A stretch of 64,000 bases of DNA from Fulvivirga lutea (GTDB lineage: Bacteria > Bacteroidota > Bacteroidia > Cytophagales > Cyclobacteriaceae). Location of the stretch: contig NZ_CP070608.1 in the NCBI RefSeq assembly GCF_017068455.1, positions 1,531,488-1,595,487 of the forward strand, in the 5' to 3' direction. The notes beneath the pieces were generated by a model. That model worked only from the letters and a program-made list of their open reading frames with translations. It was not told the origin of the DNA and made no database searches. A program made the position numbers and the translations under genes. This document shows positions 1-64,000 of this stretch, piece after piece (position 1 is the first letter of the stretch; each line of letters opens with the position of its first letter).

Positions 1-82
1 ATTCCAGATTACTAAGCATAGCATCTATACCTTCTAAGAGAAGCTTGTGATCATCTACTAAAAGCACTTTAATACTCTTCAT
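1..82 (-). CDS. Response regulator, N-terminal fragment (NarL/LuxR type likely)
   Basis: Only the first 27 codons are inside the window; the gene continues beyond base 1. The start of the protein (MKSIKVLLVDDHKLLLEGI) is a receiver-domain N-terminus with the acidic pair Asp10-Asp11 followed by His, the VDDH form typical of NarL/FixJ regulators that end in a LuxR helix-turn-helix. The ATG overlaps the stop of the upstream receiver gene (TGATG arrangement), so it is the last visible gene of the minus-strand signalling operon that begins at 6485. By analogy with the mirrored plus-strand operon, which also ends in a NarL-type regulator, it is probably the DNA-binding output of the cluster. The output domain itself is not visible, so that part is inference. 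Confidence 0.75.
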   Translation of the reverse strand, partial: MKSIKVLLVDDHKLLLEGIDAMLSNLE

Positions 83-447
83 CACACATTAATTATTTTA
101 TGAATTTCGTCCAATAAGTCAGTAGAGGAGCAAGGTTTTGTTATATACCCATCCACATTAAGTGATTTTGCGATTTCCATATTTATTGGATCAGTAAGAG
201 CTGAGAATATAATTACAGGTATATCCTTCGTTGCGTCCGTTTCTTTTACTTTCTGTAAAAGTTCGAGGCCAGTCATCTCAGGCATAAGTAAATCAGTAAT
301 TACTAAATCCGGTTTCTCCATCATAATTTTTTCTAAACCCTCCAGTCCGTTTCGAGCTGTAGAAATTTGAAAATTTTCCATTTCAAGTATATCTCGAATA
401 TTTTCGCGCAAGTCATCGATATCGTCAACAATTAATATTCTTTTCAT
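82..447 (-). CDS. Single-domain response regulator (CheY-like)
   Basis: A stand-alone receiver of 121 residues with no output domain. The phosphorylation site is complete: acidic pair Asp8-Asp9, phospho-acceptor Asp52 in TDLLMP, Ser82 in the Thr/Ser switch position and Lys104 in YITKP. Such proteins either shuttle phosphoryl groups between kinases and a final regulator or act by protein binding. It overlaps the upstream hybrid kinase by 4 bp (ATGA) and its stop overlaps the start of the next regulator, so all are co-transcribed and probably translationally coupled. The position between a receiver-kinase hybrid and a NarL regulator fits a phosphorelay intermediate, which is inferred. Confidence 0.9.
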   Translation of the reverse strand: MKRILIVDDIDDLRENIRDILEMENFQISTARNGLEGLEKIMMEKPDLVITDLLMPEMTGLELLQKVKETDATKDIPVIIFSALTDPINMEIAKSLNVDGYITKPCSSTDLLDEIHKIINV

Positions 448-2819
448 TCTTTAAGAGGCAATGTCACCTTGAATTTGGTACCCTTTTCTATTTTACTTTC
501 TAATTCGATGGTGCCTTTTAAAAGATTCACGGCCTTTTTAATTATAGACAATCCTAACCCGGTACCCTGAATTGATGTAGCATTTTTGCTTCTATAAAAC
601 TCGTTATAAATATTACCTAATTCATTTTCAGGGATACCAATCCCTTTGTCTTCAACTATAATTATAATTAAGTCATTATTTATCGAAACGTCCAATTTGA
701 CTACATCTCGTTCAGGGCTAAATTTGATTGCATTGTTGAGTAAATTGTTTATTATGTTTCGAATAAGCTTATTATCTAAATATACCTCTTCTTTTGTTGA
801 TGAGAATTTAAAATCAACAACATGAGAATTTTTACTTTGATTTTGAACTTCAATAATGAGCTTTTCACAATGTTCTTTTAAATTGAATACACTTTTTTCA
901 ACTTTAATCTTACCTGCCTTATCCTTACCAATTTCCAGAATATCATCCAGGAGATGCGTCATATGATCAGCTTGCTCTATAATGTTTTCCAACTTCACAT
1001 TAACTTTCTCCCAATCTATTTTAAGGTAATAATTCTTGATATAATCAGCTGCAAACTTGATACTTGACAATGGTGTCCTAAATTCATGAGAAGCCATAGA
1101 AACAAATTTGGTTTGCATGAGAACCAATTCTTTTTCCTTCTCAAGTGCCGCTTTCAAATCCCTGGTGCGTTCTTCAACCCGATATTCAAGATGATTTCGA
1201 TATTCAATTAATTCGGTAATGTCCTGTCCAACACAGATTATCCCCACATCTCCAGTTTCGAAATCTATCCTTGTATTACCACTGAAAAGAAAAATAACTA
1301 TTTCACCTGATTTGGTCTTTAGAGATAATTCACAATTACTTGTAATGCCATCCTCGATGATGAACGAAATGAAATCTCTTACTTTTTCTTGTTCATTGAC
1401 CATTACGAACTTCTCAAAGAGGTTCTTTCCTAAAACCTCTTTTTTGGCATAACCTGTAATATTCTGGGCGAAATCATTCCATTCTGTGATTTTACCATCT
1501 TTATCAATACCAAATATGGGGGCGTTTGCAGTCTTGATTAACTGTACAAGTTCTTGAGCAAGCCTGTTTAATTTCTTTTCACTTTCATAAGAGCTGGTTA
1601 CATCCCTAAATGAAATAACTGCTCCAAGTTTTTCTTCATGGATGCTATAAGGAGCACTATTAAAGATCAACCATTTGTGTTTAGAGCCATTTTTTAGCTT
1701 ATAAATAAAATTAAATTGAGTCTTTTCGTTAATGTCCTCTTTAACTGTAAAAAAGTCGGATCTCTGCAAAGGATTGTTTTCACTATCAAATACTGCAAAA
1801 TTATTGAAAATCAATTTTGAAAAAGTTATTTGGTCCAACTCTTCGATTTTCAAAAAGTGTTTGGCACTCTTGTTTGCATTTAAAATTTTTTCTTCTGAGT
1901 CAACTAAGGCTACTCCTTCAGTCATAGATTCCAGTACACTTTCATATTTGGCCTGATTTTCTTCAAGTAGCTTGTAAGCCTGTATTTGTTCAGTGATATC
2001 TCTAGAGGTGCTTACAATATTGTGAAGTTCACCATGCATGTAAATTGGTTCTGCAAGTGTCTCCAGATGGATGTAATTTTGATCTTTGCGTTTGATTTTG
2101 TATTTGAATCTTTGTAGTTCTACTATTGCTCCACTTTGTATGTGCTTAAAAACCAAGTCCTTTACTCTATTTACATCATCAGGATGTATCAATGAAAAAT
2201 AGGAGCATGATAGAAGCTCTTCCTGAGAATACCCCAATACCTTTATGGATGAGGGGCTTACCCAGGAAAACTCTCCGGTGGTATCATGAATACATACCAA
2301 ATCCTGTACATTCTGAGCCAACAACTGATAATACAACCGACTTTTGTCGAGTAGACTTTTAGTTTTCAACATTTTAAGTTGATTTCTATAATCTACAATC
2401 TCTCTTTTGATCGCAGGAATAAACCGTGATTCATGGTTATCTATAATATTATCTTTTAAAATAAAATCATCTGCCCCCATTTTCATGGCCTCTACTGCGG
2501 TTTCTTCTCCCACAGTACCAGAAACAAGTATAAAGGGTATGTGAGGGTTAATTTCTTTTGTGATGCGCAAGGCCTCAATGGCGTTAAATCCGGGGAGACT
2601 GTAATCACTGATGATTAAATTCCAGTCCTTATTATCTTTCAGTGCATCTCGCAATTCGGTAGGAGATTCTACTCGTTTCGTCTCAGCGTTAAGACCTGAT
2701 CGATTTATAACCCTTAAGATTAACTCATAGTCATCCACTGAATCTTCTACGATTAATATTTTGATCAATTCATTGGTGAATTTCTCTTCGTTATTCTTAT
2801 TAGCATCATTTTCTATCAT
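444..2819 (-). CDS. Hybrid sensor kinase: receiver-PAS-PAS-PAS-HisKA-HATPase
   Basis: A cytoplasmic kinase of 791 residues without membrane segments. An N-terminal receiver (about 19-140; acidic residues 25-26, Asp72, Lys122) is followed by three PAS domains (about 170-280, 291-412, 425-538), a short coiled coil, a HisKA dimerisation domain with His578 in SHEFRTPLSS, and a complete HATPase (N box near 692-698, G1 DKGIGIP near 724, G2 GTGLGLSI near 752). A receiver ahead of a kinase suggests it is itself controlled by phosphorylation from the upstream membrane kinase. It is separated by one base from the preceding hybrid kinase and overlaps the following receiver by 4 bp. What the PAS domains sense cannot be read from the sequence. 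Confidence 0.93.
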   Translation of the reverse strand: MIENDANKNNEEKFTNELIKILIVEDSVDDYELILRVINRSGLNAETKRVESPTELRDALKDNKDWNLIISDYSLPGFNAIEALRITKEINPHIPFILVSGTVGEETAVEAMKMGADDFILKDNIIDNHESRFIPAIKREIVDYRNQLKMLKTKSLLDKSRLYYQLLAQNVQDLVCIHDTTGEFSWVSPSSIKVLGYSQEELLSCSYFSLIHPDDVNRVKDLVFKHIQSGAIVELQRFKYKIKRKDQNYIHLETLAEPIYMHGELHNIVSTSRDITEQIQAYKLLEENQAKYESVLESMTEGVALVDSEEKILNANKSAKHFLKIEELDQITFSKLIFNNFAVFDSENNPLQRSDFFTVKEDINEKTQFNFIYKLKNGSKHKWLIFNSAPYSIHEEKLGAVISFRDVTSSYESEKKLNRLAQELVQLIKTANAPIFGIDKDGKITEWNDFAQNITGYAKKEVLGKNLFEKFVMVNEQEKVRDFISFIIEDGITSNCELSLKTKSGEIVIFLFSGNTRIDFETGDVGIICVGQDITELIEYRNHLEYRVEERTRDLKAALEKEKELVLMQTKFVSMASHEFRTPLSSIKFAADYIKNYYLKIDWEKVNVKLENIIEQADHMTHLLDDILEIGKDKAGKIKVEKSVFNLKEHCEKLIIEVQNQSKNSHVVDFKFSSTKEEVYLDNKLIRNIINNLLNNAIKFSPERDVVKLDVSINNDLIIIIVEDKGIGIPENELGNIYNEFYRSKNATSIQGTGLGLSIIKKAVNLLKGTIELESKIEKGTKFKVTLPLKE

Positions 2820-2820
2820 G

Positions 2821-4278
2821 CTATTGGGTATTTAATTGTAATTGCTCGGAATGAGGTATGAGTATGGTGAATAGCGTACCTTTATTAACTTCAGTTGTTA
2901 CAGCTATTTTACCATGTAATTTTTCTACTGCTTGCTTAACAATATATAGTCCCAATCCCGACCCGTCAGATCTCTCATCTCCTCTATAAAACATGTCAAA
3001 TATTTTATCCTGCAGTGGTTCTGGTATGCCCTTCCCGGAATCTAGAATTTTAATTAATATATCATTGCCTGATTCCCTTATTTCCAGCTCAATAGTAACC
3101 CTGCCATTGACATCAGCGCCATATTTAATCGCATTTTCAATCAGGTTTTGAATGATGCTTTTAAATAATAAAATATCTCCTTTTATCTTTAGCTTCTTAT
3201 CAATAAGTGTATTTATGGAGACCAAGCTTGTATTATAATTTGACGAAATAGAATCAATTATTTCTTGAATTGCCTGATTAACATGTATTTCGTACTGGAT
3301 GTATTTCCCATATTTTATGTTGGCTACATCACGAAGTACTTTCAATGTTTTTTTTAAATGACCAACCCTCACAGACATCATATTGATGAACTTTTCCTTA
3401 TCATAATCAGAGGTCATTTGCATGATATTTAACAGACCTTCAACAGAAGATACAGGTCCCTTCAAATCATGACCAATTCTGTAAAGTAAAACCTCCAATT
3501 CATTATTGAGCTTCTCCAGATTTTTTTGATTTAAGTACTTTTCGGTTACTTTTCGTATTAAGACAGTAGCACCAAAATTTGAAGAGGTAGCTGTGCCCTC
3601 AAAGTATTCGATTTTGTTTTTAATTTGACTCCTCAGATTGAATGTTTGCTTTTGTCCAGTGTCAATTGTCTTTTGTATAGTAATAAGTAGCTCTTCCTCC
3701 GCCCACTCTGGAAATAACGAAAGCAAATGGGCGTTTAATTCTACTTTCTTTTGAAATTCCCTCTCTGTAGCTGTATTCCAAAATAACAAATGAAGTTTAT
3801 CGTCAATGGCAAAGAATATGTCAGAGATACTTTCCATTAGATTCTTATATCTGAGCTCACTCAGAACTAAGTTCTTTCTATATTCTTTCTGACTTTTCTT
3901 TACTTCATATTCTTTAATCTCTCTCTTCAATACTGCAATCAGGCGATTCTGATTTGCTTTATTCACATAGTCATTTGCTCCTAAACGCATTAATTTTACT
4001 GCATTCTCTTCTCCAATAGTACCAGAAACAATAATGAATGGAATTTCCTGATTTACTTCACGAACAATTTTAAGAGCTGACGTAGCATCCATAGCCGGAA
4101 GTTTATTATCGCATAAGATCAAATCGTATTCTAATGAATTACACTCATTATACAATTCATCTTTGGAAGCTACCCGCTTAGACTGAAATTGTAAGTTAGC
4201 CTTCTTAAGTTCGAGACGTATTAATTCATAATCCTCGACTTCATCCTCTACAACTAATATTTTAATTGATTTATCCAT
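2821..4278 (-). CDS. Hybrid sensor kinase: receiver-PAS-HisKA-HATPase
   Basis: A soluble protein of 485 residues. The receiver spans about 1-125 (Glu11-Asp12, phospho-acceptor Asp57 in LCDNKLP, Lys107). One PAS-like domain follows (about 140-250). The kinase core has His270 in the unusual H box GHDLKGPVSS, an N box NLIENAIKYG, G1 DSGKGIP and G2 GSGLGLYIV, so it looks catalytically intact. It lies 3 bp downstream of the Rcp1-like receiver gene and 1 bp upstream of the three-PAS hybrid kinase. The closely similar order of receiver, PAS and kinase in both neighbours suggests duplication within the operon. The signal is unknown. Confidence 0.92.
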   Translation of the reverse strand: MDKSIKILVVEDEVEDYELIRLELKKANLQFQSKRVASKDELYNECNSLEYDLILCDNKLPAMDATSALKIVREVNQEIPFIIVSGTIGEENAVKLMRLGANDYVNKANQNRLIAVLKREIKEYEVKKSQKEYRKNLVLSELRYKNLMESISDIFFAIDDKLHLLFWNTATEREFQKKVELNAHLLSLFPEWAEEELLITIQKTIDTGQKQTFNLRSQIKNKIEYFEGTATSSNFGATVLIRKVTEKYLNQKNLEKLNNELEVLLYRIGHDLKGPVSSVEGLLNIMQMTSDYDKEKFINMMSVRVGHLKKTLKVLRDVANIKYGKYIQYEIHVNQAIQEIIDSISSNYNTSLVSINTLIDKKLKIKGDILLFKSIIQNLIENAIKYGADVNGRVTIELEIRESGNDILIKILDSGKGIPEPLQDKIFDMFYRGDERSDGSGLGLYIVKQAVEKLHGKIAVTTEVNKGTLFTILIPHSEQLQLNTQ

Positions 4279-4281
4279 TAC

Positions 4282-4710
4282 CTATTCAGTTTCTGGATAT
4301 GGATAGTTAATGACGAGCCAATACAAGCCGAGTTGACCAACTGCATCTACAAAGCTGGTAAAGTCTACAGGCTTCCTTACATAACTATTGGCGCCATTTT
4401 CATAGCATTTAACTACATCATCTTCCTGATTGGAAGTAGTCATAATAACCACAGGAAAATTTTTGGTGCTTTCGTTTTCTCTTATCCTTTTTAAAACTTC
4501 CAATCCGCTTAATTTTGGTAATTTCAAGTCGAGTAGAATTATTGAGGGTTTGATGGGTTTTCTTTCTTCTGAGCCAAACAATAAATCAAGGGCTTCTTCC
4601 CCATCTCTGGCCACTACTACCTCATTTAAAATATTATTTTTTTTAAAGGCACGAAGCGTAAGTATTACATCATCTTCATTGTCTTCCACTAGTAAAATCT
4701 TTCTTTTCAT
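4282..4710 (-). CDS. Rcp1-type single-domain response regulator
   Basis: A 142-residue receiver of the Rcp1 subtype, recognised by the NEDD acidic cluster (Glu9-Asp10), the long insertion LFGSEERKPIKP, Asp61 in LLDLKLPKLSG, Thr91 in MTTSNQ and Lys113 in VRKP. In cyanobacteria and many Bacteroidota, Rcp1-like receivers are the direct partners of phytochrome-like kinases with an HDLRxPLR H box. Here the preceding gene is exactly such a kinase and the two overlap by 4 bp, so it is almost certainly the cognate partner of the ethylene-receptor-like kinase. It has no DNA-binding domain. Confidence 0.93.
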   Translation of the reverse strand: MKRKILLVEDNEDDVILTLRAFKKNNILNEVVVARDGEEALDLLFGSEERKPIKPSIILLDLKLPKLSGLEVLKRIRENESTKNFPVVIMTTSNQEDDVVKCYENGANSYVRKPVDFTSFVDAVGQLGLYWLVINYPYPETE

Positions 4711-6485
4711 CTCGCTGTTTCATCAAGTTTGAAATAGAAGGTAGCTCCGTTATTTACCTTACTTTCCGCCCAAATACTGCCACCATGTTTGGTGATTATT
4801 CTCTTTACTATAGCCAGGCCTATTCCGACACCCTCAAACTCTTCTTGCTTATGCAATCTTTGAAAAGGACCAAATAATTTATCAGAGTGGTTGGTGTCAA
4901 AACCGACACCATTGTCCTTGATGTAAAAAACTTTATCAGTTTGGTCAACTCCTATTTGTATTAACGGATGTGCGACTTTTGAAGAATATTTGATGGCATT
5001 ATTAATTAAATTCTCAGCAGCAATGGTTAGAAGATTAAGGTCACCATGTGCTTTCATTTCTTTATCAATTTGAAAGTCATATTTATCCAAACCTTCTTTT
5101 TCATCAATAATTTGTTGACAAATTTCAGATAAGTTGACAGGCTCAAATTTTAATGGTTTCCTTGATATTCTTGATAGATTCAATAAATCATCAATCAAAC
5201 CGCCCATTTTTATGGCCGCCTTGATAATTCTTTTTAAATACGATTTACCTAACTCATCCAACTTTTCTGAATAGTCTTCTTTCAAGGCTTGTCCGAATCC
5301 ATTAATACTTCTTAATGGTGACCGTAGGTCATGGGATACGCTGTAAGTAAAAGAGTCAAGTTCCTCGTTGATGGTTTTTAAGCTGATAATCTTTTGCTCT
5401 AATTGTTTATTAATTTTTTGCTTTTCTATTTCCTGACGCCTCTTTTCCGTGACATCCTGTATTTGCTTGATAAAATATTGCAACTGCCCATTTGAATCAT
5501 AAGCTGCGGTAACATTAGTCTGGCCCCAAAGTAAGTTTCCATTTTTATGGTAGTACCTTTTTTCTAGTTCATAGTTTTTAATTTCCAGATTGTTCATTTT
5601 TGAAATCATTTCACGGGTAATCGCTAAGTCATCTTTGTGGGTGATGTCCAGATAATTTAGGCTTTTTAATTCGTCTTGGGCATAACCTAAAGTATTGCAG
5701 AGGGAGTTATTAACATCTAAAAAATCACCTTCCAATGAAACTATTGCCATCCCAATAGCAGAGTATTCTAAAATGGAGGTAAACTTCTCTTCACTTATTC
5801 TGAGTGAATCGTTAAGCTGTTGTAGTCGTTGTTCGGCTTCACTACGTTTTTTCACCTCTTCTTGTAGCTGATCATTAAGCATAGAAAGTTGAGTAACTTT
5901 TTTAGAGAATATCTCCTTAATAGCGTTGGGCCCCTTGTATTCCATCACAGAAGGAGCAATCTTAACCAAGGCTACTACAGAAATACTTGATACAATTGCA
6001 GTGAAAAACCTCAACCAGGCGCTTAGTTTATATGCGGGCCACCAAAAAATAATAGCATCAATTAAATGTGTTAAACCACAAGCTAAAATGAAAGTAATGA
6101 ATAGAAGGTAGACATATTTGAATGGTATCTCTCTTTGTTTCTTTATATAGTAAAACCCTAGCACACCCGGAATAGAAAAATATGCAAGCCAGGTAATAAT
6201 ATCTGAGATTATGTATAACCATCCATGTGCAGGAGACCATACTCCACAATTCCATCTTGCCGGCCATTGACTTGTATCAAAAACATAAAATAGGCTCGTG
6301 GCAACTGGCTCCGAAGCATCCTTATGGACTTCATTTGAGAATGAAGCTAACTTTAATTGACAGTTAGGAGAATGAATTCCTGGTTTTTGTGATGCAATAC
6401 ATGAAGTTATAGGATTGTCTGAGATATTCTGACAACTCGTAAGCCAAGTTATTATGACAACATATAAGAAGAATTTTGTCGCCAA
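4707..6485 (-). CDS. Ethylene-receptor-like (ETR1-type) membrane sensor histidine kinase
   Basis: A 592-residue kinase that opens the minus-strand operon. Residues 1-18 form a signal peptide with a possible lipobox (LTSC, Cys18), followed by a short exported stretch. Residues 88-180 form three membrane segments that match the ethylene-binding domain of plant ETR1: Asp95, Tyr102, Ile105, Pro106 in the first segment and Ile133, Cys136, His140 (CGLTH) in the second, which are the seven positions reported as essential for ethylene or copper binding. A coiled coil (190-228), a PAS domain (230-347), HisKA with His385 in SVSHDLRSPLRS and a HATPase (DNGVGFD, GVGIGLAIV) complete it. Homology to the domain is strong. 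Actual ethylene binding is an inference; the domain may sense another small ligand or bind copper. Confidence 0.93.
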   Translation of the reverse strand: MATKFFLYVVIITWLTSCQNISDNPITSCIASQKPGIHSPNCQLKLASFSNEVHKDASEPVATSLFYVFDTSQWPARWNCGVWSPAHGWLYIISDIITWLAYFSIPGVLGFYYIKKQREIPFKYVYLLFITFILACGLTHLIDAIIFWWPAYKLSAWLRFFTAIVSSISVVALVKIAPSVMEYKGPNAIKEIFSKKVTQLSMLNDQLQEEVKKRSEAEQRLQQLNDSLRISEEKFTSILEYSAIGMAIVSLEGDFLDVNNSLCNTLGYAQDELKSLNYLDITHKDDLAITREMISKMNNLEIKNYELEKRYYHKNGNLLWGQTNVTAAYDSNGQLQYFIKQIQDVTEKRRQEIEKQKINKQLEQKIISLKTINEELDSFTYSVSHDLRSPLRSINGFGQALKEDYSEKLDELGKSYLKRIIKAAIKMGGLIDDLLNLSRISRKPLKFEPVNLSEICQQIIDEKEGLDKYDFQIDKEMKAHGDLNLLTIAAENLINNAIKYSSKVAHPLIQIGVDQTDKVFYIKDNGVGFDTNHSDKLFGPFQRLHKQEEFEGVGIGLAIVKRIITKHGGSIWAESKVNNGATFYFKLDETAR

Positions 6486-6891
6486 AGTGAAATTATTTTA
6501 TGAAGTGCTAATTCATATTCTGAAAAAATGTAAATATTAATTGTATGAATATAATAAATTTACCAATAAAAACCATCATAATTTCACTTTTTTATTATTT
6601 TATTAGGTAATAACATACTGGATATTGCTCCCACAACATTAGTAATCAGGGATTTACAAACTAAAAATTTATACTTTTTAATTACTGAAAAACCTGAGTT
6701 TTTAAGGAAATCCCTTATTTGTATCTACACAAGTGGCTTGATAGCTTCTCCTAAACCTATTAATTATTTGCAAAATCCTTTGTTACATCTTGTTCTCTAC
6801 GTGAATCCCGTAATCGTCAAAATCAGCAATTCACGGATGTTTGGGCTTTTTTTTAGAGATACATTTGAATAGTGAACAAAATGATAATGCC
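6486..6891. other. 406-bp divergent intergenic region
   Basis: This AT-rich stretch separates the divergently transcribed ethylene-receptor-like kinase operon from the small secreted protein gene. No ORF of credible length is present. It holds an inverted repeat CGTGAAT (6800-6806) with ATTCACG (6829-6835), 22 bp apart, just ahead of the small gene, and a TAAGG/CCTTA inverted pair near 6700-6715. Promoters for both directions must lie here, but no convincing consensus element could be assigned. Confidence 0.55.
6800..6835. promoter_or_regulatory. Inverted repeat upstream of small secreted protein gene
   Basis: CGTGAAT and ATTCACG form a perfect 7-bp inverted repeat with a 22-bp spacer, 57 bp before the ATG at 6892. 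The ACGG-rich flank resembles the CGG-containing repeats after the sigma-54 activator gene at 11575-11627. It could be an operator or a leader hairpin; no function is established. Confidence 0.35.
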
Positions 6892-7512
6892 ATGAAAACT
6901 CTATTAACATCTCTTTTAGTTATTCTTAGTTCTATCGCATTTGCTGGTAATGATGGCCCGGAAAACAAACCATCTGACTCGCAAAAACTAGCAACAGACA
7001 TATTTCACGCCTATCAGTTATATAAGGCTAAGGATTATGATAAATGTAAATCACTAATGCAGAATCAAGAGTTAAACATTGTAAAAGATGTGCTGCATAA
7101 GGTATCGATGAGTACTGCAGTTGATAGTTTGATTTTTGAAAATCAAGAGGCCAACTTTTGGGCTTATTTAAAGTCGGTGGATCTCAATTATTTGCGAGAT
7201 ATAGAGGCTGTTTTTGCAGTGCAGGTAGAAGATACTGACGGCCTGTTAAAAGCTTTTAGTCAACTACTAAAATCAGATCAAAAGGACTTAATTAAAGAAA
7301 CAAGTAATGAGATTCACTTTAAGAATAGTTCTGGAGGATATGTTGTAGACCAACGGTTTAAGAATCCTTCTAAATCATATATTTCAAATTTGTATGAGTA
7401 TAAACTCATTAAGCTTGATGGATATGTAATTTTTGAACTTAAAGAATCAGTTCCTGCATTATTTGAGCCTTCTCTAGAACCTACTGAAAATCAATTACTT
7501 GCTGATAATTAG
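6892..7512 (+). CDS. Small secreted protein of unknown function
   Basis: A 206-residue protein beginning MKTLLTSLLVILSSIAFAG, a clear Sec signal peptide with an AFA cleavage site. I chose the ATG at 6892 over the in-frame TTG at 6841 because it places the signal peptide at the very N-terminus. The mature part is mostly helical and charged with no recognised domain or motif, and contains no cysteine beyond one near residue 60. It sits alone between two signalling operons and has its own strong terminator. A periplasmic accessory to the sensor kinases is possible but unsupported. Confidence 0.75.
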   Translation: MKTLLTSLLVILSSIAFAGNDGPENKPSDSQKLATDIFHAYQLYKAKDYDKCKSLMQNQELNIVKDVLHKVSMSTAVDSLIFENQEANFWAYLKSVDLNYLRDIEAVFAVQVEDTDGLLKAFSQLLKSDQKDLIKETSNEIHFKNSSGGYVVDQRFKNPSKSYISNLYEYKLIKLDGYVIFELKESVPALFEPSLEPTENQLLADN

Positions 7513-7554
7513 GTTTTTTTTGCTACTAAATTAAAGTCAAATTTTGAACTCACA

Positions 7555-7582
7555 AGAAAGGCACTAATGCTAGTGCCTTTCT
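7555..7582 (+). terminator. Intrinsic terminator after the small secreted protein
   Basis: A perfect 12-bp stem (AGAAAGGCACTA with TAGTGCCTTTCT) around the 4-base loop ATGC, followed by a T-rich run, 42 bp after the stop at 7512. Confidence 0.9.
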
Positions 7583-7706
7583 TTATTTACTGAATTATTG
7601 ATTTTAATCTTTATTAAAAAATGCTTATATTTTATTTTTATAAAAAACCATTACTATTCAATAAATTGAATAATACTAAGTTAAAGATTGACAAAATAAA
7701 TTCTGC

Positions 7707-10700
7707 ATGGTTAATTCATTGCATAATACTCTTAAGTCTATCGGGCACATCCTTGATCAAATTGACCATCATATTTGTTTATTAAATGAACAGGGTGATA
7801 TACTTCTGGTTAATAAGGCATGGAAGGATTTTGCGAGTGAAAATGGTGCAGTACACACTTCCTTTGAAGGCGCCAATTATTTCCATGCTAGTAACAAATG
7901 CGAGGCGGAAGTTGAGAAATTTATAGCCGAGGTCAAAAAAATACTTTCACGTAAAAAAGAGTATGCTGAAGTAGCGTACCCTTGTCATTCCCCAACTCAA
8001 AAAAGATGGTTTAAAGCTAAGGCCAGGCAAATTATAGTTGAAGATCAGCTTCATGCGATTATTATACATGAAAATCAAACTACAGAAGTTGGCCTGGCAG
8101 ATGAAATTGAGCTCTTATTAAAAATATCAGAAATCATCCACCACGAAGAAGATTTTTTAAAAGCGCTTAATGAGGTTCTAAAACTATTATGCGATTTTTC
8201 TCAATGGACGTTAGCTGAAATTTGGCTCCCACAAGAAGAAGCTTCACTGCTTAAATATAGTGGCGCTTGTTATTGTAAGAAAAGAGATCTGCAAGCTTTT
8301 TGTGAAGCCGCCAAAGAAATCAGATTTGAAAAAGGAGTTGGACTACCTGGAAGAGTTTGGGCAACAAAGAAATATTTATGGATCGAAAATTTAGCTGAAA
8401 GTAAAGACTTTTTAAGAGCTGAAATTGCAAATGAATTGGGAATTAATTCAGGCCTCGCACTTCCTATTTTATTTAATGATTCGATTCATGGTATCATGGC
8501 TTTTTTTCATGATGGTACGAAGAAAAAGGACCAACATTTATCGGAGTTAATATTTAGTATTTGCAAGCATCTCGGACTTTTATATCATCAAAAAAATCTG
8601 GCAGACCGACTAAAAAAGGAAAAAATATTTATGAGATCCATAGCTGATGACCAGTCAGAGATGATCGTGCGTTGGAAGCCAGATGGAAAGCGGTTATTTG
8701 TTAATCGTGCATACTGTGAAAAATTAGGTATTACTGAGGAGGAGGCACTAGGTACAAGCTTCTACGATCAAATCCCGGCCAATAGCCTAGTAAGAGTAAA
8801 AAAAATCATAAATGAGCTAACACCTGACAATCCTGTCAATTACGACAGAAATCAAATGATACTAGCCGATGGTAGCATCGAATGGCATCAGTGGATGAAT
8901 CGGGCTTTTTTTAATGAGGAAGGCAAACCAATCGAATATCAAAGTGTAGGGCAAAATATAACAACAGCGGTAGAATCTCAGGCCAAATTAGAAGAAAATA
9001 AAGAACGGCTGCAATTAACTTTAGAGTCCGCAAAAGTCGGCACATTTGATTGGTACCCAAAAGAAGATCAACTTTTCTGGGATGATCGATTATTCGAAAT
9101 ATTTGAAGTAGAGCCAACTCTAAATATAGACCTAAATGCTCACTTTTTTAATGTAGTACACCCTGACGATAAAGAGCGAGTGACGAGAGAATTTCAAGAA
9201 TCTTTAACAGAAGGTGGCAGAAGTAGTCATGAAATAGAATATCGGATTGTAATAAATGGAAAGACTAAATATATCCTAGCACATAGTCGAATATTCAGGG
9301 ATAAAAGTGGAGAAGTTATTCGAATGTTGGGAGCCTCACAAGACATCACTGAAATTCGAGAGGCAGAAAATTTTCTTCAATTAGTATTGGATTCTGCCAG
9401 TATTGGAACATTTGAAAATTACCCTCAACAAGATATATCCAATTTTGATAATAAGTTCAGGGAAATATTTGGCATTGATAAGGATGAAAAGGAAGAGCTA
9501 TCAGAAGCCTTTTTTAGTAGAATTCATCATGATGATTTGGATAAAGTAAGATCCCATTACGAGGAGAGGATTAAAAGAAATGGGCTCAATGAAATTAATC
9601 TCGAATATCGGATTGTGGTAGGTGGTAAAGTCAAAAATATCCTTGGTTATGGTCAGGTCATTAGAGATGGTAAAGGAGAAGCTTCACGGATCGTGGGAAC
9701 TGTTCAAGACATCACTCCTCTAAGGGAGTCAGAAGAAAGGATGCGGAAAAGTGAAGAGCGCTATAGAAATATTTTCAATCAACAATTTCAATATAGTGCG
9801 TTTCTAGATATGGAGGGTAAAATATTGGAAATTAATGACTTAGCTCTAAAAACCCAGAGAGTTTCAAAAGAGAGTTTTGTAGGGCGGTATTTTTGGAATT
9901 CACCGGGGTGGGAAGGCGACAACAATTTACAAAGGAAAGTAAAAAAACAAATTGATAGATTAAAAGATAAGGGTGAATCATTTATAACTGAAGACGAGTT
10001 TACTGATCCCTTAGGACAAATACATTACTCAACATCACATTACAGTTTGATACGGAATCAGAAAGGTGAGCCTGAAAACATCCTCGTCCAGGCAATTGAT
10101 GTAACAAATGAAAAACGATCCAAAAAAGAAGTAATAGAAAGGGAGCGTAAGCTTTCTCTCATATATAGTAATACAAATGATTTTATTCTATTAATTCGAT
10201 GTGAAGAGAAAAGATACGTACTTGAAGAGATAAATGATAGAAGTATAGAGTTACTTAAGTTCTTTGAACTCAACATTCCAAAATCAAGGCTGATCGGAAT
10301 CTCTATGAGAGAGGTGTATGAAGATTTAATCAAATATCCTAAAGAAAAAGTTGAAGAAAGGATTAAGAATTTTGATCTAATAAAAGATAATCGAAAACAT
10401 ATATCTTATCAACAAAGTATACAAACTGGTTTAGGGTTGCTTGTAACATCTGTAGATGTTGTTCCAGTCATTCAAGCAGATAAAGTAACTCATCTTCTGA
10501 TGGTAGCTAAGGATATTACAGAAAATTACTTGGGACAAAAGAAACTAGAAGAGGCTTATGAAGAAGTAAAAAAGCTTAAAGCCCAACTGGAGCAAGAAAA
10601 CATTTATCTGCAAGAGGAAATTAAACAGGCCAATGACTTCGAAAATATGGTCTTTAAAAGTAAGGAATTCCGTAGTGTTCTAAACAAAGTAGAACAGGTA

Positions 10701-11570
10701 GCCAATACGGATGCTACAGTTTTGATTACAGGGGAAACGGGAACAGGTAAGGAGCTTATTGCAAGAGCCATTCATAACGTAAGTAACCGTTCTGTGAAAC
10801 CTATGATTAAATTAAATGCTGCTGCCATACCCAAAGACCTTATTGAAAGCGAGCTATTTGGTTATGAGAAAGGGGCATTTACCGGAGCTACCACAAGTAA
10901 ACCGGGTAAGTTTGAATTAGCGGATGGTGGCTCAATTTTTCTTGACGAAATAGGAGATATGACGATGGACCTTCAAGTAAAAATTTTGAGGGTATTACAA
11001 GAAGGTGAAGTAGAAAGATTAGGTAGTACGTCAACTAAAAAAGTTGATGTAAGGGTCATTACTGCTACAAATAAAGATTTGGAAGAGGCGGTAAAAGAAG
11101 GGAAATTCAGAGAAGATCTTTTTTACAGGTTAAATGTTTTTCCTATTAAAATCCCACCATTACGATCCCGGCCGGATGATGTGCCTATACTCGTACAACA
11201 CTTTATATCTAAATATAACCTTAAACACAGCAAGAATGTGAATGTAATTCCTAAAACTGTTATGGATTATTTGAGAGCTTACACATGGCCGGGTAATATA
11301 AGGGAGCTTGAAAATACTATTGAAAGAGCAATCATTCTAAGTTCTGGTGAAACATTTGATTTACCCGAAGTAGTAAACAGCGCGTTTACCCAGGAAAAAT
11401 GGGAACATGATAATTCTTTGGATGTCGTAATGCAGAATCATATTCGCCAAGTATTGAAATCTTGTAATTGGAAAATTGAAGGTGAAAACGGAGCAGCAGT
11501 TCAACTGAAAATTAAACCAAGTACGCTACGTGATAAGATGAAAAAATTTAACATCGAACGTCCGAATTAA
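7707..11570 (+). CDS. GAF/multi-PAS sigma-54-dependent transcriptional activator
   Basis: A very long enhancer-binding protein of 1287 residues (typical members have 450-700). The sensory part holds an N-terminal PAS (about 1-125), a GAF domain (about 129-295) and about five PAS domains between 305 and 940, then a coiled coil. The AAA+ sigma-54 domain has Walker A GETGTGKE near 1008, the sigma-54 contact loop GAFTGA near 1056, Walker B SIFLDEIG and the arginine-finger region [11 protein letters not shown]. The C-terminus has a Fis-type helix-turn-helix of the NorR/FhlA style ([12 protein letters not shown]). It should activate RpoN promoters in response to a cytoplasmic signal, with no receiver domain. 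A -24/-12-like element lies just downstream at 11715-11730. The ligand is unknown; PAS 435-550 and PAS 560-680 look like an internal duplication. Confidence 0.94.
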
Positions 11571-11574
11571 CTCA

Positions 11575-11627
11575 CGGCATTTCGTGGAAGTCGATTTCTA
11601 CTCAAGGTAAGCCTCGGTATTCCGTGG
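11575..11627. repeat. Two 13-bp direct repeats, each partly palindromic
   Basis: CGGCATTTCGTGG (11575-11587) and CGGTATTCCGTGG (11615-11627) recur 40 bp apart, about four helical turns, just after the activator stop codon. Each carries an internal palindromic core (CACG/CGTG in the first, CGG/CCG in the second). Spacing in whole helical turns suggests paired protein-binding sites, perhaps for the activator encoded immediately upstream. A terminator role is less likely because the T run is short. Confidence 0.4.
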
Positions 11628-11668
11628 GTTTTTGATTGCATCGATTAGTAGAAACATTTTGAATATAT

Positions 11669-11683
11669 CTGACTATCAGTCAG
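11669..11683. promoter_or_regulatory. Inverted repeat CTGACT-ATC-AGTCAG
   Basis: A perfect 6-bp inverted repeat with a 3-base centre, 31 bp ahead of the sigma-54-like element at 11715. The position fits a regulator site for the downstream signalling operon, though classical sigma-54 enhancers lie further upstream. Confidence 0.35.
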
Positions 11684-11714
11684 TTAAAAATTTAACATCA
11701 AGCTTTTATATTAC

Positions 11715-11730
11715 TGGCACACCCCTTGGT
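11715..11730 (+). promoter_or_regulatory. Candidate sigma-54 (-24/-12) promoter
   Basis: TGGCAC at 11715-11720 matches the -24 element exactly and TTGGT at 11726-11730 matches the -12 element except that GC is replaced by GG. The two GG/GC-type dinucleotides are 12 bp apart, the obligatory sigma-54 spacing. It precedes the STAS-like/kinase operon and follows an enhancer-binding protein gene. The expected transcript start, about 12 bp downstream, falls almost on the GTG at 11742, implying a leaderless message or a later start. Confidence 0.4.
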
Positions 11731-11741
11731 ATAGCGTTTTT

Positions 11742-12140
11742 GTGAAACGTACAAAAAAAGGTATTGTATTAAGAACCGGAAGGCACTGGATTAAAGGGGC
11801 GATATTTTATTCAGAACTATTTGTATCAGAAGATTTTCCAATTGTAGATCGTCAAGCGATAACAGAGCACATTGACATTCTCGATGATTTTATTGGAAAT
11901 AAGAAAATGCTGTTTTTAAGTGACGTTTCAACATCTGATAATATACTCAGTTTTGATGCCCTAAGGGTTTGGGGGGGTAACGAGTCGCTCAATAAACATC
12001 GGTTAGCTGAGGCGTTTGTAGTTAGCTCATTAGCTGATGTATATTTTTTTAAGCAGTACATCAGATTAAACGATTTGGCATATCAGGCTAAAGTATTTAA
12101 TGATAAAAAGGAAGCAGTTAATTGGTTAAGTGAATTATGA
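11742..12140 (+). CDS. STAS/SpoIIAA-like small protein
   Basis: A 132-residue protein without membrane segments. Its pattern of alternating strands and helices, with KKMLFLSDVSTSD in the middle and a C-terminal FNDKKEAVNWLSEL helix, resembles the STAS-like/SpoIIAA-like proteins common beside Bacteroidota two-component genes (the C-terminal NWL helix is typical). These usually bind partners rather than catalyse. The start is a GTG; no in-frame ATG exists upstream of residue 55. It overlaps the next kinase gene by 4 bp (ATGA) and so heads the plus-strand signalling operon. The family assignment is by overall pattern, not by a decisive motif. Confidence 0.65.
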   Translation: MKRTKKGIVLRTGRHWIKGAIFYSELFVSEDFPIVDRQAITEHIDILDDFIGNKKMLFLSDVSTSDNILSFDALRVWGGNESLNKHRLAEAFVVSSLADVYFFKQYIRLNDLAYQAKVFNDKKEAVNWLSEL

Positions 12141-13948
12141 AAATTAGTAAAATGGAGGAAGGGGTTATGGATTTAACCGTTGATAGATTGGATGGATTCG
12201 AAGAACGTACACAAATAAAAGTCTTGTACTTAGAAGACAACTCAAGTGATGTAGATCTTTTAGAAATTGAGTTATCAAAAACAGGTAATTATCTTATTAA
12301 AGCGATAGAAACTAAGGATGAATTGATAAAAGAGTTGAAGGGCGAATATGATATTTTTATCTGTGACTACTGTCTTGTTGGATTCGATGGAAAAGAAGCT
12401 GTTAAAATTGCCCAAAAAATCAGACCTGATATCCCTCCTGTTATATTATCTGGAACAGTGGGAGAAGAAGAAGCCGTTAATATATTACATTCAGGTGCTT
12501 ACGATTTTATTCTGAAGCAAAATCTTAAACGAATACATCGTGTAATTGATAGAGTTATTCAAGAAGCAACAAGAAGAAAACAAGCTCAGATATACCTGAA
12601 AGAATTGGAAGATAAAAACGCTTTACTGAACTCAATTCTTGATAGTTTGGACGACTTGATGTTCTTCAAAGATACTGAAGCAAAATACATACGTGTTAAC
12701 AAAGCATTTGTGAATTATTTTAATATCTCTGAAGAAAATATTATTGGGAAAACCGATCGAGATCTTTTTTGCGCAGAGATCTACAATAAAACCGAAGAAG
12801 CTCATGAGAAGGTTGTAAAAAATGCAAAATCCGTTAGGTTTCATACAGAATACATGAAGTCAAATGGTAAGTTTTCCATTTTAGAAATTGTAAAAACCCC
12901 TATAGTAAGCAACGGTAAGGTAATTGGGTGGGTAGGTGTTAGTAGGGATGTTACTGAGAAAAGACTACTGGAAGAAATGCTTAGACGTAATCAATTAACC
13001 TTAAGTCAAGCTGAAGAAATTTCTGGAGCTGGAAGTTTTGAGTTGAATGATGATCTGGGGGTTTTGAGATGTTCGGCTAATCTCTTAAAGATTTTCCATA
13101 TTAATTCGGAACATGATCAAATATCTCTAAGTAAACTCTACAACATTGTTTATGAAGCCGATAGAGTGCTCTTTATGCAGCAATTTCAAAATGCAATTAA
13201 AAATAAAGAAGCATTAAGTCTGACTCATAGAATATTTATCGATAATGATATTAAGTATTGTAAGACAAGTATTAGGCCCGATCTAACCAATAATAATGGT
13301 CTTTATTATGGTATCGTAGTCAATATGACGCCTGAGCGAAAGCAAGAGGATATTATAAGCAACATACAGGAGAGTGAAAGAAAGCGCATTTCTCGTGAAT
13401 TGCATGACAGCATCGGTCCGAAACTGGCCGCGGCCATGATGTATATGGATCAGTTACATATTAAAGAACAAGATGAAAAAATTGCTAAAGTACGCACCAT
13501 CGTTTTAGATTCTGTAAATGAAATTCGGGATATCTCCAGAAGTTTATCTGTGAAAATGGTTGAAGATAATGGCTTGGAAAACGCCATTGAGGATTTATTT
13601 GACCATATCCCTTCTGAAATTGAAAAGGAAATTAAAGTTGAAATTAATGAGGACGAGATAAGTCCGATGATAGCAGCTCAGGTTTATCGCATCGTTCAAG
13701 AGGCAATTAACAACATGCTTAAACATTCTGAGGCATCTGCATTTAAGTTTTCAATGGTTCAGGATCAGTCAATTTTAAAGTTGGATATTAAAGATAATGG
13801 GTCGGGCTGTAACATTCATGAAGCGAATGGTAAAGGAAATGGAATCAAAAATATAACCCATCGCGTGAAGCGTTGCCATGGTATAGTACGGTATTCTTCT
13901 GATAAAGGCAATGGGTTTAGTATTGAGATTAAAGTGCCAGTAAAATGA
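12137..13948 (+). CDS. Hybrid kinase: receiver-PAS-PAS-HisKA_3-HATPase
   Basis: A soluble kinase of 603 residues. The receiver (about 25-145) has Glu33-Asp34, Asp77 in ICDYCL and Lys127. Two PAS-type domains follow (about 163-280 and 290-400). The dimerisation domain is of the NarX/DesK HisKA_3 type, with His423 in SRELHDSIGPKLA, and the HATPase ends with KDNGSGC and GNGIKNI. HisKA_3 kinases usually pair with NarL/LuxR regulators, and one closes this same operon at 16065. The gene overlaps both neighbours by 4 bp. The first ATG (MKISKMEEG) is in the overlap; a later start at residue 6 or 11 is also possible. Confidence 0.92.
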   Translation: MKISKMEEGVMDLTVDRLDGFEERTQIKVLYLEDNSSDVDLLEIELSKTGNYLIKAIETKDELIKELKGEYDIFICDYCLVGFDGKEAVKIAQKIRPDIPPVILSGTVGEEEAVNILHSGAYDFILKQNLKRIHRVIDRVIQEATRRKQAQIYLKELEDKNALLNSILDSLDDLMFFKDTEAKYIRVNKAFVNYFNISEENIIGKTDRDLFCAEIYNKTEEAHEKVVKNAKSVRFHTEYMKSNGKFSILEIVKTPIVSNGKVIGWVGVSRDVTEKRLLEEMLRRNQLTLSQAEEISGAGSFELNDDLGVLRCSANLLKIFHINSEHDQISLSKLYNIVYEADRVLFMQQFQNAIKNKEALSLTHRIFIDNDIKYCKTSIRPDLTNNNGLYYGIVVNMTPERKQEDIISNIQESERKRISRELHDSIGPKLAAAMMYMDQLHIKEQDEKIAKVRTIVLDSVNEIRDISRSLSVKMVEDNGLENAIEDLFDHIPSEIEKEIKVEINEDEISPMIAAQVYRIVQEAINNMLKHSEASAFKFSMVQDQSILKLDIKDNGSGCNIHEANGKGNGIKNITHRVKRCHGIVRYSSDKGNGFSIEIKVPVK

Positions 13949-15534
13949 TAAAGTGGTTGAAGTCCATATTCGCCAAAAAGAGAAATGTGATTAACACTTT
14001 ACTACTCTATGTTGTAGTAGCACTTATCTCATTTTCTTTTACTGGTGAAAGTAACATTAAAAATAGTAAGTCGACATCCACGGAAGCTCATCAGGAAGTA
14101 AGTCATAGCATTACTTCCAAAAGTATGACTCAGAGCTCGAGCAATGGCAATATATTTCCTGCATCACAACAATCAAACGATCATGATTGGTGGGCTGGAA
14201 TTATAACTCCAATAGCGCTGTTTTTGGTCTTTACAGTCGGCTTTATCACCAATGGATTGCTGTACTATAATTCTCGTAAGCAAGCAGCCATCGAAAAATT
14301 AAAAAAGTTAAAAAGAATTAACGAGATTCTTGAAAAACGGATAGCGGAACAAACCAGTCAATTAAATAATGACAAAAAGGAGCTTGAGATTCAATCCAAC
14401 AAATTGAATTTGGCTTTACAAGTAGGAAATATTGGTATTTGGGATTGGGATCTACACAGTGGTTCTTTGGAATGGGATAGCTGTATGTTGCATATATTCA
14501 ATTATCAACCACATGAATTAAACAATTCCTATGAAGATTTTGCAAATCGCGTACATCCAGAAGATTTAAATCGTGTAAAGGATGAAATTGAAAAATCGAT
14601 AGCTTCTCATGAATTATTTAGATCTGAATTTAGACTTCAATTAAAGAATGGTGATATAAAGTATTTGACAGGAATGGGCTGTGTCATCTACAATGATCAA
14701 AGCGAAGCCGTGAGAATGATAGGCACCAACCAGGACGTTACGCACACCAGACTGATACAAAAGAAGCTGGAACTCACCAATGAACAGCTGGAAGAAAAAG
14801 TAGCCTTGCGTACTATTGAGTTGGCCGAAAAAATAAAAGAGTTAGAGGAAGTAAATGCCGATCTCAGATCGTTCAGCTATTCGGTATCGCATGACCTGCG
14901 AGCCCCTCTTCGTGCCTTAAGTGGGTTTTCTGATGCACTTTATGAAAGTTTTGGTGATGCTCTAGGAGAAAAAGGCAACCGATGGGTCAATTTTATTAAA
15001 AAGAATGCCGCACATATGGATGATCTTATTGAAGATATTCTAGCATTATCAAGAACTACTCAGCGTCCCATCAGTAAGACGGTCGTGGATATGAAATCAC
15101 TTGCCTTAACAGTATTTGAAGAAAATAAACTTCTATTTCCAAATGTTAAGTTCAATTTTCAAGTGGATGACCTTGAAAATGTGTCAGCTGATGCCGGACT
15201 CATGAAACAACTGTGGCAAAACTTAATTTCCAATGCCATGAAATATTCTTCTCAGAATGAGAACGCAACCATTACAATAAGCAATACAGTGAGTTCAACT
15301 AAGGTCACGTACAGCATAAAGGACAATGGGGTAGGATTTGACGATCAATATAAAGATAAATTATTTGTACTCTTTCAGCGCCTGCACTCCAGCGCTGAGT
15401 TTGAAGGAACGGGCATTGGTCTTACCATAGCCAAAAAAATAGTAGTAAAGCATGGGGGTGAAATTTGGGGTGAAAGTAAGGGGCAAGGTGCCACGTTTTA
15501 TTTTTCACTTCCATTAATAAAAAAGAAAATATGA
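13945..15534 (+). CDS. Membrane PAS sensor histidine kinase
   Basis: A 529-residue kinase with two membrane segments (about 16-36 and 88-112) enclosing a Ser/Thr/Asn-rich periplasmic loop of about 50 residues, then a coiled coil, one PAS_3 domain (about 150-265), HisKA with His316 in SYSVSHDLRAPLRAL and a HATPase (DNGVGFD, GTGIGLTIAKKI). The kinase core closely resembles that of the ethylene-receptor-like kinase at 4707-6485, and like it is followed directly by an Rcp1-type receiver (4-bp overlap). The periplasmic loop is short and low in complexity, so the PAS domain is the likelier sensor. Confidence 0.92.
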   Translation: MIKWLKSIFAKKRNVINTLLLYVVVALISFSFTGESNIKNSKSTSTEAHQEVSHSITSKSMTQSSSNGNIFPASQQSNDHDWWAGIITPIALFLVFTVGFITNGLLYYNSRKQAAIEKLKKLKRINEILEKRIAEQTSQLNNDKKELEIQSNKLNLALQVGNIGIWDWDLHSGSLEWDSCMLHIFNYQPHELNNSYEDFANRVHPEDLNRVKDEIEKSIASHELFRSEFRLQLKNGDIKYLTGMGCVIYNDQSEAVRMIGTNQDVTHTRLIQKKLELTNEQLEEKVALRTIELAEKIKELEEVNADLRSFSYSVSHDLRAPLRALSGFSDALYESFGDALGEKGNRWVNFIKKNAAHMDDLIEDILALSRTTQRPISKTVVDMKSLALTVFEENKLLFPNVKFNFQVDDLENVSADAGLMKQLWQNLISNAMKYSSQNENATITISNTVSSTKVTYSIKDNGVGFDDQYKDKLFVLFQRLHSSAEFEGTGIGLTIAKKIVVKHGGEIWGESKGQGATFYFSLPLIKKKI

Positions 15535-15983
15535 TAAACGAATCAAATATAGTACAAATACTTCTTGTTGAAGATCGAGAAGAGGATGGGGAACTGGCGC
15601 TAATGGGCCTGGAATCTCTAGTAAATAATATTAAATGGGTAAAGGATGGAGCGGAGGCTCTGGATTTTTTGTTCGGAAGAGGTATGTACGAGGGAAGGTC
15701 AATTAATGAACAACCAAGACTTATTTTGTTGGACATTAATCTTCCAAAGGTTAACGGATTAGAAGTTTTAAAAGAAATTAGGAGTAATCCAATTACTAAA
15801 GCCATTCCGGTAACTATTCTTACCACGTCTAAAGATGAAAAAGACATCTATGAGGCATATAATTTAGGAGTGAATAGCTATATCAGTAAACCTGTAAGTT
15901 TTGACCAATTCTCAAAAACAGTAAAAGAAGTTGGTATGTATTGGTTGGTTATTAACACTCCACATATTAATCAGAGCTCATAG
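15531..15983 (+). CDS. Rcp1-type single-domain response regulator
   Basis: A 150-residue receiver with acidic residues in LLVEDREEDGE, phospho-acceptor Asp68 in LLDINLPKVNG, Thr-Thr-Ser switch (LTTSKDEKD) and Lys in YISKPVSF. It is the same subtype as the receiver at 4282-4710, and the C-terminal signature MYWLVINTP resembles the YWLVINYP of that copy. It overlaps the preceding kinase by 4 bp and is presumably phosphorylated by it. No output domain is present. Confidence 0.93.
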   Translation: MINESNIVQILLVEDREEDGELALMGLESLVNNIKWVKDGAEALDFLFGRGMYEGRSINEQPRLILLDINLPKVNGLEVLKEIRSNPITKAIPVTILTTSKDEKDIYEAYNLGVNSYISKPVSFDQFSKTVKEVGMYWLVINTPHINQSS

Positions 15984-16064
15984 CACCGAAATGAATGAAC
16001 AGGTAAAAGTATGTTTTCAATACTGTAAAGTGAGGCAATATTTTATAATTAAAGCAAATTGAAG

Positions 16065-16721
16065 ATGAAAACGATATTATTAATAGACGACCACGAGCTC
16101 ATAAGAGATGCTATTAAATACTACTTTAGTGATGATGCGGATTATGTAGTAAAAGATGAAGCTACAAATGGTGAAGAGGCACTGGAGTTGCTAAAGAATA
16201 ACAGCTATGATATTCTCATCTGCGACATAAACATGCCCAAAATGGATGGAATGGAACTGATGGAAAACATTAAACGGAATTATCCTGATCAAAAAGTATT
16301 AGTGCTTTCCATGCACGGAGATGTTAGTGCCATCAACAAGATGATATCCTTGGGCGCACATGGTTACACATTAAAAAACTCTACAAAACAAGACCTTAAA
16401 ACGGCCATAGGCCAAATATTGAATGGTGAAAATTACTTTTCAAAAGATGTGTATGAAGCCATTATTAATCGTATTGCAAAGAAAGAACCTAAGAAACGAT
16501 TATCACTAGAGATAGAATTAAGTTCTCGAGAAATAGAGGTTCTAAAACTTATCGTAGCAGAATTTACTAATCAGGAAATAGCAGATCAGTTATTCATTAG
16601 TATCCGTACGGTAGAAACGCACAAGCGAAACCTTTTAGAAAAAACGGGTTGCAAAAATGTGGCCGGGCTCGTCATGTACGCAGTAGAAAGAGATCTTGTG
16701 GGCAGCGAACCTACTCATTAA
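16065..16721 (+). CDS. NarL/LuxR-family response regulator
   Basis: A 218-residue regulator with an N-terminal receiver (Asp8-Asp9, phospho-acceptor Asp54 in ICDINMP) and a C-terminal LuxR helix-turn-helix (about 150-215: LSSREIEVLKLI, TNQEIADQLFISIRTVETHK). The ATG at 16065 is preferred to the TTG two codons upstream. It follows the Rcp1-like gene after 81 bp and is followed by a strong terminator, so it is the last gene of the plus-strand operon and its DNA-binding output. The most plausible phosphodonor is the HisKA_3 kinase at 12137-13948. Confidence 0.94.
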   Translation: MKTILLIDDHELIRDAIKYYFSDDADYVVKDEATNGEEALELLKNNSYDILICDINMPKMDGMELMENIKRNYPDQKVLVLSMHGDVSAINKMISLGAHGYTLKNSTKQDLKTAIGQILNGENYFSKDVYEAIINRIAKKEPKKRLSLEIELSSREIEVLKLIVAEFTNQEIADQLFISIRTVETHKRNLLEKTGCKNVAGLVMYAVERDLVGSEPTH

Positions 16722-16735
16722 TAATAAACGGAAAA

Positions 16736-16765
16736 AAAGCAGAGACTCTATTGAATCTCTGCTTT
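16736..16765. terminator. Terminator between regulator and tRNA-Pro, possibly bidirectional
   Basis: AAAGCAGAGA (16736-16745) pairs perfectly with TCTCTGCTTT (16756-16765) over a 10-base loop. A-rich and T-rich flanks on the two sides allow function in both directions, ending the regulator operon on plus and the tRNA transcript on minus. Confidence 0.8.
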
Positions 16766-16774
16766 CAAAATCAG

Positions 16775-16849
16775 TCGGGATGACTGGATTCGAACCAGCG
16801 GCCCCTACTACCCTAAAGTAGTGCGCTAACCGGGCTGCGCCACATCCCG
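16775..16849 (-). tRNA. tRNA-Pro(AGG)
   Basis: A complete 75-nt cloverleaf on the minus strand. Acceptor stem CGGGATG/CATCCCG with discriminator A73, D stem GCGC/GCGC, anticodon stem CTACT/AGTAG, anticodon loop TTAGGGT and TTCGAAT T loop. The C1-G72 pair, A73 and G37 are proline identity features. The anticodon at positions 34-36 reads AGG; most bacterial tRNA-Pro genes carry TGG, GGG or CGG. The CCA tail is not encoded. Confidence 0.93.
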
Positions 16850-16977
16850 AATAATGAAGACTTAGCGTCTCAAATGATTTGCAAACATATAGAAGTCGGA
16901 TTAATAATAAAATATGATTATGATACAGATTATTACATTGACTGAACATCAATTACTCTAGTCTGTTATACGCAGGT

Positions 16978-17418
16978 ATGCAAGTGATTATTACTTCGAA
17001 AGTAAAGGGCGAGCTAGATTGGGTTTATTCCAATTTCGATGCTGAATTATTTAGCTATTTACTGCCGCCCGGTGCTAAATTGATTGCCTTTGGAGGGTCT
17101 GAAAAAGGAGCTATTGTCCATCTGAAATTACCTGTGGCGGGTGAATGGATTAGTGAGATAATTGAAGAAGAATCTACAGAAGGGCAGCGTTATTTTATAG
17201 ATGTAGGCAAAAAACTGCCTTTCCCTTTGGCAAGTTGGCATCACAAACATCTTTTAACACAAGTCAATAGCCATGTGAGGATTGAAGATAGAATGAGTTT
17301 TTCTACCGGCTTCTTTTTATTCGATGTTATGGTTGCTCCATTTTTATGGCTAGCATTTATTCCTAGAAAATGGCAGTATAAAAGCTACTTTAAAAATATC
17401 AGAAGGAAAGCATCCTAA
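16978..17418 (+). CDS. SRPBCC-like (START/cyclase-dehydrase fold) protein
   Basis: A 146-residue protein without signal peptide. The pattern resembles the Bacteroidota SRPBCC ligand-binding family: an early strand MQVIITSKVKG, the segment GAKLIAFGGSEKGAIVHLKL, the PFPLASWHHKHLL stretch and a C-terminal amphipathic part with FFLFDVMVAPFLWLAFIPRKWQYK. Such proteins bind hydrophobic ligands; no substrate can be named. It stands alone and its stop directly abuts the stop of the convergent receiver-kinase gene. Confidence 0.65.
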   Translation: MQVIITSKVKGELDWVYSNFDAELFSYLLPPGAKLIAFGGSEKGAIVHLKLPVAGEWISEIIEEESTEGQRYFIDVGKKLPFPLASWHHKHLLTQVNSHVRIEDRMSFSTGFFLFDVMVAPFLWLAFIPRKWQYKSYFKNIRRKAS

Positions 17419-18534
17419 TCACACATTCGGAATCTTAATGGTAAAGGTCGATCCCTTCCCAACTTCTGATTCTAGGAGAATCTCACCATCAAGGCGTTCA
17501 ATGGTTTCTTTTACTATGAAAAGACCAAGGCCGCTACCACCCATTTTTTCATCGGAGCCTTTGTAAAACATACTGAAGATGTTGTTTTTCACATCAGGTT
17601 TAATGCCAATGCCGTTGTCTTTTACTTTAATAATAGCCTCTTCTTCATTTACTTCGGCAGTTACTTCTAACTCTGGAGAGTCTTGCTTTAGGTTGCTGTA
17701 TCTGATAGCATTGGATATGAGGTTGTTCAGAATAATTTCTAAGCGATATTTATCACATTTAAATGGAACACTTTGATCTACCTTATAGGTTTTTTTAATA
17801 TCCTGCGAGCCAATAAAATATTCGTGAATATCAATAGATTCTTTGATTAATTGCTCCAGATTGATATCGTCATTTTTAACCTCTAAATGCGAGTTTCTTG
17901 AATATTGAATTATCTCTTTAAGTAGTAAATCTAGCCTCAAAACACTTTTTTCCTGCAGGTCAAGGTACTCTCTGATTTTATCCAGTTGCTCTTCGGTTTT
18001 TGCCAAATTTATTAAACCTAAAACGGAAGCAAGGGGAGCCCTCAAATCATGTGAAGATCTATACACCAACTCATCCAGCTCTTTGTTCGTTTTTTGAAGC
18101 TGATCAATCAACTCTTTATTTTCCACCTTCAACCTGTAGGCTTCAAGCGCATAATCTATGGTTTCTTTCAGCTCTTTTCTGTCCCATGGCTTGGTGATGT
18201 ACCTAAATACGCGGCCTTTATTTATGGCAGATATAATAGCCTCCATATCGCTGTAGCCAGTCAGAATAATTCGGGTTATTTCAGGATACATATTGGCAAT
18301 CTGCTCCAGTAGCTCAACGCCTGTCATGTTAGGCATTCTTTGATCTGTGATTACCAGTCGAATATCATGCTCCTTCAGCATGTCCAATCCTTCCTGTGCA
18401 GATTTTGCTACAAGTACATCATATTCCTTTCTGAAAATGATTTTGAAACTATCGAGATTTTTTTCCTCGTCATCTACATACAAGATGAGTTCCTTTTGGG
18501 GCGAGGACTTTTTAATCATACTCTCCATCTGCAT
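17419..18534 (-). CDS. Receiver-histidine kinase
   Basis: A soluble 371-residue protein with a receiver (about 15-130: Asp21-Asp22, Asp64 in ITDQRMPNMTG, Lys115 in YITKPWDR), a linker coiled coil, HisKA with His162 in RSSHDLRAPLAS, and a HATPase (N box NLISNAIRYS, KDNGIGI, GSGLGLFIVKE). The TDQRMP and KPWD motifs put the receiver close to those of RpfG-type regulators. It probably receives phosphate from the adjacent multi-PAS kinase, which ends its own gene 25 bp upstream in the same direction, and then controls its own kinase activity. Its kinase domain resembles that of the MASE1 kinase at 46887. Confidence 0.92.
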   Translation of the reverse strand: MQMESMIKKSSPQKELILYVDDEEKNLDSFKIIFRKEYDVLVAKSAQEGLDMLKEHDIRLVITDQRMPNMTGVELLEQIANMYPEITRIILTGYSDMEAIISAINKGRVFRYITKPWDRKELKETIDYALEAYRLKVENKELIDQLQKTNKELDELVYRSSHDLRAPLASVLGLINLAKTEEQLDKIREYLDLQEKSVLRLDLLLKEIIQYSRNSHLEVKNDDINLEQLIKESIDIHEYFIGSQDIKKTYKVDQSVPFKCDKYRLEIILNNLISNAIRYSNLKQDSPELEVTAEVNEEEAIIKVKDNGIGIKPDVKNNIFSMFYKGSDEKMGGSGLGLFIVKETIERLDGEILLESEVGKGSTFTIKIPNV

Positions 18535-18559
18535 CTTTTAGAAAAGTGAAAATATAGCA

Positions 18560-21505
18560 TTATTTTTTATATTCCTCCTGTTTAATAGGTAAAGAAACAG
18601 TGAAGGTTGTTCCTGAGCTGTCACTGCTAAAATCTATGCTACCATTATGATCTTGAATAATTCCTAAACTTATGGATAACCCCAGGCCCGTACCTTCTCC
18701 AGGATCTTTGGTTGTATAAAATGGCTCAAATATTCTTTTCTGCATTTCTTCCGGAATACCAGGGCCGTCATCCTTAACGGAAATAATCACTCTATTTTCG
18801 TGCAGCTCTGTTTTTACCCAAATATTTCCTTTCTTATCAATGGCCTGAACGGCATTATTAATCAGGTTCATAAACACTTGATTAATCTGGCCTGGCGCGC
18901 ACTCTATGGCAGGTATATCGGCAAATTCTTTATGGATGCTCACATGATATTTATAACTATTATGCAGCATTAAAAGAACATTTTCTAGCGTATCATGAAT
19001 ATGATGCTTCTCCACTTTTTCTTTATCCATTCTGGAGAAGGTTCTTAAGCCTCTAACAATTTCTGCCGCTTGTTCAGCCCCACTTTTAATGTGCTCGGTC
19101 ATTTGTTCAAAGTCAACAGAAAGCTCGTTAACACCTGAATGATCTTCACCAACAGCATTCTTAATTTCTTCTTTCAAATCGTCTAAAAGCATCATTAGTG
19201 CTTCGGAGCTGGTTTTTATATAGCCAATAGGATTGTTCAATTCATGCGCGATGCCCGCGACTAATACACCAAGGCTGGCCATTTTTTCTGTATGAATAAG
19301 TTGATCTTTGGCATTTTGTAATTGATACACCGTGTTTTCCAACTCATGCTTTTGTATCTCCAGATTTTCGTTTAGCGTGTGAAGCTCTTCACTTTGCTGC
19401 CTTAATTCTTCTTCTGAAGCGCTTAGTTCGTAATTAGCCTGCTTTAGTTCATCTTCAATATCTTTTAACTTCGATATATCATTTATGTAGGAGATATTAT
19501 ACGACTCACCGTCATAATCAATATTAGATGCACTTATAAGAACTGGAAATTTTGTACCGTCCTTCCTTTCGTATGACGATTCTAAATCTTTAATACTGTG
19601 TTTTTGCCTTGTTTCAAATAATTTTTTCCATGAACTGGGAGTTATGGTAGGGTCTAAGTCATATATCTTACTGTTGTAAAATTCTTCCTTACTAAACTGA
19701 GAGACATTTACTGTTTCATCATTCACGTAGAAAAATGACCCATCTTCTTTAAGCCATTCAATCATTACAGGAGCTTTATCAATGGTTACCTGAGCCAACC
19801 GTAATCGCTCTTCCAGCCTCTTACTTTCACTGATATCAATAATAAAACCTTCAAGTGCTTCTAATTTCCCATTACTATCAAATATGCCAATGCCTCTTTC
19901 AGAAACCCATTTTTGTTTTTTCTCTTTAGTAATGATTGGATAGCTTACTTCATAGGTGGTTTTATTTTTTAGAGCCTTCTCAATGGCTTCACCAATTTGT
20001 TTTTGATAGTCCTTACGTACGATCTTTTTTTCAAAGAACTTCTTACCGTGCAGTATTTGATCACTTGAATATCCGGTTAGCTCAAAACACCCTTCACTAA
20101 TATATTCTACAGTTACCAAATCATCCAATACACGATAGGCCATGCCCTGAAGGTTTTTTAACAAAGTGGAATAGCTTTTTTCCCGCTGGGAGATCAACTT
20201 ATTCTGCTTCACAATTTCATCTTGAGCCATGATTAACTTCTCCTCTTGAAGCTTTTCTCGGGTAATGTCCAACATTAAACCTTCTAAAGAAATAAGTTTT
20301 CCTTTGTCATCATAAACCCCAATACCTCTATCCAAAATCCATTTTTCGCTGCCAGATTTTGTTTTAATCGGATACTGAACATTAAAGTTTTTCTTCTTTT
20401 TTAAATTATCTGTGATTTCTTTCCAGACATCTGTATTAAAGCCGGGAACAACCAAATCCTTATCTACAGTAACTTTCTCATTGATAAAATCTTCAGTTGA
20501 ATACCCTGTTAAATCCTTGGCGCCCTCACTAATAAAAGCGGTTTTCCATCCCTTGCCTTTTGGTTCATATTTATAGGCCAACCCCTGTAAATTGGCTAAC
20601 AATGCCTGGTATGACCTTTGACTATCCTCAATTTCCTTAGTTTTTAGTTCCAGCTGCTGAGTGCGCTTTTTTACCTTGTCCTCGAGCTCTTGTTGGTATT
20701 TCTTCAACTCAAGTTCTGCCAACTTTCTGCTATTGATATTATTAACGAGTATAAGGCCAATGCCATTGATGCTCTCTTTATTCAGTATTTCCAGGTATAT
20801 TCTATCTCCCGTTGAGCGCATAGCTAAAAACTCAAGGAATTCTCCACTATTTTTTGAGTCTTCCAGCCTTTTGGCTGTTCTGGCATCCACAATATTATCC
20901 AGGTGTTGCCCTACAATCTGACTACGTGTGTAGCCAAATATTTCCTGAGCGGCCTCGTTTAAATCTCTAATTATTCTGTTATTATCATAGATGATGATAC
21001 CCTCTCTGGAATGCTCTGATAGTACCTGAAACCTACTTTCACTAACCAGATGTTTTGTCTCTGTTTCCTTTCTGTCACTGATATCGCGTAACGTGCCGGC
21101 TATCTGAAAGGCCTTACCTTCTTCATTTTTAAACATTCTGCCTTTTGAGGCTATCCATCTATAATTTCCTGCTTTATCCTTCACCCTTACATGATACTCG
21201 TGGGTTTCAGGATACTTCTCAAGGTATTTGATAAAATTGAGTTGCATCAACTCTGTATCTTCAGGATGAATCCTTTCAAAGATGTCTTTCAAAGAAATGG
21301 AATCATTATCTTCGAAACCTATTATTTTAGCACTTCCCTGACCTAAAATGAGCCGTTCAGATTCCAAGTCATAAATCCAGGTCATAAGCACTGAGCCAAT
21401 TATTGAATCCTCCAGATTTTTTATATGCTTAGCTTGCTTGCTAACGATTTGAACAAGCTTTTCTTTGCTAAAAGATTCCAGGTCTTCAGTTTTATATAAA
21501 TTCAT
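18560..21505 (-). CDS. Multi-PAS sensor histidine kinase
   Basis: A 981-residue cytoplasmic kinase with five PAS domains (about 30-155, 155-265, 300-425, 430-560, 570-690) separated by coiled coils, then an NtrB-like HisKA with His754 in GIAHELNNPIGYIK and a HATPase (NLINNAVQAID, KDDGPGIP, GTGLGLSIS). PAS 3 and PAS 4 are clearly related to each other (both carry a LANLQG/LKNLQG start, a LTGYS motif and a RGIG turn), pointing to an internal duplication. No membrane segment is seen. It heads a two-gene unit with the receiver-kinase at 17419-18534, which may be its partner. Confidence 0.93.
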   Translation of the reverse strand: MNLYKTEDLESFSKEKLVQIVSKQAKHIKNLEDSIIGSVLMTWIYDLESERLILGQGSAKIIGFEDNDSISLKDIFERIHPEDTELMQLNFIKYLEKYPETHEYHVRVKDKAGNYRWIASKGRMFKNEEGKAFQIAGTLRDISDRKETETKHLVSESRFQVLSEHSREGIIIYDNNRIIRDLNEAAQEIFGYTRSQIVGQHLDNIVDARTAKRLEDSKNSGEFLEFLAMRSTGDRIYLEILNKESINGIGLILVNNINSRKLAELELKKYQQELEDKVKKRTQQLELKTKEIEDSQRSYQALLANLQGLAYKYEPKGKGWKTAFISEGAKDLTGYSTEDFINEKVTVDKDLVVPGFNTDVWKEITDNLKKKKNFNVQYPIKTKSGSEKWILDRGIGVYDDKGKLISLEGLMLDITREKLQEEKLIMAQDEIVKQNKLISQREKSYSTLLKNLQGMAYRVLDDLVTVEYISEGCFELTGYSSDQILHGKKFFEKKIVRKDYQKQIGEAIEKALKNKTTYEVSYPIITKEKKQKWVSERGIGIFDSNGKLEALEGFIIDISESKRLEERLRLAQVTIDKAPVMIEWLKEDGSFFYVNDETVNVSQFSKEEFYNSKIYDLDPTITPSSWKKLFETRQKHSIKDLESSYERKDGTKFPVLISASNIDYDGESYNISYINDISKLKDIEDELKQANYELSASEEELRQQSEELHTLNENLEIQKHELENTVYQLQNAKDQLIHTEKMASLGVLVAGIAHELNNPIGYIKTSSEALMMLLDDLKEEIKNAVGEDHSGVNELSVDFEQMTEHIKSGAEQAAEIVRGLRTFSRMDKEKVEKHHIHDTLENVLLMLHNSYKYHVSIHKEFADIPAIECAPGQINQVFMNLINNAVQAIDKKGNIWVKTELHENRVIISVKDDGPGIPEEMQKRIFEPFYTTKDPGEGTGLGLSISLGIIQDHNGSIDFSSDSSGTTFTVSLPIKQEEYKK

Positions 21506-21582
21506 AACTTTGAAATAAGAATTAAGTTAAGTATTTGTAATAGCAATTCAAATCTTCGAAGCTGCCGCAATTTCACGCCATC

Positions 21583-24159
21583 ATGTATCGACTTGTCGCT
21601 CATTTTTTAATTGTTGTTTTGGTGTGCCTTTCCAGTTGCTCAGAATATTCCTATGTAAAGTCAGCCTTAAAGTCTCAGCAGAAAGGTAAACTTGATAAAA
21701 CTGAAGTTCTGGTGTTAAAAGCGCAGAAAAAGGACAGCCTGCTACCAGCAGTATTTTATGCAAAGGCAGCTTTATTATTCGATTCAGGTTATCATCAATT
21801 CAACATTGATAAAGCGTATCATCAAATAAAACAGAGCAGAATGTTTTTTGCTTCTCTGGAGGAGAAAGAGATGAAAAAGCATATTAATGTTGGAATAGAC
21901 CTTTTAGCCATTGATAGATTAAGAAAACGAATTGAACATGCTGGTTTCATCAGGGCGGAAATGAATTCAAGTGAAGCATCATACAATGAATTTTTGGATG
22001 AATTTGGTGATACCCAATATGATGAAGAGGCTATTCTGCGCAGAGATAGTGTAGCGTTTAATACTGCCAGTGAAATAAATACCTATCAGGCCTATGAAGA
22101 TTTTATGAACAAGTACCCCGGTGCAATTCAAATTCCTGATGCTAAAAAGAAATATGAGAAACTTTACTTTCTTAAAAGTACATCTGATGGCAAGCTGGCA
22201 AGCTATATCAAATTTTTAAAAGTACATCCTGATACACCTTATCGTAGTGAAGCCGAAAAGGAAATATTTGAAATCTCCACAGCAGGAAATAGCGAGTCGA
22301 GTTATCAGAAATTTATTAATGCATATCCTAAAAGTATTTACGCTGCTAAAGCCAAACGTATTCTCTTTCATTTAGCACCGGCCGGTTTTAAATGGAAATC
22401 TGACAGTATTAATAATGCGCTTATATTAATGGAAAAAGGCGAGCTGATACCCATAAATAAGGAGAAAAAATATGGCTTTTCTGATGTGAAAGGAGAGGAG
22501 GTTGTTCCTCCAATTTATGACAATCTCAAACCCGGTTATTTATGCCATACCCTTAAAAACGACTTCTTTGAAACGGGCAGAGAAATTATAGCTTTAGATC
22601 AGTCTGTTATTTTCAGTGGGCTGTATGAGAGCACCGAAGACTTAGGTTCAGGCATCCTAAAAATAACTACTCCTTCCGGAGTATTTGTTATGCACAAATC
22701 AGGTTGGCCAGTAACATCGCTCAAATTCAATGATGTTAAAAGAATTAACTCATTCATTGCCGTTTCTATCCACGGCAAATGGGGTATTATAACATTCGGT
22801 GGCCGGCAAATCGTAGAGCCGAAATTTGATGAGATATTTGTCGTTGGTAATTTCTACTTCTTTAAAATAGGCGAGCTGTTTGATGTGGTTAGCCATGAGC
22901 AATTGACTAATTCGGCAGATAATCAGCCATTAAATATCCAACCTCTATATGATGATTATGAGTTATTGAATGATGAGTTAGTGTGGGTTTCTTCCGAAGT
23001 TGGGGAGGCTGTGCTCAATCGAAATCTTGTAGAAGTAATTCCGTACAGTAACCATAACATCAATTTCTTAACATCTGGCTATCTCATAAAAAAGAAAGAT
23101 AAAATCACTGTTCTAAATTCAGACTTTAATAATGTTTTACAGCTTAATTCTGAGTCAGTTAAATCAAACGACTCTTACCTTACAGTAAAGGACAAGGCAG
23201 CAACCAACCTATATTCTTTGGAAGGGATTAAAAATGTAAAAGAATACGATTCCACAGCCTTGTTGGGTAGAAACTTTGCCGTTGGTTATTCTAAAGATTC
23301 TACTTTTATTCATTTTAAAAACGAACAAATGCTCTACTTCTCAGGCAATAGAGATATAGAGTATTTAACAAACTCAAATTCTGCTTCTTATGTCAGTGTT
23401 CAATCAAAAAGAAGGAATATATCCTATTATGATATCAATGGGGCTTTGGTGCTTGAGGGTAATTTCGATTCAGTCACTCCTTTAGGTAATGAATATTTAG
23501 TGGTTACTGATAGAGGTAAAAAGGGGCTTTTTTCTATCAATAACGGCCAACTTCTAGCTCCTAAATTTGATGCTATTGCTAATTATAATCAAGGCTATGT
23601 TTCTTTTCTGGGTAACAGAAAATTCGGAATAGTGCATGACTCACTTGGGGTAAAAGTGATCAACAACTATGATAAAAACCTTATTCCATATAATAAGAAC
23701 TTATTAATTGCGGAGAAATCCGGATCACTCGGTTTAGTTGACAAAGCGGGGCAAATAGTCTCCAGCTTTAGTTTTGATGAAATCCAATTCTGGACAGATA
23801 GTGTTGCCTTAGTAAAAGAAGGTTCAAATTGGCAGTTTTATAATATATACTCCAAAGAACGTGAAGAAATGATTATCAAATCATTTCAGGTAATTAATGA
23901 CAGTAATGCCGAAAAGCTCATCATCGCTCTTACAGACACTGGTTATGGTGTATTTAGCAACATTTATGGCGAAGTTATTTCACCTACCTTCAATGATATT
24001 GTTAACCTTGGTTCTGCCGAAGAACCTCTTTATTTCACTGAAAAACATGTTTCTGAAGCGGAATTCTATGTCGTCATTTATTACACCAAAGAGGGTGAGT
24101 TGATCCAAAAGTTGGTTTTTGAGGCGAAGGACTATCCATTAATTTATTGTGAAGAATAG
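21583..24159 (+). CDS. WG-repeat lipoprotein
   Basis: An 858-residue exported protein. The N-terminus has a lipoprotein signal peptide with the lipobox LSSC (Cys near 19). Residues about 25-260 are helical and TPR-like, and the rest is built of WG-type repeats such as KKYGFSDVKGEEVVPPIYD, KWGIITFGGRQIVEPKFDE and KKGLFSINNGQLLAPKFDA. Such repeats are thought to form a beta-propeller-like or solenoid surface with an unknown role. It is divergent from the multi-PAS kinase gene and followed by a phosphatase gene; 58 bp separate the WG stop from the phosphatase ATG. A second WG protein lies at 27793. Confidence 0.85.
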   Translation: MYRLVAHFLIVVLVCLSSCSEYSYVKSALKSQQKGKLDKTEVLVLKAQKKDSLLPAVFYAKAALLFDSGYHQFNIDKAYHQIKQSRMFFASLEEKEMKKHINVGIDLLAIDRLRKRIEHAGFIRAEMNSSEASYNEFLDEFGDTQYDEEAILRRDSVAFNTASEINTYQAYEDFMNKYPGAIQIPDAKKKYEKLYFLKSTSDGKLASYIKFLKVHPDTPYRSEAEKEIFEISTAGNSESSYQKFINAYPKSIYAAKAKRILFHLAPAGFKWKSDSINNALILMEKGELIPINKEKKYGFSDVKGEEVVPPIYDNLKPGYLCHTLKNDFFETGREIIALDQSVIFSGLYESTEDLGSGILKITTPSGVFVMHKSGWPVTSLKFNDVKRINSFIAVSIHGKWGIITFGGRQIVEPKFDEIFVVGNFYFFKIGELFDVVSHEQLTNSADNQPLNIQPLYDDYELLNDELVWVSSEVGEAVLNRNLVEVIPYSNHNINFLTSGYLIKKKDKITVLNSDFNNVLQLNSESVKSNDSYLTVKDKAATNLYSLEGIKNVKEYDSTALLGRNFAVGYSKDSTFIHFKNEQMLYFSGNRDIEYLTNSNSASYVSVQSKRRNISYYDINGALVLEGNFDSVTPLGNEYLVVTDRGKKGLFSINNGQLLAPKFDAIANYNQGYVSFLGNRKFGIVHDSLGVKVINNYDKNLIPYNKNLLIAEKSGSLGLVDKAGQIVSSFSFDEIQFWTDSVALVKEGSNWQFYNIYSKEREEMIIKSFQVINDSNAEKLIIALTDTGYGVFSNIYGEVISPTFNDIVNLGSAEEPLYFTEKHVSEAEFYVVIYYTKEGELIQKLVFEAKDYPLIYCEE

Positions 24160-24217
24160 CATCGCGTCTAACATTTAACTTTGGGTTTGTTTAATATTGA
24201 GGCGAAGAAATTTTACG

Positions 24218-25831
24218 ATGAGATTATTTACCATAATTCTACTAGTAGCTTCAGGTGTTCTCGCACAAGCTCAGCAAAATAAGTCCAAATTAGTCGTTGG
24301 AATAATTGTCGACCAAATGCGACAAGATTATCTATTAAGATATGGTTCACGGTTTGGTGAGAATGGCTTCAAAAGATTTTATAATGAAGGGTTCGTATTT
24401 CAAAATGTTCACTACAATTATATTCCTACAAAAACAGCGTGTGGTCATGCATCTGTTTATTCAGGAACAACACCATATATGCATGGAATAATCGGCAACG
24501 ATTGGTACAGTAGAGAGGAGGGCAGGGAAATTTACTGTGCTGAAGATCATAATTATCAGACAGTGGGAAGTCAAACTGATAATGGCGAAATGTCGCCCAA
24601 AAACATAAAGACAACCACCATTACTGATGAGTTGCGACTCATCTATCAATTTAAAAGTAAGGTTTTAAGTCTTTCAATTAAAGATAGAGGTGCTATTATG
24701 CCGGCTGGTAGTTCAGGTACCGCTATTTGGATGGATAAAGAAGCTGGAAATTTCATTTCAAGCACGTACTATATGCAGCAATTACCGGATTGGGTAACAA
24801 AGTTCAATAACCGCAAATTGGCTGATAAGTATTTGAGATCAACCTGGAATACTAAATTCGATATAGGTTCTTACACGGCCAGCGGGCCCGACCTTGAGCC
24901 TAGTGAAACCAATATCGATGGTCAAATGAACGGTTTTCCCTATGATCTTTCGACACTTGATAAGGACTATGAAAATATAATAAAAACACCATTTGGTAAT
25001 GAGTATTTAACGGAACTGGTTCTATCTGCTTTAGATAATGAGAGTTTGGGTGAAGATGATATTACCGATTTTCTGGCCATCAGTTTTTCTGCCACGGACT
25101 ATATTGGCCATGATAATGGGCCTTACTCAGTGGAAGTGGAAGACACTTACTTACGTTTAGATGAAGAATTGAGCAGGATTTTTAACAGGCTAGACGAGAA
25201 AGTAGGGAAAGGAAATTACACAGTATTCCTTACTGCCGATCATGCTGTAGCGACCATACCTCAGTTTTTATTGGATAGAAAAATGAACTCTGGCTATTTC
25301 GATAAAGATGCTGTTATGAAACAATTGAAAGAAGCCCTAAATGAAGAGTTTGGTACCGCACCTTGGATAGAGGAAGAAATAAATAACAACATTTATCTTA
25401 ATCATAAGTACTTTGAAGAAACAGATGTTTCCATTGATGAAGTGAAGAAATTTATTCAACGATTTTTATTAACATTCAATGGAGTATCAGAAGCTTATAC
25501 TGATGATGAGGTAAAGGCATTCTCACATTGCGATGATGGTTTAAAAGGTCTGTTGAGTAGAGGTTTTAATTCACGAAGATCAGGAGATTTGGTTTTTGTA
25601 TTAGACCCTTCTTGGTTAATCGCCTGGGATACCGATGCTACAGGCCACGGTTCCGGCTATACATATGATACACATGTTCCTTTGCTGTGGTACGGAGCAG
25701 GAATAAAGCAAGGCAAGAGTTTTCAACGCCATGAAATCACTCAAATAGCTCCAACCTTATCTATGTTGTTAGGAATTTCATTACCCAGTGGAGCTATGGA
25801 CGACCCGATTTACGAATTGCTGGAAGATTGA
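24218..25831 (+). CDS. PafA-like alkaline phosphatase
   Basis: A 537-residue secreted enzyme with signal peptide MRLFTIILLVASGVLAQA. It belongs to the alkaline phosphatase/phosphodiesterase superfamily: metal ligand Asp32 in VDQMRQDY, nucleophile Thr73 in KTACGHAS, and the later metal motifs TADHAV and DATGHGS. Asn94 and the pair Lys155/Arg157 in IKDRGA match Asn100, Lys162 and Arg164 of PafA from Elizabethkingia, residues that favour phosphate monoesters. It should release phosphate from organic monoesters in the periplasm or outside, largely independent of phosphate repression if it behaves like PafA. The ATG at 24218 is chosen over an in-frame TTG at 24197 because it starts the signal peptide. 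Confidence 0.9.
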   Translation: MRLFTIILLVASGVLAQAQQNKSKLVVGIIVDQMRQDYLLRYGSRFGENGFKRFYNEGFVFQNVHYNYIPTKTACGHASVYSGTTPYMHGIIGNDWYSREEGREIYCAEDHNYQTVGSQTDNGEMSPKNIKTTTITDELRLIYQFKSKVLSLSIKDRGAIMPAGSSGTAIWMDKEAGNFISSTYYMQQLPDWVTKFNNRKLADKYLRSTWNTKFDIGSYTASGPDLEPSETNIDGQMNGFPYDLSTLDKDYENIIKTPFGNEYLTELVLSALDNESLGEDDITDFLAISFSATDYIGHDNGPYSVEVEDTYLRLDEELSRIFNRLDEKVGKGNYTVFLTADHAVATIPQFLLDRKMNSGYFDKDAVMKQLKEALNEEFGTAPWIEEEINNNIYLNHKYFEETDVSIDEVKKFIQRFLLTFNGVSEAYTDDEVKAFSHCDDGLKGLLSRGFNSRRSGDLVFVLDPSWLIAWDTDATGHGSGYTYDTHVPLLWYGAGIKQGKSFQRHEITQIAPTLSMLLGISLPSGAMDDPIYELLED

Positions 25832-25890
25832 TCATTTTCTTAGTTCTCAAAATTTAGCTAACATTAGGCCGCTATCGATTTCAGTGGCTT

Positions 25891-27393
25891 ATGATCAAAA
25901 AAGAAGAGTTTAGTAACAGATGGGGCATTGTTTTGGCATCTCTTGGGATGGCCATTGGTGCCGGTAATTTGTGGAGGTTTCCAAGACTTGCAGGTCAGTA
26001 CGGTGGAGCCTTTCTCATTTTATGGATTGTTTTCTTATTGCTCTGGTCCATACCAATATTAATGGCAGAATTCTCCATTGGTAAAAAATATAAAAAAGGT
26101 GTCATTGGGTCCTTTGGCAAAGTAGCAGGAAAAGGATTTACCTGGGGCGGTTTTTTCATTACCATTTGTACATTAGGCATCGCTTTTTATTATGCTGTAG
26201 TTACCGGTTGGGCACTTAGGTACTTAGGGCTGGCCACTGATAACTTCTTTGCATTTATCACTGGCAGAAAGACAATAGCCAACTACCTTGAAACTGACCC
26301 CGCCTATCTGCAAAATTTTTGGAACTCTATAGCTTATGAGAGCGGTATAACAGTAGTGCTGTACATATTGGCAGTAATAGCTGGTATTTTTCTACTTATC
26401 AAAGGAATACAAAATGGGTTAGAGAAAGCTAATAAAGTGCTTATTCCCAGTCTTTTTGGGTTGCTCATCATTATAACAGTCATTGCATTAAATATGGAAA
26501 ACGGCACCAAAGGCCTTGAGTACATGTTCGGCATCAATTGGAATCATTTTTCAAATCCCACAATCTGGATCGAAGCTCTCTCACAGTCAGCATGGTCCAC
26601 TGGTGCAGGCTGGGGCCTAATCATGACCATATCATCCTATTCAAGAAAGCGCGAAGATGTGGTGCTCAACACTTTTATAAGCGGCTTTGGAAATAATACA
26701 GCATCCATAATGGCAGGTATGGCAATATTACCGGCTGTGTTTGCATTAGCTGTTAATGAATCAGAAGCAATTAGTTTTCTGCAATCGGGCAATCAGGCAT
26801 TAACTTTTACGATTATCCCTAAACTATTCTCTACAGTTACCGGTGGCGCCATATTATCATTCATCTTCTTCCTTGCTTTTTTTATGGCAGCATTCAGTTC
26901 ACTTCTTCCAATGCTGGAGTTGTTTATCAGCAACTTGAAAGATATGGGTATGACCAGAAAATCTGCTGCTATAAAAACAGGGATATTCTGTATAGTTTTT
27001 GGTTTCCCTTCTGCCTGGTCTTTAGACTTCTTTAATAATCAGGATTGGGTGTGGGGTATTGGCCTGATAATTAGCGGGTTGCTCATTATTATTGCAGCAC
27101 TTAAATATGGAATCAAGAATTTCAAAAAAGACTTCATAGATACCGATTCTGATATTTCAGTACCAATTTCTTATTTATTAATCACGTTAGTATTTAACGT
27201 TTTTCTGGCGGCAATCCTCATCTATTGGTGGATGTCACGCGGTTATTCGGAGTATCCCTGGTTTGATGCTAATGGCAACTGGAATGTCTTCGATGTTTAT
27301 AGCAATGCTTCTGTGGTAACCCAGTGGGTAATTGTTATAGTAGTGGGTATAATTTTTAATAAGTATTTGTACAACAAGTTTGTGAAATCATGA
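25891..27393 (+). CDS. Sodium-dependent NSS-family transporter
   Basis: A 500-residue membrane protein of the neurotransmitter:sodium symporter family (LeuT fold) with about 12 membrane segments. The first segment carries the family signature (ASLGMAIGAGNLWRFPRL) that forms the sodium and substrate sites. It probably imports an amino acid with sodium; the substrate cannot be deduced. Its TGA overlaps the ATG of a 37-residue membrane peptide of the MetS type, the arrangement of the MetP-MetS methionine/alanine importer of Corynebacterium. Confidence 0.92.
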   Translation: MIKKEEFSNRWGIVLASLGMAIGAGNLWRFPRLAGQYGGAFLILWIVFLLLWSIPILMAEFSIGKKYKKGVIGSFGKVAGKGFTWGGFFITICTLGIAFYYAVVTGWALRYLGLATDNFFAFITGRKTIANYLETDPAYLQNFWNSIAYESGITVVLYILAVIAGIFLLIKGIQNGLEKANKVLIPSLFGLLIIITVIALNMENGTKGLEYMFGINWNHFSNPTIWIEALSQSAWSTGAGWGLIMTISSYSRKREDVVLNTFISGFGNNTASIMAGMAILPAVFALAVNESEAISFLQSGNQALTFTIIPKLFSTVTGGAILSFIFFLAFFMAAFSSLLPMLELFISNLKDMGMTRKSAAIKTGIFCIVFGFPSAWSLDFFNNQDWVWGIGLIISGLLIIIAALKYGIKNFKKDFIDTDSDISVPISYLLITLVFNVFLAAILIYWWMSRGYSEYPWFDANGNWNVFDVYSNASVVTQWVIVIVVGIIFNKYLYNKFVKS

Positions 27394-27503
27394 GTGTAGG
27401 AGCAATCATTTCCATGGTTGGAATTATAGGAGTGGTGCTAGGAGGATTTATTTTCTTCCTACGATTAGCAATGAAGAAGGAGAGCAGTAAAAAAGCCGAT
27501 TAA
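27390..27503 (+). CDS. MetS-like small subunit of NSS transporter
   Basis: A 37-residue protein (MSVGAIISMVGIIGVV...) with one membrane helix followed by a short basic tail (MKKESSKKAD). It overlaps the end of the transporter by 4 bp (ATGA). In the MetPS system the small subunit MetS is required for transport, and many NSS transporters of this subgroup carry a similar one-helix peptide directly downstream. It is too short for most gene finders. Its stop codon shares bases with the stop of the convergent membrane protein at 27500. Confidence 0.85.
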   Translation: MSVGAIISMVGIIGVVLGGFIFFLRLAMKKESSKKAD

Positions 27504-27703
27504 GCTTTAACTCCCAATAGCCTAAAAGGCAATAATAGTATTGCTTTGATCAGGCTAATTAGCGCCTCTACAAGTCCACCAAATATTCTAAAGGGTATAG
27601 ATATTAACCAAACAAAAGGCAGTGCCACTAAGGCAATAACTGCTATCGGCCAGCTGATTGTGAATAAAATACACCACAGAATAAAAGTTAAAATAAATTT
27701 CAT
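27500..27703 (-). CDS. Small hydrophobic membrane protein
   Basis: A 67-residue protein with two membrane segments (about 5-35 and 40-62) and a final basic turn (RLLGVKA). No known family is recognised. Its stop codon overlaps that of metS on the other strand, a tight convergent arrangement. Hydrophobicity is continuous over the whole frame, which supports it as real rather than a shadow. Confidence 0.65.
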   Translation of the reverse strand: MKFILTFILWCILFTISWPIAVIALVALPFVWLISIPFRIFGGLVEALISLIKAILLLPFRLLGVKA

Positions 27704-27792
27704 ACTTCCAATACGAGCATTGCCCTAGATTAGTTATTTAATTGAGTCATGATTCATTGTAAAGGCTTAATTTTGAGAAATTTTATTAATTA

Positions 27793-29895
27793 ATGCGATT
27801 ATTTTTTAGAGTACTTCCTTTTTTACTTTTAGCCATTTCATCAGTCGCACAATCATCAAATTTCGATTTTGTTTATGATAATGGGAAGGTTGGTCTGGCC
27901 GATTCTGCAGGTACCATTGTAATACCCACACAGTATGACCAGCTTGGATGGAGTTACGGCTCACAGGAAGTAAAAGGCACGTATTTAGGTTTCAGAAAAG
28001 GGTCTTACTGGGGTCTTATTACCACACAAAACGAAGTAGTAGTATCCAATCAATATTCTCAATTATACCCTGCAGGTAGCGAACTCTTTGTAGCGGCAAA
28101 AAAGGGAAAGTATAGCCATCAGGATTTTCTCGGAATGATTAACAGTAAAGGTAAAGTAGTGCTGCCTTTCAAATATACCTCCATCACCTTGTCTGGGTTA
28201 AGAGCAATAGTAAGTATGAAATCAGGCGAAGGTTATCTCTACGGCATTGTAGATATGGGTGGTAAAACAATATTGCCGGTTAAGTATAAAGAAATTAGCT
28301 CATTAGGAAATTTGAGATACGCCATCAAGAATCATGAAGACAAGTATGCCATATATACTGATTCAGGCAGGGAGATCATGGGCTTTACACTAGACAGCAT
28401 TTCTCGATTTCATAAAGGGCACGCCATAATTTATGATAATCATTTAAGAGGAATTATAAGTAGTAGCGGACAAATTATAGCTGACCCACAGTTTAAAGAT
28501 GTTCAGTGGAAAGATGAAGTTCAAATTAAGAAATTTAATTCGTGGGAGTTTATTTCAAAAGGCAATGGGAATAAAGTATGGAACTATGATAAGGTAGCGT
28601 TGGTTGGCGATAATCTGTTCAAAGTCACATCAAATAACAGAGAATGGATTGTTGACAAAACGCAAAATTTGCTTTCATCACCAACTTATTCCAATGTAGA
28701 ATTACTAGAAAACGGTAGTCTGAAGTTTAGATATAACAACAAATGGGGAGTAGTTTCTAGTGATAGCTCTATTGTTCTCTCACCAACATTCGATTCGCTT
28801 GTTGTTGTGAATACTGATTTTTATGCGCTAAAGAACGGGTTCTGGTCAATCTATGATCGCTATGGAGTAGAGAAATCAACTCAAAATTATCAGGCTATTG
28901 GACAGCATTATGGTAATTACTTTGCCATAAAAAAGAATAATAAGTGGGGCTTTTTAAATCGTGAAGGCGAAGAAATTATCCACTGTGTATATGATGAGAT
29001 CGGAGATATACAGCATGGTAAAGTAGTTGTTAAATTTCATGGTCAGTATGGCATTTTAAATAAGCAGGGTGATTGGGTTGTGCTACCCCAAAATGGAAGA
29101 CTTCAAATAATTAATGATAAGTTGTATCTGGTGAAAACCAAAACGCTTACCACGTTAAAAAGCTTTGATGATGAAACTATCTACTTCACAGAAAATAGAG
29201 TGGAAGTAAAAGAAGATCACCTTTTAGAGTATTTGAGTTATGGAGGATTATGGAAAATTGATTTTGGCGGCAGAATCGTTAATAGAGAATTGCCTCAGCA
29301 AAAATTTGAAGAGATAAGAGCTTCTTCCAACGGCTTATTTGCTGTTAAAATTAACAATAGATATGGCTTTGTAGATCATCTGAATCGACTGATCATTGCC
29401 AACAGATACGAAGATGTGGGAGATTTTAAGGAAGACCTCATGGCAGTTAAGTTGATAGGTAAATGGGGATTTATCGATAGGTATGAGAATATCGTAATCC
29501 AACCCACTTTTCAAAGTACTTCAGACTTTGAGAGTGGCATGGCAGTAGTTCAAGAAAATGGGAAATATGGCCTGATTGATAAGAAGGGAAATAAATTATC
29601 TGCCTTTGTGTATGATGGTATTTCCCGATTGCCAAATGGTAAATTCCTTGCAGAAAAGGATGGCAAGTTAGGTATGCTTGCCAAAGACGGCTCATTGATG
29701 ATTCACGCTAAGTATCAGCAGTTGGAGGAGTTGTCCAATGGTGAGGTGAAAGTCAAACTCTTCGATAAGTATGGTGTTCTAACTGGTCAAGGAGTAGATA
29801 TCATACCAGTCATGTACGATCAACTAATCTATGATCATCGGTTTGATCAGTATTTGGCAATGAAAAAATCTGAATGGGAAAATTTATCCAACTGA
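27793..29895 (+). CDS. Secreted WG-repeat protein
   Basis: A 700-residue protein with a Sec signal peptide (cleavage after SVAQ) and at least ten WG-type repeats, for example KVGLADSAGTIVIPTQYD, NKWGFLNREGEEIIHCVYD and GKWGFIDRYENIVIQPTFQ. No other domain is visible. It is related to the WG lipoprotein at 21583 but lacks the lipobox and the N-terminal helical part. It lies upstream of nfeD-floA with 26 bp between, so co-transcription is possible. Function unknown; the repeats are usually assumed to bind proteins or glycans at the cell surface. Confidence 0.85.
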   Translation: MRLFFRVLPFLLLAISSVAQSSNFDFVYDNGKVGLADSAGTIVIPTQYDQLGWSYGSQEVKGTYLGFRKGSYWGLITTQNEVVVSNQYSQLYPAGSELFVAAKKGKYSHQDFLGMINSKGKVVLPFKYTSITLSGLRAIVSMKSGEGYLYGIVDMGGKTILPVKYKEISSLGNLRYAIKNHEDKYAIYTDSGREIMGFTLDSISRFHKGHAIIYDNHLRGIISSSGQIIADPQFKDVQWKDEVQIKKFNSWEFISKGNGNKVWNYDKVALVGDNLFKVTSNNREWIVDKTQNLLSSPTYSNVELLENGSLKFRYNNKWGVVSSDSSIVLSPTFDSLVVVNTDFYALKNGFWSIYDRYGVEKSTQNYQAIGQHYGNYFAIKKNNKWGFLNREGEEIIHCVYDEIGDIQHGKVVVKFHGQYGILNKQGDWVVLPQNGRLQIINDKLYLVKTKTLTTLKSFDDETIYFTENRVEVKEDHLLEYLSYGGLWKIDFGGRIVNRELPQQKFEEIRASSNGLFAVKINNRYGFVDHLNRLIIANRYEDVGDFKEDLMAVKLIGKWGFIDRYENIVIQPTFQSTSDFESGMAVVQENGKYGLIDKKGNKLSAFVYDGISRLPNGKFLAEKDGKLGMLAKDGSLMIHAKYQQLEELSNGEVKVKLFDKYGVLTGQGVDIIPVMYDQLIYDHRFDQYLAMKKSEWENLSN

Positions 29896-29921
29896 TTTAT
29901 TTAGTACTTTAGCCTTTCGTT

Positions 29922-30392
29922 ATGGGAGAGTGGATCACAGTAATTGCCCTTGTTGTTGCGGGTATTCTTTTGTTAATAGCCGAGGTGCTATTTGTGCCAG
30001 GTACTACATTAGTAGGAATTCTTGGTGTAGGGTGTGCCATTTTCGGTGTTTATCTGAGCTTCGAATATTTTGGGACTGCTACTGCAAGTTGGTTTACTGT
30101 GGGTTCAACAATAGGTTTTGCCTTAGCTCTCTATTATAGTTTTAAAAGTAAAACCTGGGAACGTTTCTCTTTAAAAGACACCAACTCGGGCAAAGTAAAC
30201 GAAAACCTGACTTCAACATTAGAAGTTGGTTTAGAAGGTATAGCCATCAGCTCATTAAAACCTGTAGGCAAAGCGGAAATCAAAGATGTAGTATATGAAG
30301 TAAAAACTTTGGGCGAATATGTAGATAGCGGCCAGAGTTTGAAAATCATTAAAATAGACAAGAACAATATAATAGTAGAACCAATCAACTAA
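29922..30392 (+). CDS. NfeD-like membrane protein
   Basis: A 156-residue short-form NfeD (NfeD1b type): three N-terminal membrane segments (about 6-75) and a C-terminal soluble OB-fold (about 95-155; LEVGLEGIAISSLKPVGKAEI). Short NfeD proteins accompany flotillins or slipins and anchor or modulate membrane microdomains. The gene lies 7 bp upstream of floA, the usual pairing. Confidence 0.9.
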   Translation: MGEWITVIALVVAGILLLIAEVLFVPGTTLVGILGVGCAIFGVYLSFEYFGTATASWFTVGSTIGFALALYYSFKSKTWERFSLKDTNSGKVNENLTSTLEVGLEGIAISSLKPVGKAEIKDVVYEVKTLGEYVDSGQSLKIIKIDKNNIIVEPIN

Positions 30393-30399
30393 AATCTAA

Positions 30400-31395
30400 A
30401 TGGAAGGACTAGGATTAATCATAATTATTTTTCTCGGAATTATAGGGTTTTTTATATTCCTGTATTTCATTCCGGTAGGCTTGTGGATTACTGCAAGATT
30501 CTCAAACGTGAGTGTAGGCTTATTTGAGCTAATGTTTATGAGAATACGTAAAGTACCACCGAGTGTCATTGTTAACTCATTAATTACCGCCACTAAGGCA
30601 GGGTTGGTAGTTAGTACAAAAGAATTGGAAACGCACTATCTGGCTGGTGGGCATGTGCCGTCAGTAATTAAGGCTTTAATTTCGGCAGACAAGGCAAATA
30701 TTAACCTTGATTTTAAGCAAGCAACTGCTATTGACTTGGCAGGTAGAGATGTATTTGAGGCCGTTCAAATATCAGTTAATCCAAAAGTAATAACTACCCC
30801 TAAGGTAGCTGCTGTGGCAGCTGATGGTATTCAGTTGATAGCTATAGCAAGGGTTACAGTAAGAGCAAACATTCAGCAACTTGTTGGTGGTGCAGGTGAA
30901 GATACTATTCTGGCCAGAGTGGGTGAAGGTATTGTAACATCTATTGGATCAGCAAATACACATAAAGAAGTATTAGAAAACCCTGATAAGATATCGAAAC
31001 TGGTACTGCAAAGAGGATTGGATGCTGGTACTGCATTTGAAATACTTTCTATTGATATTGCCGATGTGGATGTTGGTAAGAACATTGGTGCTGAGCTTCA
31101 AACAGATCAGGCTAGTGCCGACTTAAAAGTAGCGGAAGCTAAAGCGGAGGAGAGAAGAGCCATGGCCGTTGCCCACGAACAGGAAATGAAAGCGAAAGCT
31201 CAGGAAGCCAGAGCGAAGGTAATTGAAGCGGAAGCGGAAGTGCCTAAAGCGATGGCAGAAGCGTTCCGTCAGGGTAATCTTGGAATAATGGATTACTACA
31301 AAATGGATAATATAAAGGCTGATACTGAAATGAGAGAGTCCATCGCCAAACCTGGCAGCAAAGGCTCATCAAAATCAAAAGGTAAAGGCGAGTAA
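30400..31395 (+). CDS. floA: Flotillin-like protein FloA
   Basis: A 331-residue membrane scaffold protein. It has an N-terminal membrane hairpin (about 3-30), an SPFH-type domain with the FloA-typical segments [19 protein letters not shown] and [16 protein letters not shown], and a C-terminal Ala/Glu/Lys-rich coiled coil (about 230-300). The length matches Bacillus FloA (331). It organises membrane microdomains and works with the NfeD protein encoded immediately upstream. A strong terminator follows. Confidence 0.95.
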
Positions 31396-31412
31396 AATAG
31401 ATTAGTTTCATT

Positions 31413-31438
31413 AAAGGCTCTGAGAAATCAGAGCCTTT
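31413..31438 (+). terminator. Terminator of the nfeD-floA unit
   Basis: An 11-bp perfect stem (AAAGGCTCTGA with TCAGAGCCTTT) around the tetraloop GAAA, followed by a T run, 17 bp after the floA stop. Confidence 0.92.
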
Positions 31439-31520
31439 TTTATATGAATAAAATTCAAAAATATGTTGTCATTTCGCAGTGAAACGAAGAAATCTTTACC
31501 AGTATGAAAGTCAACAAGAA

Positions 31521-31895
31521 TCACATAGATTGCTTCAATTTCACCTGCATAACAGTAGCAATAGATTGCGCCCTGATTTTAATAAGGTCTGCATTAGAGC
31601 CACTATAATTGGCTTCTACTGTTTCATTAAATAAATAGAGCCATTGTTTGAAGTGATCGGTGGTTAAAGTAACCTTTGAATTTAAATCAAGGTGTATAGC
31701 CATCACATCTTTTTTATATGCTTGATTATGCAGAATGATGGTTTCCCAAAAGTCACAGATAATAGGCAAATGCTCTGTTAAATCTATTTGGGCAATATCA
31801 GTAAATATATACCCGATGGTTTTATCATTTAAAACCTTGGTGTAGAACTGGGTCATCAGGTTTTCTATATCTTCTCTGTTCTCTATATCTCTCAC
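31521..31895 (-). CDS. Group III truncated haemoglobin
   Basis: A 124-residue truncated globin. The N-terminal helix (ENLMTQFYTKVLNDKTIGYIFTD), the central CDFWETIILHN and the proximal-histidine region MAIHLDLNSKVTLTTDHFKQWLYLF match group III (trHbP) proteins. These bind haem and oxygen or nitric oxide in the cytoplasm, but their roles vary. It is transcribed alone, divergent from the exonuclease III gene with about 70 bp between the starts. Confidence 0.9.
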   Translation of the reverse strand: MRDIENREDIENLMTQFYTKVLNDKTIGYIFTDIAQIDLTEHLPIICDFWETIILHNQAYKKDVMAIHLDLNSKVTLTTDHFKQWLYLFNETVEANYSGSNADLIKIRAQSIATVMQVKLKQSM

Positions 31896-31966
31896 GATTT
31901 AAAGTTATTGATTTGGTTGACAATTCATCCTTATTGCCTCAATTTGCGGTAAACAAAAATAGAATT

Positions 31967-32737
31967 ATGAAGCTTGTTTCCTGGAATGTAAATGGCATAC
32001 GAGCCATTATGAAAAAAGAATTTCAAAAAAGTGTAGCCGATATGGCACCAGATGTTTTGTGTTTGCAAGAGACAAAAGCTCAACTCGAAGATGCTAAAAC
32101 AGCTCTCACTGTTATGGACGGTTATAATAGCTATATTAACTATTCCAAGGCTAGAAAGGGTTATTCCGGGACAGCTATTTTGAGTAAAACTGAACCCTTG
32201 AATGTGGAACATGATATGGGTGTTGAAGAACACGATCAGGAAGGCAGAATTGTGATGGCCGAATTTGAGGAATTTCAGCTAGTAAATGTCTATACACCAA
32301 ACTCAGGGTCGGGCTTAAAGCGGTTAGATTACCGCCAGGACTGGGATGCCTCATTTTTGGATTATTTAAAGAAATTGGAAAAGAAGAAACCGGTAATTGT
32401 CTGTGGTGATTTAAACGTTGCACACACCGAAATGGACATCGCCAGACCAAAGTCAAATTACAATAAATCGGCCGGCTATACTCAGGCTGAAATTGATGGT
32501 TTGGAAAAGTATTTAGATTACGGATTAGTTGATTCTTTTAGAGCACAACACCCAGATGAAGTGAAGTACTCTTACTGGAATCAGATGTTCAAATCAAGAG
32601 AAAGGAATGTAGGCTGGAGGATCGACTATTTCCTTGTTAATGAGTCACTTATGCCTAAAGTTAATAAAGCTGAAATACATAATGAGTACTACGGATCAGA
32701 CCATTGTCCGGTAAGCATTACAGCAGACTTGAAGTAA
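31967..32737 (+). CDS. xth: Exodeoxyribonuclease III
   Basis: A 256-residue AP endonuclease/exonuclease of base excision repair. It begins MKLVSWNVNGIRA with the conserved Asn, followed by the catalytic Glu in LCLQETKA, CGDLNVAHTEMD, WRIDYFLVN and the C-terminal GSDHCPV with the catalytic His. The ATG at 31967 is chosen because it begins at the conserved first strand; an upstream in-frame start at 31913 adds 18 non-conserved residues. A terminator follows. Confidence 0.95.
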   Translation: MKLVSWNVNGIRAIMKKEFQKSVADMAPDVLCLQETKAQLEDAKTALTVMDGYNSYINYSKARKGYSGTAILSKTEPLNVEHDMGVEEHDQEGRIVMAEFEEFQLVNVYTPNSGSGLKRLDYRQDWDASFLDYLKKLEKKKPVIVCGDLNVAHTEMDIARPKSNYNKSAGYTQAEIDGLEKYLDYGLVDSFRAQHPDEVKYSYWNQMFKSRERNVGWRIDYFLVNESLMPKVNKAEIHNEYYGSDHCPVSITADLK

Positions 32738-32764
32738 ATTTGCAGCATAATTGTTATAAAAGTC

Positions 32765-32786
32765 AAAAGCGCCATAAGGCGCTTTT
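32765..32786 (+). terminator. Terminator of xth
   Basis: A 9-bp GC-rich stem (AAAAGCGCC with GGCGCTTTT), loop ATAA, followed by seven or more T, 27 bp after the xth stop. Confidence 0.9.
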
Positions 32787-32918
32787 TTTATTTACTATAA
32801 TATTTTACAATAACAGATATTATAAAATTATATATGTTAAAAAGCTGATAATGAATTAGATGTTTTGGTAGATACAAAAAATTATAAAATAATATTTGTT
32901 TTATATTTTTCCCGATTG

Positions 32919-32964
32919 CATATTGCGGAGATTTTTAATTTTCAACCTAACCAAAATAACTATT
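32919..32964 (+). promoter_or_regulatory. Leader shared with the second metallopeptidase gene
   Basis: The 46 bases before the first metallopeptidase start (CATATTGCGG, then AATTTTCAACCTAA, then CCAAA) are nearly repeated at 33964-34010 before the second. The conserved leader implies a shared 5' untranslated region kept after gene duplication, perhaps for strong translation. Confidence 0.5.
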
Positions 32965-33786
32965 ATGAGAAAGTTTAATTCTTTCATTCTAGCTACCGTT
33001 TTCGCTGGTAGTATTTTCTATTCTTGTGACAATGCTGAAATTGCACCTTCCGAAGAACCAATCTCAGAAACTACATTATCACAAATTAAGTCTTTAGGCT
33101 TCAGCACAGAAGGAGCGATTAGATTCGAGCAAGGATATCTCGTTGAAAATGATATATATCTTACTGATGCCTCTATCGCATCTATGAGTGAGCCTAACTT
33201 TATCCCAACAGTTGAGCAGTATAGCACCAACGAACTAGTGTGTGGTTCGAGAGTAATTACTGTATATGCACCTGTTGGTGGAAGAAGTGGATATAGCGCA
33301 GGCATGATTGCTGGTTTGGATTTAGCCATTGCTAGATACAACGCAGAAAACCTTACTATATCTTTCCAAAGAGTATCTTCTTCTAACAATGCTGACATTG
33401 TAATGACAAGATTGAGCAAGAGAGATGAAAGACAAGGAGTTTTAGGATCTGCAGGATTTCCTTCTAGCTGTAATCCTTATGGACAAATTAAAATGAGTGG
33501 TGTGCTTGAGTCTTCTTACGGGCTAAGCACTGGTGGCATCGCTACTATTATTGCTCATGAAATGGGTCACTGCATCGGTTTCCGTCATACTGACTTCTTC
33601 GATAGAAGCATAAGCTGTGGTGGAGGTCCTGCAAATGAAGGTGCCAGCACTGTAGGTGCAAACCACATCCCTGGTACTCCAACAGGCGCTTCAGCTGCTG
33701 CTAAATCTTGGATGCTTGCTTGTACAGATGGTGGCGACAGACCATTTAATAATGATGACAAAACTGCTCTTAACTATTTATATTAA
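32965..33786 (+). CDS. HEIGH-type (M57) metallopeptidase lipoprotein
   Basis: A 273-residue exported zinc peptidase. A lipoprotein signal peptide ends in FYSC (Cys near 21), then a pro-like region (APSEEPISE to about 100). The catalytic domain has the zinc motif HEMGHCIGFRHTD starting at His198 (HExxHxxGxxH plus Asp), as in the dual-action HEIGH peptidases. It is one half of a tandem pair with the gene at 34011 and about 80 percent identical to it by eye. The start at 32965 puts the signal peptide first; the frame is open further upstream. It has its own terminator. Confidence 0.9.
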   Translation: MRKFNSFILATVFAGSIFYSCDNAEIAPSEEPISETTLSQIKSLGFSTEGAIRFEQGYLVENDIYLTDASIASMSEPNFIPTVEQYSTNELVCGSRVITVYAPVGGRSGYSAGMIAGLDLAIARYNAENLTISFQRVSSSNNADIVMTRLSKRDERQGVLGSAGFPSSCNPYGQIKMSGVLESSYGLSTGGIATIIAHEMGHCIGFRHTDFFDRSISCGGGPANEGASTVGANHIPGTPTGASAAAKSWMLACTDGGDRPFNNDDKTALNYLY

Positions 33787-33808
33787 TTGTTAGAATAGTT
33801 TAATAATT

Positions 33809-33832
33809 AAAGGCGACTTACAAGTCGCCTTT
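33809..33832 (+). terminator. Terminator of first metallopeptidase gene
   Basis: A 10-bp stem (AAAGGCGACT with AGTCGCCTTT), loop TACA, then a T run; 22 bp after the stop. Confidence 0.9.
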
Positions 33833-33963
33833 TTTAATTTATTATATTTTGTAAAATTTTTTTTCACCTAAATAATCTACTGTGATTAATCCTAAAGTAA
33901 GATTATAAACTTGAGTTAGAAGTTTACGGCAATAGAAAATTTGCAGGTTAGAAATGTATCCCC

Positions 33964-34010
33964 CATATTGCGGGGAATTTCAATTTTCAACCTAAACCAA
34001 ATATTACATT
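33964..34010 (+). promoter_or_regulatory. Leader of second metallopeptidase gene
   Basis: Near copy of the 32919-32964 leader (CATATTGCGGGGAATTTC, then AATTTTCAACCTAA). The CCCCC just before it (33960-33964) can pair with GCGGGG to form a small hairpin that the first leader lacks. Confidence 0.5.
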
Positions 34011-34880
34011 ATGAAGAAGTTTAATTCTTTCATTGTAGCTACCGTTTTTGCAGGTAGTATTTTCTATTCTTGTGACAATGCAGAAGTAGCTCCATCTGAA
34101 GAGCCAATCTCTTTAGAAACTATGTCACAAATCAAATCTTTAGGGTTCAGTACTGAAGGCGTTATCAGATTCGAAGAGGGATACCTTGTAGAAAATGATA
34201 TTTATCTAACTGACGCTTCAATTGCGAGTATGAGTGAGCCTAATTACATTCCAACTGTTGAGCAGTACAGCACTAACGAATTAGTATGTGGCTCAAGAGT
34301 AATCACTATCTATGCTCCTGAAGAAGGTGCAACTTCCGGTGGTGGCGGAAAAGGTAAAAAAGGTGGCGGAGGTAGCGGAGGCTACAGTCCTGCTATGATT
34401 GCCGGACTTGACGAGGCTATCTCTAGATATAACTCTGAGAACCTTACTATTTCTTTCCAACGAGTTACAAGTGCTTCAGGCGCGGATATTGTAATGACTC
34501 GATTGAGTAAAAGAGATGAAAGACAAGGTGTGTTAGGATCTGCCGGATTCCCTACAAATTGCAATCCTTACGGTGAGATTAAAATGAGTGGTGTTCTTGA
34601 GTCTTCTTACGGACTAAGTACAAACGGAATTGCTACGATCATTGCTCACGAAATGGGTCACTGCATCGGATTCCGTCACACAGACTTCTTCGACAGAAGC
34701 ATTAGCTGTGGTGGTGGAACTGCTAACGAAGGTGCTGGAAGTATCGGAGCAAACCACATTCCTGGAACTCCAACTGGTGCTGATTTGCAAGGTGCCGGAT
34801 CTTGGATGTTAGCTTGTACTGACGGTGGAAACAGACCTTTCACAAATGCAGACAAAACTGCTTTAGATTATCTTTACTAA
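34011..34880 (+). CDS. HEIGH-type (M57) metallopeptidase lipoprotein, glycine-rich paralogue
   Basis: A 289-residue paralogue of the gene at 32965 with the same lipobox (FYSC), pro-like region and zinc motif HEMGHCIGFRHTD (first His at 213). It differs by a lysine/glycine-rich insertion of about 16 residues (near 105-125, with GGGGKGKKGGGGSGG) just before the catalytic domain, possibly a flexible hinge or protease-sensitive linker. It has its own terminator. The substrate of either copy is unknown. Confidence 0.9.
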   Translation: MKKFNSFIVATVFAGSIFYSCDNAEVAPSEEPISLETMSQIKSLGFSTEGVIRFEEGYLVENDIYLTDASIASMSEPNYIPTVEQYSTNELVCGSRVITIYAPEEGATSGGGGKGKKGGGGSGGYSPAMIAGLDEAISRYNSENLTISFQRVTSASGADIVMTRLSKRDERQGVLGSAGFPTNCNPYGEIKMSGVLESSYGLSTNGIATIIAHEMGHCIGFRHTDFFDRSISCGGGTANEGAGSIGANHIPGTPTGADLQGAGSWMLACTDGGNRPFTNADKTALDYLY

Positions 34881-34907
34881 TAGCATAATTTCAACACTGT
34901 AAACCAA

Positions 34908-34941
34908 AAAAGCATTCTGATTTTATCGTCAGAATGCTTTT
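34908..34941 (+). terminator. Terminator of second metallopeptidase gene
   Basis: A 13-bp perfect stem (AAAAGCATTCTGA with TCAGAATGCTTTT) and an 8-base loop, 28 bp after the stop; A-rich 5' side may allow some function on the other strand. Confidence 0.9.
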
Positions 34942-35033
34942 ATATTTTCACACTTTTCTGATTTTTTACTGTTTAATTTATTATTGGAATAATTACATTA
35001 AACTGAAATTCTAAAAACAGCCAGCCGATTTGC

Positions 35034-35714
35034 CTATTCTATCGGCAAACCATTTTCATCGGTAGTAAGCACCTCGCTAAAATAATTCAAGTAAGGCCGT
35101 AAAATTTGAAAGCGCTCAGATACCTTTTGAGCAAAGTCAGGTTTAAGAGCTTCTGTGTCTGAAAACTTGCTAACCACATAGTAGTTTTTATAGTTTATTA
35201 GATCGATATCCGGATGATCCTTATCAAATCCTTTCGGTGCAGTTTTAAGTTGATCACCCTGTAATGTTCCAAAGGCTTTTTTAAAAGCTGCATTATTTAA
35301 TATGTCTCTTAAAGGCCCTGCATCAGCTGCAATTTCCTGTCGGATTCTTAATAAATCATCTTTGTTGGGATCGAAAAAGCCACCAGCTATCAAAACGTTG
35401 CCTGGCTCCAGGTGAAAATAATAACCACCTCTTAACCATTTGGTAGCCCTTTTTAGGTTGCCACTAAAGTGATTTTTGTAGGGAGATTTATCTTTAGAAA
35501 AACGAACATCTCTATAAATACGAAAAAGCGACTTTTTGCCATTAGGAGTTTCAATATCATCATGCTTTTTCATTTGTTCGATGAGCTCATCCGCAAACGA
35601 AATGGCCTTTTCATGAGCGCTCACATATCTATCTTTATTGGCATTAAACCACTCTCTGTTATTATTTTGAGAAAGGTCATTCAAGAAAGTGAACGTTTCT
35701 TTTGATAAACTCAT
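35034..35714 (-). CDS. DUF2461 family protein
   Basis: A 226-residue cytoplasmic protein of the DUF2461/TIGR02453 family, recognised by the N-terminal FLNDLSQNNNREWFNANKD, the FRIYRDVRFSKDKSPYKNHF segment and GGYYFHLEPGNVLIAGG. Function in the family is not established. Its start overlaps the end of the S1/P1 nuclease gene by 4 bp, so the two form an operon. Confidence 0.9.
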   Translation of the reverse strand: MSLSKETFTFLNDLSQNNNREWFNANKDRYVSAHEKAISFADELIEQMKKHDDIETPNGKKSLFRIYRDVRFSKDKSPYKNHFSGNLKRATKWLRGGYYFHLEPGNVLIAGGFFDPNKDDLLRIRQEIAADAGPLRDILNNAAFKKAFGTLQGDQLKTAPKGFDKDHPDIDLINYKNYYVVSKFSDTEALKPDFAQKVSERFQILRPYLNYFSEVLTTDENGLPIE

Positions 35715-36478
35715 CCGTATATCTTGTTCAGTACTCCTGCTAATCTAACTCCAGCTTTGTGTAGCCTTTCCTGAATTACCGGCCATGCATCATAGATATA
35801 ATAATACCCGATGTATTTGTCTTCAGGTAGATCGTAAATCAAATCCCTGTAGCTCATAGATTCTTCTACCCATACCATCACATCATCACTTTGCCATTTT
35901 TCTATCGTACTTTCATCATCGAAATGATCTATGGCAGCAGCAAGTTCGGTATAGCTGAATTTTTTACTGTCGATAATTTTAGAATCCCATACGGTATGAA
36001 GGTTCGTTTCATCACCAAAGAATCGAACTTTTACTTTGTTACCACCCTGGTCACCAGTTTTACCAACATGTAAAGGCATGTGTATATCACCGATTATGTG
36101 TACAAGCATTTTTATGTTAATCTTTTCTTCTTCCAATGAGAGTGTTCCACTTTCCAGTTCATCAATTAATCGGTTGATCGTTTGAATAGCATCACCATTG
36201 GGGTTCTTTTCAGATTCGGCATAGGTTTTACCGTCCGGTATGTCTACCCAGTGCCAATCTTCCATGTGTTTATAGTTCGGGTTGGAGCGTTCTTCATCCA
36301 TCCACATACTTACAACCGCCAGTGATTCATGTTTTAAAATTTCCCTTAGCTTACGCTTAGTCTTTTTCGATAGATGTTGTTGTGCTACTAACCCAATGGT
36401 TCTGTGTCCAATAGGTCCCCAACCAAAAGATGGGATAGATAATAGCGTGCTAAATACTAGAAGTGCAATAATTCTCAT
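35711..36478 (-). CDS. S1/P1-type nuclease
   Basis: A 255-residue secreted zinc-dependent nuclease. The signal peptide ends just before WGPIGHRTIG, so the mature N-terminus would be the Trp that directly ligates zinc in P1 nuclease. Further ligands are in MWMDEE, HWVDIPD, LVHIIGDIHMPLHVG and NLHTVWDSK, all intact. It degrades single-stranded DNA or RNA outside the cytoplasm, likely for nutrient scavenging. Followed by the DUF2461 gene. Confidence 0.92.
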   Translation of the reverse strand: MRIIALLVFSTLLSIPSFGWGPIGHRTIGLVAQQHLSKKTKRKLREILKHESLAVVSMWMDEERSNPNYKHMEDWHWVDIPDGKTYAESEKNPNGDAIQTINRLIDELESGTLSLEEEKINIKMLVHIIGDIHMPLHVGKTGDQGGNKVKVRFFGDETNLHTVWDSKIIDSKKFSYTELAAAIDHFDDESTIEKWQSDDVMVWVEESMSYRDLIYDLPEDKYIGYYYIYDAWPVIQERLHKAGVRLAGVLNKIYG

Positions 36479-36567
36479 GGCAAAATGTTAAATCCATTCA
36501 AATCTATACAATCTCAGCGATAGATAGGAGAGTAATCTGTTAAAGAAATATTAATTAGAGTAATGAA

Positions 36568-37833
36568 CTATTTTACCTTTTGATCGGCTTTGTCCAGATC
36601 AAAAAGATCATTCAGCACATCGATAAGTGTTTCGGCTTCACCTCTTTTGCATGCTGCTTTTAGCTGAAGAACAGGTAATTTGATAATTTTTTGCATCATG
36701 CTCTTTGTAACCGTGTCGATTACTTTGGCCTCTGTACTATCACCGTCTTTTAAATAACGTTTTAGCTCTTCTTGGCGGATTGCTTCTAACGCATTCTTAA
36801 GTTTTTTAATGGTTGGAGAAACAGCCATTTCTCTCGACCATTCGCCAAATTCTTCCTGAGTTTCAGAAATAATTCTTTTTACATCAGGCACTGCAGCTAT
36901 TCGCTTATTCAGTGCTTCCGATGCTTTGCTTTGAATGTTGTCAATATTATATAATAAAGCACCAGCATGATCTTCAATAGAGGTTTCAATGCTTCTTGGC
37001 ACTGAAAGGTCAATGAAAAACTTGTGAGACAGAATGTTCATAGAAACAATCATATCTCTGGTGATTATGGGCTCTGAATGTGCGACTGATGAAACGATTA
37101 CGTCATAGTCTGCGAGTGTTTCTAATGCTTTGTTAAAATCTATGACAGGAAAATTGCACTCAACACCCAAAGTAACAGCCTTCTCTTTTGTGCGATTTGC
37201 AATGGTGACACTTTTGGTAGTGCCTGCGTAGTTTCTGCAAACATCCTCACCAATTTCACCAAGACCTAAGATCAATATTTTCGGCTCTTTGAATTCAGAA
37301 GTTAAGTCTTCGATTAATTCTTTAGCTGCGTAAGAAACAGATGCCGCACCATCTCTAAAGGCTGTTTCTTGCACGACTCTTTTATTCGCATAAAAAATTG
37401 TGTGCATTAAACGGTGCAAGAATGGGCCTGCAACATTTTCATCTGCACTCCACTGGTAGGCTTTCTTAACCTGATTGCTAATTTGAATATCTCCAACAAC
37501 CTGAGCGTCCAGGCCCATAGCCACCTCAAAAAGGTGGTTAACAGCCTCTTCCGAATCAGAAGTGCATGTCAGGTGTTTTAGAATTTCCTCTTTATTTAAG
37601 CCCTTAATAAGTGAAAGCGAAGTAGCAATTTCGTTGTTAAGGTCTAGTTCATGGTCGTAATAGATTTCAGTTCTATTACAGGTAGATAACACCATTAAAT
37701 CATTGGCTTGAACAGTTTGATTTAAAAACTGCATCAATTGTTTTGCTTCAGGCTCATTTAAAGCCAATTTCTCCCTTATTTCTAAAGGAGTGTTTTTAAA
37801 TGAAAACCCGCTGATTTTAAAGGCATTTTCCAT
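36568..37833 (-). CDS. hemA: Glutamyl-tRNA reductase
   Basis: A 421-residue enzyme for the first step of the C5 route to 5-aminolevulinate and haem: NADPH reduction of glutamyl-tRNA. The catalytic Cys52 lies in LSTCNRTEIYY, followed by DAQVVGDIQISNQVKKAY, the NADPH-binding ILGLGEIGEDV and the C-terminal dimerisation helix. I prefer the ATG at 37833 (MENAFKISGF) to the in-frame ATG at 37857, since family members start close to this point. It is monocistronic in view; the divergent gene starts about 220 bp away. Confidence 0.95.
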   Translation of the reverse strand: MENAFKISGFSFKNTPLEIREKLALNEPEAKQLMQFLNQTVQANDLMVLSTCNRTEIYYDHELDLNNEIATSLSLIKGLNKEEILKHLTCTSDSEEAVNHLFEVAMGLDAQVVGDIQISNQVKKAYQWSADENVAGPFLHRLMHTIFYANKRVVQETAFRDGAASVSYAAKELIEDLTSEFKEPKILILGLGEIGEDVCRNYAGTTKSVTIANRTKEKAVTLGVECNFPVIDFNKALETLADYDVIVSSVAHSEPIITRDMIVSMNILSHKFFIDLSVPRSIETSIEDHAGALLYNIDNIQSKASEALNKRIAAVPDVKRIISETQEEFGEWSREMAVSPTIKKLKNALEAIRQEELKRYLKDGDSTEAKVIDTVTKSMMQKIIKLPVLQLKAACKRGEAETLIDVLNDLFDLDKADQKVK

Positions 37834-37961
37834 GTTTTGCAAATTTATATAGTACACGTATACTAAAAAAGATATCTTATTATTTAGAATGTGTACAAAT
37901 AAGTCTTTCCCAATTTGTCTTCAAAGATTGGTCAATTTAATAGTGTTGGTAGTACCTGCCT

Positions 37962-37979
37962 ATCAGTAATTATACTGAT
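37962..37979. promoter_or_regulatory. Inverted repeat between hemA and the HhH gene
   Basis: ATCAGTA-ATTA-TACTGAT, a perfect 7-bp inverted repeat in the divergent promoter region. It could be an operator for either gene; no regulator can be named. Confidence 0.35.
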
Positions 37980-38051
37980 TTTTGTCATGATGATTACTTA
38001 ATATAACTATATCAATATATTAATTGATTGATTATAGTTAAAATTGCAGCG

Positions 38052-38795
38052 GTGAATAAATTGAACTATCTCCTTAGGTCTGCATTGGGTATCTCTAAAA
38101 CAGAGGCCAACGGTATTATGTTACTGATCCCTGTCATGTTTATGCTCATTGCATCACCATATTTTTATCAATACGCAATGCTTGGTGAGGCAATTGCGTT
38201 GGATTATGCAGAAATGGATAAACTCACCACAGAAATGGAAGCCAGGATTAAGAAAAAGGACTCCCTTTCGTTCAAAACGTATAAACGGTATGAAACGAAT
38301 AAAAGTAAGAAGTTTGAGTATCTGACTAATAAATATCCTGAAAAGAGATTTGACAATACTGAGAGAACCACAACTAAATACACCAAACCCGTAATTACTT
38401 CGTTCGATTTGAATATGGTTGATACTACTGGATTGAAGCGCGTTTATGGTATTGGGCCCGTATTGGCAAACAGAATTGTAAAGTATAGAGAGTTATTGGG
38501 TGGTTTTACATCCAAAAGTCAGCTAAGAGAGGTTTATGGGCTGCAGGACTCCGTGATATTGGCATTAGACACCTTGGCTTATATTGGCGATACGTTTAAC
38601 CCTAGTCAATTGAACATTAATCAGTTAGATGAAAATACATTGAAGAAGCATCCCTACTTTTCTTGGAAAGAGGCCAATGCTATTATCAATTACAGATATC
38701 AGCATGGTGAATTTAAATCGGCCGAAGACCTTCGAAAGATTCATCTGCTGGACTCGTCTAAAATAAGCCGACTTTTGCCTTACATCACTTTTTAG
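38052..38795 (+). CDS. ComEA-like helix-hairpin-helix membrane protein
   Basis: A protein of about 247 residues with one N-terminal membrane segment (GIMLLIPVMFMLIASPYFY) and two helix-hairpin-helix units near the C-terminus (GLKRVYGIGPVLANRIVKYRE and ENTLKKHPYFSWKEANAI). The architecture matches ComEA-like DNA-binding proteins tied to DNA uptake, anchored to the inner membrane. The start is uncertain: GTG at 38052 is favoured; a TTG at 38028 would add eight residues, and there is no ATG ahead of the membrane segment. It stands alone, without other competence genes. Confidence 0.8.
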   Translation: MNKLNYLLRSALGISKTEANGIMLLIPVMFMLIASPYFYQYAMLGEAIALDYAEMDKLTTEMEARIKKKDSLSFKTYKRYETNKSKKFEYLTNKYPEKRFDNTERTTTKYTKPVITSFDLNMVDTTGLKRVYGIGPVLANRIVKYRELLGGFTSKSQLREVYGLQDSVILALDTLAYIGDTFNPSQLNINQLDENTLKKHPYFSWKEANAIINYRYQHGEFKSAEDLRKIHLLDSSKISRLLPYITF

Positions 38796-38861
38796 TCTCA
38801 AAAGGAATTTGCATTTAATGTCCAGTTATTCTGATAATTTTTTGTTATTTGAGCTTCTGCT

Positions 38862-41800
38862 ATGCACGAAATTTTAAAATCATATTTAAAACGTCTTACT
38901 AACCTCACGCTGAATAACCGGTCGTTATTTCTGCTGCGGCAAAACAAAGATCAGTTTATTGATTTATACGATTTTAATTTTAATATAAAAGATGGTTCAT
39001 TCCAGATTATAGAATCTCTAATTTCAGGTAATCGACTGTCATTATGCCAGCAATTTGATAGCCGAGATGAAGAAACTAATGTGGCTAGTAGCCGACTGAA
39101 AAGAATTTCCAGAACGGAGAAGTTTATTTACGAAGAGCGAGGCTCCAAAGATTTATATGTAGGCTGGCCATTTGTAAAGGGTAAACTTTCAGATGGAACG
39201 CCTGTCCGTTGCCCGCTTTTGTTTTTCCCCGTTGATCTAGAGTTACAATCCTCCAAATGGCTGCTGAAACCCAGAGCGGACGAAGGACCTTCCTTTAACA
39301 AGTCTTTTTTGCTGGCTTATTCACATTATAATAATGTGCCTATCGAGGACGACTTCATTGATCGAAACCTCGAAGACTTTGACACGGACAGCACCGTATT
39401 TAGAACGTCACTCTATCAACTCTTTAAGGATAGCGATATTGAGCTGAATTTCAACCAGGATAATTTTCAAGATACGCTTCAAAAATTTGAGGAATATACC
39501 AAGTCCGATTACGAAGAAGCCTTTGGTACTGGCGAGCTGAAGTTATTTCCAGAGGCTGTGCTGGGAATTTTCCCGCAATCAGGTTCGTATTTGGTTCCTG
39601 ATTATAATACACTACTATCTAACAAAACCATCCAGGATATAGAACAGTTTTTTATATCCGCTCAACCTGAAGAGAGCACTAGGAGTTATGGTTTTTTAGA
39701 TAGCGTGGACGAGGAGAAAACGTTTACTCCTTTTAAAATGGATGCCCACCAGGAAAATGCCTTAAAGGCGATAAAAAAGGGTAAGTCTATTGTGGTGCAA
39801 GGCCCTCCCGGAACCGGTAAATCTCAACTGATCTGTAACCTGATATCTGACCACATTGCTACGGGTAAAAAGGTGCTGGTAGTGAGCCAAAAAAGAGCAG
39901 CCTTAGATGTTGTGTACAACCGAATGAAGGAAAAGGAAATAACTCCGTTTTTAGGGTTGGTACATGATTTTAAAAATGATAGAAAGACCATTTTTGAAAA
40001 TATAGCCCGGCAGGTAGATCGTATCGATGAATACAAAATGCTGAATAACGGTCTTGACTCCATTCAGTTGGAAAGAAAGTTTTTGCAAGTAAGCCGTAGA
40101 ATCGATCAGATTTCCGAAGAATTGGAGGAATTTAAGTTTGCCTTATTCGATGAGTCGGAATGTGGTGTGGCTGTGAAAGAACTTTACCTTACTTCAGATC
40201 AGGATGCCCAAACTGTTAATTTCAAGCAAGAATATACCCAGTTCAGGTTAAATGAAATAGATGATTTTATCATCAGACTAAGGGATTACACAGAATATGT
40301 TGACAAGTTTGGTCGCCCTGAATACGAATGGTCAGACAGACGATCTTTCAAAGATTATGGCGTGGCGGAACGTCAGCGTCTCAATGAAATTCTGGATGAA
40401 ATACCTGCCTATCAGGACGAGATTGCTGAACGGGCATTGAATATTGTTGGCTCTAAGCTCACCTTGGAAGATTTTGAATTCATACTGAGCAAGCGCGATT
40501 ATATTGTGCAGATGCTGGGTACACTTAAAGATCCAAATGCCTATGAATACTTTCAGCATCTCAATAACTATAGCGATTCAGAAACATCGGCACTTTGGCT
40601 TTCCAATATAGAGCGCGTGGTGATGGAATGCTACAAAGGCGAGGGGCCTGAAGTATCTATTCCATCCGATCAGTTGGGCAAATTCCAGGAAACACTGCAC
40701 CGAAATATGGACGCCCGTAAAAACCTTTTTAGGCTGATTAAGTGGCGATTGTTTTCAAAGGATAAATACTGGATTAAAAGAGTATTGGTAGAGAATGGCT
40801 TGAAAAGGAATAAGGAAGGATTCAAAACTTTAGTTGAGCGCATTGATAACCGCTTAAACCTGGAGCATAATATTACCAAAATGAAGGAGCGTGGTTGGAT
40901 TATTGGAATACCTACCAACTATGAGAAAGTACAGTTTCAAACATGGTTCCATCTGTTTAAGCTCACCATTAAAGCCAAGTTGATTTTTAATTCACTGAGA
41001 AATTTCAAGCAGTATTTTAATGTTCAGAAAATTACCTATGGCGAACTGAAGGATAAGATTGAGCAACTTTTTGAAATCATCAAAGAAACACCACAGCGCA
41101 AAGAGAAATGGTTATTGTATTTAACGGAGGGCCAGATTTTAAGTATTGAAAACAATACGGAAATGGCTGCGGTAATGAAGGAATCTTTAAAAAAGGATTT
41201 TGAGGAGCTTTGCGACTTTGACAGGGTGCAGGATGAAATGGAGCCGGGGCAAATAAAGGCTTTAGATAAGTTGATTCAGGATGCGAAAGTGACTTCTACA
41301 AAGGATTTGGAAACCGTATTCCAAAATAGCATTCGCCTAGCCTGGATAGATCATATTGAAACGAAGTACCCCATTTTAAGATCGGTTTCATCGCGCAAGT
41401 TTCATAAACTGGAAGCGGAACTACAGAATGCTGTAAAGGAAAAGCTTTCTGTCACCAATGATATGCTCCTGCTCAGGGCGCGTGAAAAAACTTATGTAAA
41501 CGCAGAGCACAATCGCCTGAACAATATGGTTACGTATCGCGATTTGTACCATCAGGTGACGAAGAAAAGAAGAGTGTGGCCGCTCAGAAAACTAATATCA
41601 GAGCATAGTAATGAGTTGTTTGATCTGGTGCCATGCTGGTTAGCATCACCGGAATCTGTCTCGGCTATATTTCCGATGCGGGAAATGTTTGACCTCGTTA
41701 TATTTGATGAGGCGTCTCAATGTTTTGCAGAGAAGGGCATTCCTGCGATGTATCGCGGGCGTAAGGTGCTCATTGCCGGTGATTCCAAACAGCTAAGACC

Positions 41801-42857
41801 TAATGACCTGTATCAGGTGCGCTTTGATGATGAATCTGAACTACCGGAGTTGGAGGTAGACTCTTTGTTGGAGCTGGCCGAAAGGTATCTGATGAACATT
41901 CAACTGAACGGCCATTACAGAAGTAGGTCGTTAGATCTCATTGATTTTTCTAACCAACATTTTTACCAGGGCAAATTAAAACTCCTACCTGATTTTGATG
42001 TGGTGAACACCACTGAGCCTGGTATTGAATACCTTAAAGTAGATGGAGTTTGGGAGAATAATACCAATGACATGGAAGCCGATAAGGTGGTGGATTTACT
42101 CTTGAAAATTGCGGGTAGTTCTAATAAGAGTAGTGTGGGGGTGGTAACATTTAATGCCAAACAACAGCAGCATATTTTAGATAAAATTGATGAGAAGTTC
42201 ATAGAACAAGGCGTTTTATGGCCGGAGGGGTGGTTTGTGAAAAATATTGAAAATGTGCAGGGTGATGAAAAAGACATCATCATTTTCTCAACAGCCTACG
42301 GGCCGGACCCAAAAGGTAAGATAGTCATGCAATTTGGTAGCCTGAATGCCAGCGGTGGGGAGAATCGATTAAATGTAGCAGTAACCAGAGCACGTGAGAA
42401 AGTGATTATTGTAAGTAGTCTCATGCCACAACAACTGAAAGTGGAGGACACTAAAAACGAAGGACCGAAGCTTCTTAAAAAGTATTTAGAGTATGCTTAT
42501 ATGGTATCGGAAGGTAATTTCCAGCCTACCTTGCCTGCCATAAAACCACATTCCGCCAATTGGTATTTAAAAACGCAGCTAATGAGCTGGGTAAACGACC
42601 ATTCAGAAAATTTCACACTAACCGAAGAACTACCTTTTACAGATATTACTGTAAAACAAGGCGATCAATACAAGGCATTACTACTGACGGATGACGATTT
42701 ATACTACCAGAGTCCATCGATTAAAGATGTGCACGTATATACTCCATTTACGCTGAGTAAAAAGAACTGGCGATTTAGGGGCTTCTTTAGCAGGGAATGG
42801 TGGAGCCACCGCGAGCAGGTGGAAGAAACGATCTTACGATTTGTAGAGGGGAGCTAG
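38862..42857 (+). CDS. Giant superfamily 1 helicase (DUF4011-like) with degenerate nuclease-like tail
   Basis: A 1331-residue cytoplasmic protein. An N-terminal DUF4011-like region (LKRLTNLTLNNRSLFLLR) precedes a split SF1B/Upf1-like motor: Walker A GPPGTGKSQ near 318, Walker B VIFDEASQC near 950, GDSKQLRP, the HYRSRSLDLIDFSN motif, NVQGDEKDIIIFS and VAVTRAREKV. A coiled-coil insertion of about 500 residues separates the two motor halves. The last 100 residues resemble the C-terminal Vsr-like domain of such helicases but no clear catalytic acid/lysine set is visible. Homologues are annotated as AAA/DNA helicases; some related proteins act in phage defence. It is transcribed alone here, so a defence role is only a possibility. 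Confidence 0.85.
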   Translation: MHEILKSYLKRLTNLTLNNRSLFLLRQNKDQFIDLYDFNFNIKDGSFQIIESLISGNRLSLCQQFDSRDEETNVASSRLKRISRTEKFIYEERGSKDLYVGWPFVKGKLSDGTPVRCPLLFFPVDLELQSSKWLLKPRADEGPSFNKSFLLAYSHYNNVPIEDDFIDRNLEDFDTDSTVFRTSLYQLFKDSDIELNFNQDNFQDTLQKFEEYTKSDYEEAFGTGELKLFPEAVLGIFPQSGSYLVPDYNTLLSNKTIQDIEQFFISAQPEESTRSYGFLDSVDEEKTFTPFKMDAHQENALKAIKKGKSIVVQGPPGTGKSQLICNLISDHIATGKKVLVVSQKRAALDVVYNRMKEKEITPFLGLVHDFKNDRKTIFENIARQVDRIDEYKMLNNGLDSIQLERKFLQVSRRIDQISEELEEFKFALFDESECGVAVKELYLTSDQDAQTVNFKQEYTQFRLNEIDDFIIRLRDYTEYVDKFGRPEYEWSDRRSFKDYGVAERQRLNEILDEIPAYQDEIAERALNIVGSKLTLEDFEFILSKRDYIVQMLGTLKDPNAYEYFQHLNNYSDSETSALWLSNIERVVMECYKGEGPEVSIPSDQLGKFQETLHRNMDARKNLFRLIKWRLFSKDKYWIKRVLVENGLKRNKEGFKTLVERIDNRLNLEHNITKMKERGWIIGIPTNYEKVQFQTWFHLFKLTIKAKLIFNSLRNFKQYFNVQKITYGELKDKIEQLFEIIKETPQRKEKWLLYLTEGQILSIENNTEMAAVMKESLKKDFEELCDFDRVQDEMEPGQIKALDKLIQDAKVTSTKDLETVFQNSIRLAWIDHIETKYPILRSVSSRKFHKLEAELQNAVKEKLSVTNDMLLLRAREKTYVNAEHNRLNNMVTYRDLYHQVTKKRRVWPLRKLISEHSNELFDLVPCWLASPESVSAIFPMREMFDLVIFDEASQCFAEKGIPAMYRGRKVLIAGDSKQLRPNDLYQVRFDDESELPELEVDSLLELAERYLMNIQLNGHYRSRSLDLIDFSNQHFYQGKLKLLPDFDVVNTTEPGIEYLKVDGVWENNTNDMEADKVVDLLLKIAGSSNKSSVGVVTFNAKQQQHILDKIDEKFIEQGVLWPEGWFVKNIENVQGDEKDIIIFSTAYGPDPKGKIVMQFGSLNASGGENRLNVAVTRAREKVIIVSSLMPQQLKVEDTKNEGPKLLKKYLEYAYMVSEGNFQPTLPAIKPHSANWYLKTQLMSWVNDHSENFTLTEELPFTDITVKQGDQYKALLLTDDDLYYQSPSIKDVHVYTPFTLSKKNWRFRGFFSREWWSHREQVEETILRFVEGS

Positions 42858-42912
42858 TCCAAACCTCTAAATGAAGTTGTTTGCCTAATACCAAAATTAC
42901 TTATAAACCTTT

Positions 42913-43536
42913 TTATTGGCTGTTTTTTCCTCCTTTAAGGAGCAGCCATAGCGCAAATGACATTTCTCCTACAATACTTGGGAAGGCAACTAAAGCCAAA
43001 AATACAGAGGCATAATTTTCGTAATTTGAAAGGGAGAAATGCGCAATTGTATCTGCCATGTACATAACACCGGCAATGGCCAGGAAAACTAGTATCCAAC
43101 GAGGGCTATTTGCTATGTTGCTTAACAATATTAGGTGAATTCCAAAAAAGAATAATCCAATGAGCCAAATGATATTAAAGGTATCAATGTAGGCAAGAAT
43201 TTCAGATTCTGTTGCTGCTTTGAGTGCAAGGGGAAGGGCAAAAATGGCTACTCCCATAATGGCGGCATGCATCATTCTGAAATAAGTGCTTAAGGTGGTT
43301 AGCGGATGATTTGTATACAATTCTTTGAGCGCCCAGGCAATTACAACATCAAATACAACGGTTATGAGAAAGGCCACTATTCCCAACCTTACCACAAAGT
43401 CATTCAGCTGTATCGTTTCAACCGGGGAGTTGATGATGGATTCGAGGGCAAAGAAATTGGCGAAAATGGCGGCAAAAAAGATGACCAAATAGCTAAGTCC
43501 GGTAATTATCGATAAGTTTCTGGGTGTTAAATTCAT
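42913..43536 (-). CDS. DUF4386 family membrane protein
   Basis: A 207-residue protein with six predicted membrane segments. The start NLTPRNLSIITGLSYLVIFFAAIFA and the segment MMHAAIMGVAIFALPL are typical of DUF4386, a family of integral membrane proteins with no known activity. It is transcribed convergently with the helicase gene. Confidence 0.85.
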   Translation of the reverse strand: MNLTPRNLSIITGLSYLVIFFAAIFANFFALESIINSPVETIQLNDFVVRLGIVAFLITVVFDVVIAWALKELYTNHPLTTLSTYFRMMHAAIMGVAIFALPLALKAATESEILAYIDTFNIIWLIGLFFFGIHLILLSNIANSPRWILVFLAIAGVMYMADTIAHFSLSNYENYASVFLALVAFPSIVGEMSFALWLLLKGGKNSQ

Positions 43537-43579
43537 CTCTTTATACTAACGTAATTAGTCCAATTTCGGTCATTTATCC

Positions 43580-44053
43580 TTATTTTGACAAATCCTTTTT
43601 CAGAATAACTAAGTGTTTGCACTGTATTCCGTTTTCGAAAATGGGGGTTGAATAATTTTTGAGGAAAAAATCTTTCTCAATTCTATCCATCTCAAACCCT
43701 TCTTTCTGATAAAGTGCGAGTTGTCTGATACTGGAATTTCCAGTTCCTATTATGAGTTTTGAATAGCCTAAATCTCGACCTCTACTTTCGGAGTGTCTTA
43801 AAAGTGCTTTACCAATTCCTTTGCCTTGTTCCTTTGTTCTAACGGCTATATTTTTTACTTCAATATGAAATGAGTCTATTTCATTCAGAACTACAACACC
43901 CACCGTTTTTGATGCAATTTTTGCAACATAGCAAGTTCCTGTTTTTAGATATTTATCTATCTGAACCCTTGATGGATCAGCCAGTTCAAGCAAATCGAAT
44001 GGAATATCAGTGGTTTGCGATAACTGCTCTATAGATAGTTTCGGTTGAAGCAA
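43580..44053 (-). CDS. GNAT-family N-acetyltransferase
   Basis: A 157-residue acetyltransferase. The acetyl-CoA pyrophosphate loop is EQGKGIGKALLRH (motif A), preceded by the strand VKNIAV and followed by GTGNSSIRQLALYQKEGF (motif B). The substrate is unknown. It lies directly beyond the integration point of the cassette-like element at 44094. Confidence 0.9.
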   Translation of the reverse strand: MLQPKLSIEQLSQTTDIPFDLLELADPSRVQIDKYLKTGTCYVAKIASKTVGVVVLNEIDSFHIEVKNIAVRTKEQGKGIGKALLRHSESRGRDLGYSKLIIGTGNSSIRQLALYQKEGFEMDRIEKDFFLKNYSTPIFENGIQCKHLVILKKDLSK

Positions 44054-44093
44054 TTTTATAGTTATTTTTTTTAAGCTTCGCTAATCGATACAA

Positions 44094-44252
44094 CGACCAG
44101 CTATGATGAGTGGGGATTAGAAAGCACTAACCTCTCGTTTCGCACATAGCCACACCTTGATTTAAATTTAAAACTTGTGGCGGACTTTCCAATCCCCACG
44201 AAAATATCCTGACCGATAAACCACCATTCATTCATAGCATGTGTTATATGCC
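44094..44252 (-). repeat. attC-like imperfect palindrome
   Basis: A 159-bp element just after the stop codon of the cassette-like gene. Read on the minus strand, it starts with GGCATATAAC, in which the gene's TAA lies, and ends at the core GTT of GGTCGTTG. The arms are self-complementary: GCTATGATGAGTGG against CCACCATTCATTCATAGC, and GTGGGGATTAGAAAG against CTTTCCAATCCCCAC (14 of 15), with a 21-base extra segment in one arm. This is the design of integron attC sites (long palindrome with conserved terminal GTT/AAC), although longer than most. Confidence 0.6.
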
Positions 44253-45395
44253 TTTTTTTAAAATTGATTTTATGTTACTTTTTAGTTGAAAAACACCAAT
44301 AACAGTCAATAAAATTCCAATAATATATCCGAGGGGAGTTCCTTCAATTCTGGAGAATGTATGAATAAGTAATTTGCCCAATTTGCCTTTTGTTGTGCCT
44401 TGAGTAGGATCTATATTCGGAAACGCAGAAGATGTAAGTTCAAAAAGCAAAGAACTAGCTAAAACAAAGCATATCAACATCAAAACCAGACTTTTTAAAT
44501 TTGGTTTTTTAAGGACTTGGTCATTTTCTATTACTAAAGGATTTACTTGGGATTTATCCAAGTCCACATTATTATTCTGAGTTAACTCAATTATTTTTCT
44601 TCCATTGTAATCAGAATTAGTAGGCTCATAGGTCATGACTTTTTTGAGTAGTAATAAGTCATTGGAGTATTTTGGTAAAGCTTTTAGTGGCAGTAGATGA
44701 TTATGAATTAGAGGAGAGTTAAATTCAAGTTCAAAACCATTAATCCAAGCAATTTTAGCATAACCCATAGCTGGTTGTGAGACAAAATTCTGGTAGATAG
44801 AGGAGTGTTTATTTCTTGAACTATGCCAAGTGGTAGCCAATAATTGAATTGATTTGAATATCTTATCTTTATCATTCTTTATTATACCTTCAAAGAAATT
44901 CATGTCGGGAGCAAATACAGCATTTTTCTTTTTTTTGATAAAGACGTCTTTCATTGATTGAATGTTCAACGATAGGCCTTTGTGATCCTTATTCATAGAT
45001 TTGATGATCGTATCTATATAAATGTGACTTTCACCTATTTTAGCAATTTCTTTAAACGTCTTTTTATTATTTGGTCCACTTTGGATAATATAATCAGCAT
45101 TTGCAAATTGATTAATTAGGTCAATATTGTCGGACAGCGCTGCGTAAATTGGACTATTTAGTTTATAGCCAAAAATGTCTTTATTAAACAAACATTCTTC
45201 TAAATCAACAAATCCACAATTATTAAAGTATTGTTTTGCCATCAATTCATCATTCTCAATAAGTCCATAATACCAAGCTGATGCTTCGTAAGATTCCCAT
45301 ATGGATGATAAGCAATTTTTTAAAATGTAATCACTATTGGCATATCTTTTTAGGCGTTCCTGTCCTGAACTGTGAGCTTCAATTAATGTTTTCAT
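44244..45395 (-). CDS. Unrecognised membrane protein on a cassette-like unit
   Basis: A 383-residue protein with no family I can name. The first 290 residues are helical and include stretches that resemble repeat proteins (PIYAALSDNIDLINQFANADY), and the C-terminus has two membrane segments (about 300-325 and 353-375). The stop codon lies inside the first arm of an attC-like palindrome and perfect 11-bp inverted repeats (GGCATATAACA) flank the gene, so it appears to have arrived as a mobile gene cassette. Codon use is more AT-rich than in its neighbours. A role in stress, defence or toxin immunity would be typical of cassettes but is not shown. Confidence 0.7.
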   Translation of the reverse strand: MKTLIEAHSSGQERLKRYANSDYILKNCLSSIWESYEASAWYYGLIENDELMAKQYFNNCGFVDLEECLFNKDIFGYKLNSPIYAALSDNIDLINQFANADYIIQSGPNNKKTFKEIAKIGESHIYIDTIIKSMNKDHKGLSLNIQSMKDVFIKKKKNAVFAPDMNFFEGIIKNDKDKIFKSIQLLATTWHSSRNKHSSIYQNFVSQPAMGYAKIAWINGFELEFNSPLIHNHLLPLKALPKYSNDLLLLKKVMTYEPTNSDYNGRKIIELTQNNNVDLDKSQVNPLVIENDQVLKKPNLKSLVLMLICFVLASSLLFELTSSAFPNIDPTQGTTKGKLGKLLIHTFSRIEGTPLGYIIGILLTVIGVFQLKSNIKSILKKGI

Positions 45396-45419
45396 GTGGA
45401 GCTAAAAGTAACACTTGAT

Positions 45420-45430
45420 GGCATATAACA
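45420..45430. repeat. Cassette 5' boundary, inverted copy of GGCATATAACA
   Basis: GGCATATAACA at 45420-45430 is the exact inverted counterpart of TGTTATATGCC at 44242-44252. On the gene's strand it reads GTTATATGCC, so a crossover at G/TT would define a 1335-bp cassette from 44094 to 45428. A second GTTATGCGG lies just beyond, on the same strand. Confidence 0.6.
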
Positions 45431-45539
45431 ACCGCATAACAACACCTTTCTATTTGTAATCATTTACAAATGTTTACTATTGCTGATTAAACGACTTTAT
45501 CAAAAATACTAAATAAAATTTCAATAAATAATGATAAAA

Positions 45540-46289
45540 CTATTCCAGTTCTGCATTAATGATGGCTATTAGCTGCATTACATCTTCTCTATACTGCTTT
45601 ATTTCAGCATTTTGAGAAACGATCATCCGCTCCATAAAAAACAGATCGTGGACAACTAATTCGTTATTAGCCAGGTTAACTTCTGTGATCGATTTGATGG
45701 GGATCTCTACATTAAAAAAGCGTTGAAGCATATCTCTATTCATTAAATGAGGCCCTACTTCATCCACAAATTTCCTGGATGACTGCGCCACTCTTTGTTG
45801 TGTACCGCTTTGTACACTTAAACTCACCTCATTATAATACCTGGGCAAGAGCGTTCTTAAAGAATCGTTCTGAATAAGATCAATACTGGCCGAAGACATG
45901 AGGTTTTGAAAGGCAATTTTGTTGGTGTTAAACACTTCAAAGGAGGAAAGCGTATCCATGCTTGAAGAAAACCTGACAACCATTTGTGGAGTATTCTTCA
46001 TCTTGCCAAAATCATTTAACACATTATTAATGCAAGCGGTCTTACCTTTATTATAGCTAAAAACCATATCAATATTTCGAAGGTCTTCTTGCAGGTTGGT
46101 TCTAATTTCACTTAAATATTTTCTTTCCTTCTCCCTGTTCTCGTTTTCCTTATTCCAATTATCCACCTGCAAGGCAATGAGAATACCTATAACTACCAGC
46201 ACAATTTCACCTAAGGCATATGCAAGATACATTCCTATGTTCTTATCGGCTGATGAGTCTTTTCGGAGAGCTCTAAAAAAATTGATCAT
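45540..46289 (-). CDS. DUF6090-type membrane protein
   Basis: A 249-residue protein with the DUF6090 N-terminus: a short basic leader (FFRALRKDSSADKN), a membrane segment in YALGEIVLVVIGILIALQVDNWN, then a long soluble, largely helical domain. It is anchored in the inner membrane by one helix. The family is abundant in Bacteroidota and has no known role. Five relatives lie at 49252-53047. It follows the GNAT gene at 46305 by 15 bp in the same direction. Confidence 0.88.
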   Translation of the reverse strand: MINFFRALRKDSSADKNIGMYLAYALGEIVLVVIGILIALQVDNWNKENENREKERKYLSEIRTNLQEDLRNIDMVFSYNKGKTACINNVLNDFGKMKNTPQMVVRFSSSMDTLSSFEVFNTNKIAFQNLMSSASIDLIQNDSLRTLLPRYYNEVSLSVQSGTQQRVAQSSRKFVDEVGPHLMNRDMLQRFFNVEIPIKSITEVNLANNELVVHDLFFMERMIVSQNAEIKQYREDVMQLIAIINAELE

Positions 46290-46304
46290 TATTAAAGATA
46301 CAAA

Positions 46305-46760
46305 TTATTGAGAAAGCTGTTTTTCAAAGCAAACGCTATTTTCCACGCCCACATATTGGCCATAATTAGGAATTGGTGCATAGCCCTGAGATTGATAAAA
46401 AGCCACGGCATCGGGCATGCGCCTTCCTGTTTCTAGTTTACAACTTTGGTATTCACTTTCTGCAGCCCAGTTTTCCAAAGCTTTCAGAATTTTTGTGGCG
46501 TAGCCTTTACCTCTTTGCTCAGGCAACACATACATCCTTTTAATTTCAACGGTATTTGAGTCAAGCTCTTTAAAAGCACCACAACCTACCGGTTGATTAT
46601 TTTCATAAATGACCACCACATGTTTCAATGCATCCACCTTGTTATACTGATGGTAGAAGCTATGTTCCTCACCATCTATTTCGGCCAAATAGGCATCTAA
46701 TTGTTTTACAAGTACCTGAAAATCGCTATGTGAAGAGTCGGTTTTAAGAATTTCAATCAT
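46305..46760 (-). CDS. GNAT-family N-acetyltransferase
   Basis: A 151-residue acetyltransferase with motif A QRGKGYATKILKALENWA, the preceding strand VEIKRMYVLPE and the C-terminal FYQSQGYAPI. It resembles small-molecule acetyltransferases of the YjgM/PaiA sort, but the acceptor is unknown. Upstream of the DUF6090 gene at 45540 by 15 bp. Confidence 0.9.
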   Translation of the reverse strand: MIEILKTDSSHSDFQVLVKQLDAYLAEIDGEEHSFYHQYNKVDALKHVVVIYENNQPVGCGAFKELDSNTVEIKRMYVLPEQRGKGYATKILKALENWAAESEYQSCKLETGRRMPDAVAFYQSQGYAPIPNYGQYVGVENSVCFEKQLSQ

Positions 46761-46886
46761 TGGAGGGTATTGTGTAGTTCAACCATTAAAAATGCGCTTC
46801 ACCGAAAGATAACGTACTTCAGTTATTCGTGCAGGCGGTTATGCTAAATAATTTCAATCTTTAGATTGGAACAAGTGTCTATACCC

Positions 46887-48644
46887 ATGTCTTTAAACCT
46901 ACTAAAGAGGTATCACCTCGACTTTAAGATTGTCATAGTTGCAGCCATTTATTATTTAACTGCAGTTTTAGGATATTTTTTAGCCTTTGATAATTCCAGC
47001 ATATTACCGGTGTGGCCACCTTCTGGTGTGGCCTTTGCCCTCTTGGTACTAATGGGTAGAAAATGTTGGCCCGGAATTACAATTGGCGCCCTCATTGCCA
47101 ATGTGATGGCATTTTGGAATTTACCCGACTTACCTGCCCAGACAATTATTTCAATTTCCAGCTTTATAGCAATAGGTAATACGTTAGAAGCTGTGCTAGG
47201 ATACTATTTGATCAACAATTGGATAAAAACCCCATTTCCATTTAATCATACACAAAATGCTTTTCGTTTCTTATTTGTAGCTGTGTTGATAGCTGGGTTA
47301 GGATCGGTGGTTTCCGCATCGAGCTTATTATTGAATGGAGTTATTGGTATTGAGGAATTTTCCATTACCTGGTTATCTCTGGGAGTTGGTAAAACCGTAG
47401 CCATTTTAATTTTTACACCTTTTATTCTTTCTGTGTTTCAGAAATTTAAGTGGAAAGCATCTCGGGAGAAATGGTTGGAGCTTGTTGTTGCCATCATTGG
47501 CGGTGCTGGATTATACATGCTCTTACAAGTGCCGGACATGGCTATTAATAGAGCTTTGCCATTTATTGTAATTCCGTTTTTATTGTGGCTTGCATTTCGG
47601 TTTCCTCTTACCGTTTCAATGACGGCCGTAGTGGTAGTTTCTATTCTCGCCATTTACTTTTCGTCATTACAGTTAGGGCCTTTTATTTTGGGCGATAGTT
47701 ACAGTTCTATGCTCTTGCTACAAATTTTTGTTGGTGTAGTAAGTGTGATTACGATTGTTCTATCAGCAACAGTAAAAGAACGTGCCGAGGCTCAGGAGAA
47801 GCTATTAAAGTTTAATGAGAACCTGGAAGAAATGGTGAAGATTAGAACAAAAGCATTGAATAGCCAGATAGATACCAGAAGAAAGGCCGAGGAGAAATTG
47901 CAGAATACGAATGATGAACTGGTCAAGCGGAATGTGGAGCTTGACAATTTTGTCTATAGTGTATCACACGATTTAAGGGCTCCAATTGCCTCCATGTTGG
48001 GCATCGTTAATCTTGCCAAGAAGGAAGATGATATTGTGATGAAGGACATGTACTTCGATATGATTAATGGCAGTGCTGAGCAGCTGGATAATTTTATAAA
48101 AGAAATTTTAGATCAATCGCAGAACGCCCGGTCGGAAGTAAAAAATGATGTGGTAGACTTTAATCAGATCATAGAAGAAACCTTTGATCATTTTAAATAT
48201 GCTTCCGCTGATGGAAAACCTGTAAAAAAGAATATTACCATTAAGGGTGATCGAACATTTACATCGGATCCTTGGCGTATAAAGGTGATACTGAACAACC
48301 TGATTTCTAATGCCATCCGATACAGAAATGGGAAATCGCCTGTGGTGGATGTAACGGTTAAAGTAGAAAATGAGCTGGCCAAAATTGAGGTGAAAGATAA
48401 TGGCAGAGGCATACCTGCCGAGCATCTGGATAAAGTATGCAATATGTTTTACAGAGCTACTGATGATGGAGCGGGCTCCGGCTTAGGATTGTATATTGTA
48501 AAAGAAACGGTAGACAAACTAGGCGGAGAATTGAAAGTTAATTCTGAAGTAGGAAAAGGAACAACGATAAATGTGAGTATACCGAAGTGTCACTTTGTAA
48601 AAAAAATAGCGAAAGAAGAGAAAGAAAATGTAGCACTCAGTTGA
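46887..48644 (+). CDS. MASE1 sensor histidine kinase
   Basis: A 585-residue kinase with an N-terminal MASE1 domain of about eight membrane segments (about 15-300; signature WPPSGVAFALLVLMGRKCWPGI), a coiled coil, HisKA with His361 in YSVSHDLRAPIASM and a HATPase (NLISNAIRYRNG, KDNGRGIP, GSGLGLYIVKE). MASE1 is a membrane sensor whose ligands are mostly unknown. The ATG at 46887 is preferred to the TTG at 46866. No receiver is adjacent, so it is an orphan; its catalytic core is close to that of the receiver-kinase at 17419. Confidence 0.93.
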   Translation: MSLNLLKRYHLDFKIVIVAAIYYLTAVLGYFLAFDNSSILPVWPPSGVAFALLVLMGRKCWPGITIGALIANVMAFWNLPDLPAQTIISISSFIAIGNTLEAVLGYYLINNWIKTPFPFNHTQNAFRFLFVAVLIAGLGSVVSASSLLLNGVIGIEEFSITWLSLGVGKTVAILIFTPFILSVFQKFKWKASREKWLELVVAIIGGAGLYMLLQVPDMAINRALPFIVIPFLLWLAFRFPLTVSMTAVVVVSILAIYFSSLQLGPFILGDSYSSMLLLQIFVGVVSVITIVLSATVKERAEAQEKLLKFNENLEEMVKIRTKALNSQIDTRRKAEEKLQNTNDELVKRNVELDNFVYSVSHDLRAPIASMLGIVNLAKKEDDIVMKDMYFDMINGSAEQLDNFIKEILDQSQNARSEVKNDVVDFNQIIEETFDHFKYASADGKPVKKNITIKGDRTFTSDPWRIKVILNNLISNAIRYRNGKSPVVDVTVKVENELAKIEVKDNGRGIPAEHLDKVCNMFYRATDDGAGSGLGLYIVKETVDKLGGELKVNSEVGKGTTINVSIPKCHFVKKIAKEEKENVALS

Positions 48645-48705
48645 ATAGCACATTCTCTACAAATGCCTAAATCTACTAACTAAAGTGGGTTGATTGACCT
48701 ACTTT

Positions 48706-48740
48706 TACCCACCCCTTTGTCCCCTCCTGAGAGGGGAATT
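48706..48740. repeat. GC-rich repeat, outer left copy
   Basis: A 35-bp sequence beginning TACCCACCCC and ending GAGAGGGGAATT. It is inverted relative to the copy at 48782-48814 and in the same orientation as the copy at 49184-49218. The segment after it (48741-48772) resembles the two ends of the DUF6090 duplicates joined together. Confidence 0.8.
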
Positions 48741-48776
48741 GTGCTCGACTGATATTTCGGAGGTGGAAAAGCATCA

Positions 48777-49181
48777 TTATAAATTCCCCTCCTGGGAGGG
48801 GTTAGGGGTGGGTATTACGTTGTTATTTATCCAATGATAGAGTTCATTCATTACCCAATTTAAGTTTTTTTTAATATCTAAATCATCGAATCGGATGAAC
48901 TTTACACCAAGTGCTTCTAGTTTATTTTGCCTCTCAGTATCCCTTTGGGGTGCATCATCATAGGTATGACTAGCACCATCGACCTCAATAGCTAACAGAT
49001 GTTCCTTGCAATAGAAGTCCACAATATAATTATCGATCGGAATTTGTCTGCTGAATTTTACACCAAGTTGTTTGTTTTTAATTTCTTGCCAAAGAAGCAC
49101 TTCACTGAGAGTCATATTCCTTCTGAGCCTTTTTGCCAGAGGTACTAATTGGGGATTATATGGAATGATTTTGTTTTTCAT
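48777..49181 (-). CDS. DUF559 (Vsr-like PD-(D/E)xK) endonuclease-domain protein
   Basis: A 134-residue protein of the DUF559 family, which has the fold of very-short-patch repair endonucleases. Visible conserved elements are the N-terminal RRNMTLSEVLLWQEIKNKQ, KFSRQIPIDNYIVDFYC, LLAIEVDGASH (catalytic Glu/Asp region), and GVKFIRFDDLDI. It is bracketed by inverted GC-rich repeats, and the last residues (TPNPSQEGN) are encoded by the left repeat. The ATG at 49181 is chosen over 49190 because of the usual MKNKIIPYN start, and lies 3 bp from the right repeat. Activity and role are unproven; the arrangement suggests a small selfish element. Confidence 0.88.
   Translation of the reverse strand: MKNKIIPYNPQLVPLAKRLRRNMTLSEVLLWQEIKNKQLGVKFSRQIPIDNYIVDFYCKEHLLAIEVDGASHTYDDAPQRDTERQNKLEALGVKFIRFDDLDIKKNLNWVMNELYHWINNNVIPTPNPSQEGNL
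48782..48814. repeat. Left inverted repeat of the DUF559 unit
   Basis: A 33-bp copy, inverted to 49184-49218. It starts AATTCCCCTCC and ends GGGGTGGGTA, contains an internal hairpin (CCCCTCC/GGAGGGG) and encodes the C-terminal tail of the DUF559 protein. Confidence 0.85.
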
Positions 49182-49183
49182 TT

Positions 49184-49218
49184 TACCCACCCCTTAATCC
49201 CCTCCCGAGAGGGGAATT
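49184..49218. repeat. Right inverted repeat of the DUF559 unit
   Basis: A 35-bp copy starting TACCCACCCC and ending GAGAGGGGAATT. It lies 3 bp upstream of the DUF559 start codon; its last part is also the left boundary of the 850-bp tandem duplication. Confidence 0.85.
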
Positions 49219-49251
49219 GTACACGTCTGATATTTCGGATAATGACGAGCA

Positions 49252-50037
49252 TTAAATTATTTCTTCATGGATCAATTCTAATATTTCTACAATACGTTTC
49301 CTCAAAGTCTCCGATTGTAAGTTGGCTATTTTATTCCAAGTTGCACAGTCTGCCAAATAATCCGGAAAGTCCTCAATCAGGAGAAGGGGTTTAAAATCAA
49401 CAGGGTTTTGAGATTCGTTTAGTTGAAAATCTATTTGGTTATCCTTATCCAGAAGAACTATTCGAACATCTTCCAACTCCCAAAACTTATTAAGAATAGA
49501 CCTTAATGAAGTATATTTAACTAGAAATGGAGTGTATTGCTCAGTCAATATCTTTCTCCAACTTTGTTCATCCTCCTTGACCTGCACAACGTCTGATGTC
49601 CATGATGAAAGTCGCTCTTTTAGTTGGCTATTGCTTAGTAAATTTAATTTTCCGGCACTAATCAGATCATTAATGATAGGGTCAAAGGTAGGGGCATTTA
49701 CAGTTGTTGCAAGCAACGATGGCATGCTATCTATCTTGATGATGGAAGGGTTGTCGCAATAGGATAGAAGCTTTATCGAGGCATTGATCATATTATTACG
49801 CACCAATATTTTTTCATCTAATTGGTCTAAGTTACTCTTGAATTCTCTGGAAAGTTGCTCAAGAAGTTCTCTCTCGGCCATTCTATCCTGTCTATCTTTG
49901 TTCCAATCATCGATACTTACTGCAATTAAAATACCTAGAACTACCAAGGCAATTTCTCCTATGGCATAGATCAGATAGGTAGTTACTTTGTTGTCGCTCA
50001 TAAGCTTTCGTCTAATATTTCGGAGTAGGAAGAGCAT
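49252..50037 (-). CDS. DUF6090-type membrane protein, duplicate copy 1
   Basis: A 261-residue protein with N-terminal leader FLLRNIRRKLMSDNK, one membrane segment (IYAIGEIALVVLGILIAVSIDDWN) and a long helical soluble part. It differs from copy 2 at only six residues (positions 5, 15, 18, one Ile/Val near 100, one Phe/Tyr and one Val/Ile near 185-192). It is the last of five DUF6090-type genes in this array, all on the minus strand. The intergenic gap to copy 2 (64 bp) is longer than elsewhere in the array and carries the repeat junction. Function unknown. Confidence 0.88.
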   Translation of the reverse strand: MLFLLRNIRRKLMSDNKVTTYLIYAIGEIALVVLGILIAVSIDDWNKDRQDRMAERELLEQLSREFKSNLDQLDEKILVRNNMINASIKLLSYCDNPSIIKIDSMPSLLATTVNAPTFDPIINDLISAGKLNLLSNSQLKERLSSWTSDVVQVKEDEQSWRKILTEQYTPFLVKYTSLRSILNKFWELEDVRIVLLDKDNQIDFQLNESQNPVDFKPLLLIEDFPDYLADCATWNKIANLQSETLRKRIVEILELIHEEII

Positions 50038-50101
50038 AATTATAAATTTCCCTCCCTAGAGTGGAATTGTGCACGTTTGATATTTCGGATAATGACGAGC
50101 A

Positions 50102-50887
50102 TTAAATTATTTCTTCATGGATCAATTCTAATATTTCTACAATACGTTTCCTCAAAGTCTCCGATTGTAAGTTGGCTATTTTATTCCAAGTTGCACAGTC
50201 TGCCAAATAATCCGGAAAGTCCTCAATCAGGAGAAGGGGTTTAAAATCAACAGGGTTTTGAGATTCGTTTAGTTGAAAATCTATTTGGTTATCCTTATCC
50301 AGAAGAACTATTCGAATATCTTCCAACTCCCAATACTTATTAAGAATAGACCTTAATGAAGTATATTTAACTAGAAATGGAGTGTATTGCTCAGTCAATA
50401 TCTTTCTCCAACTTTGTTCATCCTCCTTGACCTGCACAACGTCAGATGTCCATGATGAAAGTCGCTCTTTTAGTTGACTATTGCTTAGTAAATTTAATTT
50501 TCCGGCACTAATCAGATCATTAATGATAGGGTCAAAGGTAGGGGCATTTACAGTTGTTGCAAGCAACGATGGCATGCTATCTATCTTGACGATGGAAGGG
50601 TTGTCGCAATAGGATAGAAGCTTTATCGAGGCATTGATCATATTATTACGTACCAATATTTTTTCATCTAATTGGTCTAAGTTACTTTTGAATTCTCTGG
50701 AAAGTTGCTCAAGAAGTTCTCTCTCGGCCATTCTATCCTGTCTATCTTTGTTCCAATCATCGATACTTACTGCAATTAAAATACCTAGAACTACCAAGGC
50801 AATTTCTCCTATGGCATAGATCAGATAGGTAGTAATTTTATTATTACTCATAAGCTTTCGTCTAATATTTCGGAAGAGGAAGAGCAT
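50102..50887 (-). CDS. DUF6090-type membrane protein, duplicate copy 2
   Basis: A 261-residue near-twin of the gene at 49252. The N-terminal leader is FLFRNIRRKLMSNNK; the membrane segment and soluble domain are otherwise almost the same. Its ATG overlaps the stop of the upstream array gene (TAATG), whereas copy 1 lacks this coupling, so copy 2 probably occupies the ancestral position in the operon and copy 1 is the derived one. Confidence 0.88.
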   Translation of the reverse strand: MLFLFRNIRRKLMSNNKITTYLIYAIGEIALVVLGILIAVSIDDWNKDRQDRMAERELLEQLSREFKSNLDQLDEKILVRNNMINASIKLLSYCDNPSIVKIDSMPSLLATTVNAPTFDPIINDLISAGKLNLLSNSQLKERLSSWTSDVVQVKEDEQSWRKILTEQYTPFLVKYTSLRSILNKYWELEDIRIVLLDKDNQIDFQLNESQNPVDFKPLLLIEDFPDYLADCATWNKIANLQSETLRKRIVEILELIHEEII

Positions 50888-51621
50888 TAATTTTCATTTA
50901 ATGCTTCATTCAACAATATCATTAAATCTTGTGATGATTCTTCAACTTCATTCATCCTAATAATGGTCTGATCCATGCGCCAACGCATGGTATTAATAAT
51001 ATTGCTAAACTCTAGCTCTTGCAAGATTAGATTATGATCATAGATAAATTTAGAGTCATTAAAATTTGTGTCATTAGGAAAGAAAAAATGGTCGATATCT
51101 TCCCAGGAAATTCTGGAATTCGTGTACGGTATCGCAATATTGGCCAGATCATAATGCCAATCATCTTCGGTCTGTTTCAATACATTGAGTGCCGCTGATA
51201 AATTGCTTATTTGTCTCCTTATTCTAATGTCATTAATGAGATTGAGATTTCCTGAGGCTTTTAATTCTTCTAGCACATCTACCGGCAATGTACAACGCTC
51301 AGCTGAGCCGATGGCTTGACCAACGAATTCAACAAATTTTATTTTTTCAATGTTCGCATAAGATGGGCCAATGTATAATTTCAAAGAATCTGTAAATGCA
51401 ATTCTCTTTTTTATTATGTCTTTACAACTTGCTAAAACATTAAAATTATTATTTGTTTCATCTTTTAGCGAAAGCAGAATACGCTCTTCTAATTCATTCT
51501 CTTTTCTTTGTTCATTCCAATTTTCAAGTGCAAAGGCGCCATAGATACCTATAATGAGCACTAGAATTTCTAGCAGATATTCAGGCCATTTTTGTGATAG
51601 GGTAGTGAGGAGGCGTTTCAT
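50887..51621 (-). CDS. DUF6090-type membrane protein (SQKWPEYLLE subgroup)
   Basis: A 244-residue protein with the N-terminal anchor MKRLLTTLSQKWPEYLLE and a membrane segment (ILVLIIGIYGAFALENWN), then a soluble domain of about 200 residues. The first 40 residues are almost the same as in the next two genes, while the rest has diverged. It overlaps both neighbours by a few bases. It contains a Cys near residue 60 and one near 110 in the soluble part. Function unknown. Confidence 0.85.
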   Translation of the reverse strand: MKRLLTTLSQKWPEYLLEILVLIIGIYGAFALENWNEQRKENELEERILLSLKDETNNNFNVLASCKDIIKKRIAFTDSLKLYIGPSYANIEKIKFVEFVGQAIGSAERCTLPVDVLEELKASGNLNLINDIRIRRQISNLSAALNVLKQTEDDWHYDLANIAIPYTNSRISWEDIDHFFFPNDTNFNDSKFIYDHNLILQELEFSNIINTMRWRMDQTIIRMNEVEESSQDLMILLNEALNEN

Positions 51622-52325
51622 TTATTTATTTCTTCAGTAAGAATTAATGAAAGTGTGTGATTTTTCTGTATCTGATCTTCAATAAAAAGAAGTAACTGTT
51701 CAGTTTTAAATCGTCTTTCAAAAAGTATCTGTTGAAATTGAGTGTCATTTAAGATGTGAGCTACTTTAGCGGGATTAATTAATATCTCCCTTTGATTTTC
51801 ACCAACAAACATTTTGCGAACATTCTTTAATTCATAAGCATTATTGTCCGCCAAATACGATCGAACTCGATCAATTACTATTGTTTCGTATTCTTTAGTA
51901 ACACTTATAACCCCATCTTCATCATAAAAATATTCTTGTATAGCTTTTCTTGCTTTTGTGTTTTTAATACTACTAATCGATTCTGAATGATTACGCTGTG
52001 TACGCGGTGAAAACACTGTTATCCACCTAATAAATCCTGCATTTTCATGATTATAAATACTGTCTTTATCTTCAATATCTTCTATCATTTTATCAGCTGT
52101 GATGAGCTGGTTTTTGAGTTGGGCGCGACACGTTTCTGCTTGCAGGGAATCTAACTTTAGATCTTCAATGATATTCTTAAATAAAGCAAATTCATCAGCT
52201 TTAGCTTTTCTATTGTCATTCCAGTTTTCAAGAGTAAACGCTCCATATATACCAATAATTAATACTAGTATTTCTAGCAGATATTCTGGCCATTTTTGAG
52301 AGAGTGTGGTGAAGATGCGTTTCAT
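51618..52325 (-). CDS. DUF6090-type membrane protein (SQKWPEYLLE subgroup)
   Basis: A 235-residue protein: anchor MKRIFTTLSQKWPEYLLE, membrane segment ILVLIIGIYGAFTLENWN, then a soluble helical domain different from its neighbours (FALFKNIIEDLKLDSLQAETC). Overlaps the genes on both sides by 4 bp (ATGA), which indicates translational coupling within the array. Confidence 0.85.
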   Translation of the reverse strand: MKRIFTTLSQKWPEYLLEILVLIIGIYGAFTLENWNDNRKAKADEFALFKNIIEDLKLDSLQAETCRAQLKNQLITADKMIEDIEDKDSIYNHENAGFIRWITVFSPRTQRNHSESISSIKNTKARKAIQEYFYDEDGVISVTKEYETIVIDRVRSYLADNNAYELKNVRKMFVGENQREILINPAKVAHILNDTQFQQILFERRFKTEQLLLFIEDQIQKNHTLSLILTEEINK

Positions 52326-53047
52326 TCTTGGTTAAGTTCTTCAGTGATTTGAGCAATCATTTTTTTGATGGCTTTTTCGAGGATTTTGGCTCGCCATCTT
52401 ACACCTTCGTTTGAGTATATTATGGCATATATAAGTTTTTTGAACTGCTCATCTTTTTTCATCGACTCATAATCTGATTGGTAAATCTCAAATTCACCAT
52501 AATCAATAAAATTGTTGTAATTAATAATGGAAGAATCTGCGAAAGAGTACTTCATTAATCCTGGCGAGATATGAAGAAGACGAAATTGAATGCGCTCCTC
52601 CTCATATCTATTGTAATATGAATAGGTAGATTCAAAGAGCTTGGTAATTAATTGTCTCAGACTATCATTGTGTATTATGGCCACTCCCTTAGACACAAGT
52701 AGTTTATAGCCAGAAACATTTGGATCAAAGTGAGGCGTGACTAACATTTTAGCAATATCTTTTTTAAATTTCTCAGTGGGATTGTCATTATTTTTCAGGT
52801 ATTCAATAATCTGTAGAGCTCCATACCTTACAGTGTCCATATGCATAAGGTCGTCCTGAATGGCATCCAAATCTTCAATTAAATTATTTCTGATTTCAAT
52901 TAATATTTCTGTTTGAGTCTCGGAATCATTCCTTTCTTCTTTCCATTCATCCAATGCAAAAGCCCCGTAGATACCAATAATTAGCACGAGTATTTCCAGC
53001 AGATATTCAGGCCATTTTTGGGAGAGGGTGGAGAGGATGCGTTTCAT
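52322..53047 (-). CDS. DUF6090-type membrane protein (SQKWPEYLLE subgroup)
   Basis: A 241-residue protein: anchor MKRILSTLSQKWPEYLLE, membrane segment ILVLIIGIYGAFALDEWK, soluble domain starting EIRNNLIEDLDAIQDDLMHM. It is the first of the five array genes and lies 3 bp after the NTF2-like gene. The soluble part shares only a loose pattern with the others. Confidence 0.85.
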   Translation of the reverse strand: MKRILSTLSQKWPEYLLEILVLIIGIYGAFALDEWKEERNDSETQTEILIEIRNNLIEDLDAIQDDLMHMDTVRYGALQIIEYLKNNDNPTEKFKKDIAKMLVTPHFDPNVSGYKLLVSKGVAIIHNDSLRQLITKLFESTYSYYNRYEEERIQFRLLHISPGLMKYSFADSSIINYNNFIDYGEFEIYQSDYESMKKDEQFKKLIYAIIYSNEGVRWRAKILEKAIKKMIAQITEELNQE

Positions 53048-53050
53048 TTT

Positions 53051-53491
53051 TTACTCACCCGGTATCTTAGTAGCCTGCCAGTTAACCACTTTCCAAAGGC
53101 CCTTTTTCTTTTGAAATGTACCACTGTTTAAATATTGAGAAATTGACCCATCGGAGGTTAGGCTCACTAATTTAAATGCTACAATCGCTACCTCATTAGA
53201 AAGTAGATTTACTTGAATATCCTCGGCTGAGTAGGAGGGGCCGGGTTCTGAGTTGCTGTCTTCTTCAGAAGAACTGAAACCTGACATGATGGTTTCCTTG
53301 CCAAACCTTTTGCCTGAGCTGCTGGTGTAAATTAAATCTTCGGCCCAAAATCTGTCATGCATTTCTTTAGAATCTACCTTGCTAAGAAATTCATTCACTA
53401 AATTGGTTAGTACAACTTTATCATCAGTCTGGCCAAATGAAGTTTGAAATAAACAAATACTGAAAATTGAAAAGTATAGAAGTTTTTTCAT
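53051..53491 (-). CDS. Secreted NTF2-like (DUF4440-type) protein
   Basis: A 146-residue protein with a Sec signal peptide (MKKLLYFSIFSICLFQTSFG) and an NTF2-like/SnoaL fold, recognised by FLSKVDSKEMHDRFWAEDLIYTSSSGKRFGKE and the closing GLWKVVNWQATKI. This fold often binds small ligands, sometimes as an enzyme. It heads the DUF6090 array operon, 3 bp before the first array gene, so it may be functionally linked to those membrane proteins. Confidence 0.82.
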   Translation of the reverse strand: MKKLLYFSIFSICLFQTSFGQTDDKVVLTNLVNEFLSKVDSKEMHDRFWAEDLIYTSSSGKRFGKETIMSGFSSSEEDSNSEPGPSYSAEDIQVNLLSNEVAIVAFKLVSLTSDGSISQYLNSGTFQKKKGLWKVVNWQATKIPGE

Positions 53492-53630
53492 GTAAAAGAT
53501 GGGAGTTTAATCGCTTAATATACAGAATTTATTGGTCGTATTGTATCATTTGATTTGTTGAATTATTTGGGGTTAATGTGACAAGTATTAGTCATTTGAC
53601 AATCAGGCTTAATTTTCGTAATTTATACAT

Positions 53631-53933
53631 ATGTCAAAACACCACTTAAAAACACTTGTAGAAACACTCAACGACCTGAGAGCTGAAGGATTTAAAGAGG
53701 ATTTCGAGTATCGAAATCATACCTTAAAAGTTATAGGTCAAAGTAAACCGTATAAGCCAGAAGAGGTAGAAGTAGTAGGTCAATACCGGTTTGAAGGAGA
53801 ATCTAATCCTTCAGATGCATCCATCCTGTACTCTTTAAAAACAAAAGATGGTAAAAAAGGAACTGTCATAGACAGTTATGGTGCATCGGCAGATGCCGAC
53901 TTACAAAACTTTCTCGATAAGGCAACTAAATAA
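53631..53933 (+). CDS. Small conserved Bacteroidota protein
   Basis: A 100-residue cytoplasmic protein (KTLVETLNDLRAEGFKEDFEY, VVGQYRFEGESNPSDASILY, KGTVIDSYGASADADL). Close relatives are widespread in Bacteroidota and are often labelled phosphoribosylpyrophosphate synthetase in databases, but the sequence has no PRPP synthetase motifs, so that name should not be relied on. It is monocistronic with its own terminator. Confidence 0.82.
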   Translation: MSKHHLKTLVETLNDLRAEGFKEDFEYRNHTLKVIGQSKPYKPEEVEVVGQYRFEGESNPSDASILYSLKTKDGKKGTVIDSYGASADADLQNFLDKATK

Positions 53934-53962
53934 GAAAGGAGCACTAGGGCTCCTTCTTTTTT
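53932..53962. terminator. Terminator after the small conserved gene
   Basis: GGAGC (53938-53942) pairs with GCTCC (53949-53953), extended by AAGAA/TTCTT with one bulged A, then a T run. The stop codon is part of the stem. It lies between convergent genes and may serve both. Confidence 0.8.
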
Positions 53963-53981
53963 ATAGTCAATTGGTTTTGAT

Positions 53982-56486
53982 TCATTTGTTAATTACAAAC
54001 TTTAGAACACTATTAGATCCTGATATCAATAGGAAGTATACTCCATTAGCGAACTCAAGGGTATTTATCTCCTTAATTTCTGCGGTAATTTTTGAGGAGT
54101 ATATCAGTTGACCCATTTGATTTAAAATCTGAAGTTCAAGATCATTTTTTTTGATTTTCCGTGTATCCAAATATAATTTTTCGGAAGCTGGGTTCGGGTA
54201 AACATTTACGCTTACTGCAAATTCATTATCGTTTGATAGAATGGTTGTATAATTGAAAATATCAGATGATGATGAACCACACTGGTTACTATCGATTGTA
54301 AAGTATTCTCCATATTCTACAGGCTCTAGAGTATTCTGAGTGTAATCAATGATTAATTCATTATTAAAATACCACTCTATATTATCGCCAGTCGTTTTCA
54401 GTAGATTATCTTCATAAATAATTTCAGGAGTTTCAGGCTTTGTTACATTCAGTACTTCGAATGTCTTGGTCGTTGTACTAGAGTTACCGCAGTTGCTAGC
54501 TTTAGTAAGACTAAGGTTGTAGAACCCTGGGGAATCGAAAGTTACTTCTACCATTCCTGAATTAGCTACTGTCTGATTGTCTAAACTCCAACTGTAGCTA
54601 AATCCACTTTCAACACTTACTTGAGAAAATAAAGTTTCATCAAGACAATATGTGTCATTAATATCAAATTCTTGCGCTGTAACTTCTTCTGATAATTTTA
54701 GAATGGTTCCGCCTCGTCCAACTATATATATTAATTCATCAACAACTATTAAGTCTTCAAAATAGCTTGAAAAGTTTCCTCTATATATCGTGCTCCAACT
54801 TTCACCTCCATTAATAGTTTGAGAAATTCTATCACTCATAAGAACGTAACCCTTATTTTCAGATTCGAAATAGATATTGTCTATAACGTTGGTTGTTGAA
54901 AAATTGATTGTAGACCATGTTGCTCCACCATCCACAGTTTTGTAAAACACATCATATTCTCCCGCTGCATAACCAATTTGGTCAGATACAAAATCGATTT
55001 CTGTAAAGGAGGCATAAGATAGCTCCGCACTTAAAATTTTAGACCAGGTACTCCCATTGTTAGTTGATTGAAGTAAGGCACCTTCATCTCCAGAAATACC
55101 TAAAAGCCAATTAGCTGAGTTTACAAATTCACAGCTTCTAAGTGTGAATGAACCTTCTAAAGATTCTAATGGATTAATTGTGTTCCAAGTAATTCCAGCA
55201 TCATCAGACTGATAAAGAAATTTATTTGTGACAGCAAGAATATTATCACCTTTGCTGCTAAATTCTAGAAAATATTCGTCTACAGACACATCTAGTGCTG
55301 TTGTCCATGTTTCTGATGCATCGTAGCTTCTTAAAAATTTCTTATCAGTCATTGCATAAATGGTGTCATTATTCAAGTACTTCAAATCTCTTATTTGATG
55401 CGGCTCTTCTAAGTAAGAAATTGTTTTTATATCGTTATTAATATCAATTAATAACCCATTGTGCCCGGCAGCTTTTATTTCCCCACTGGGTGATACTGTA
55501 ATGGAGCTTATGAAGGGTGCAAATCCTCCGGAAATAACGGTATTTTCGAAACTATTAATATCTACTTTAGCTATCAGCCCAAATCTCCCAACTAGAAACA
55601 ATTGGTCGTTTATTATTTGAAATTTGTTAGCCCATTGGTTAAAGCCATTGTCAAATGAATTCATTTTACTCCAAGTCGTACCAATGTCACTAGATACTAA
55701 TAGATTAATTGAATAGTTATTATCTTGATTGTAATTTAATAGATATACTTTATCGTCTATTATTTTTAGATCATATGAAAATCCAGTTAACTCCAATGAT
55801 TTAGTGCTCCAGTTCACTCCCAGATCGGTAGAAGTAACGATACTTGAGTAACCTGTGGCAATTATTGTTTGATTACTAATTGAGATTTCCGACAAAGAGA
55901 ATCCTGCATCATAGATTGATGTCCATGTTAATCCACCATCTGTAGTTTTGTAAATTAAATTTGAGGCTGTTGCAAAGCCTTCTGAATTATTTATAAAACT
56001 TACATCGCCAAAATAAATGTTATCAAGATTAGGTATCTCGTTCCAAGTGCTACCAAAATCAGAACTTAGATATTTTTTAGAATTATTTGATTGAATAAAT
56101 AATTCTGAGTTGTTCTTCACTTTGAATAATGTAACGGTAGCGGGAGCATCTATAATGCTGATGGTTTCAAATTGGTCTTTAGTAAAAACTATCTTTGACC
56201 CGAAGGCATATAGACTGTCCTTCAAAATATTCGATTCAAGCCCATAGATTGTATTAATATCTTGATTAGACAAGGTTAATGTGTCCCAAGATAGGCCTTC
56301 ATCTATAGATTTATATATATTATATCCTTGACCAACAATGAATCCTGTGCTTTCATCTGTAAAAATGATGCCTTCTAAATCATCATTTGTTAATTCTGGG
56401 GATATGAAAGAAGCACTAAGATTACATTGTGCTTGAAGATAGTGTGAAACAAAAAGAATTGCCGCTGTAATGAACAGTTTATTCAT
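53982..56486 (-). CDS. T9SS-exported YCF48/BNR-repeat surface protein
   Basis: An 834-residue protein with a Sec signal peptide (cleavage after YLQAQ) and a long array of YCF48/BNR-like beta-propeller repeats marked by TTDGGLTWTSI, TVDGGATWSTI, TINGGESWSTI and STNNGSTWSKI. A PKD-like domain follows (GFSYSWSLDNQ to FDSPGFYNLSL). The final 80 residues (VNVYPNPASEKLYLD to GVYFLLI) are a type A C-terminal sorting domain for type IX secretion. The protein should be anchored at or released from the cell surface. The cargo role is unknown. Confidence 0.93.
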   Translation of the reverse strand: MNKLFITAAILFVSHYLQAQCNLSASFISPELTNDDLEGIIFTDESTGFIVGQGYNIYKSIDEGLSWDTLTLSNQDINTIYGLESNILKDSLYAFGSKIVFTKDQFETISIIDAPATVTLFKVKNNSELFIQSNNSKKYLSSDFGSTWNEIPNLDNIYFGDVSFINNSEGFATASNLIYKTTDGGLTWTSIYDAGFSLSEISISNQTIIATGYSSIVTSTDLGVNWSTKSLELTGFSYDLKIIDDKVYLLNYNQDNNYSINLLVSSDIGTTWSKMNSFDNGFNQWANKFQIINDQLFLVGRFGLIAKVDINSFENTVISGGFAPFISSITVSPSGEIKAAGHNGLLIDINNDIKTISYLEEPHQIRDLKYLNNDTIYAMTDKKFLRSYDASETWTTALDVSVDEYFLEFSSKGDNILAVTNKFLYQSDDAGITWNTINPLESLEGSFTLRSCEFVNSANWLLGISGDEGALLQSTNNGSTWSKILSAELSYASFTEIDFVSDQIGYAAGEYDVFYKTVDGGATWSTINFSTTNVIDNIYFESENKGYVLMSDRISQTINGGESWSTIYRGNFSSYFEDLIVVDELIYIVGRGGTILKLSEEVTAQEFDINDTYCLDETLFSQVSVESGFSYSWSLDNQTVANSGMVEVTFDSPGFYNLSLTKASNCGNSSTTTKTFEVLNVTKPETPEIIYEDNLLKTTGDNIEWYFNNELIIDYTQNTLEPVEYGEYFTIDSNQCGSSSSDIFNYTTILSNDNEFAVSVNVYPNPASEKLYLDTRKIKKNDLELQILNQMGQLIYSSKITAEIKEINTLEFANGVYFLLISGSNSVLKFVINK

Positions 56487-56611
56487 GCCATTTTTAGTTT
56501 TAACGGCAAAATTAGACTTTTATAACTACTGTAATATTACTTATGAATTTAATATTTGATAAAAAATCCATAAATACTTACATGTTTATTTTTGTTCTAT
56601 CTCTATTAACC

Positions 56612-56638
56612 AAAAAGAAAGCCGTTAGCTTTCTTTTT
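56612..56638 (-). terminator. Terminator of the ammonium transporter gene
   Basis: AAAAAGAAAGC pairs with GCTTTCTTTTT around the loop CGTTA, 30 bp beyond the amt stop. The T-rich and A-rich sides allow bidirectional action. Confidence 0.85.
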
Positions 56639-56667
56639 CTATTTATCAATTGGTTTTGGTCTAAAAT

Positions 56668-57960
56668 TTAAGCGGCCTCTCCATGTTGAGAGTTGTCTAA
56701 TCCTCTAATTTCCTGGTTCATCGTTACGCGAACAGGAATTAAGAAATCAGTTATTTTGTATAGCAAAAGACTTCCTCCAAATGTGAATACTGTAACTATT
56801 CCTAATGCCAGTAAATGATAAAAGAAAGTAGTTGTCTCTCCATGTATCAAACCAACGTCATTAGCTAGTACCCCTGTTAATATCATTCCAACGATTCCTC
56901 CAACACCGTGGCTAGGAAATACATCGAGTGTATCATCAATCCCAGATCTTTTGTTTAAGCTAATTGCAAAATTAGATACAATGGCTGCGGTAAATCCGAT
57001 AAATATACTTTGACTTAGTGTAACAAACCCTGCAGCAGGCGTGATGGCAACAAGACCTACTATGGCGCCAATGCATGCATTGAGGGCAGACATTTTCTTG
57101 TTTCTAAATCGATCAAGGAATATCCAGGTAATCATACTGGCAGCGGAGGCAAGGTTGGTGTTAGCAAATGCAATAACAGCATCAATATTGGCACCCAAAG
57201 CAGAACCTGCATTAAAGCCAAACCACCCAAACCATAAAAGACTAGTTCCTAAAATTACATATGGTATGTTGGCGGGTTCTTCTAGCCTCACTCTTCTATT
57301 TCCTAAGAATATGGAACCTGCCAAAGCTGCAAAGCCTGCTGACATATGAACTACTGTGCCGCCAGCAAAATCTAAAACACCCCAGTTTCTGAATAACCCA
57401 TCCGGGTGCCATGTCATGTGTGCTAATGGAGCATATATGAATAGTGAAAACAAGATCATGAATAAAATGTAGCTTCTGAACCTGATTCTTTCAGCAAAAC
57501 TACCAGTGATAAGAGCCGGTGTGATGATTGCGAACTTTAACTGAAATAAAGCAAAGAGCAGAAAGGGAATTGTCTCTGAAAAATCCGGATTAGGAGAAAC
57601 GGTTACGCCTTTAAAATTAAAATACGTAAGAGGGTTCCCAATAATACCGCCAATACTATCTCCAAAGGCTAAGCTAAAACCTACAATTACCCACAGGATG
57701 CTGATAACCCCTAGTGCAACAAAGCTTTGAAGCATAGTGGAGATAACGTTCTTTTTATTCACCATTCCGCCATAGAAGAACGCCAAGCCAGGAGTCATTA
57801 GTAAAACAAAAGCACTGGAAACTATCATCCATGCCATATCTCCCGTATCTAGCGTTTCGGTGCTTCCAATGGCTTCATATTCTGCATTAAACACCAAAGA
57901 AAGCAGTACTAACCCTGCAAGGACTATAAAAAAAGCCTTACTTCCTGAATTTTTAGTCAT
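56668..57960 (-). CDS. amt: Ammonium transporter (Amt family)
   Basis: A 430-residue Amt/MEP/Rh transporter with about 11 membrane segments. Family signatures are AFVLLMTPGLAFFYGGMVNKKN, the Phe gate region, DFAGGTVVHMSAGFAALAGS with one pore His, and FNAGSALGAN plus DVFPSHGVGGIVGM with the second pore His. It imports ammonium. No GlnK gene lies next to it. An N-terminal hydrophobic stretch (AFFIVLAGLVLLSLVF) may be a signal peptide, as usual in this family. gltD lies 5 kb downstream, on the same strand. Confidence 0.95.
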   Translation of the reverse strand: MTKNSGSKAFFIVLAGLVLLSLVFNAEYEAIGSTETLDTGDMAWMIVSSAFVLLMTPGLAFFYGGMVNKKNVISTMLQSFVALGVISILWVIVGFSLAFGDSIGGIIGNPLTYFNFKGVTVSPNPDFSETIPFLLFALFQLKFAIITPALITGSFAERIRFRSYILFMILFSLFIYAPLAHMTWHPDGLFRNWGVLDFAGGTVVHMSAGFAALAGSIFLGNRRVRLEEPANIPYVILGTSLLWFGWFGFNAGSALGANIDAVIAFANTNLASAASMITWIFLDRFRNKKMSALNACIGAIVGLVAITPAAGFVTLSQSIFIGFTAAIVSNFAISLNKRSGIDDTLDVFPSHGVGGIVGMILTGVLANDVGLIHGETTTFFYHLLALGIVTVFTFGGSLLLYKITDFLIPVRVTMNQEIRGLDNSQHGEAA

Positions 57961-58257
57961 AATTGATAAGTAGTGGTTAAAATAATTACCATTTTACGAA
58001 AAAAAGTCATTAAAATAAAGATAGTATGGGTTAAAATTAACGCAAACGATTGTATAGTATATGAACTACAACAAGAGAATACCCGATTTAGGGTATTTGC
58101 ATAATGGTTCATTTTATCTAGGTTAGATGTAATGTGTAAAATTGAATTACAAACAACTCCAATATCAATGCTAGTGCAAGCTACATCGGTAGCTCAGGTA
58201 ATATACCAAAAGAAGTGTTGACAAAATGGCTAGATAGAAACAATTAAAATAAGCTTG
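57961..58257. other. 297-bp divergent intergenic region
   Basis: An AT-rich stretch between divergent amt and an unrecognised membrane protein gene. It contains the inverted repeat AATACCC-N6-GGGTATT at 58078-58097. No ORF or RNA could be recognised. Confidence 0.5.
58078..58097. promoter_or_regulatory. Inverted repeat AATACCC-N6-GGGTATT
   Basis: A perfect 7-bp inverted repeat with a 6-base centre between divergent genes. It shares the half-site with the repeat at 62670-62689, in the opposite arrangement. Likely a regulator site or a leader hairpin. Confidence 0.4.
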
Positions 58258-59106
58258 ATGAGAAATTTTTTTGGACTATTAGTCACTTTCATAGTCGTTT
58301 TGATTATTTGGACTGTTCAGGATAAAATGGATTTTGATGAATATTTTATCGAAGAGACAGGAGAATTTCAAGGTTTCTATTTTGTGCCTGACGTAAGCCA
58401 AAAATTATTACTTAATAATAAAACCTATTTGGTAACCAAAAGTAAACTACATGATTCTGGTCGAATATTTGACAAGGAAATTGACTCATTAGTTAATCAA
58501 TACCGAGCTACTTTAAAACTGCCGGATACATTATCAACTTTTTCAAAAGAAGTGTGGGATAAGTATTTTGAGCTTACAAAATCCAAAAGAAAGAAGTGGG
58601 ATACAACCTTATACAGTTATCAGGATTCTGTGAAGCTAACTGTGGAATATGAGGTGTTCTTCGATCCCCAGTACTTATTTAAGTGTAAGGATTATTACTA
58701 TAGTTTAAGTCCCAGCACATTGGGAGCACGACTTGATGGAAAATTAAGAGATACAGAGTATTCAGAGTTTAAAAAGTATGTAGAGCAGTGTAATAAAACA
58801 CTTAATGTAAATAAAGGCGATTTATTGACTATATATATTCCCAGATCCGACCATTTACTGGCGCAAAAAAGTAAAAGGGTAACCATGAGTGCCTACATAA
58901 TAAATACGGCAGATGGTGATGAACTATTCAGAAACACTGCGGGCTTTGAAATGCTGACAGAATTTGAAGAATATATGACATGGCATGATTCTATTATCCA
59001 TCTAATCATTGCAGGTACATTTATTATTGGCTTAGTAATTACTTTTTTTGCAGGAATAGGAAATAGAATAAAAAGACTCGTAATGATTGATCATTATGAT
59101 AAATAG
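58258..59106 (+). CDS. Unrecognised protein with N- and C-terminal membrane segments
   Basis: A 282-residue protein with one membrane helix at each end (about 3-22 and 248-268) and a soluble domain of about 225 residues between, probably periplasmic. The middle part is rich in Lys, Tyr and Ser (KSKRKKWDTTLYSYQD; IYIPRSDHLLAQKSKRV) and I know no family for it. The ATG at 58258 is chosen over the TTG one codon before. The gene at 59198 has the same topology on the opposite strand. Confidence 0.7.
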   Translation: MRNFFGLLVTFIVVLIIWTVQDKMDFDEYFIEETGEFQGFYFVPDVSQKLLLNNKTYLVTKSKLHDSGRIFDKEIDSLVNQYRATLKLPDTLSTFSKEVWDKYFELTKSKRKKWDTTLYSYQDSVKLTVEYEVFFDPQYLFKCKDYYYSLSPSTLGARLDGKLRDTEYSEFKKYVEQCNKTLNVNKGDLLTIYIPRSDHLLAQKSKRVTMSAYIINTADGDELFRNTAGFEMLTEFEEYMTWHDSIIHLIIAGTFIIGLVITFFAGIGNRIKRLVMIDHYDK

Positions 59107-59197
59107 TAGCCGGAGGCTAGATTTATCTATATTTTAATTCTAATTATAACTTATAGGTTAAAAAAGATAGTAGTAACAACACGTATGCAAGGTTGCC

Positions 59198-60112
59198 TTA
59201 ATTTTTAAAAAATGCTCTTACAAATATGAGTAATATGATCAGCTCTATTATTAGAAGTATATAAACAAACGAGTTATCATACCATAATATAAATCGTAAA
59301 TCGGGCTTTGTTATATCAAATCCAAATCTTTTCTCTTTATATCTCAGAACTTCAAAAGCTTCTTCATCATAAAAAATATCATAACCCCAGCTATCTTCAA
59401 TCATATAAACTCTACAATTTGCACAGTCACCTTTGTACTTGGTAATTGTTAGTTCTGAGTCATTTTCGAAAAGTCTATCTAGATAGTTATAATATAGTTG
59501 ATATTCATCCCATTCATAAAAGGTTTGAGACAGTCGTGTTCTTGATCTATATATAGACAACATCTCCATTAAATCAGTAACCTTTCCAGATCTATCAAAT
59601 GTAGAAAGAGCAAAACGTTGAGGGTAACCTTCAATCATGAAATAATGTTGAAGTATTAATATACTGTCCTGTGACAGTTGAAAAGGGAAATTATATGATT
59701 CTGATTGAAGGGCAGTATCCATCAAAAGGATTGGCGGTTGTATTTTATTATTTAGTTTAATCCATTGAACGCTATCAACATATTTTGTAGAATCAATGAT
59801 TAGACCAGGCTTAATCATCAACTCAAAAATATTTTGCTGCTGTAATAGTTCAGTGATATCCTCTTTGAGGTTATATTTTGTTATTGAGTCTTTTAAATAA
59901 TCGTATAATGTTAGTTGGTAATACTGGAGTGTGTCATTAATTAAATATCTAGGTTTCTTCTGTATTAAGGTGTAGGGTCCAATTAATTTGCCTTCAATTT
60001 CTTCAAAATGACTCCAATATTCACTGCTTGTAGTACCGTTATTTCTTATTGAAAATAGAATAATAAGTATAGGCGCAGAGGCTAATAAAAAGTTTTTAAA
60101 TAGTTTAATCAA
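59198..60112 (-). CDS. Unrecognised protein with N- and C-terminal membrane segments
   Basis: A 304-residue protein with a membrane helix near the start (FLLASAPILIILFSI) and one at the end (VYILLIIELIILLIFV), enclosing a domain of about 250 residues rich in Tyr. It contains a CANC motif near residue 235 that could be redox active or structural. Last gene of the ion-channel operon; the gap to the 60127 gene is 14 bp. The topology is the same as that of 58258-59106 but the sequences are not obviously alike. Confidence 0.7.
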   Translation of the reverse strand: MIKLFKNFLLASAPILIILFSIRNNGTTSSEYWSHFEEIEGKLIGPYTLIQKKPRYLINDTLQYYQLTLYDYLKDSITKYNLKEDITELLQQQNIFELMIKPGLIIDSTKYVDSVQWIKLNNKIQPPILLMDTALQSESYNFPFQLSQDSILILQHYFMIEGYPQRFALSTFDRSGKVTDLMEMLSIYRSRTRLSQTFYEWDEYQLYYNYLDRLFENDSELTITKYKGDCANCRVYMIEDSWGYDIFYDEEAFEVLRYKEKRFGFDITKPDLRFILWYDNSFVYILLIIELIILLIFVRAFFKN

Positions 60113-60126
60113 CTTTGTGTATTACG

Positions 60127-61698
60127 TTATAAATATCTCATTGAAGGCTTTTTATCTAAAAATTCTTTAAGAATAGCTTGTCGATACTGAACTGGTTTGC
60201 CTACCAAAGAGTTTAAAAGATCTTTTATTTCCAACCAATCACCTTTAGCCATAGCTATGTCTAAATCAATAAAATCCTCATTATTTATGAGCTTTTCCCA
60301 AAGTATTAAGGTGATGGATCTGCTACCCCCTTCACCTACATAGGAAGTAACATTTCTTAATTTATTAGTTGGAATTATGATTAAATCTGCATCACCAGTA
60401 ATACTATTGCCTAAAGTTATATTTGATGGGCTGATTTTCATGGCATATGCGTGCTTTGGTGCTGAAGCTGAAAATGCCGAACTGGCAAGTTGAACAACTC
60501 CAATAATTGAAAGTAATGAACCAAAAATCAAGCCTTCTACGTGAGTATCGCCCCATTGAGTACTAATATAAATTAGGAAAGCACCAATGCCTAACGTAAC
60601 AATTGCACCTAGCAGTCGGCTGGATGATGTCTTTGCATTAACTCCAATGGCAATAGCTGGGTTTGAAATTTCAGCCTCGGTTTCTCTGATTTGGGTTTCT
60701 TCATTTAATGTTTCCTTAATCTCTTTTTTAGGCAATGGTTGGACTGATTTATCCTGCAATATTTGAGCTTTAACTTTGCCCAGATTTGGCTTTCGCAGCT
60801 CCTTTAATTTTTCTTTTCGTTCTTTAAAGTAGATTCTCACAGCTTTGGCAAAATCTTCCTTTATGGCAACTGGTGACACCATAACTTTAGATTCATAACT
60901 TATGGCTCCTCTAGCTCCTGTGCGAGCAAATACTCTAGAAAGTGATAAATATTCAGTGCCACGTGGGCAGGTATAAAGTGTAATAATGCTGTAATCGTCA
61001 CGCCCCTTTTCAATAGCACTTGCTTCAGCTAACAAGGCTGGATTATTTTCCATTATGGCATTTTTGAAAGGGGTTGGATCTATTATTGTTAATGGGGTGG
61101 ATTTAACAGGCGCATGCCATAGGTCGCTTTCTTCTGAAAATGGGGTTTCTACTGAATCTAACCATGTACCCATGCCCATCAACATAAAGCCTAAAAGTTC
61201 TATAAGCCAGACTATCCAAAGAAAGAAGCCGGATACAGCGAGTTCTTCAAAGCCCCAAATTCCATTATCATTTATTAGCACTATTGAATCCCATAAAACA
61301 CCAGGGTGAAAAACCAACTCAAATGGTGCGGGTAGTATGCTGGAGATAAGTTCAAAGTCTCCACTGCCGGTTAATTTAGTCGCTTCAATTATTACTGTAC
61401 GCACCCAAACCGCCCAATGTAAATAGTAGAACCATAGTGTTAAACCTAAACCAGTAAAAAGTCCCAAATTAGTATTCCTAATTTTAGCCAATTGAATCAC
61501 AAGAGCGATAATCTTGGGAAAGAGATAGAGCATACCAATAAATAGACCTACATTGATTAACTGCCATGGCATATAGAAAATGAAACTGGCGTAGATGATG
61601 GCCAATATAGGGTATACAAAAGCTACACATGCCAAAAGAATTGGAACTGTAAAAACCCCATATTTTCCTGAAGGCTTATATGGTTTGAGTTTATCCAT
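60127..61698 (-). CDS. Unrecognised polytopic membrane protein
   Basis: A 523-residue protein with about four N-terminal membrane segments (about 15-190), a soluble domain (about 195-345) with TLYTCPRGTEYLSLSRVFARTG, an acidic/Lys-rich linker (EIKETLNEETQIRETEAE), and two further membrane segments (about 362-410), then a short cytoplasmic domain. No family is recognised. Its start overlaps the end of the ion-channel gene by 8 bp, so it is very likely co-expressed with the channel and could be a partner or regulator of it. Confidence 0.72.
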   Translation of the reverse strand: MDKLKPYKPSGKYGVFTVPILLACVAFVYPILAIIYASFIFYMPWQLINVGLFIGMLYLFPKIIALVIQLAKIRNTNLGLFTGLGLTLWFYYLHWAVWVRTVIIEATKLTGSGDFELISSILPAPFELVFHPGVLWDSIVLINDNGIWGFEELAVSGFFLWIVWLIELLGFMLMGMGTWLDSVETPFSEESDLWHAPVKSTPLTIIDPTPFKNAIMENNPALLAEASAIEKGRDDYSIITLYTCPRGTEYLSLSRVFARTGARGAISYESKVMVSPVAIKEDFAKAVRIYFKERKEKLKELRKPNLGKVKAQILQDKSVQPLPKKEIKETLNEETQIRETEAEISNPAIAIGVNAKTSSSRLLGAIVTLGIGAFLIYISTQWGDTHVEGLIFGSLLSIIGVVQLASSAFSASAPKHAYAMKISPSNITLGNSITGDADLIIIPTNKLRNVTSYVGEGGSRSITLILWEKLINNEDFIDLDIAMAKGDWLEIKDLLNSLVGKPVQYRQAILKEFLDKKPSMRYL

Positions 61699-62626
61699 TT
61701 TTTAAAGATTTTACTTCTGCTTTGAGGTCTCTTATTTCGCTTAACATCATTTCCATACTTTTTAAAACCTCTTCCTCTGCCTCTTCTATATCAGACTCTA
61801 TGGTGTTTCTAAGTTTTTTTTCAGCATTCTTGGCTTCTTCCTGCATGCGGTCGTGCACTTGAGTGGTTAGTACGGCAACGAATACATTGAAACTGATAAT
61901 GGCGGTGAGAATTACAAAGCTTATAAAATACCCCTTGTAGAACCAATTGTCATATTCCAGTGCGGCAACATCGTTCATAATCTCCGACCAACCGTCTAAA
62001 GTCATTAACTGAAATAATGTAAGAGCAGCTGCCGGAAGGTCTGAGAAGTCAGCCTTTTCAAAAGCATGATGGCCGAAAAGGTATATACCAATGATTGAAT
62101 AAATATATATAAGTATGCCTAATAGTAGAGCAAAGGAAAACACTGTTGGAATGATGGTGATGATTTTCTTTTCAACGTTGCGCAGTTCACTACTAATTTC
62201 AAGGAGACGAAATATTCTTGATACTCGGAAGAGTCTGCTTACCACAAGAAACTCCGGATGTTCTACCCAATGTGACATCAGACCTATCACACTCAATACA
62301 ACGATAGTTGTGTCAAACACATTCCAAAATCCTTTTTCTTCAAATAGAAATTGCAGCTTATTAACGGTTCGATTTCTTTTCTGTTTTTTCTTTATTCTTA
62401 TCGTACAAATGTGAAAAAAAGAGGACAAGCTCTTTGCTGCTAACAGGCGCAGTATTATTTCGACCACAAAGAACAAAGTAAATATTAAGTCGACAGCTTC
62501 GAACAATACGAGCTTTTTATAAAAGAAGGTTTCGATACCTAATACAATGGAGCAAAATATGATTACAAAAACAACGGTGTTCTGAAATTCAACACTCTCG
62601 ACTAACTGTCTGATTTGACGTCTCAT
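61691..62626 (-). CDS. Voltage-gated cation channel (bacterial NaV/CaV type)
   Basis: A 311-residue six-helix ion channel subunit that would form tetramers. The voltage sensor S4 is RLFRVSRIFRLLEISSELRN (arginines every third residue). The pore has the filter TLDGWSE at 209-215, where NaChBac has TLESWAS. Gly at the fourth position and acidic residues at positions 3 and 7 resemble the native calcium channel CavMr (TLEGWVD) more than sodium channels. The C-terminus is an acidic coiled coil (about 270-310), typical of the tetramerisation tail. A basic segment of about 25 residues (KKKQKRNR) is inserted between S2 and S3. The selectivity is inferred. Confidence 0.9.
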   Translation of the reverse strand: MRRQIRQLVESVEFQNTVVFVIIFCSIVLGIETFFYKKLVLFEAVDLIFTLFFVVEIILRLLAAKSLSSFFHICTIRIKKKQKRNRTVNKLQFLFEEKGFWNVFDTTIVVLSVIGLMSHWVEHPEFLVVSRLFRVSRIFRLLEISSELRNVEKKIITIIPTVFSFALLLGILIYIYSIIGIYLFGHHAFEKADFSDLPAAALTLFQLMTLDGWSEIMNDVAALEYDNWFYKGYFISFVILTAIISFNVFVAVLTTQVHDRMQEEAKNAEKKLRNTIESDIEEAEEEVLKSMEMMLSEIRDLKAEVKSLKNG

Positions 62627-62669
62627 GAGGTTTATTTAAAAGCCATAAACCGATAAATATAGGCATTTC

Positions 62670-62689
62670 GGGTATTGAATGAAATACCC
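62670..62689. promoter_or_regulatory. Repeat GGGTATT-N6-AATACCC upstream of the channel gene
   Basis: A perfect 7-bp inverted repeat with a 6-base centre, 44 bp ahead of the channel start on the minus strand. It has the same half-site and spacer length as 58078-58097 but in the reverse arrangement. It could be a shared regulator site. Confidence 0.4.
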
Positions 62690-62742
62690 ATTTTCGGTGA
62701 TTTTTCTACTCTTCACCTGAACTAATAAAAACTTGAAAGGTA

Positions 62743-63216
62743 CTATTGATAGAATTTTCGCCCCTCAGCCAACTTATCCATCATCTCAATTATACGTTTG
62801 GCTCTTTTTTCTTCAGTTTTAGCGTCATAAATCCAATCGAGATAGACTTTTTGTTCATCTTGAGTGAGCGAATTGTAGAAATCGAATGATGATTTTGGCT
62901 CATTGGCAAAACAGTCAAGAATTTCCTGAGGTGTCTCTAATGATGATTGGTCAATTTCCATTATGACATGAACAGTATCACCGGCCTCCTTTTTTATCTT
63001 CTTTCTAATTTCAGCTTTTACTGGTAGAAACAATTGACCGTTGCCCATGGGCATGAGCTTGTACTTCTTCATCTCAAAACCATCGATACTTACATTTACT
63101 CTTACCCAACCAAAAGGAGATTTTGGGTCCATGGGTATTTCAGGAATCTCAGCGTATGTCCAGCCGCCTTTTCCGGGGAATTTTTTTAATAGGTAGTCTT
63201 TATCAATTTTAGGCAT
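62743..63216 (-). CDS. YdeI/OmpD-associated (DUF1905-type) protein
   Basis: A 157-residue protein. The first part (WTYAEIPEIPMDPKSPFGWVRVNVSIDGFE, LMPMGNGQLFLPVKAEIRKKIKKEAGD) matches DUF1905, and the C-terminal YLDWIYDAKTEEKRAKRIIEMMDKLAEG is the bacteriocin-protection YdeI/OmpD-associated helix pair. Both are often fused. Its start overlaps the end of gltD by 8 bp, so it is downstream in the same transcript. No function is known for certain. Confidence 0.88.
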   Translation of the reverse strand: MPKIDKDYLLKKFPGKGGWTYAEIPEIPMDPKSPFGWVRVNVSIDGFEMKKYKLMPMGNGQLFLPVKAEIRKKIKKEAGDTVHVIMEIDQSSLETPQEILDCFANEPKSSFDFYNSLTQDEQKVYLDWIYDAKTEEKRAKRIIEMMDKLAEGRKFYQ

Positions 63217-64000
63217 TTTCCAGAGCTGTAATACTATTACTTTTACGCTCTAAATTACTGCTTCCCATTAAAAATTCATCGACATAATAGGCGGCTTCCC
63301 TACCTTCAGAAATTGCCCAAACCACTAGTGATTGTCCTCTGCGGGCATCACCGGCAGTAAAAATTTTGGTTCTATTTGTTTTATAGTTGTTCGATCTGAT
63401 AATCCCACTTGGGGCTACTTTAACGTTGAATTGGTCTAACACACCTTTTTCGGGTGCCGTAAAACCAACGGCCAATAGCGCTAAATCGCACTTAATGGTA
63501 TATTCTTGATCTGTGCGTTCTTCAAATGACTTTTTGCCATTTTTATCTTCAATCCATTCCAATGGTACTAGTTTTAACTCCTTTACCTGGCCATGTTCAT
63601 CAGTCACAAACTCTTTTGTAAGTACAGACCACTTTCTTTCACCCCCTTCTTCGTGGCTACTGGAAGTACGTAAGGTCATAGGCCACAATGGCCAAGGGTC
63701 TTTATCCGTTCTTTGATTTAAAGGCTTTGGCATTAGTTCTAGTTGCACAACAGATTTAGCCCCTTGTCGGTGTGAAGTCCCAATACAGTCTGAGCCGGTA
63801 TCACCACCTCCAATCACTACAACATGCCGATCTTTAGCAGATATAATGTCTTTAGGGTTGATTGTGTCGCCAGATACCTTTTTGTTTTGTTGTGTTAAAA
63901 ACTCCATGGCAAAATGGACGCCCTTGGCATTTCTACCAGGAATGTTGAGATCTCTTGGAATGGTGCTCCCCGTGCAGATCACAATCACATCAAAATCTTC
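63209..64000 (-). CDS. gltD: Glutamate synthase small subunit, C-terminal part
   Basis: The gene enters from beyond the right edge; 264 codons are visible. It contains the end of the FAD domain (VIVICTGSTIPRDLNIPGR), the NADPH-binding motif VVIGGGDTGSDC and the closing FAD motif TAGDARRGQSLVVWAISEGREAAYYVDEFL, typical of the beta subunit of NADPH-dependent GOGAT. This subunit passes electrons from NADPH to the large GltB subunit to make glutamate from 2-oxoglutarate and glutamine. The amt gene 5 kb away fits a nitrogen-assimilation neighbourhood. The real start and the iron-sulfur N-terminus are outside the window. Confidence 0.94.
   Translation of the reverse strand, partial: EDFDVIVICTGSTIPRDLNIPGRNAKGVHFAMEFLTQQNKKVSGDTINPKDIISAKDRHVVVIGGGDTGSDCIGTSHRQGAKSVVQLELMPKPLNQRTDKDPWPLWPMTLRTSSSHEEGGERKWSVLTKEFVTDEHGQVKELKLVPLEWIEDKNGKKSFEERTDQEYTIKCDLALLAVGFTAPEKGVLDQFNVKVAPSGIIRSNNYKTNRTKIFTAGDARRGQSLVVWAISEGREAAYYVDEFLMGSSNLERKSNSITALENA

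Follow-up and report, generated by a model that had tools for sequence, protein, structure and literature searches.

Two bacterial ethylene receptors, SynEtr1 and AzoEtr1, have been published as functional (PMC11819568 and PMC6682694, available portions), and many proteobacterial and cyanobacterial homologues are mentioned in the available portions of reviews (PMC11819568, PMC6682694, PMC7700396). AzoEtr1 is reported to bind ethylene, and its gene to be overlapped by one encoding a single receiver (PMC11819568, same portion). In the plant receptor ETR1, excerpts report that seven residues are essential and S98 is moderately important (PMC6586836), and that Asp25, Cys65, and His69 form the copper site (PMC12643061). 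For Bacteroidota, no account of an ethylene receptor was found in the available excerpts of the open-access literature (including PMC10452086, PMC13211072, and PMC6944256).

The window analyzed here (the whole stretch of 64,000 nucleotides, G000:C1:1531488-1595487) comes from the 4.14-Mb genome of Fulvivirga lutea and encodes a kinase with the same type of sensor domain (ETR1_N). A first-pass annotation of this DNA had treated such receptors as best known in plants and a few cyanobacteria. Rarity outside those groups was not borne out: AzoEtr1 is already published (PMC11819568, available portion), and ETR1_N was detected in 21 of the 395 phylum genomes sampled, in 48 of 196 from the family, and in 8 of 15 from the genus, against none of the 14 controls. 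The domain profile also matched records of Alpha- and Betaproteobacteria, Deinococcota, Cyanobacteriota, Verrucomicrobiota, and Planctomycetota. With the window domain as query, tblastn hit 19 of 72,556 plasmid records at E ≤ 1e-3 (seven of them Azospirillum), and no relative was confirmed among the 28 stretches of viral contigs that matched two peptide patterns. Judged by its sequence, the window kinase is a further member of a family already known in bacteria.

The kinase gene heads an operon on the minus strand (4707..6485; ORF reading and Pfam) and encodes 592 aa when counted from a TTG codon at 6485. Because ATG is absent between this TTG and residue 181, the start is putative and the N-terminus is provisional up to about residue 65. 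Residues 1-67 (6285..6485, minus strand) form an extension that resembles a signal-peptide or lipoprotein start by eye, and a Cys in it recurs in relatives. The ETR1_N domain spans residues 87-182 (5940..6227, minus strand; Pfam PF25487, E 1.2e-29, 102.9 bits against a cut-off of 27). Pfam matches 3' of the sensor were PAS at residues 235-347 (PAS_3), HisKA at 377-441, and HATPase_c at 482-590, and simple patterns for the H, N, G1, and G2 boxes were all matched, in agreement with the earlier description of a complete ETR1-type sensor followed by PAS and HisKA/HATPase, the kinase being intact by sequence. At E ≤ 0.001 Pfam placed no GAF domain between sensor and kinase but PAS instead, which sets the protein apart from plant-type ETR receptors, defined by a GAF at that position. 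From the profile match and the seven residues, the protein appears to belong to the ETR1_N (PF25487) bacterial ethylene-receptor-like kinases.

All seven residues are present in the head kinase as D95, Y102, I105, P106, I133, C136, and H140, which we take to be the equivalents of ETR1 Asp25, Tyr32, Ile35, Pro36, Ile62, Cys65, and His69 (ETR1 numbering from the first-pass annotation and the ETR1 sequence). Their presence had been stated correctly, but the accompanying claim of matching spacing fails by a single residue in the first loop, where P106 and I133 lie 27 residues apart vs 26 for P36 and I62 in ETR1; the remaining spacings are equal. Asp95, Cys136, and His140 correspond to the ETR1 copper ligands. 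Across 77 distinct domains (76 bacterial plus ETR1), 63 carry all seven residues, and two of the other 14 are incomplete rows. At the K91 position the head kinase has Arg (Arg in 30 and Lys in 37 of the 77), and at the E38 position it has Val, Glu occurring there in ETR1 only. After removal of near copies, 56 of the 74 rows used for the domain tree remained, and among these all seven positions ranked within the 18 most conserved of 106 columns; given the relatedness of the rows, the corresponding C(18,7)/C(106,7) of 1.3e-6 has descriptive value only. At the position of ETR1 S98 (S166 in the head kinase), all 56 non-redundant rows have Ser, and an outer-loop Cys (C80) is invariant in the 48 of 48 rows having that column.

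This conservation bears on whether the site might serve as a copper sensor, with Cu(I) held by the same residues and kinase output tracking metal loading and not ethylene. The C65 and H69 positions are Cys and His in 76 of the 77 domains each, the D25 position is Asp in 69 and Asn in 6 (uncovered in 2), and ETR1 is stiffened by Cu(I) alone (PMC12643061, excerpt), all of which would fit such a sensor. However, the Y32, I35, P36, and I62 positions, which are not copper ligands and would not be needed by a pure metal site, are kept in 74 of 77 domains each, and none of the six operon proteins matched a copper-handling family in Pfam; we regard a copper sensor as unlikely.

A structural model of residues 62-200, built from five sequences, contained three long helices (residues 85-116, 122-146, and 152-181) at moderate confidence (pLDDT 67.8, pTM 0.53), as predicted for the three transmembrane helices that characterize ETR1_N. 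Judged by 100-degree spacing along the helices of this weak model, residues 95, 102, 105, and 106 would share one face of helix 1, and residues 133, 136, and 140 one face of helix 2. With the weak model as query, solved structures gave 0 matches by fold at E ≤ 0.001. A sequence search returned no solved homologue of the domain; its best hit, a thiamine transporter at an E of 0.11 only, was rejected as a solved relative.

A domain tree was built from 74 of the 77 rows and 120 columns by a quick search, with L007, L022, and L067 left out as partial or aberrant. The tree divided into two halves across a branch with an SH-aLRT of 93. One half, the WPARW/HGW branch, holds 39 rows, i.e., 37 Bacteroidota (window included), one Verrucomicrobiota, and one Planctomycetota; the 35 rows of the other include AzoEtr1, other proteobacteria, cyanobacteria, Deinococcus, ETR1, and 23 Bacteroidota. 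Of 71 inner branches, 12 are starred and 30 open, and the exact place of ETR1 is unsure because of its long branch and the midpoint root. The monophyletic Bacteroidota branch that the first-pass annotation had suggested looking for was not recovered: Bacteroidota rows occur in both halves, and a single clade was rejected (p-AU 0.013, from a quick search of 120 columns with few firm forks). The sequence-based placement of the head kinase domain in the WPARW/HGW branch, apart from AzoEtr1 and ETR1, is new here, as are the varying operon heads and the split form described below. To our knowledge, no member of this branch has been tested.

The separate position of the branch and its own outer loop are what one would expect if a small ligand other than ethylene bound at the Cu(I) site, e.g., carbon monoxide, propene, isoprene, or another algal hydrocarbon, and sunlit dissolved organic matter yields other alkenes along with ethylene (PMC6682694, available portion). 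We nevertheless think another ligand rather improbable, given that all seven ethylene residues are kept and that the sequence hints at no particular alternative.

Directly 3' of the head kinase lies a gene for a single-domain response regulator of 142 aa (4282..4710; Pfam Response_reg), overlapping it by 4 bp, which makes a kinase-regulator pair of the AzoEtr1 kind. It is followed on the same minus strand by genes assigned by Pfam to a histidine kinase with an N-terminal receiver (2821..4278), a receiver - three PAS - histidine kinase (444..2819), and a second single-domain response regulator (82..447). These five genes are spaced by -4, 3, 1, and -4 bp. A sixth starts at window position 85 by coordinates (1..85, minus strand) and runs beyond the window; read from the flank (L081:5414-6073), it encodes a 219-aa receiver - GerE/LuxR-type DNA-binding response regulator. 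The six-gene operon proposed in the first-pass annotation is thus upheld by the in-window genes, with their 4-bp overlaps or gaps of 1-3 bp, and by the sixth gene in the flank, as is its description as a phosphorelay operon headed by an ETR1_N kinase, and the operon also recurs in the genus. On the upstream side of the operon (intergenic region 6486..6840), a promoter scan of 6400-6900 found two promoter-like matches vs 3.6 expected from shuffled sequence, and a clear operon promoter was dropped as a candidate, its matches not being above shuffles. No known RNA family exceeded its gathering score in window positions 1-16000.

Several other features were observed around the operon. A 1287-aa GAF/multi-PAS protein with a sigma-54 activator AAA domain (window 7707-11570, plus strand) adjoins it on the opposite strand. 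On its 3' side (L081:1-5318) are a PorP/SprF-like gene and a large PKD-like protein, both named by eye, and this arrangement recurs, again by eye, in L125, L126, L128, and L129. A second phosphorelay cluster (window 11742-16721, plus strand) encodes a DUF7793 protein, a receiver-PAS-HisKA_3 kinase, a PAS kinase, a single receiver, and a LuxR-type regulator; the PAS kinase has 36% identity to the ETR1_N kinase over 424 residues and is without ETR1_N. Further along, five tandem proteins of 235-261 aa with similar membrane segments at their starts are encoded on the minus strand (window 49252-53047), those at 49252 and 50102 being nearly alike at their starts.

We consider that the head kinase probably senses ethylene or another small alkene in a Cu(I)-dependent manner and feeds a relay to the LuxR-type regulator. 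From the observed ETR1_N domain and operon and their conservation, we infer a ligand, a bound copper, and a direction of phosphate flow as follows. A homodimer would hold Cu(I) at its first two helices, and ethylene or a similarly small alkene would get to the copper from the membrane. The resulting change might be relayed by the third helix via the PAS domain and so alter autophosphorylation. Phosphate would then pass to the overlapping receiver protein, on to the receiver-kinase hybrids, and finally to the LuxR-type regulator, which would alter transcription. Against this reading weigh the Arg and Val at the K91 and E38 positions, the distance of the branch from AzoEtr1 and ETR1 on the domain tree, the weak structural model, the genus genomes whose head kinase is without the domain, and an ACC deaminase profile that stayed below its cut-off in this genome. 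A copper P-type ATPase is present but was discarded as support, being uninformative: 13 of the 14 controls also score above the cut-off.

Closely similar operons occur in the genus, and we classed 15 genus genomes by operon head from fetched loci. An intact ETR1_N kinase heads the operon in five (G000, the window genome, G582, G583, G585, and G591), and a decayed one does so in G586 (L090:5192-6973), where the Y32 position is Cys and the H69 position is Tyr; its ETR1_N still exceeds the Pfam cut-off and is, by sequence, a natural loss-of-site variant. In six genomes (G429, G496, G551, G587, G588, and G589) the head kinase is without ETR1_N, and the input is therefore dispensable there. In G590, as at a second locus of G588, the receiver-kinase has no adjoining head kinase, and the operon in the form described was not seen in the remaining two (G572, in broken contigs, and G584). 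The receiver-kinase gene of G585 (L085:8014-8538) appears cut short, with 174 aa open and then a gap. Intact ETR1_N heads (L083-L086) have 46-48% identity to the window kinase over 366-377 residues; heads without the domain have 41-46% over 361-375 PAS/kinase residues (L126, L127, and L130-L132) or 50% over 254 residues (L125). A single receiver sits beside all six ETR1_N heads, that of G586 among them, and beside three of the six heads that are without the domain (G551, G496, and G588, not G429, G587, or G589).

On a head-kinase tree of 13 rows (12 from the genus plus L098 from outside it, the decayed head counted as present), at least three changes of ETR1_N presence can be claimed because starred forks force them. 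Label shuffles reached the observed three changes or fewer in 48 of 500 trials, so clustering of the ETR1_N label is weak. The simplest reading of these sequences is that the sensor part was repeatedly lost or replaced at the operon head, and repeated gain of ETR1_N is a possible alternative. The pattern is best explained by a shared relay with head kinase inputs that differ between species, ETR1_N being one of them. The decayed head of G586 and the six heads without the domain could also be read as signs that ETR1_N is a relic or structural anchor here and that ligand sensing has been lost. The window gene, however, encodes all seven residues and an unbroken set of kinase motifs, and the genome retains a second ETR1_N kinase of 381 aa (L080:4149-5294, G000:C1:59907-60194) with an overlapping single-receiver gene, and we find loss of sensing very improbable for this kinase. 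A CheR-like gene (named by eye) lies upstream of that second kinase.

We read 20 fused Bacteroidota ETR1_N kinases with downstream sequence (L054, L080, and L083-L100). On the WPARW/HGW side, a receiver gene overlapped the kinase end or lay within 16 bp of it in 13 of 16 (the decayed L090 included; exceptions L088, L089, and L099), and the window gene is a further positive on this side; on the other side (L092-L095), the count was 0 of 4. Among 13 other loci (L056, L057, L101-L104, and L133-L139), several of which end soon after the kinase, a receiver was confirmed in L101 (AzoEtr1) and L103. All receivers named here were confirmed by Pfam; receiver-like sequences after L057 and L136 were recognized by eye.

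A split form was found at 11 loci (L069-L079) in which ETR1_N lies in a frame of 155-203 aa; a twelfth, in G400, was left out as it reaches a contig end. In 11 of 11, the first protein gave a Pfam match to ETR1_N and to no kinase domain; HisKA and HATPase_c were detected in the protein encoded by the following gene, and that gene overlaps the ETR1_N gene by 1 to 8 bases. A single-receiver gene comes next in nine of the 11 (not in L072 or L077). One such cassette (L071:4148-6200) consists of a free-standing ETR1_N membrane protein, a separate kinase, and a single receiver. The free-standing protein may interact with the kinase encoded beside it. It is conceivable, and we propose it only tentatively, that the WPARW/HGW branch, mostly Bacteroidota, is a separate gas-sensor lineage that has an outer loop and wiring peculiar to it, i.e., a relay operon with interchangeable head inputs in the genus, and, in related genomes, control of a separate membrane kinase by a free-standing ETR1_N membrane protein. 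If this were true, ethylene or a related alkene would be an ecological signal for WPARW/HGW bacteria, and ETR1_N could serve as a detachable ligand-binding subunit.

A plant-hormone receptor domain thus recurs in Bacteroidota signalling, beyond cyanobacteria and plant associates. Intact, decayed, and missing ETR1_N at the head of one operon, plus the split form, are natural test material, and ethylene sensing outside plant-associated bacteria is therefore directly testable.

Compared with known systems, the head kinase resembles Arabidopsis thaliana ETR1 in the same seven residues of the domain and the kinase that follows, whereas ETR1 has GAF and not PAS, a fused receiver, E38, and an outer loop about seven residues shorter (hand alignment). 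Plant signalling runs via CTR1 (PMC7700396, available portion). SynEtr1 (slr1212, Synechocystis sp. PCC 6803) is likewise an ETR1_N kinase signalling by kinase activity and phosphorelay (PMC11819568 and PMC6682694, available portions), but it is also a photoreceptor and governs phototaxis; it is likened to the head kinase by description only. Other Bacteroidota ETR1_N kinases (e.g., L002, L059-L063, L065, and L066) share the WPARW/HGW domain and often an adjoining receiver gene, while their PAS number and operon context vary. AzoEtr1 of Azospirillum brasilense is an ETR1_N kinase with all seven residues and a single-receiver gene overlapping its 3' end (L101, which starts MFGGVEAF, matching the primer in the available portion of PMC11819568), and the A. 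brasilense record has 38% identity over 76% of the 123-aa domain query. It differs in having a PHGVC outer loop, vs WPARW/HGW here, and in its place in the other half of the domain tree. In the available portion of PMC11819568, AzoEtr1 is paired with its regulator, perhaps as part of a larger unit, and neither receiver-kinase hybrids nor a LuxR-type regulator are described.
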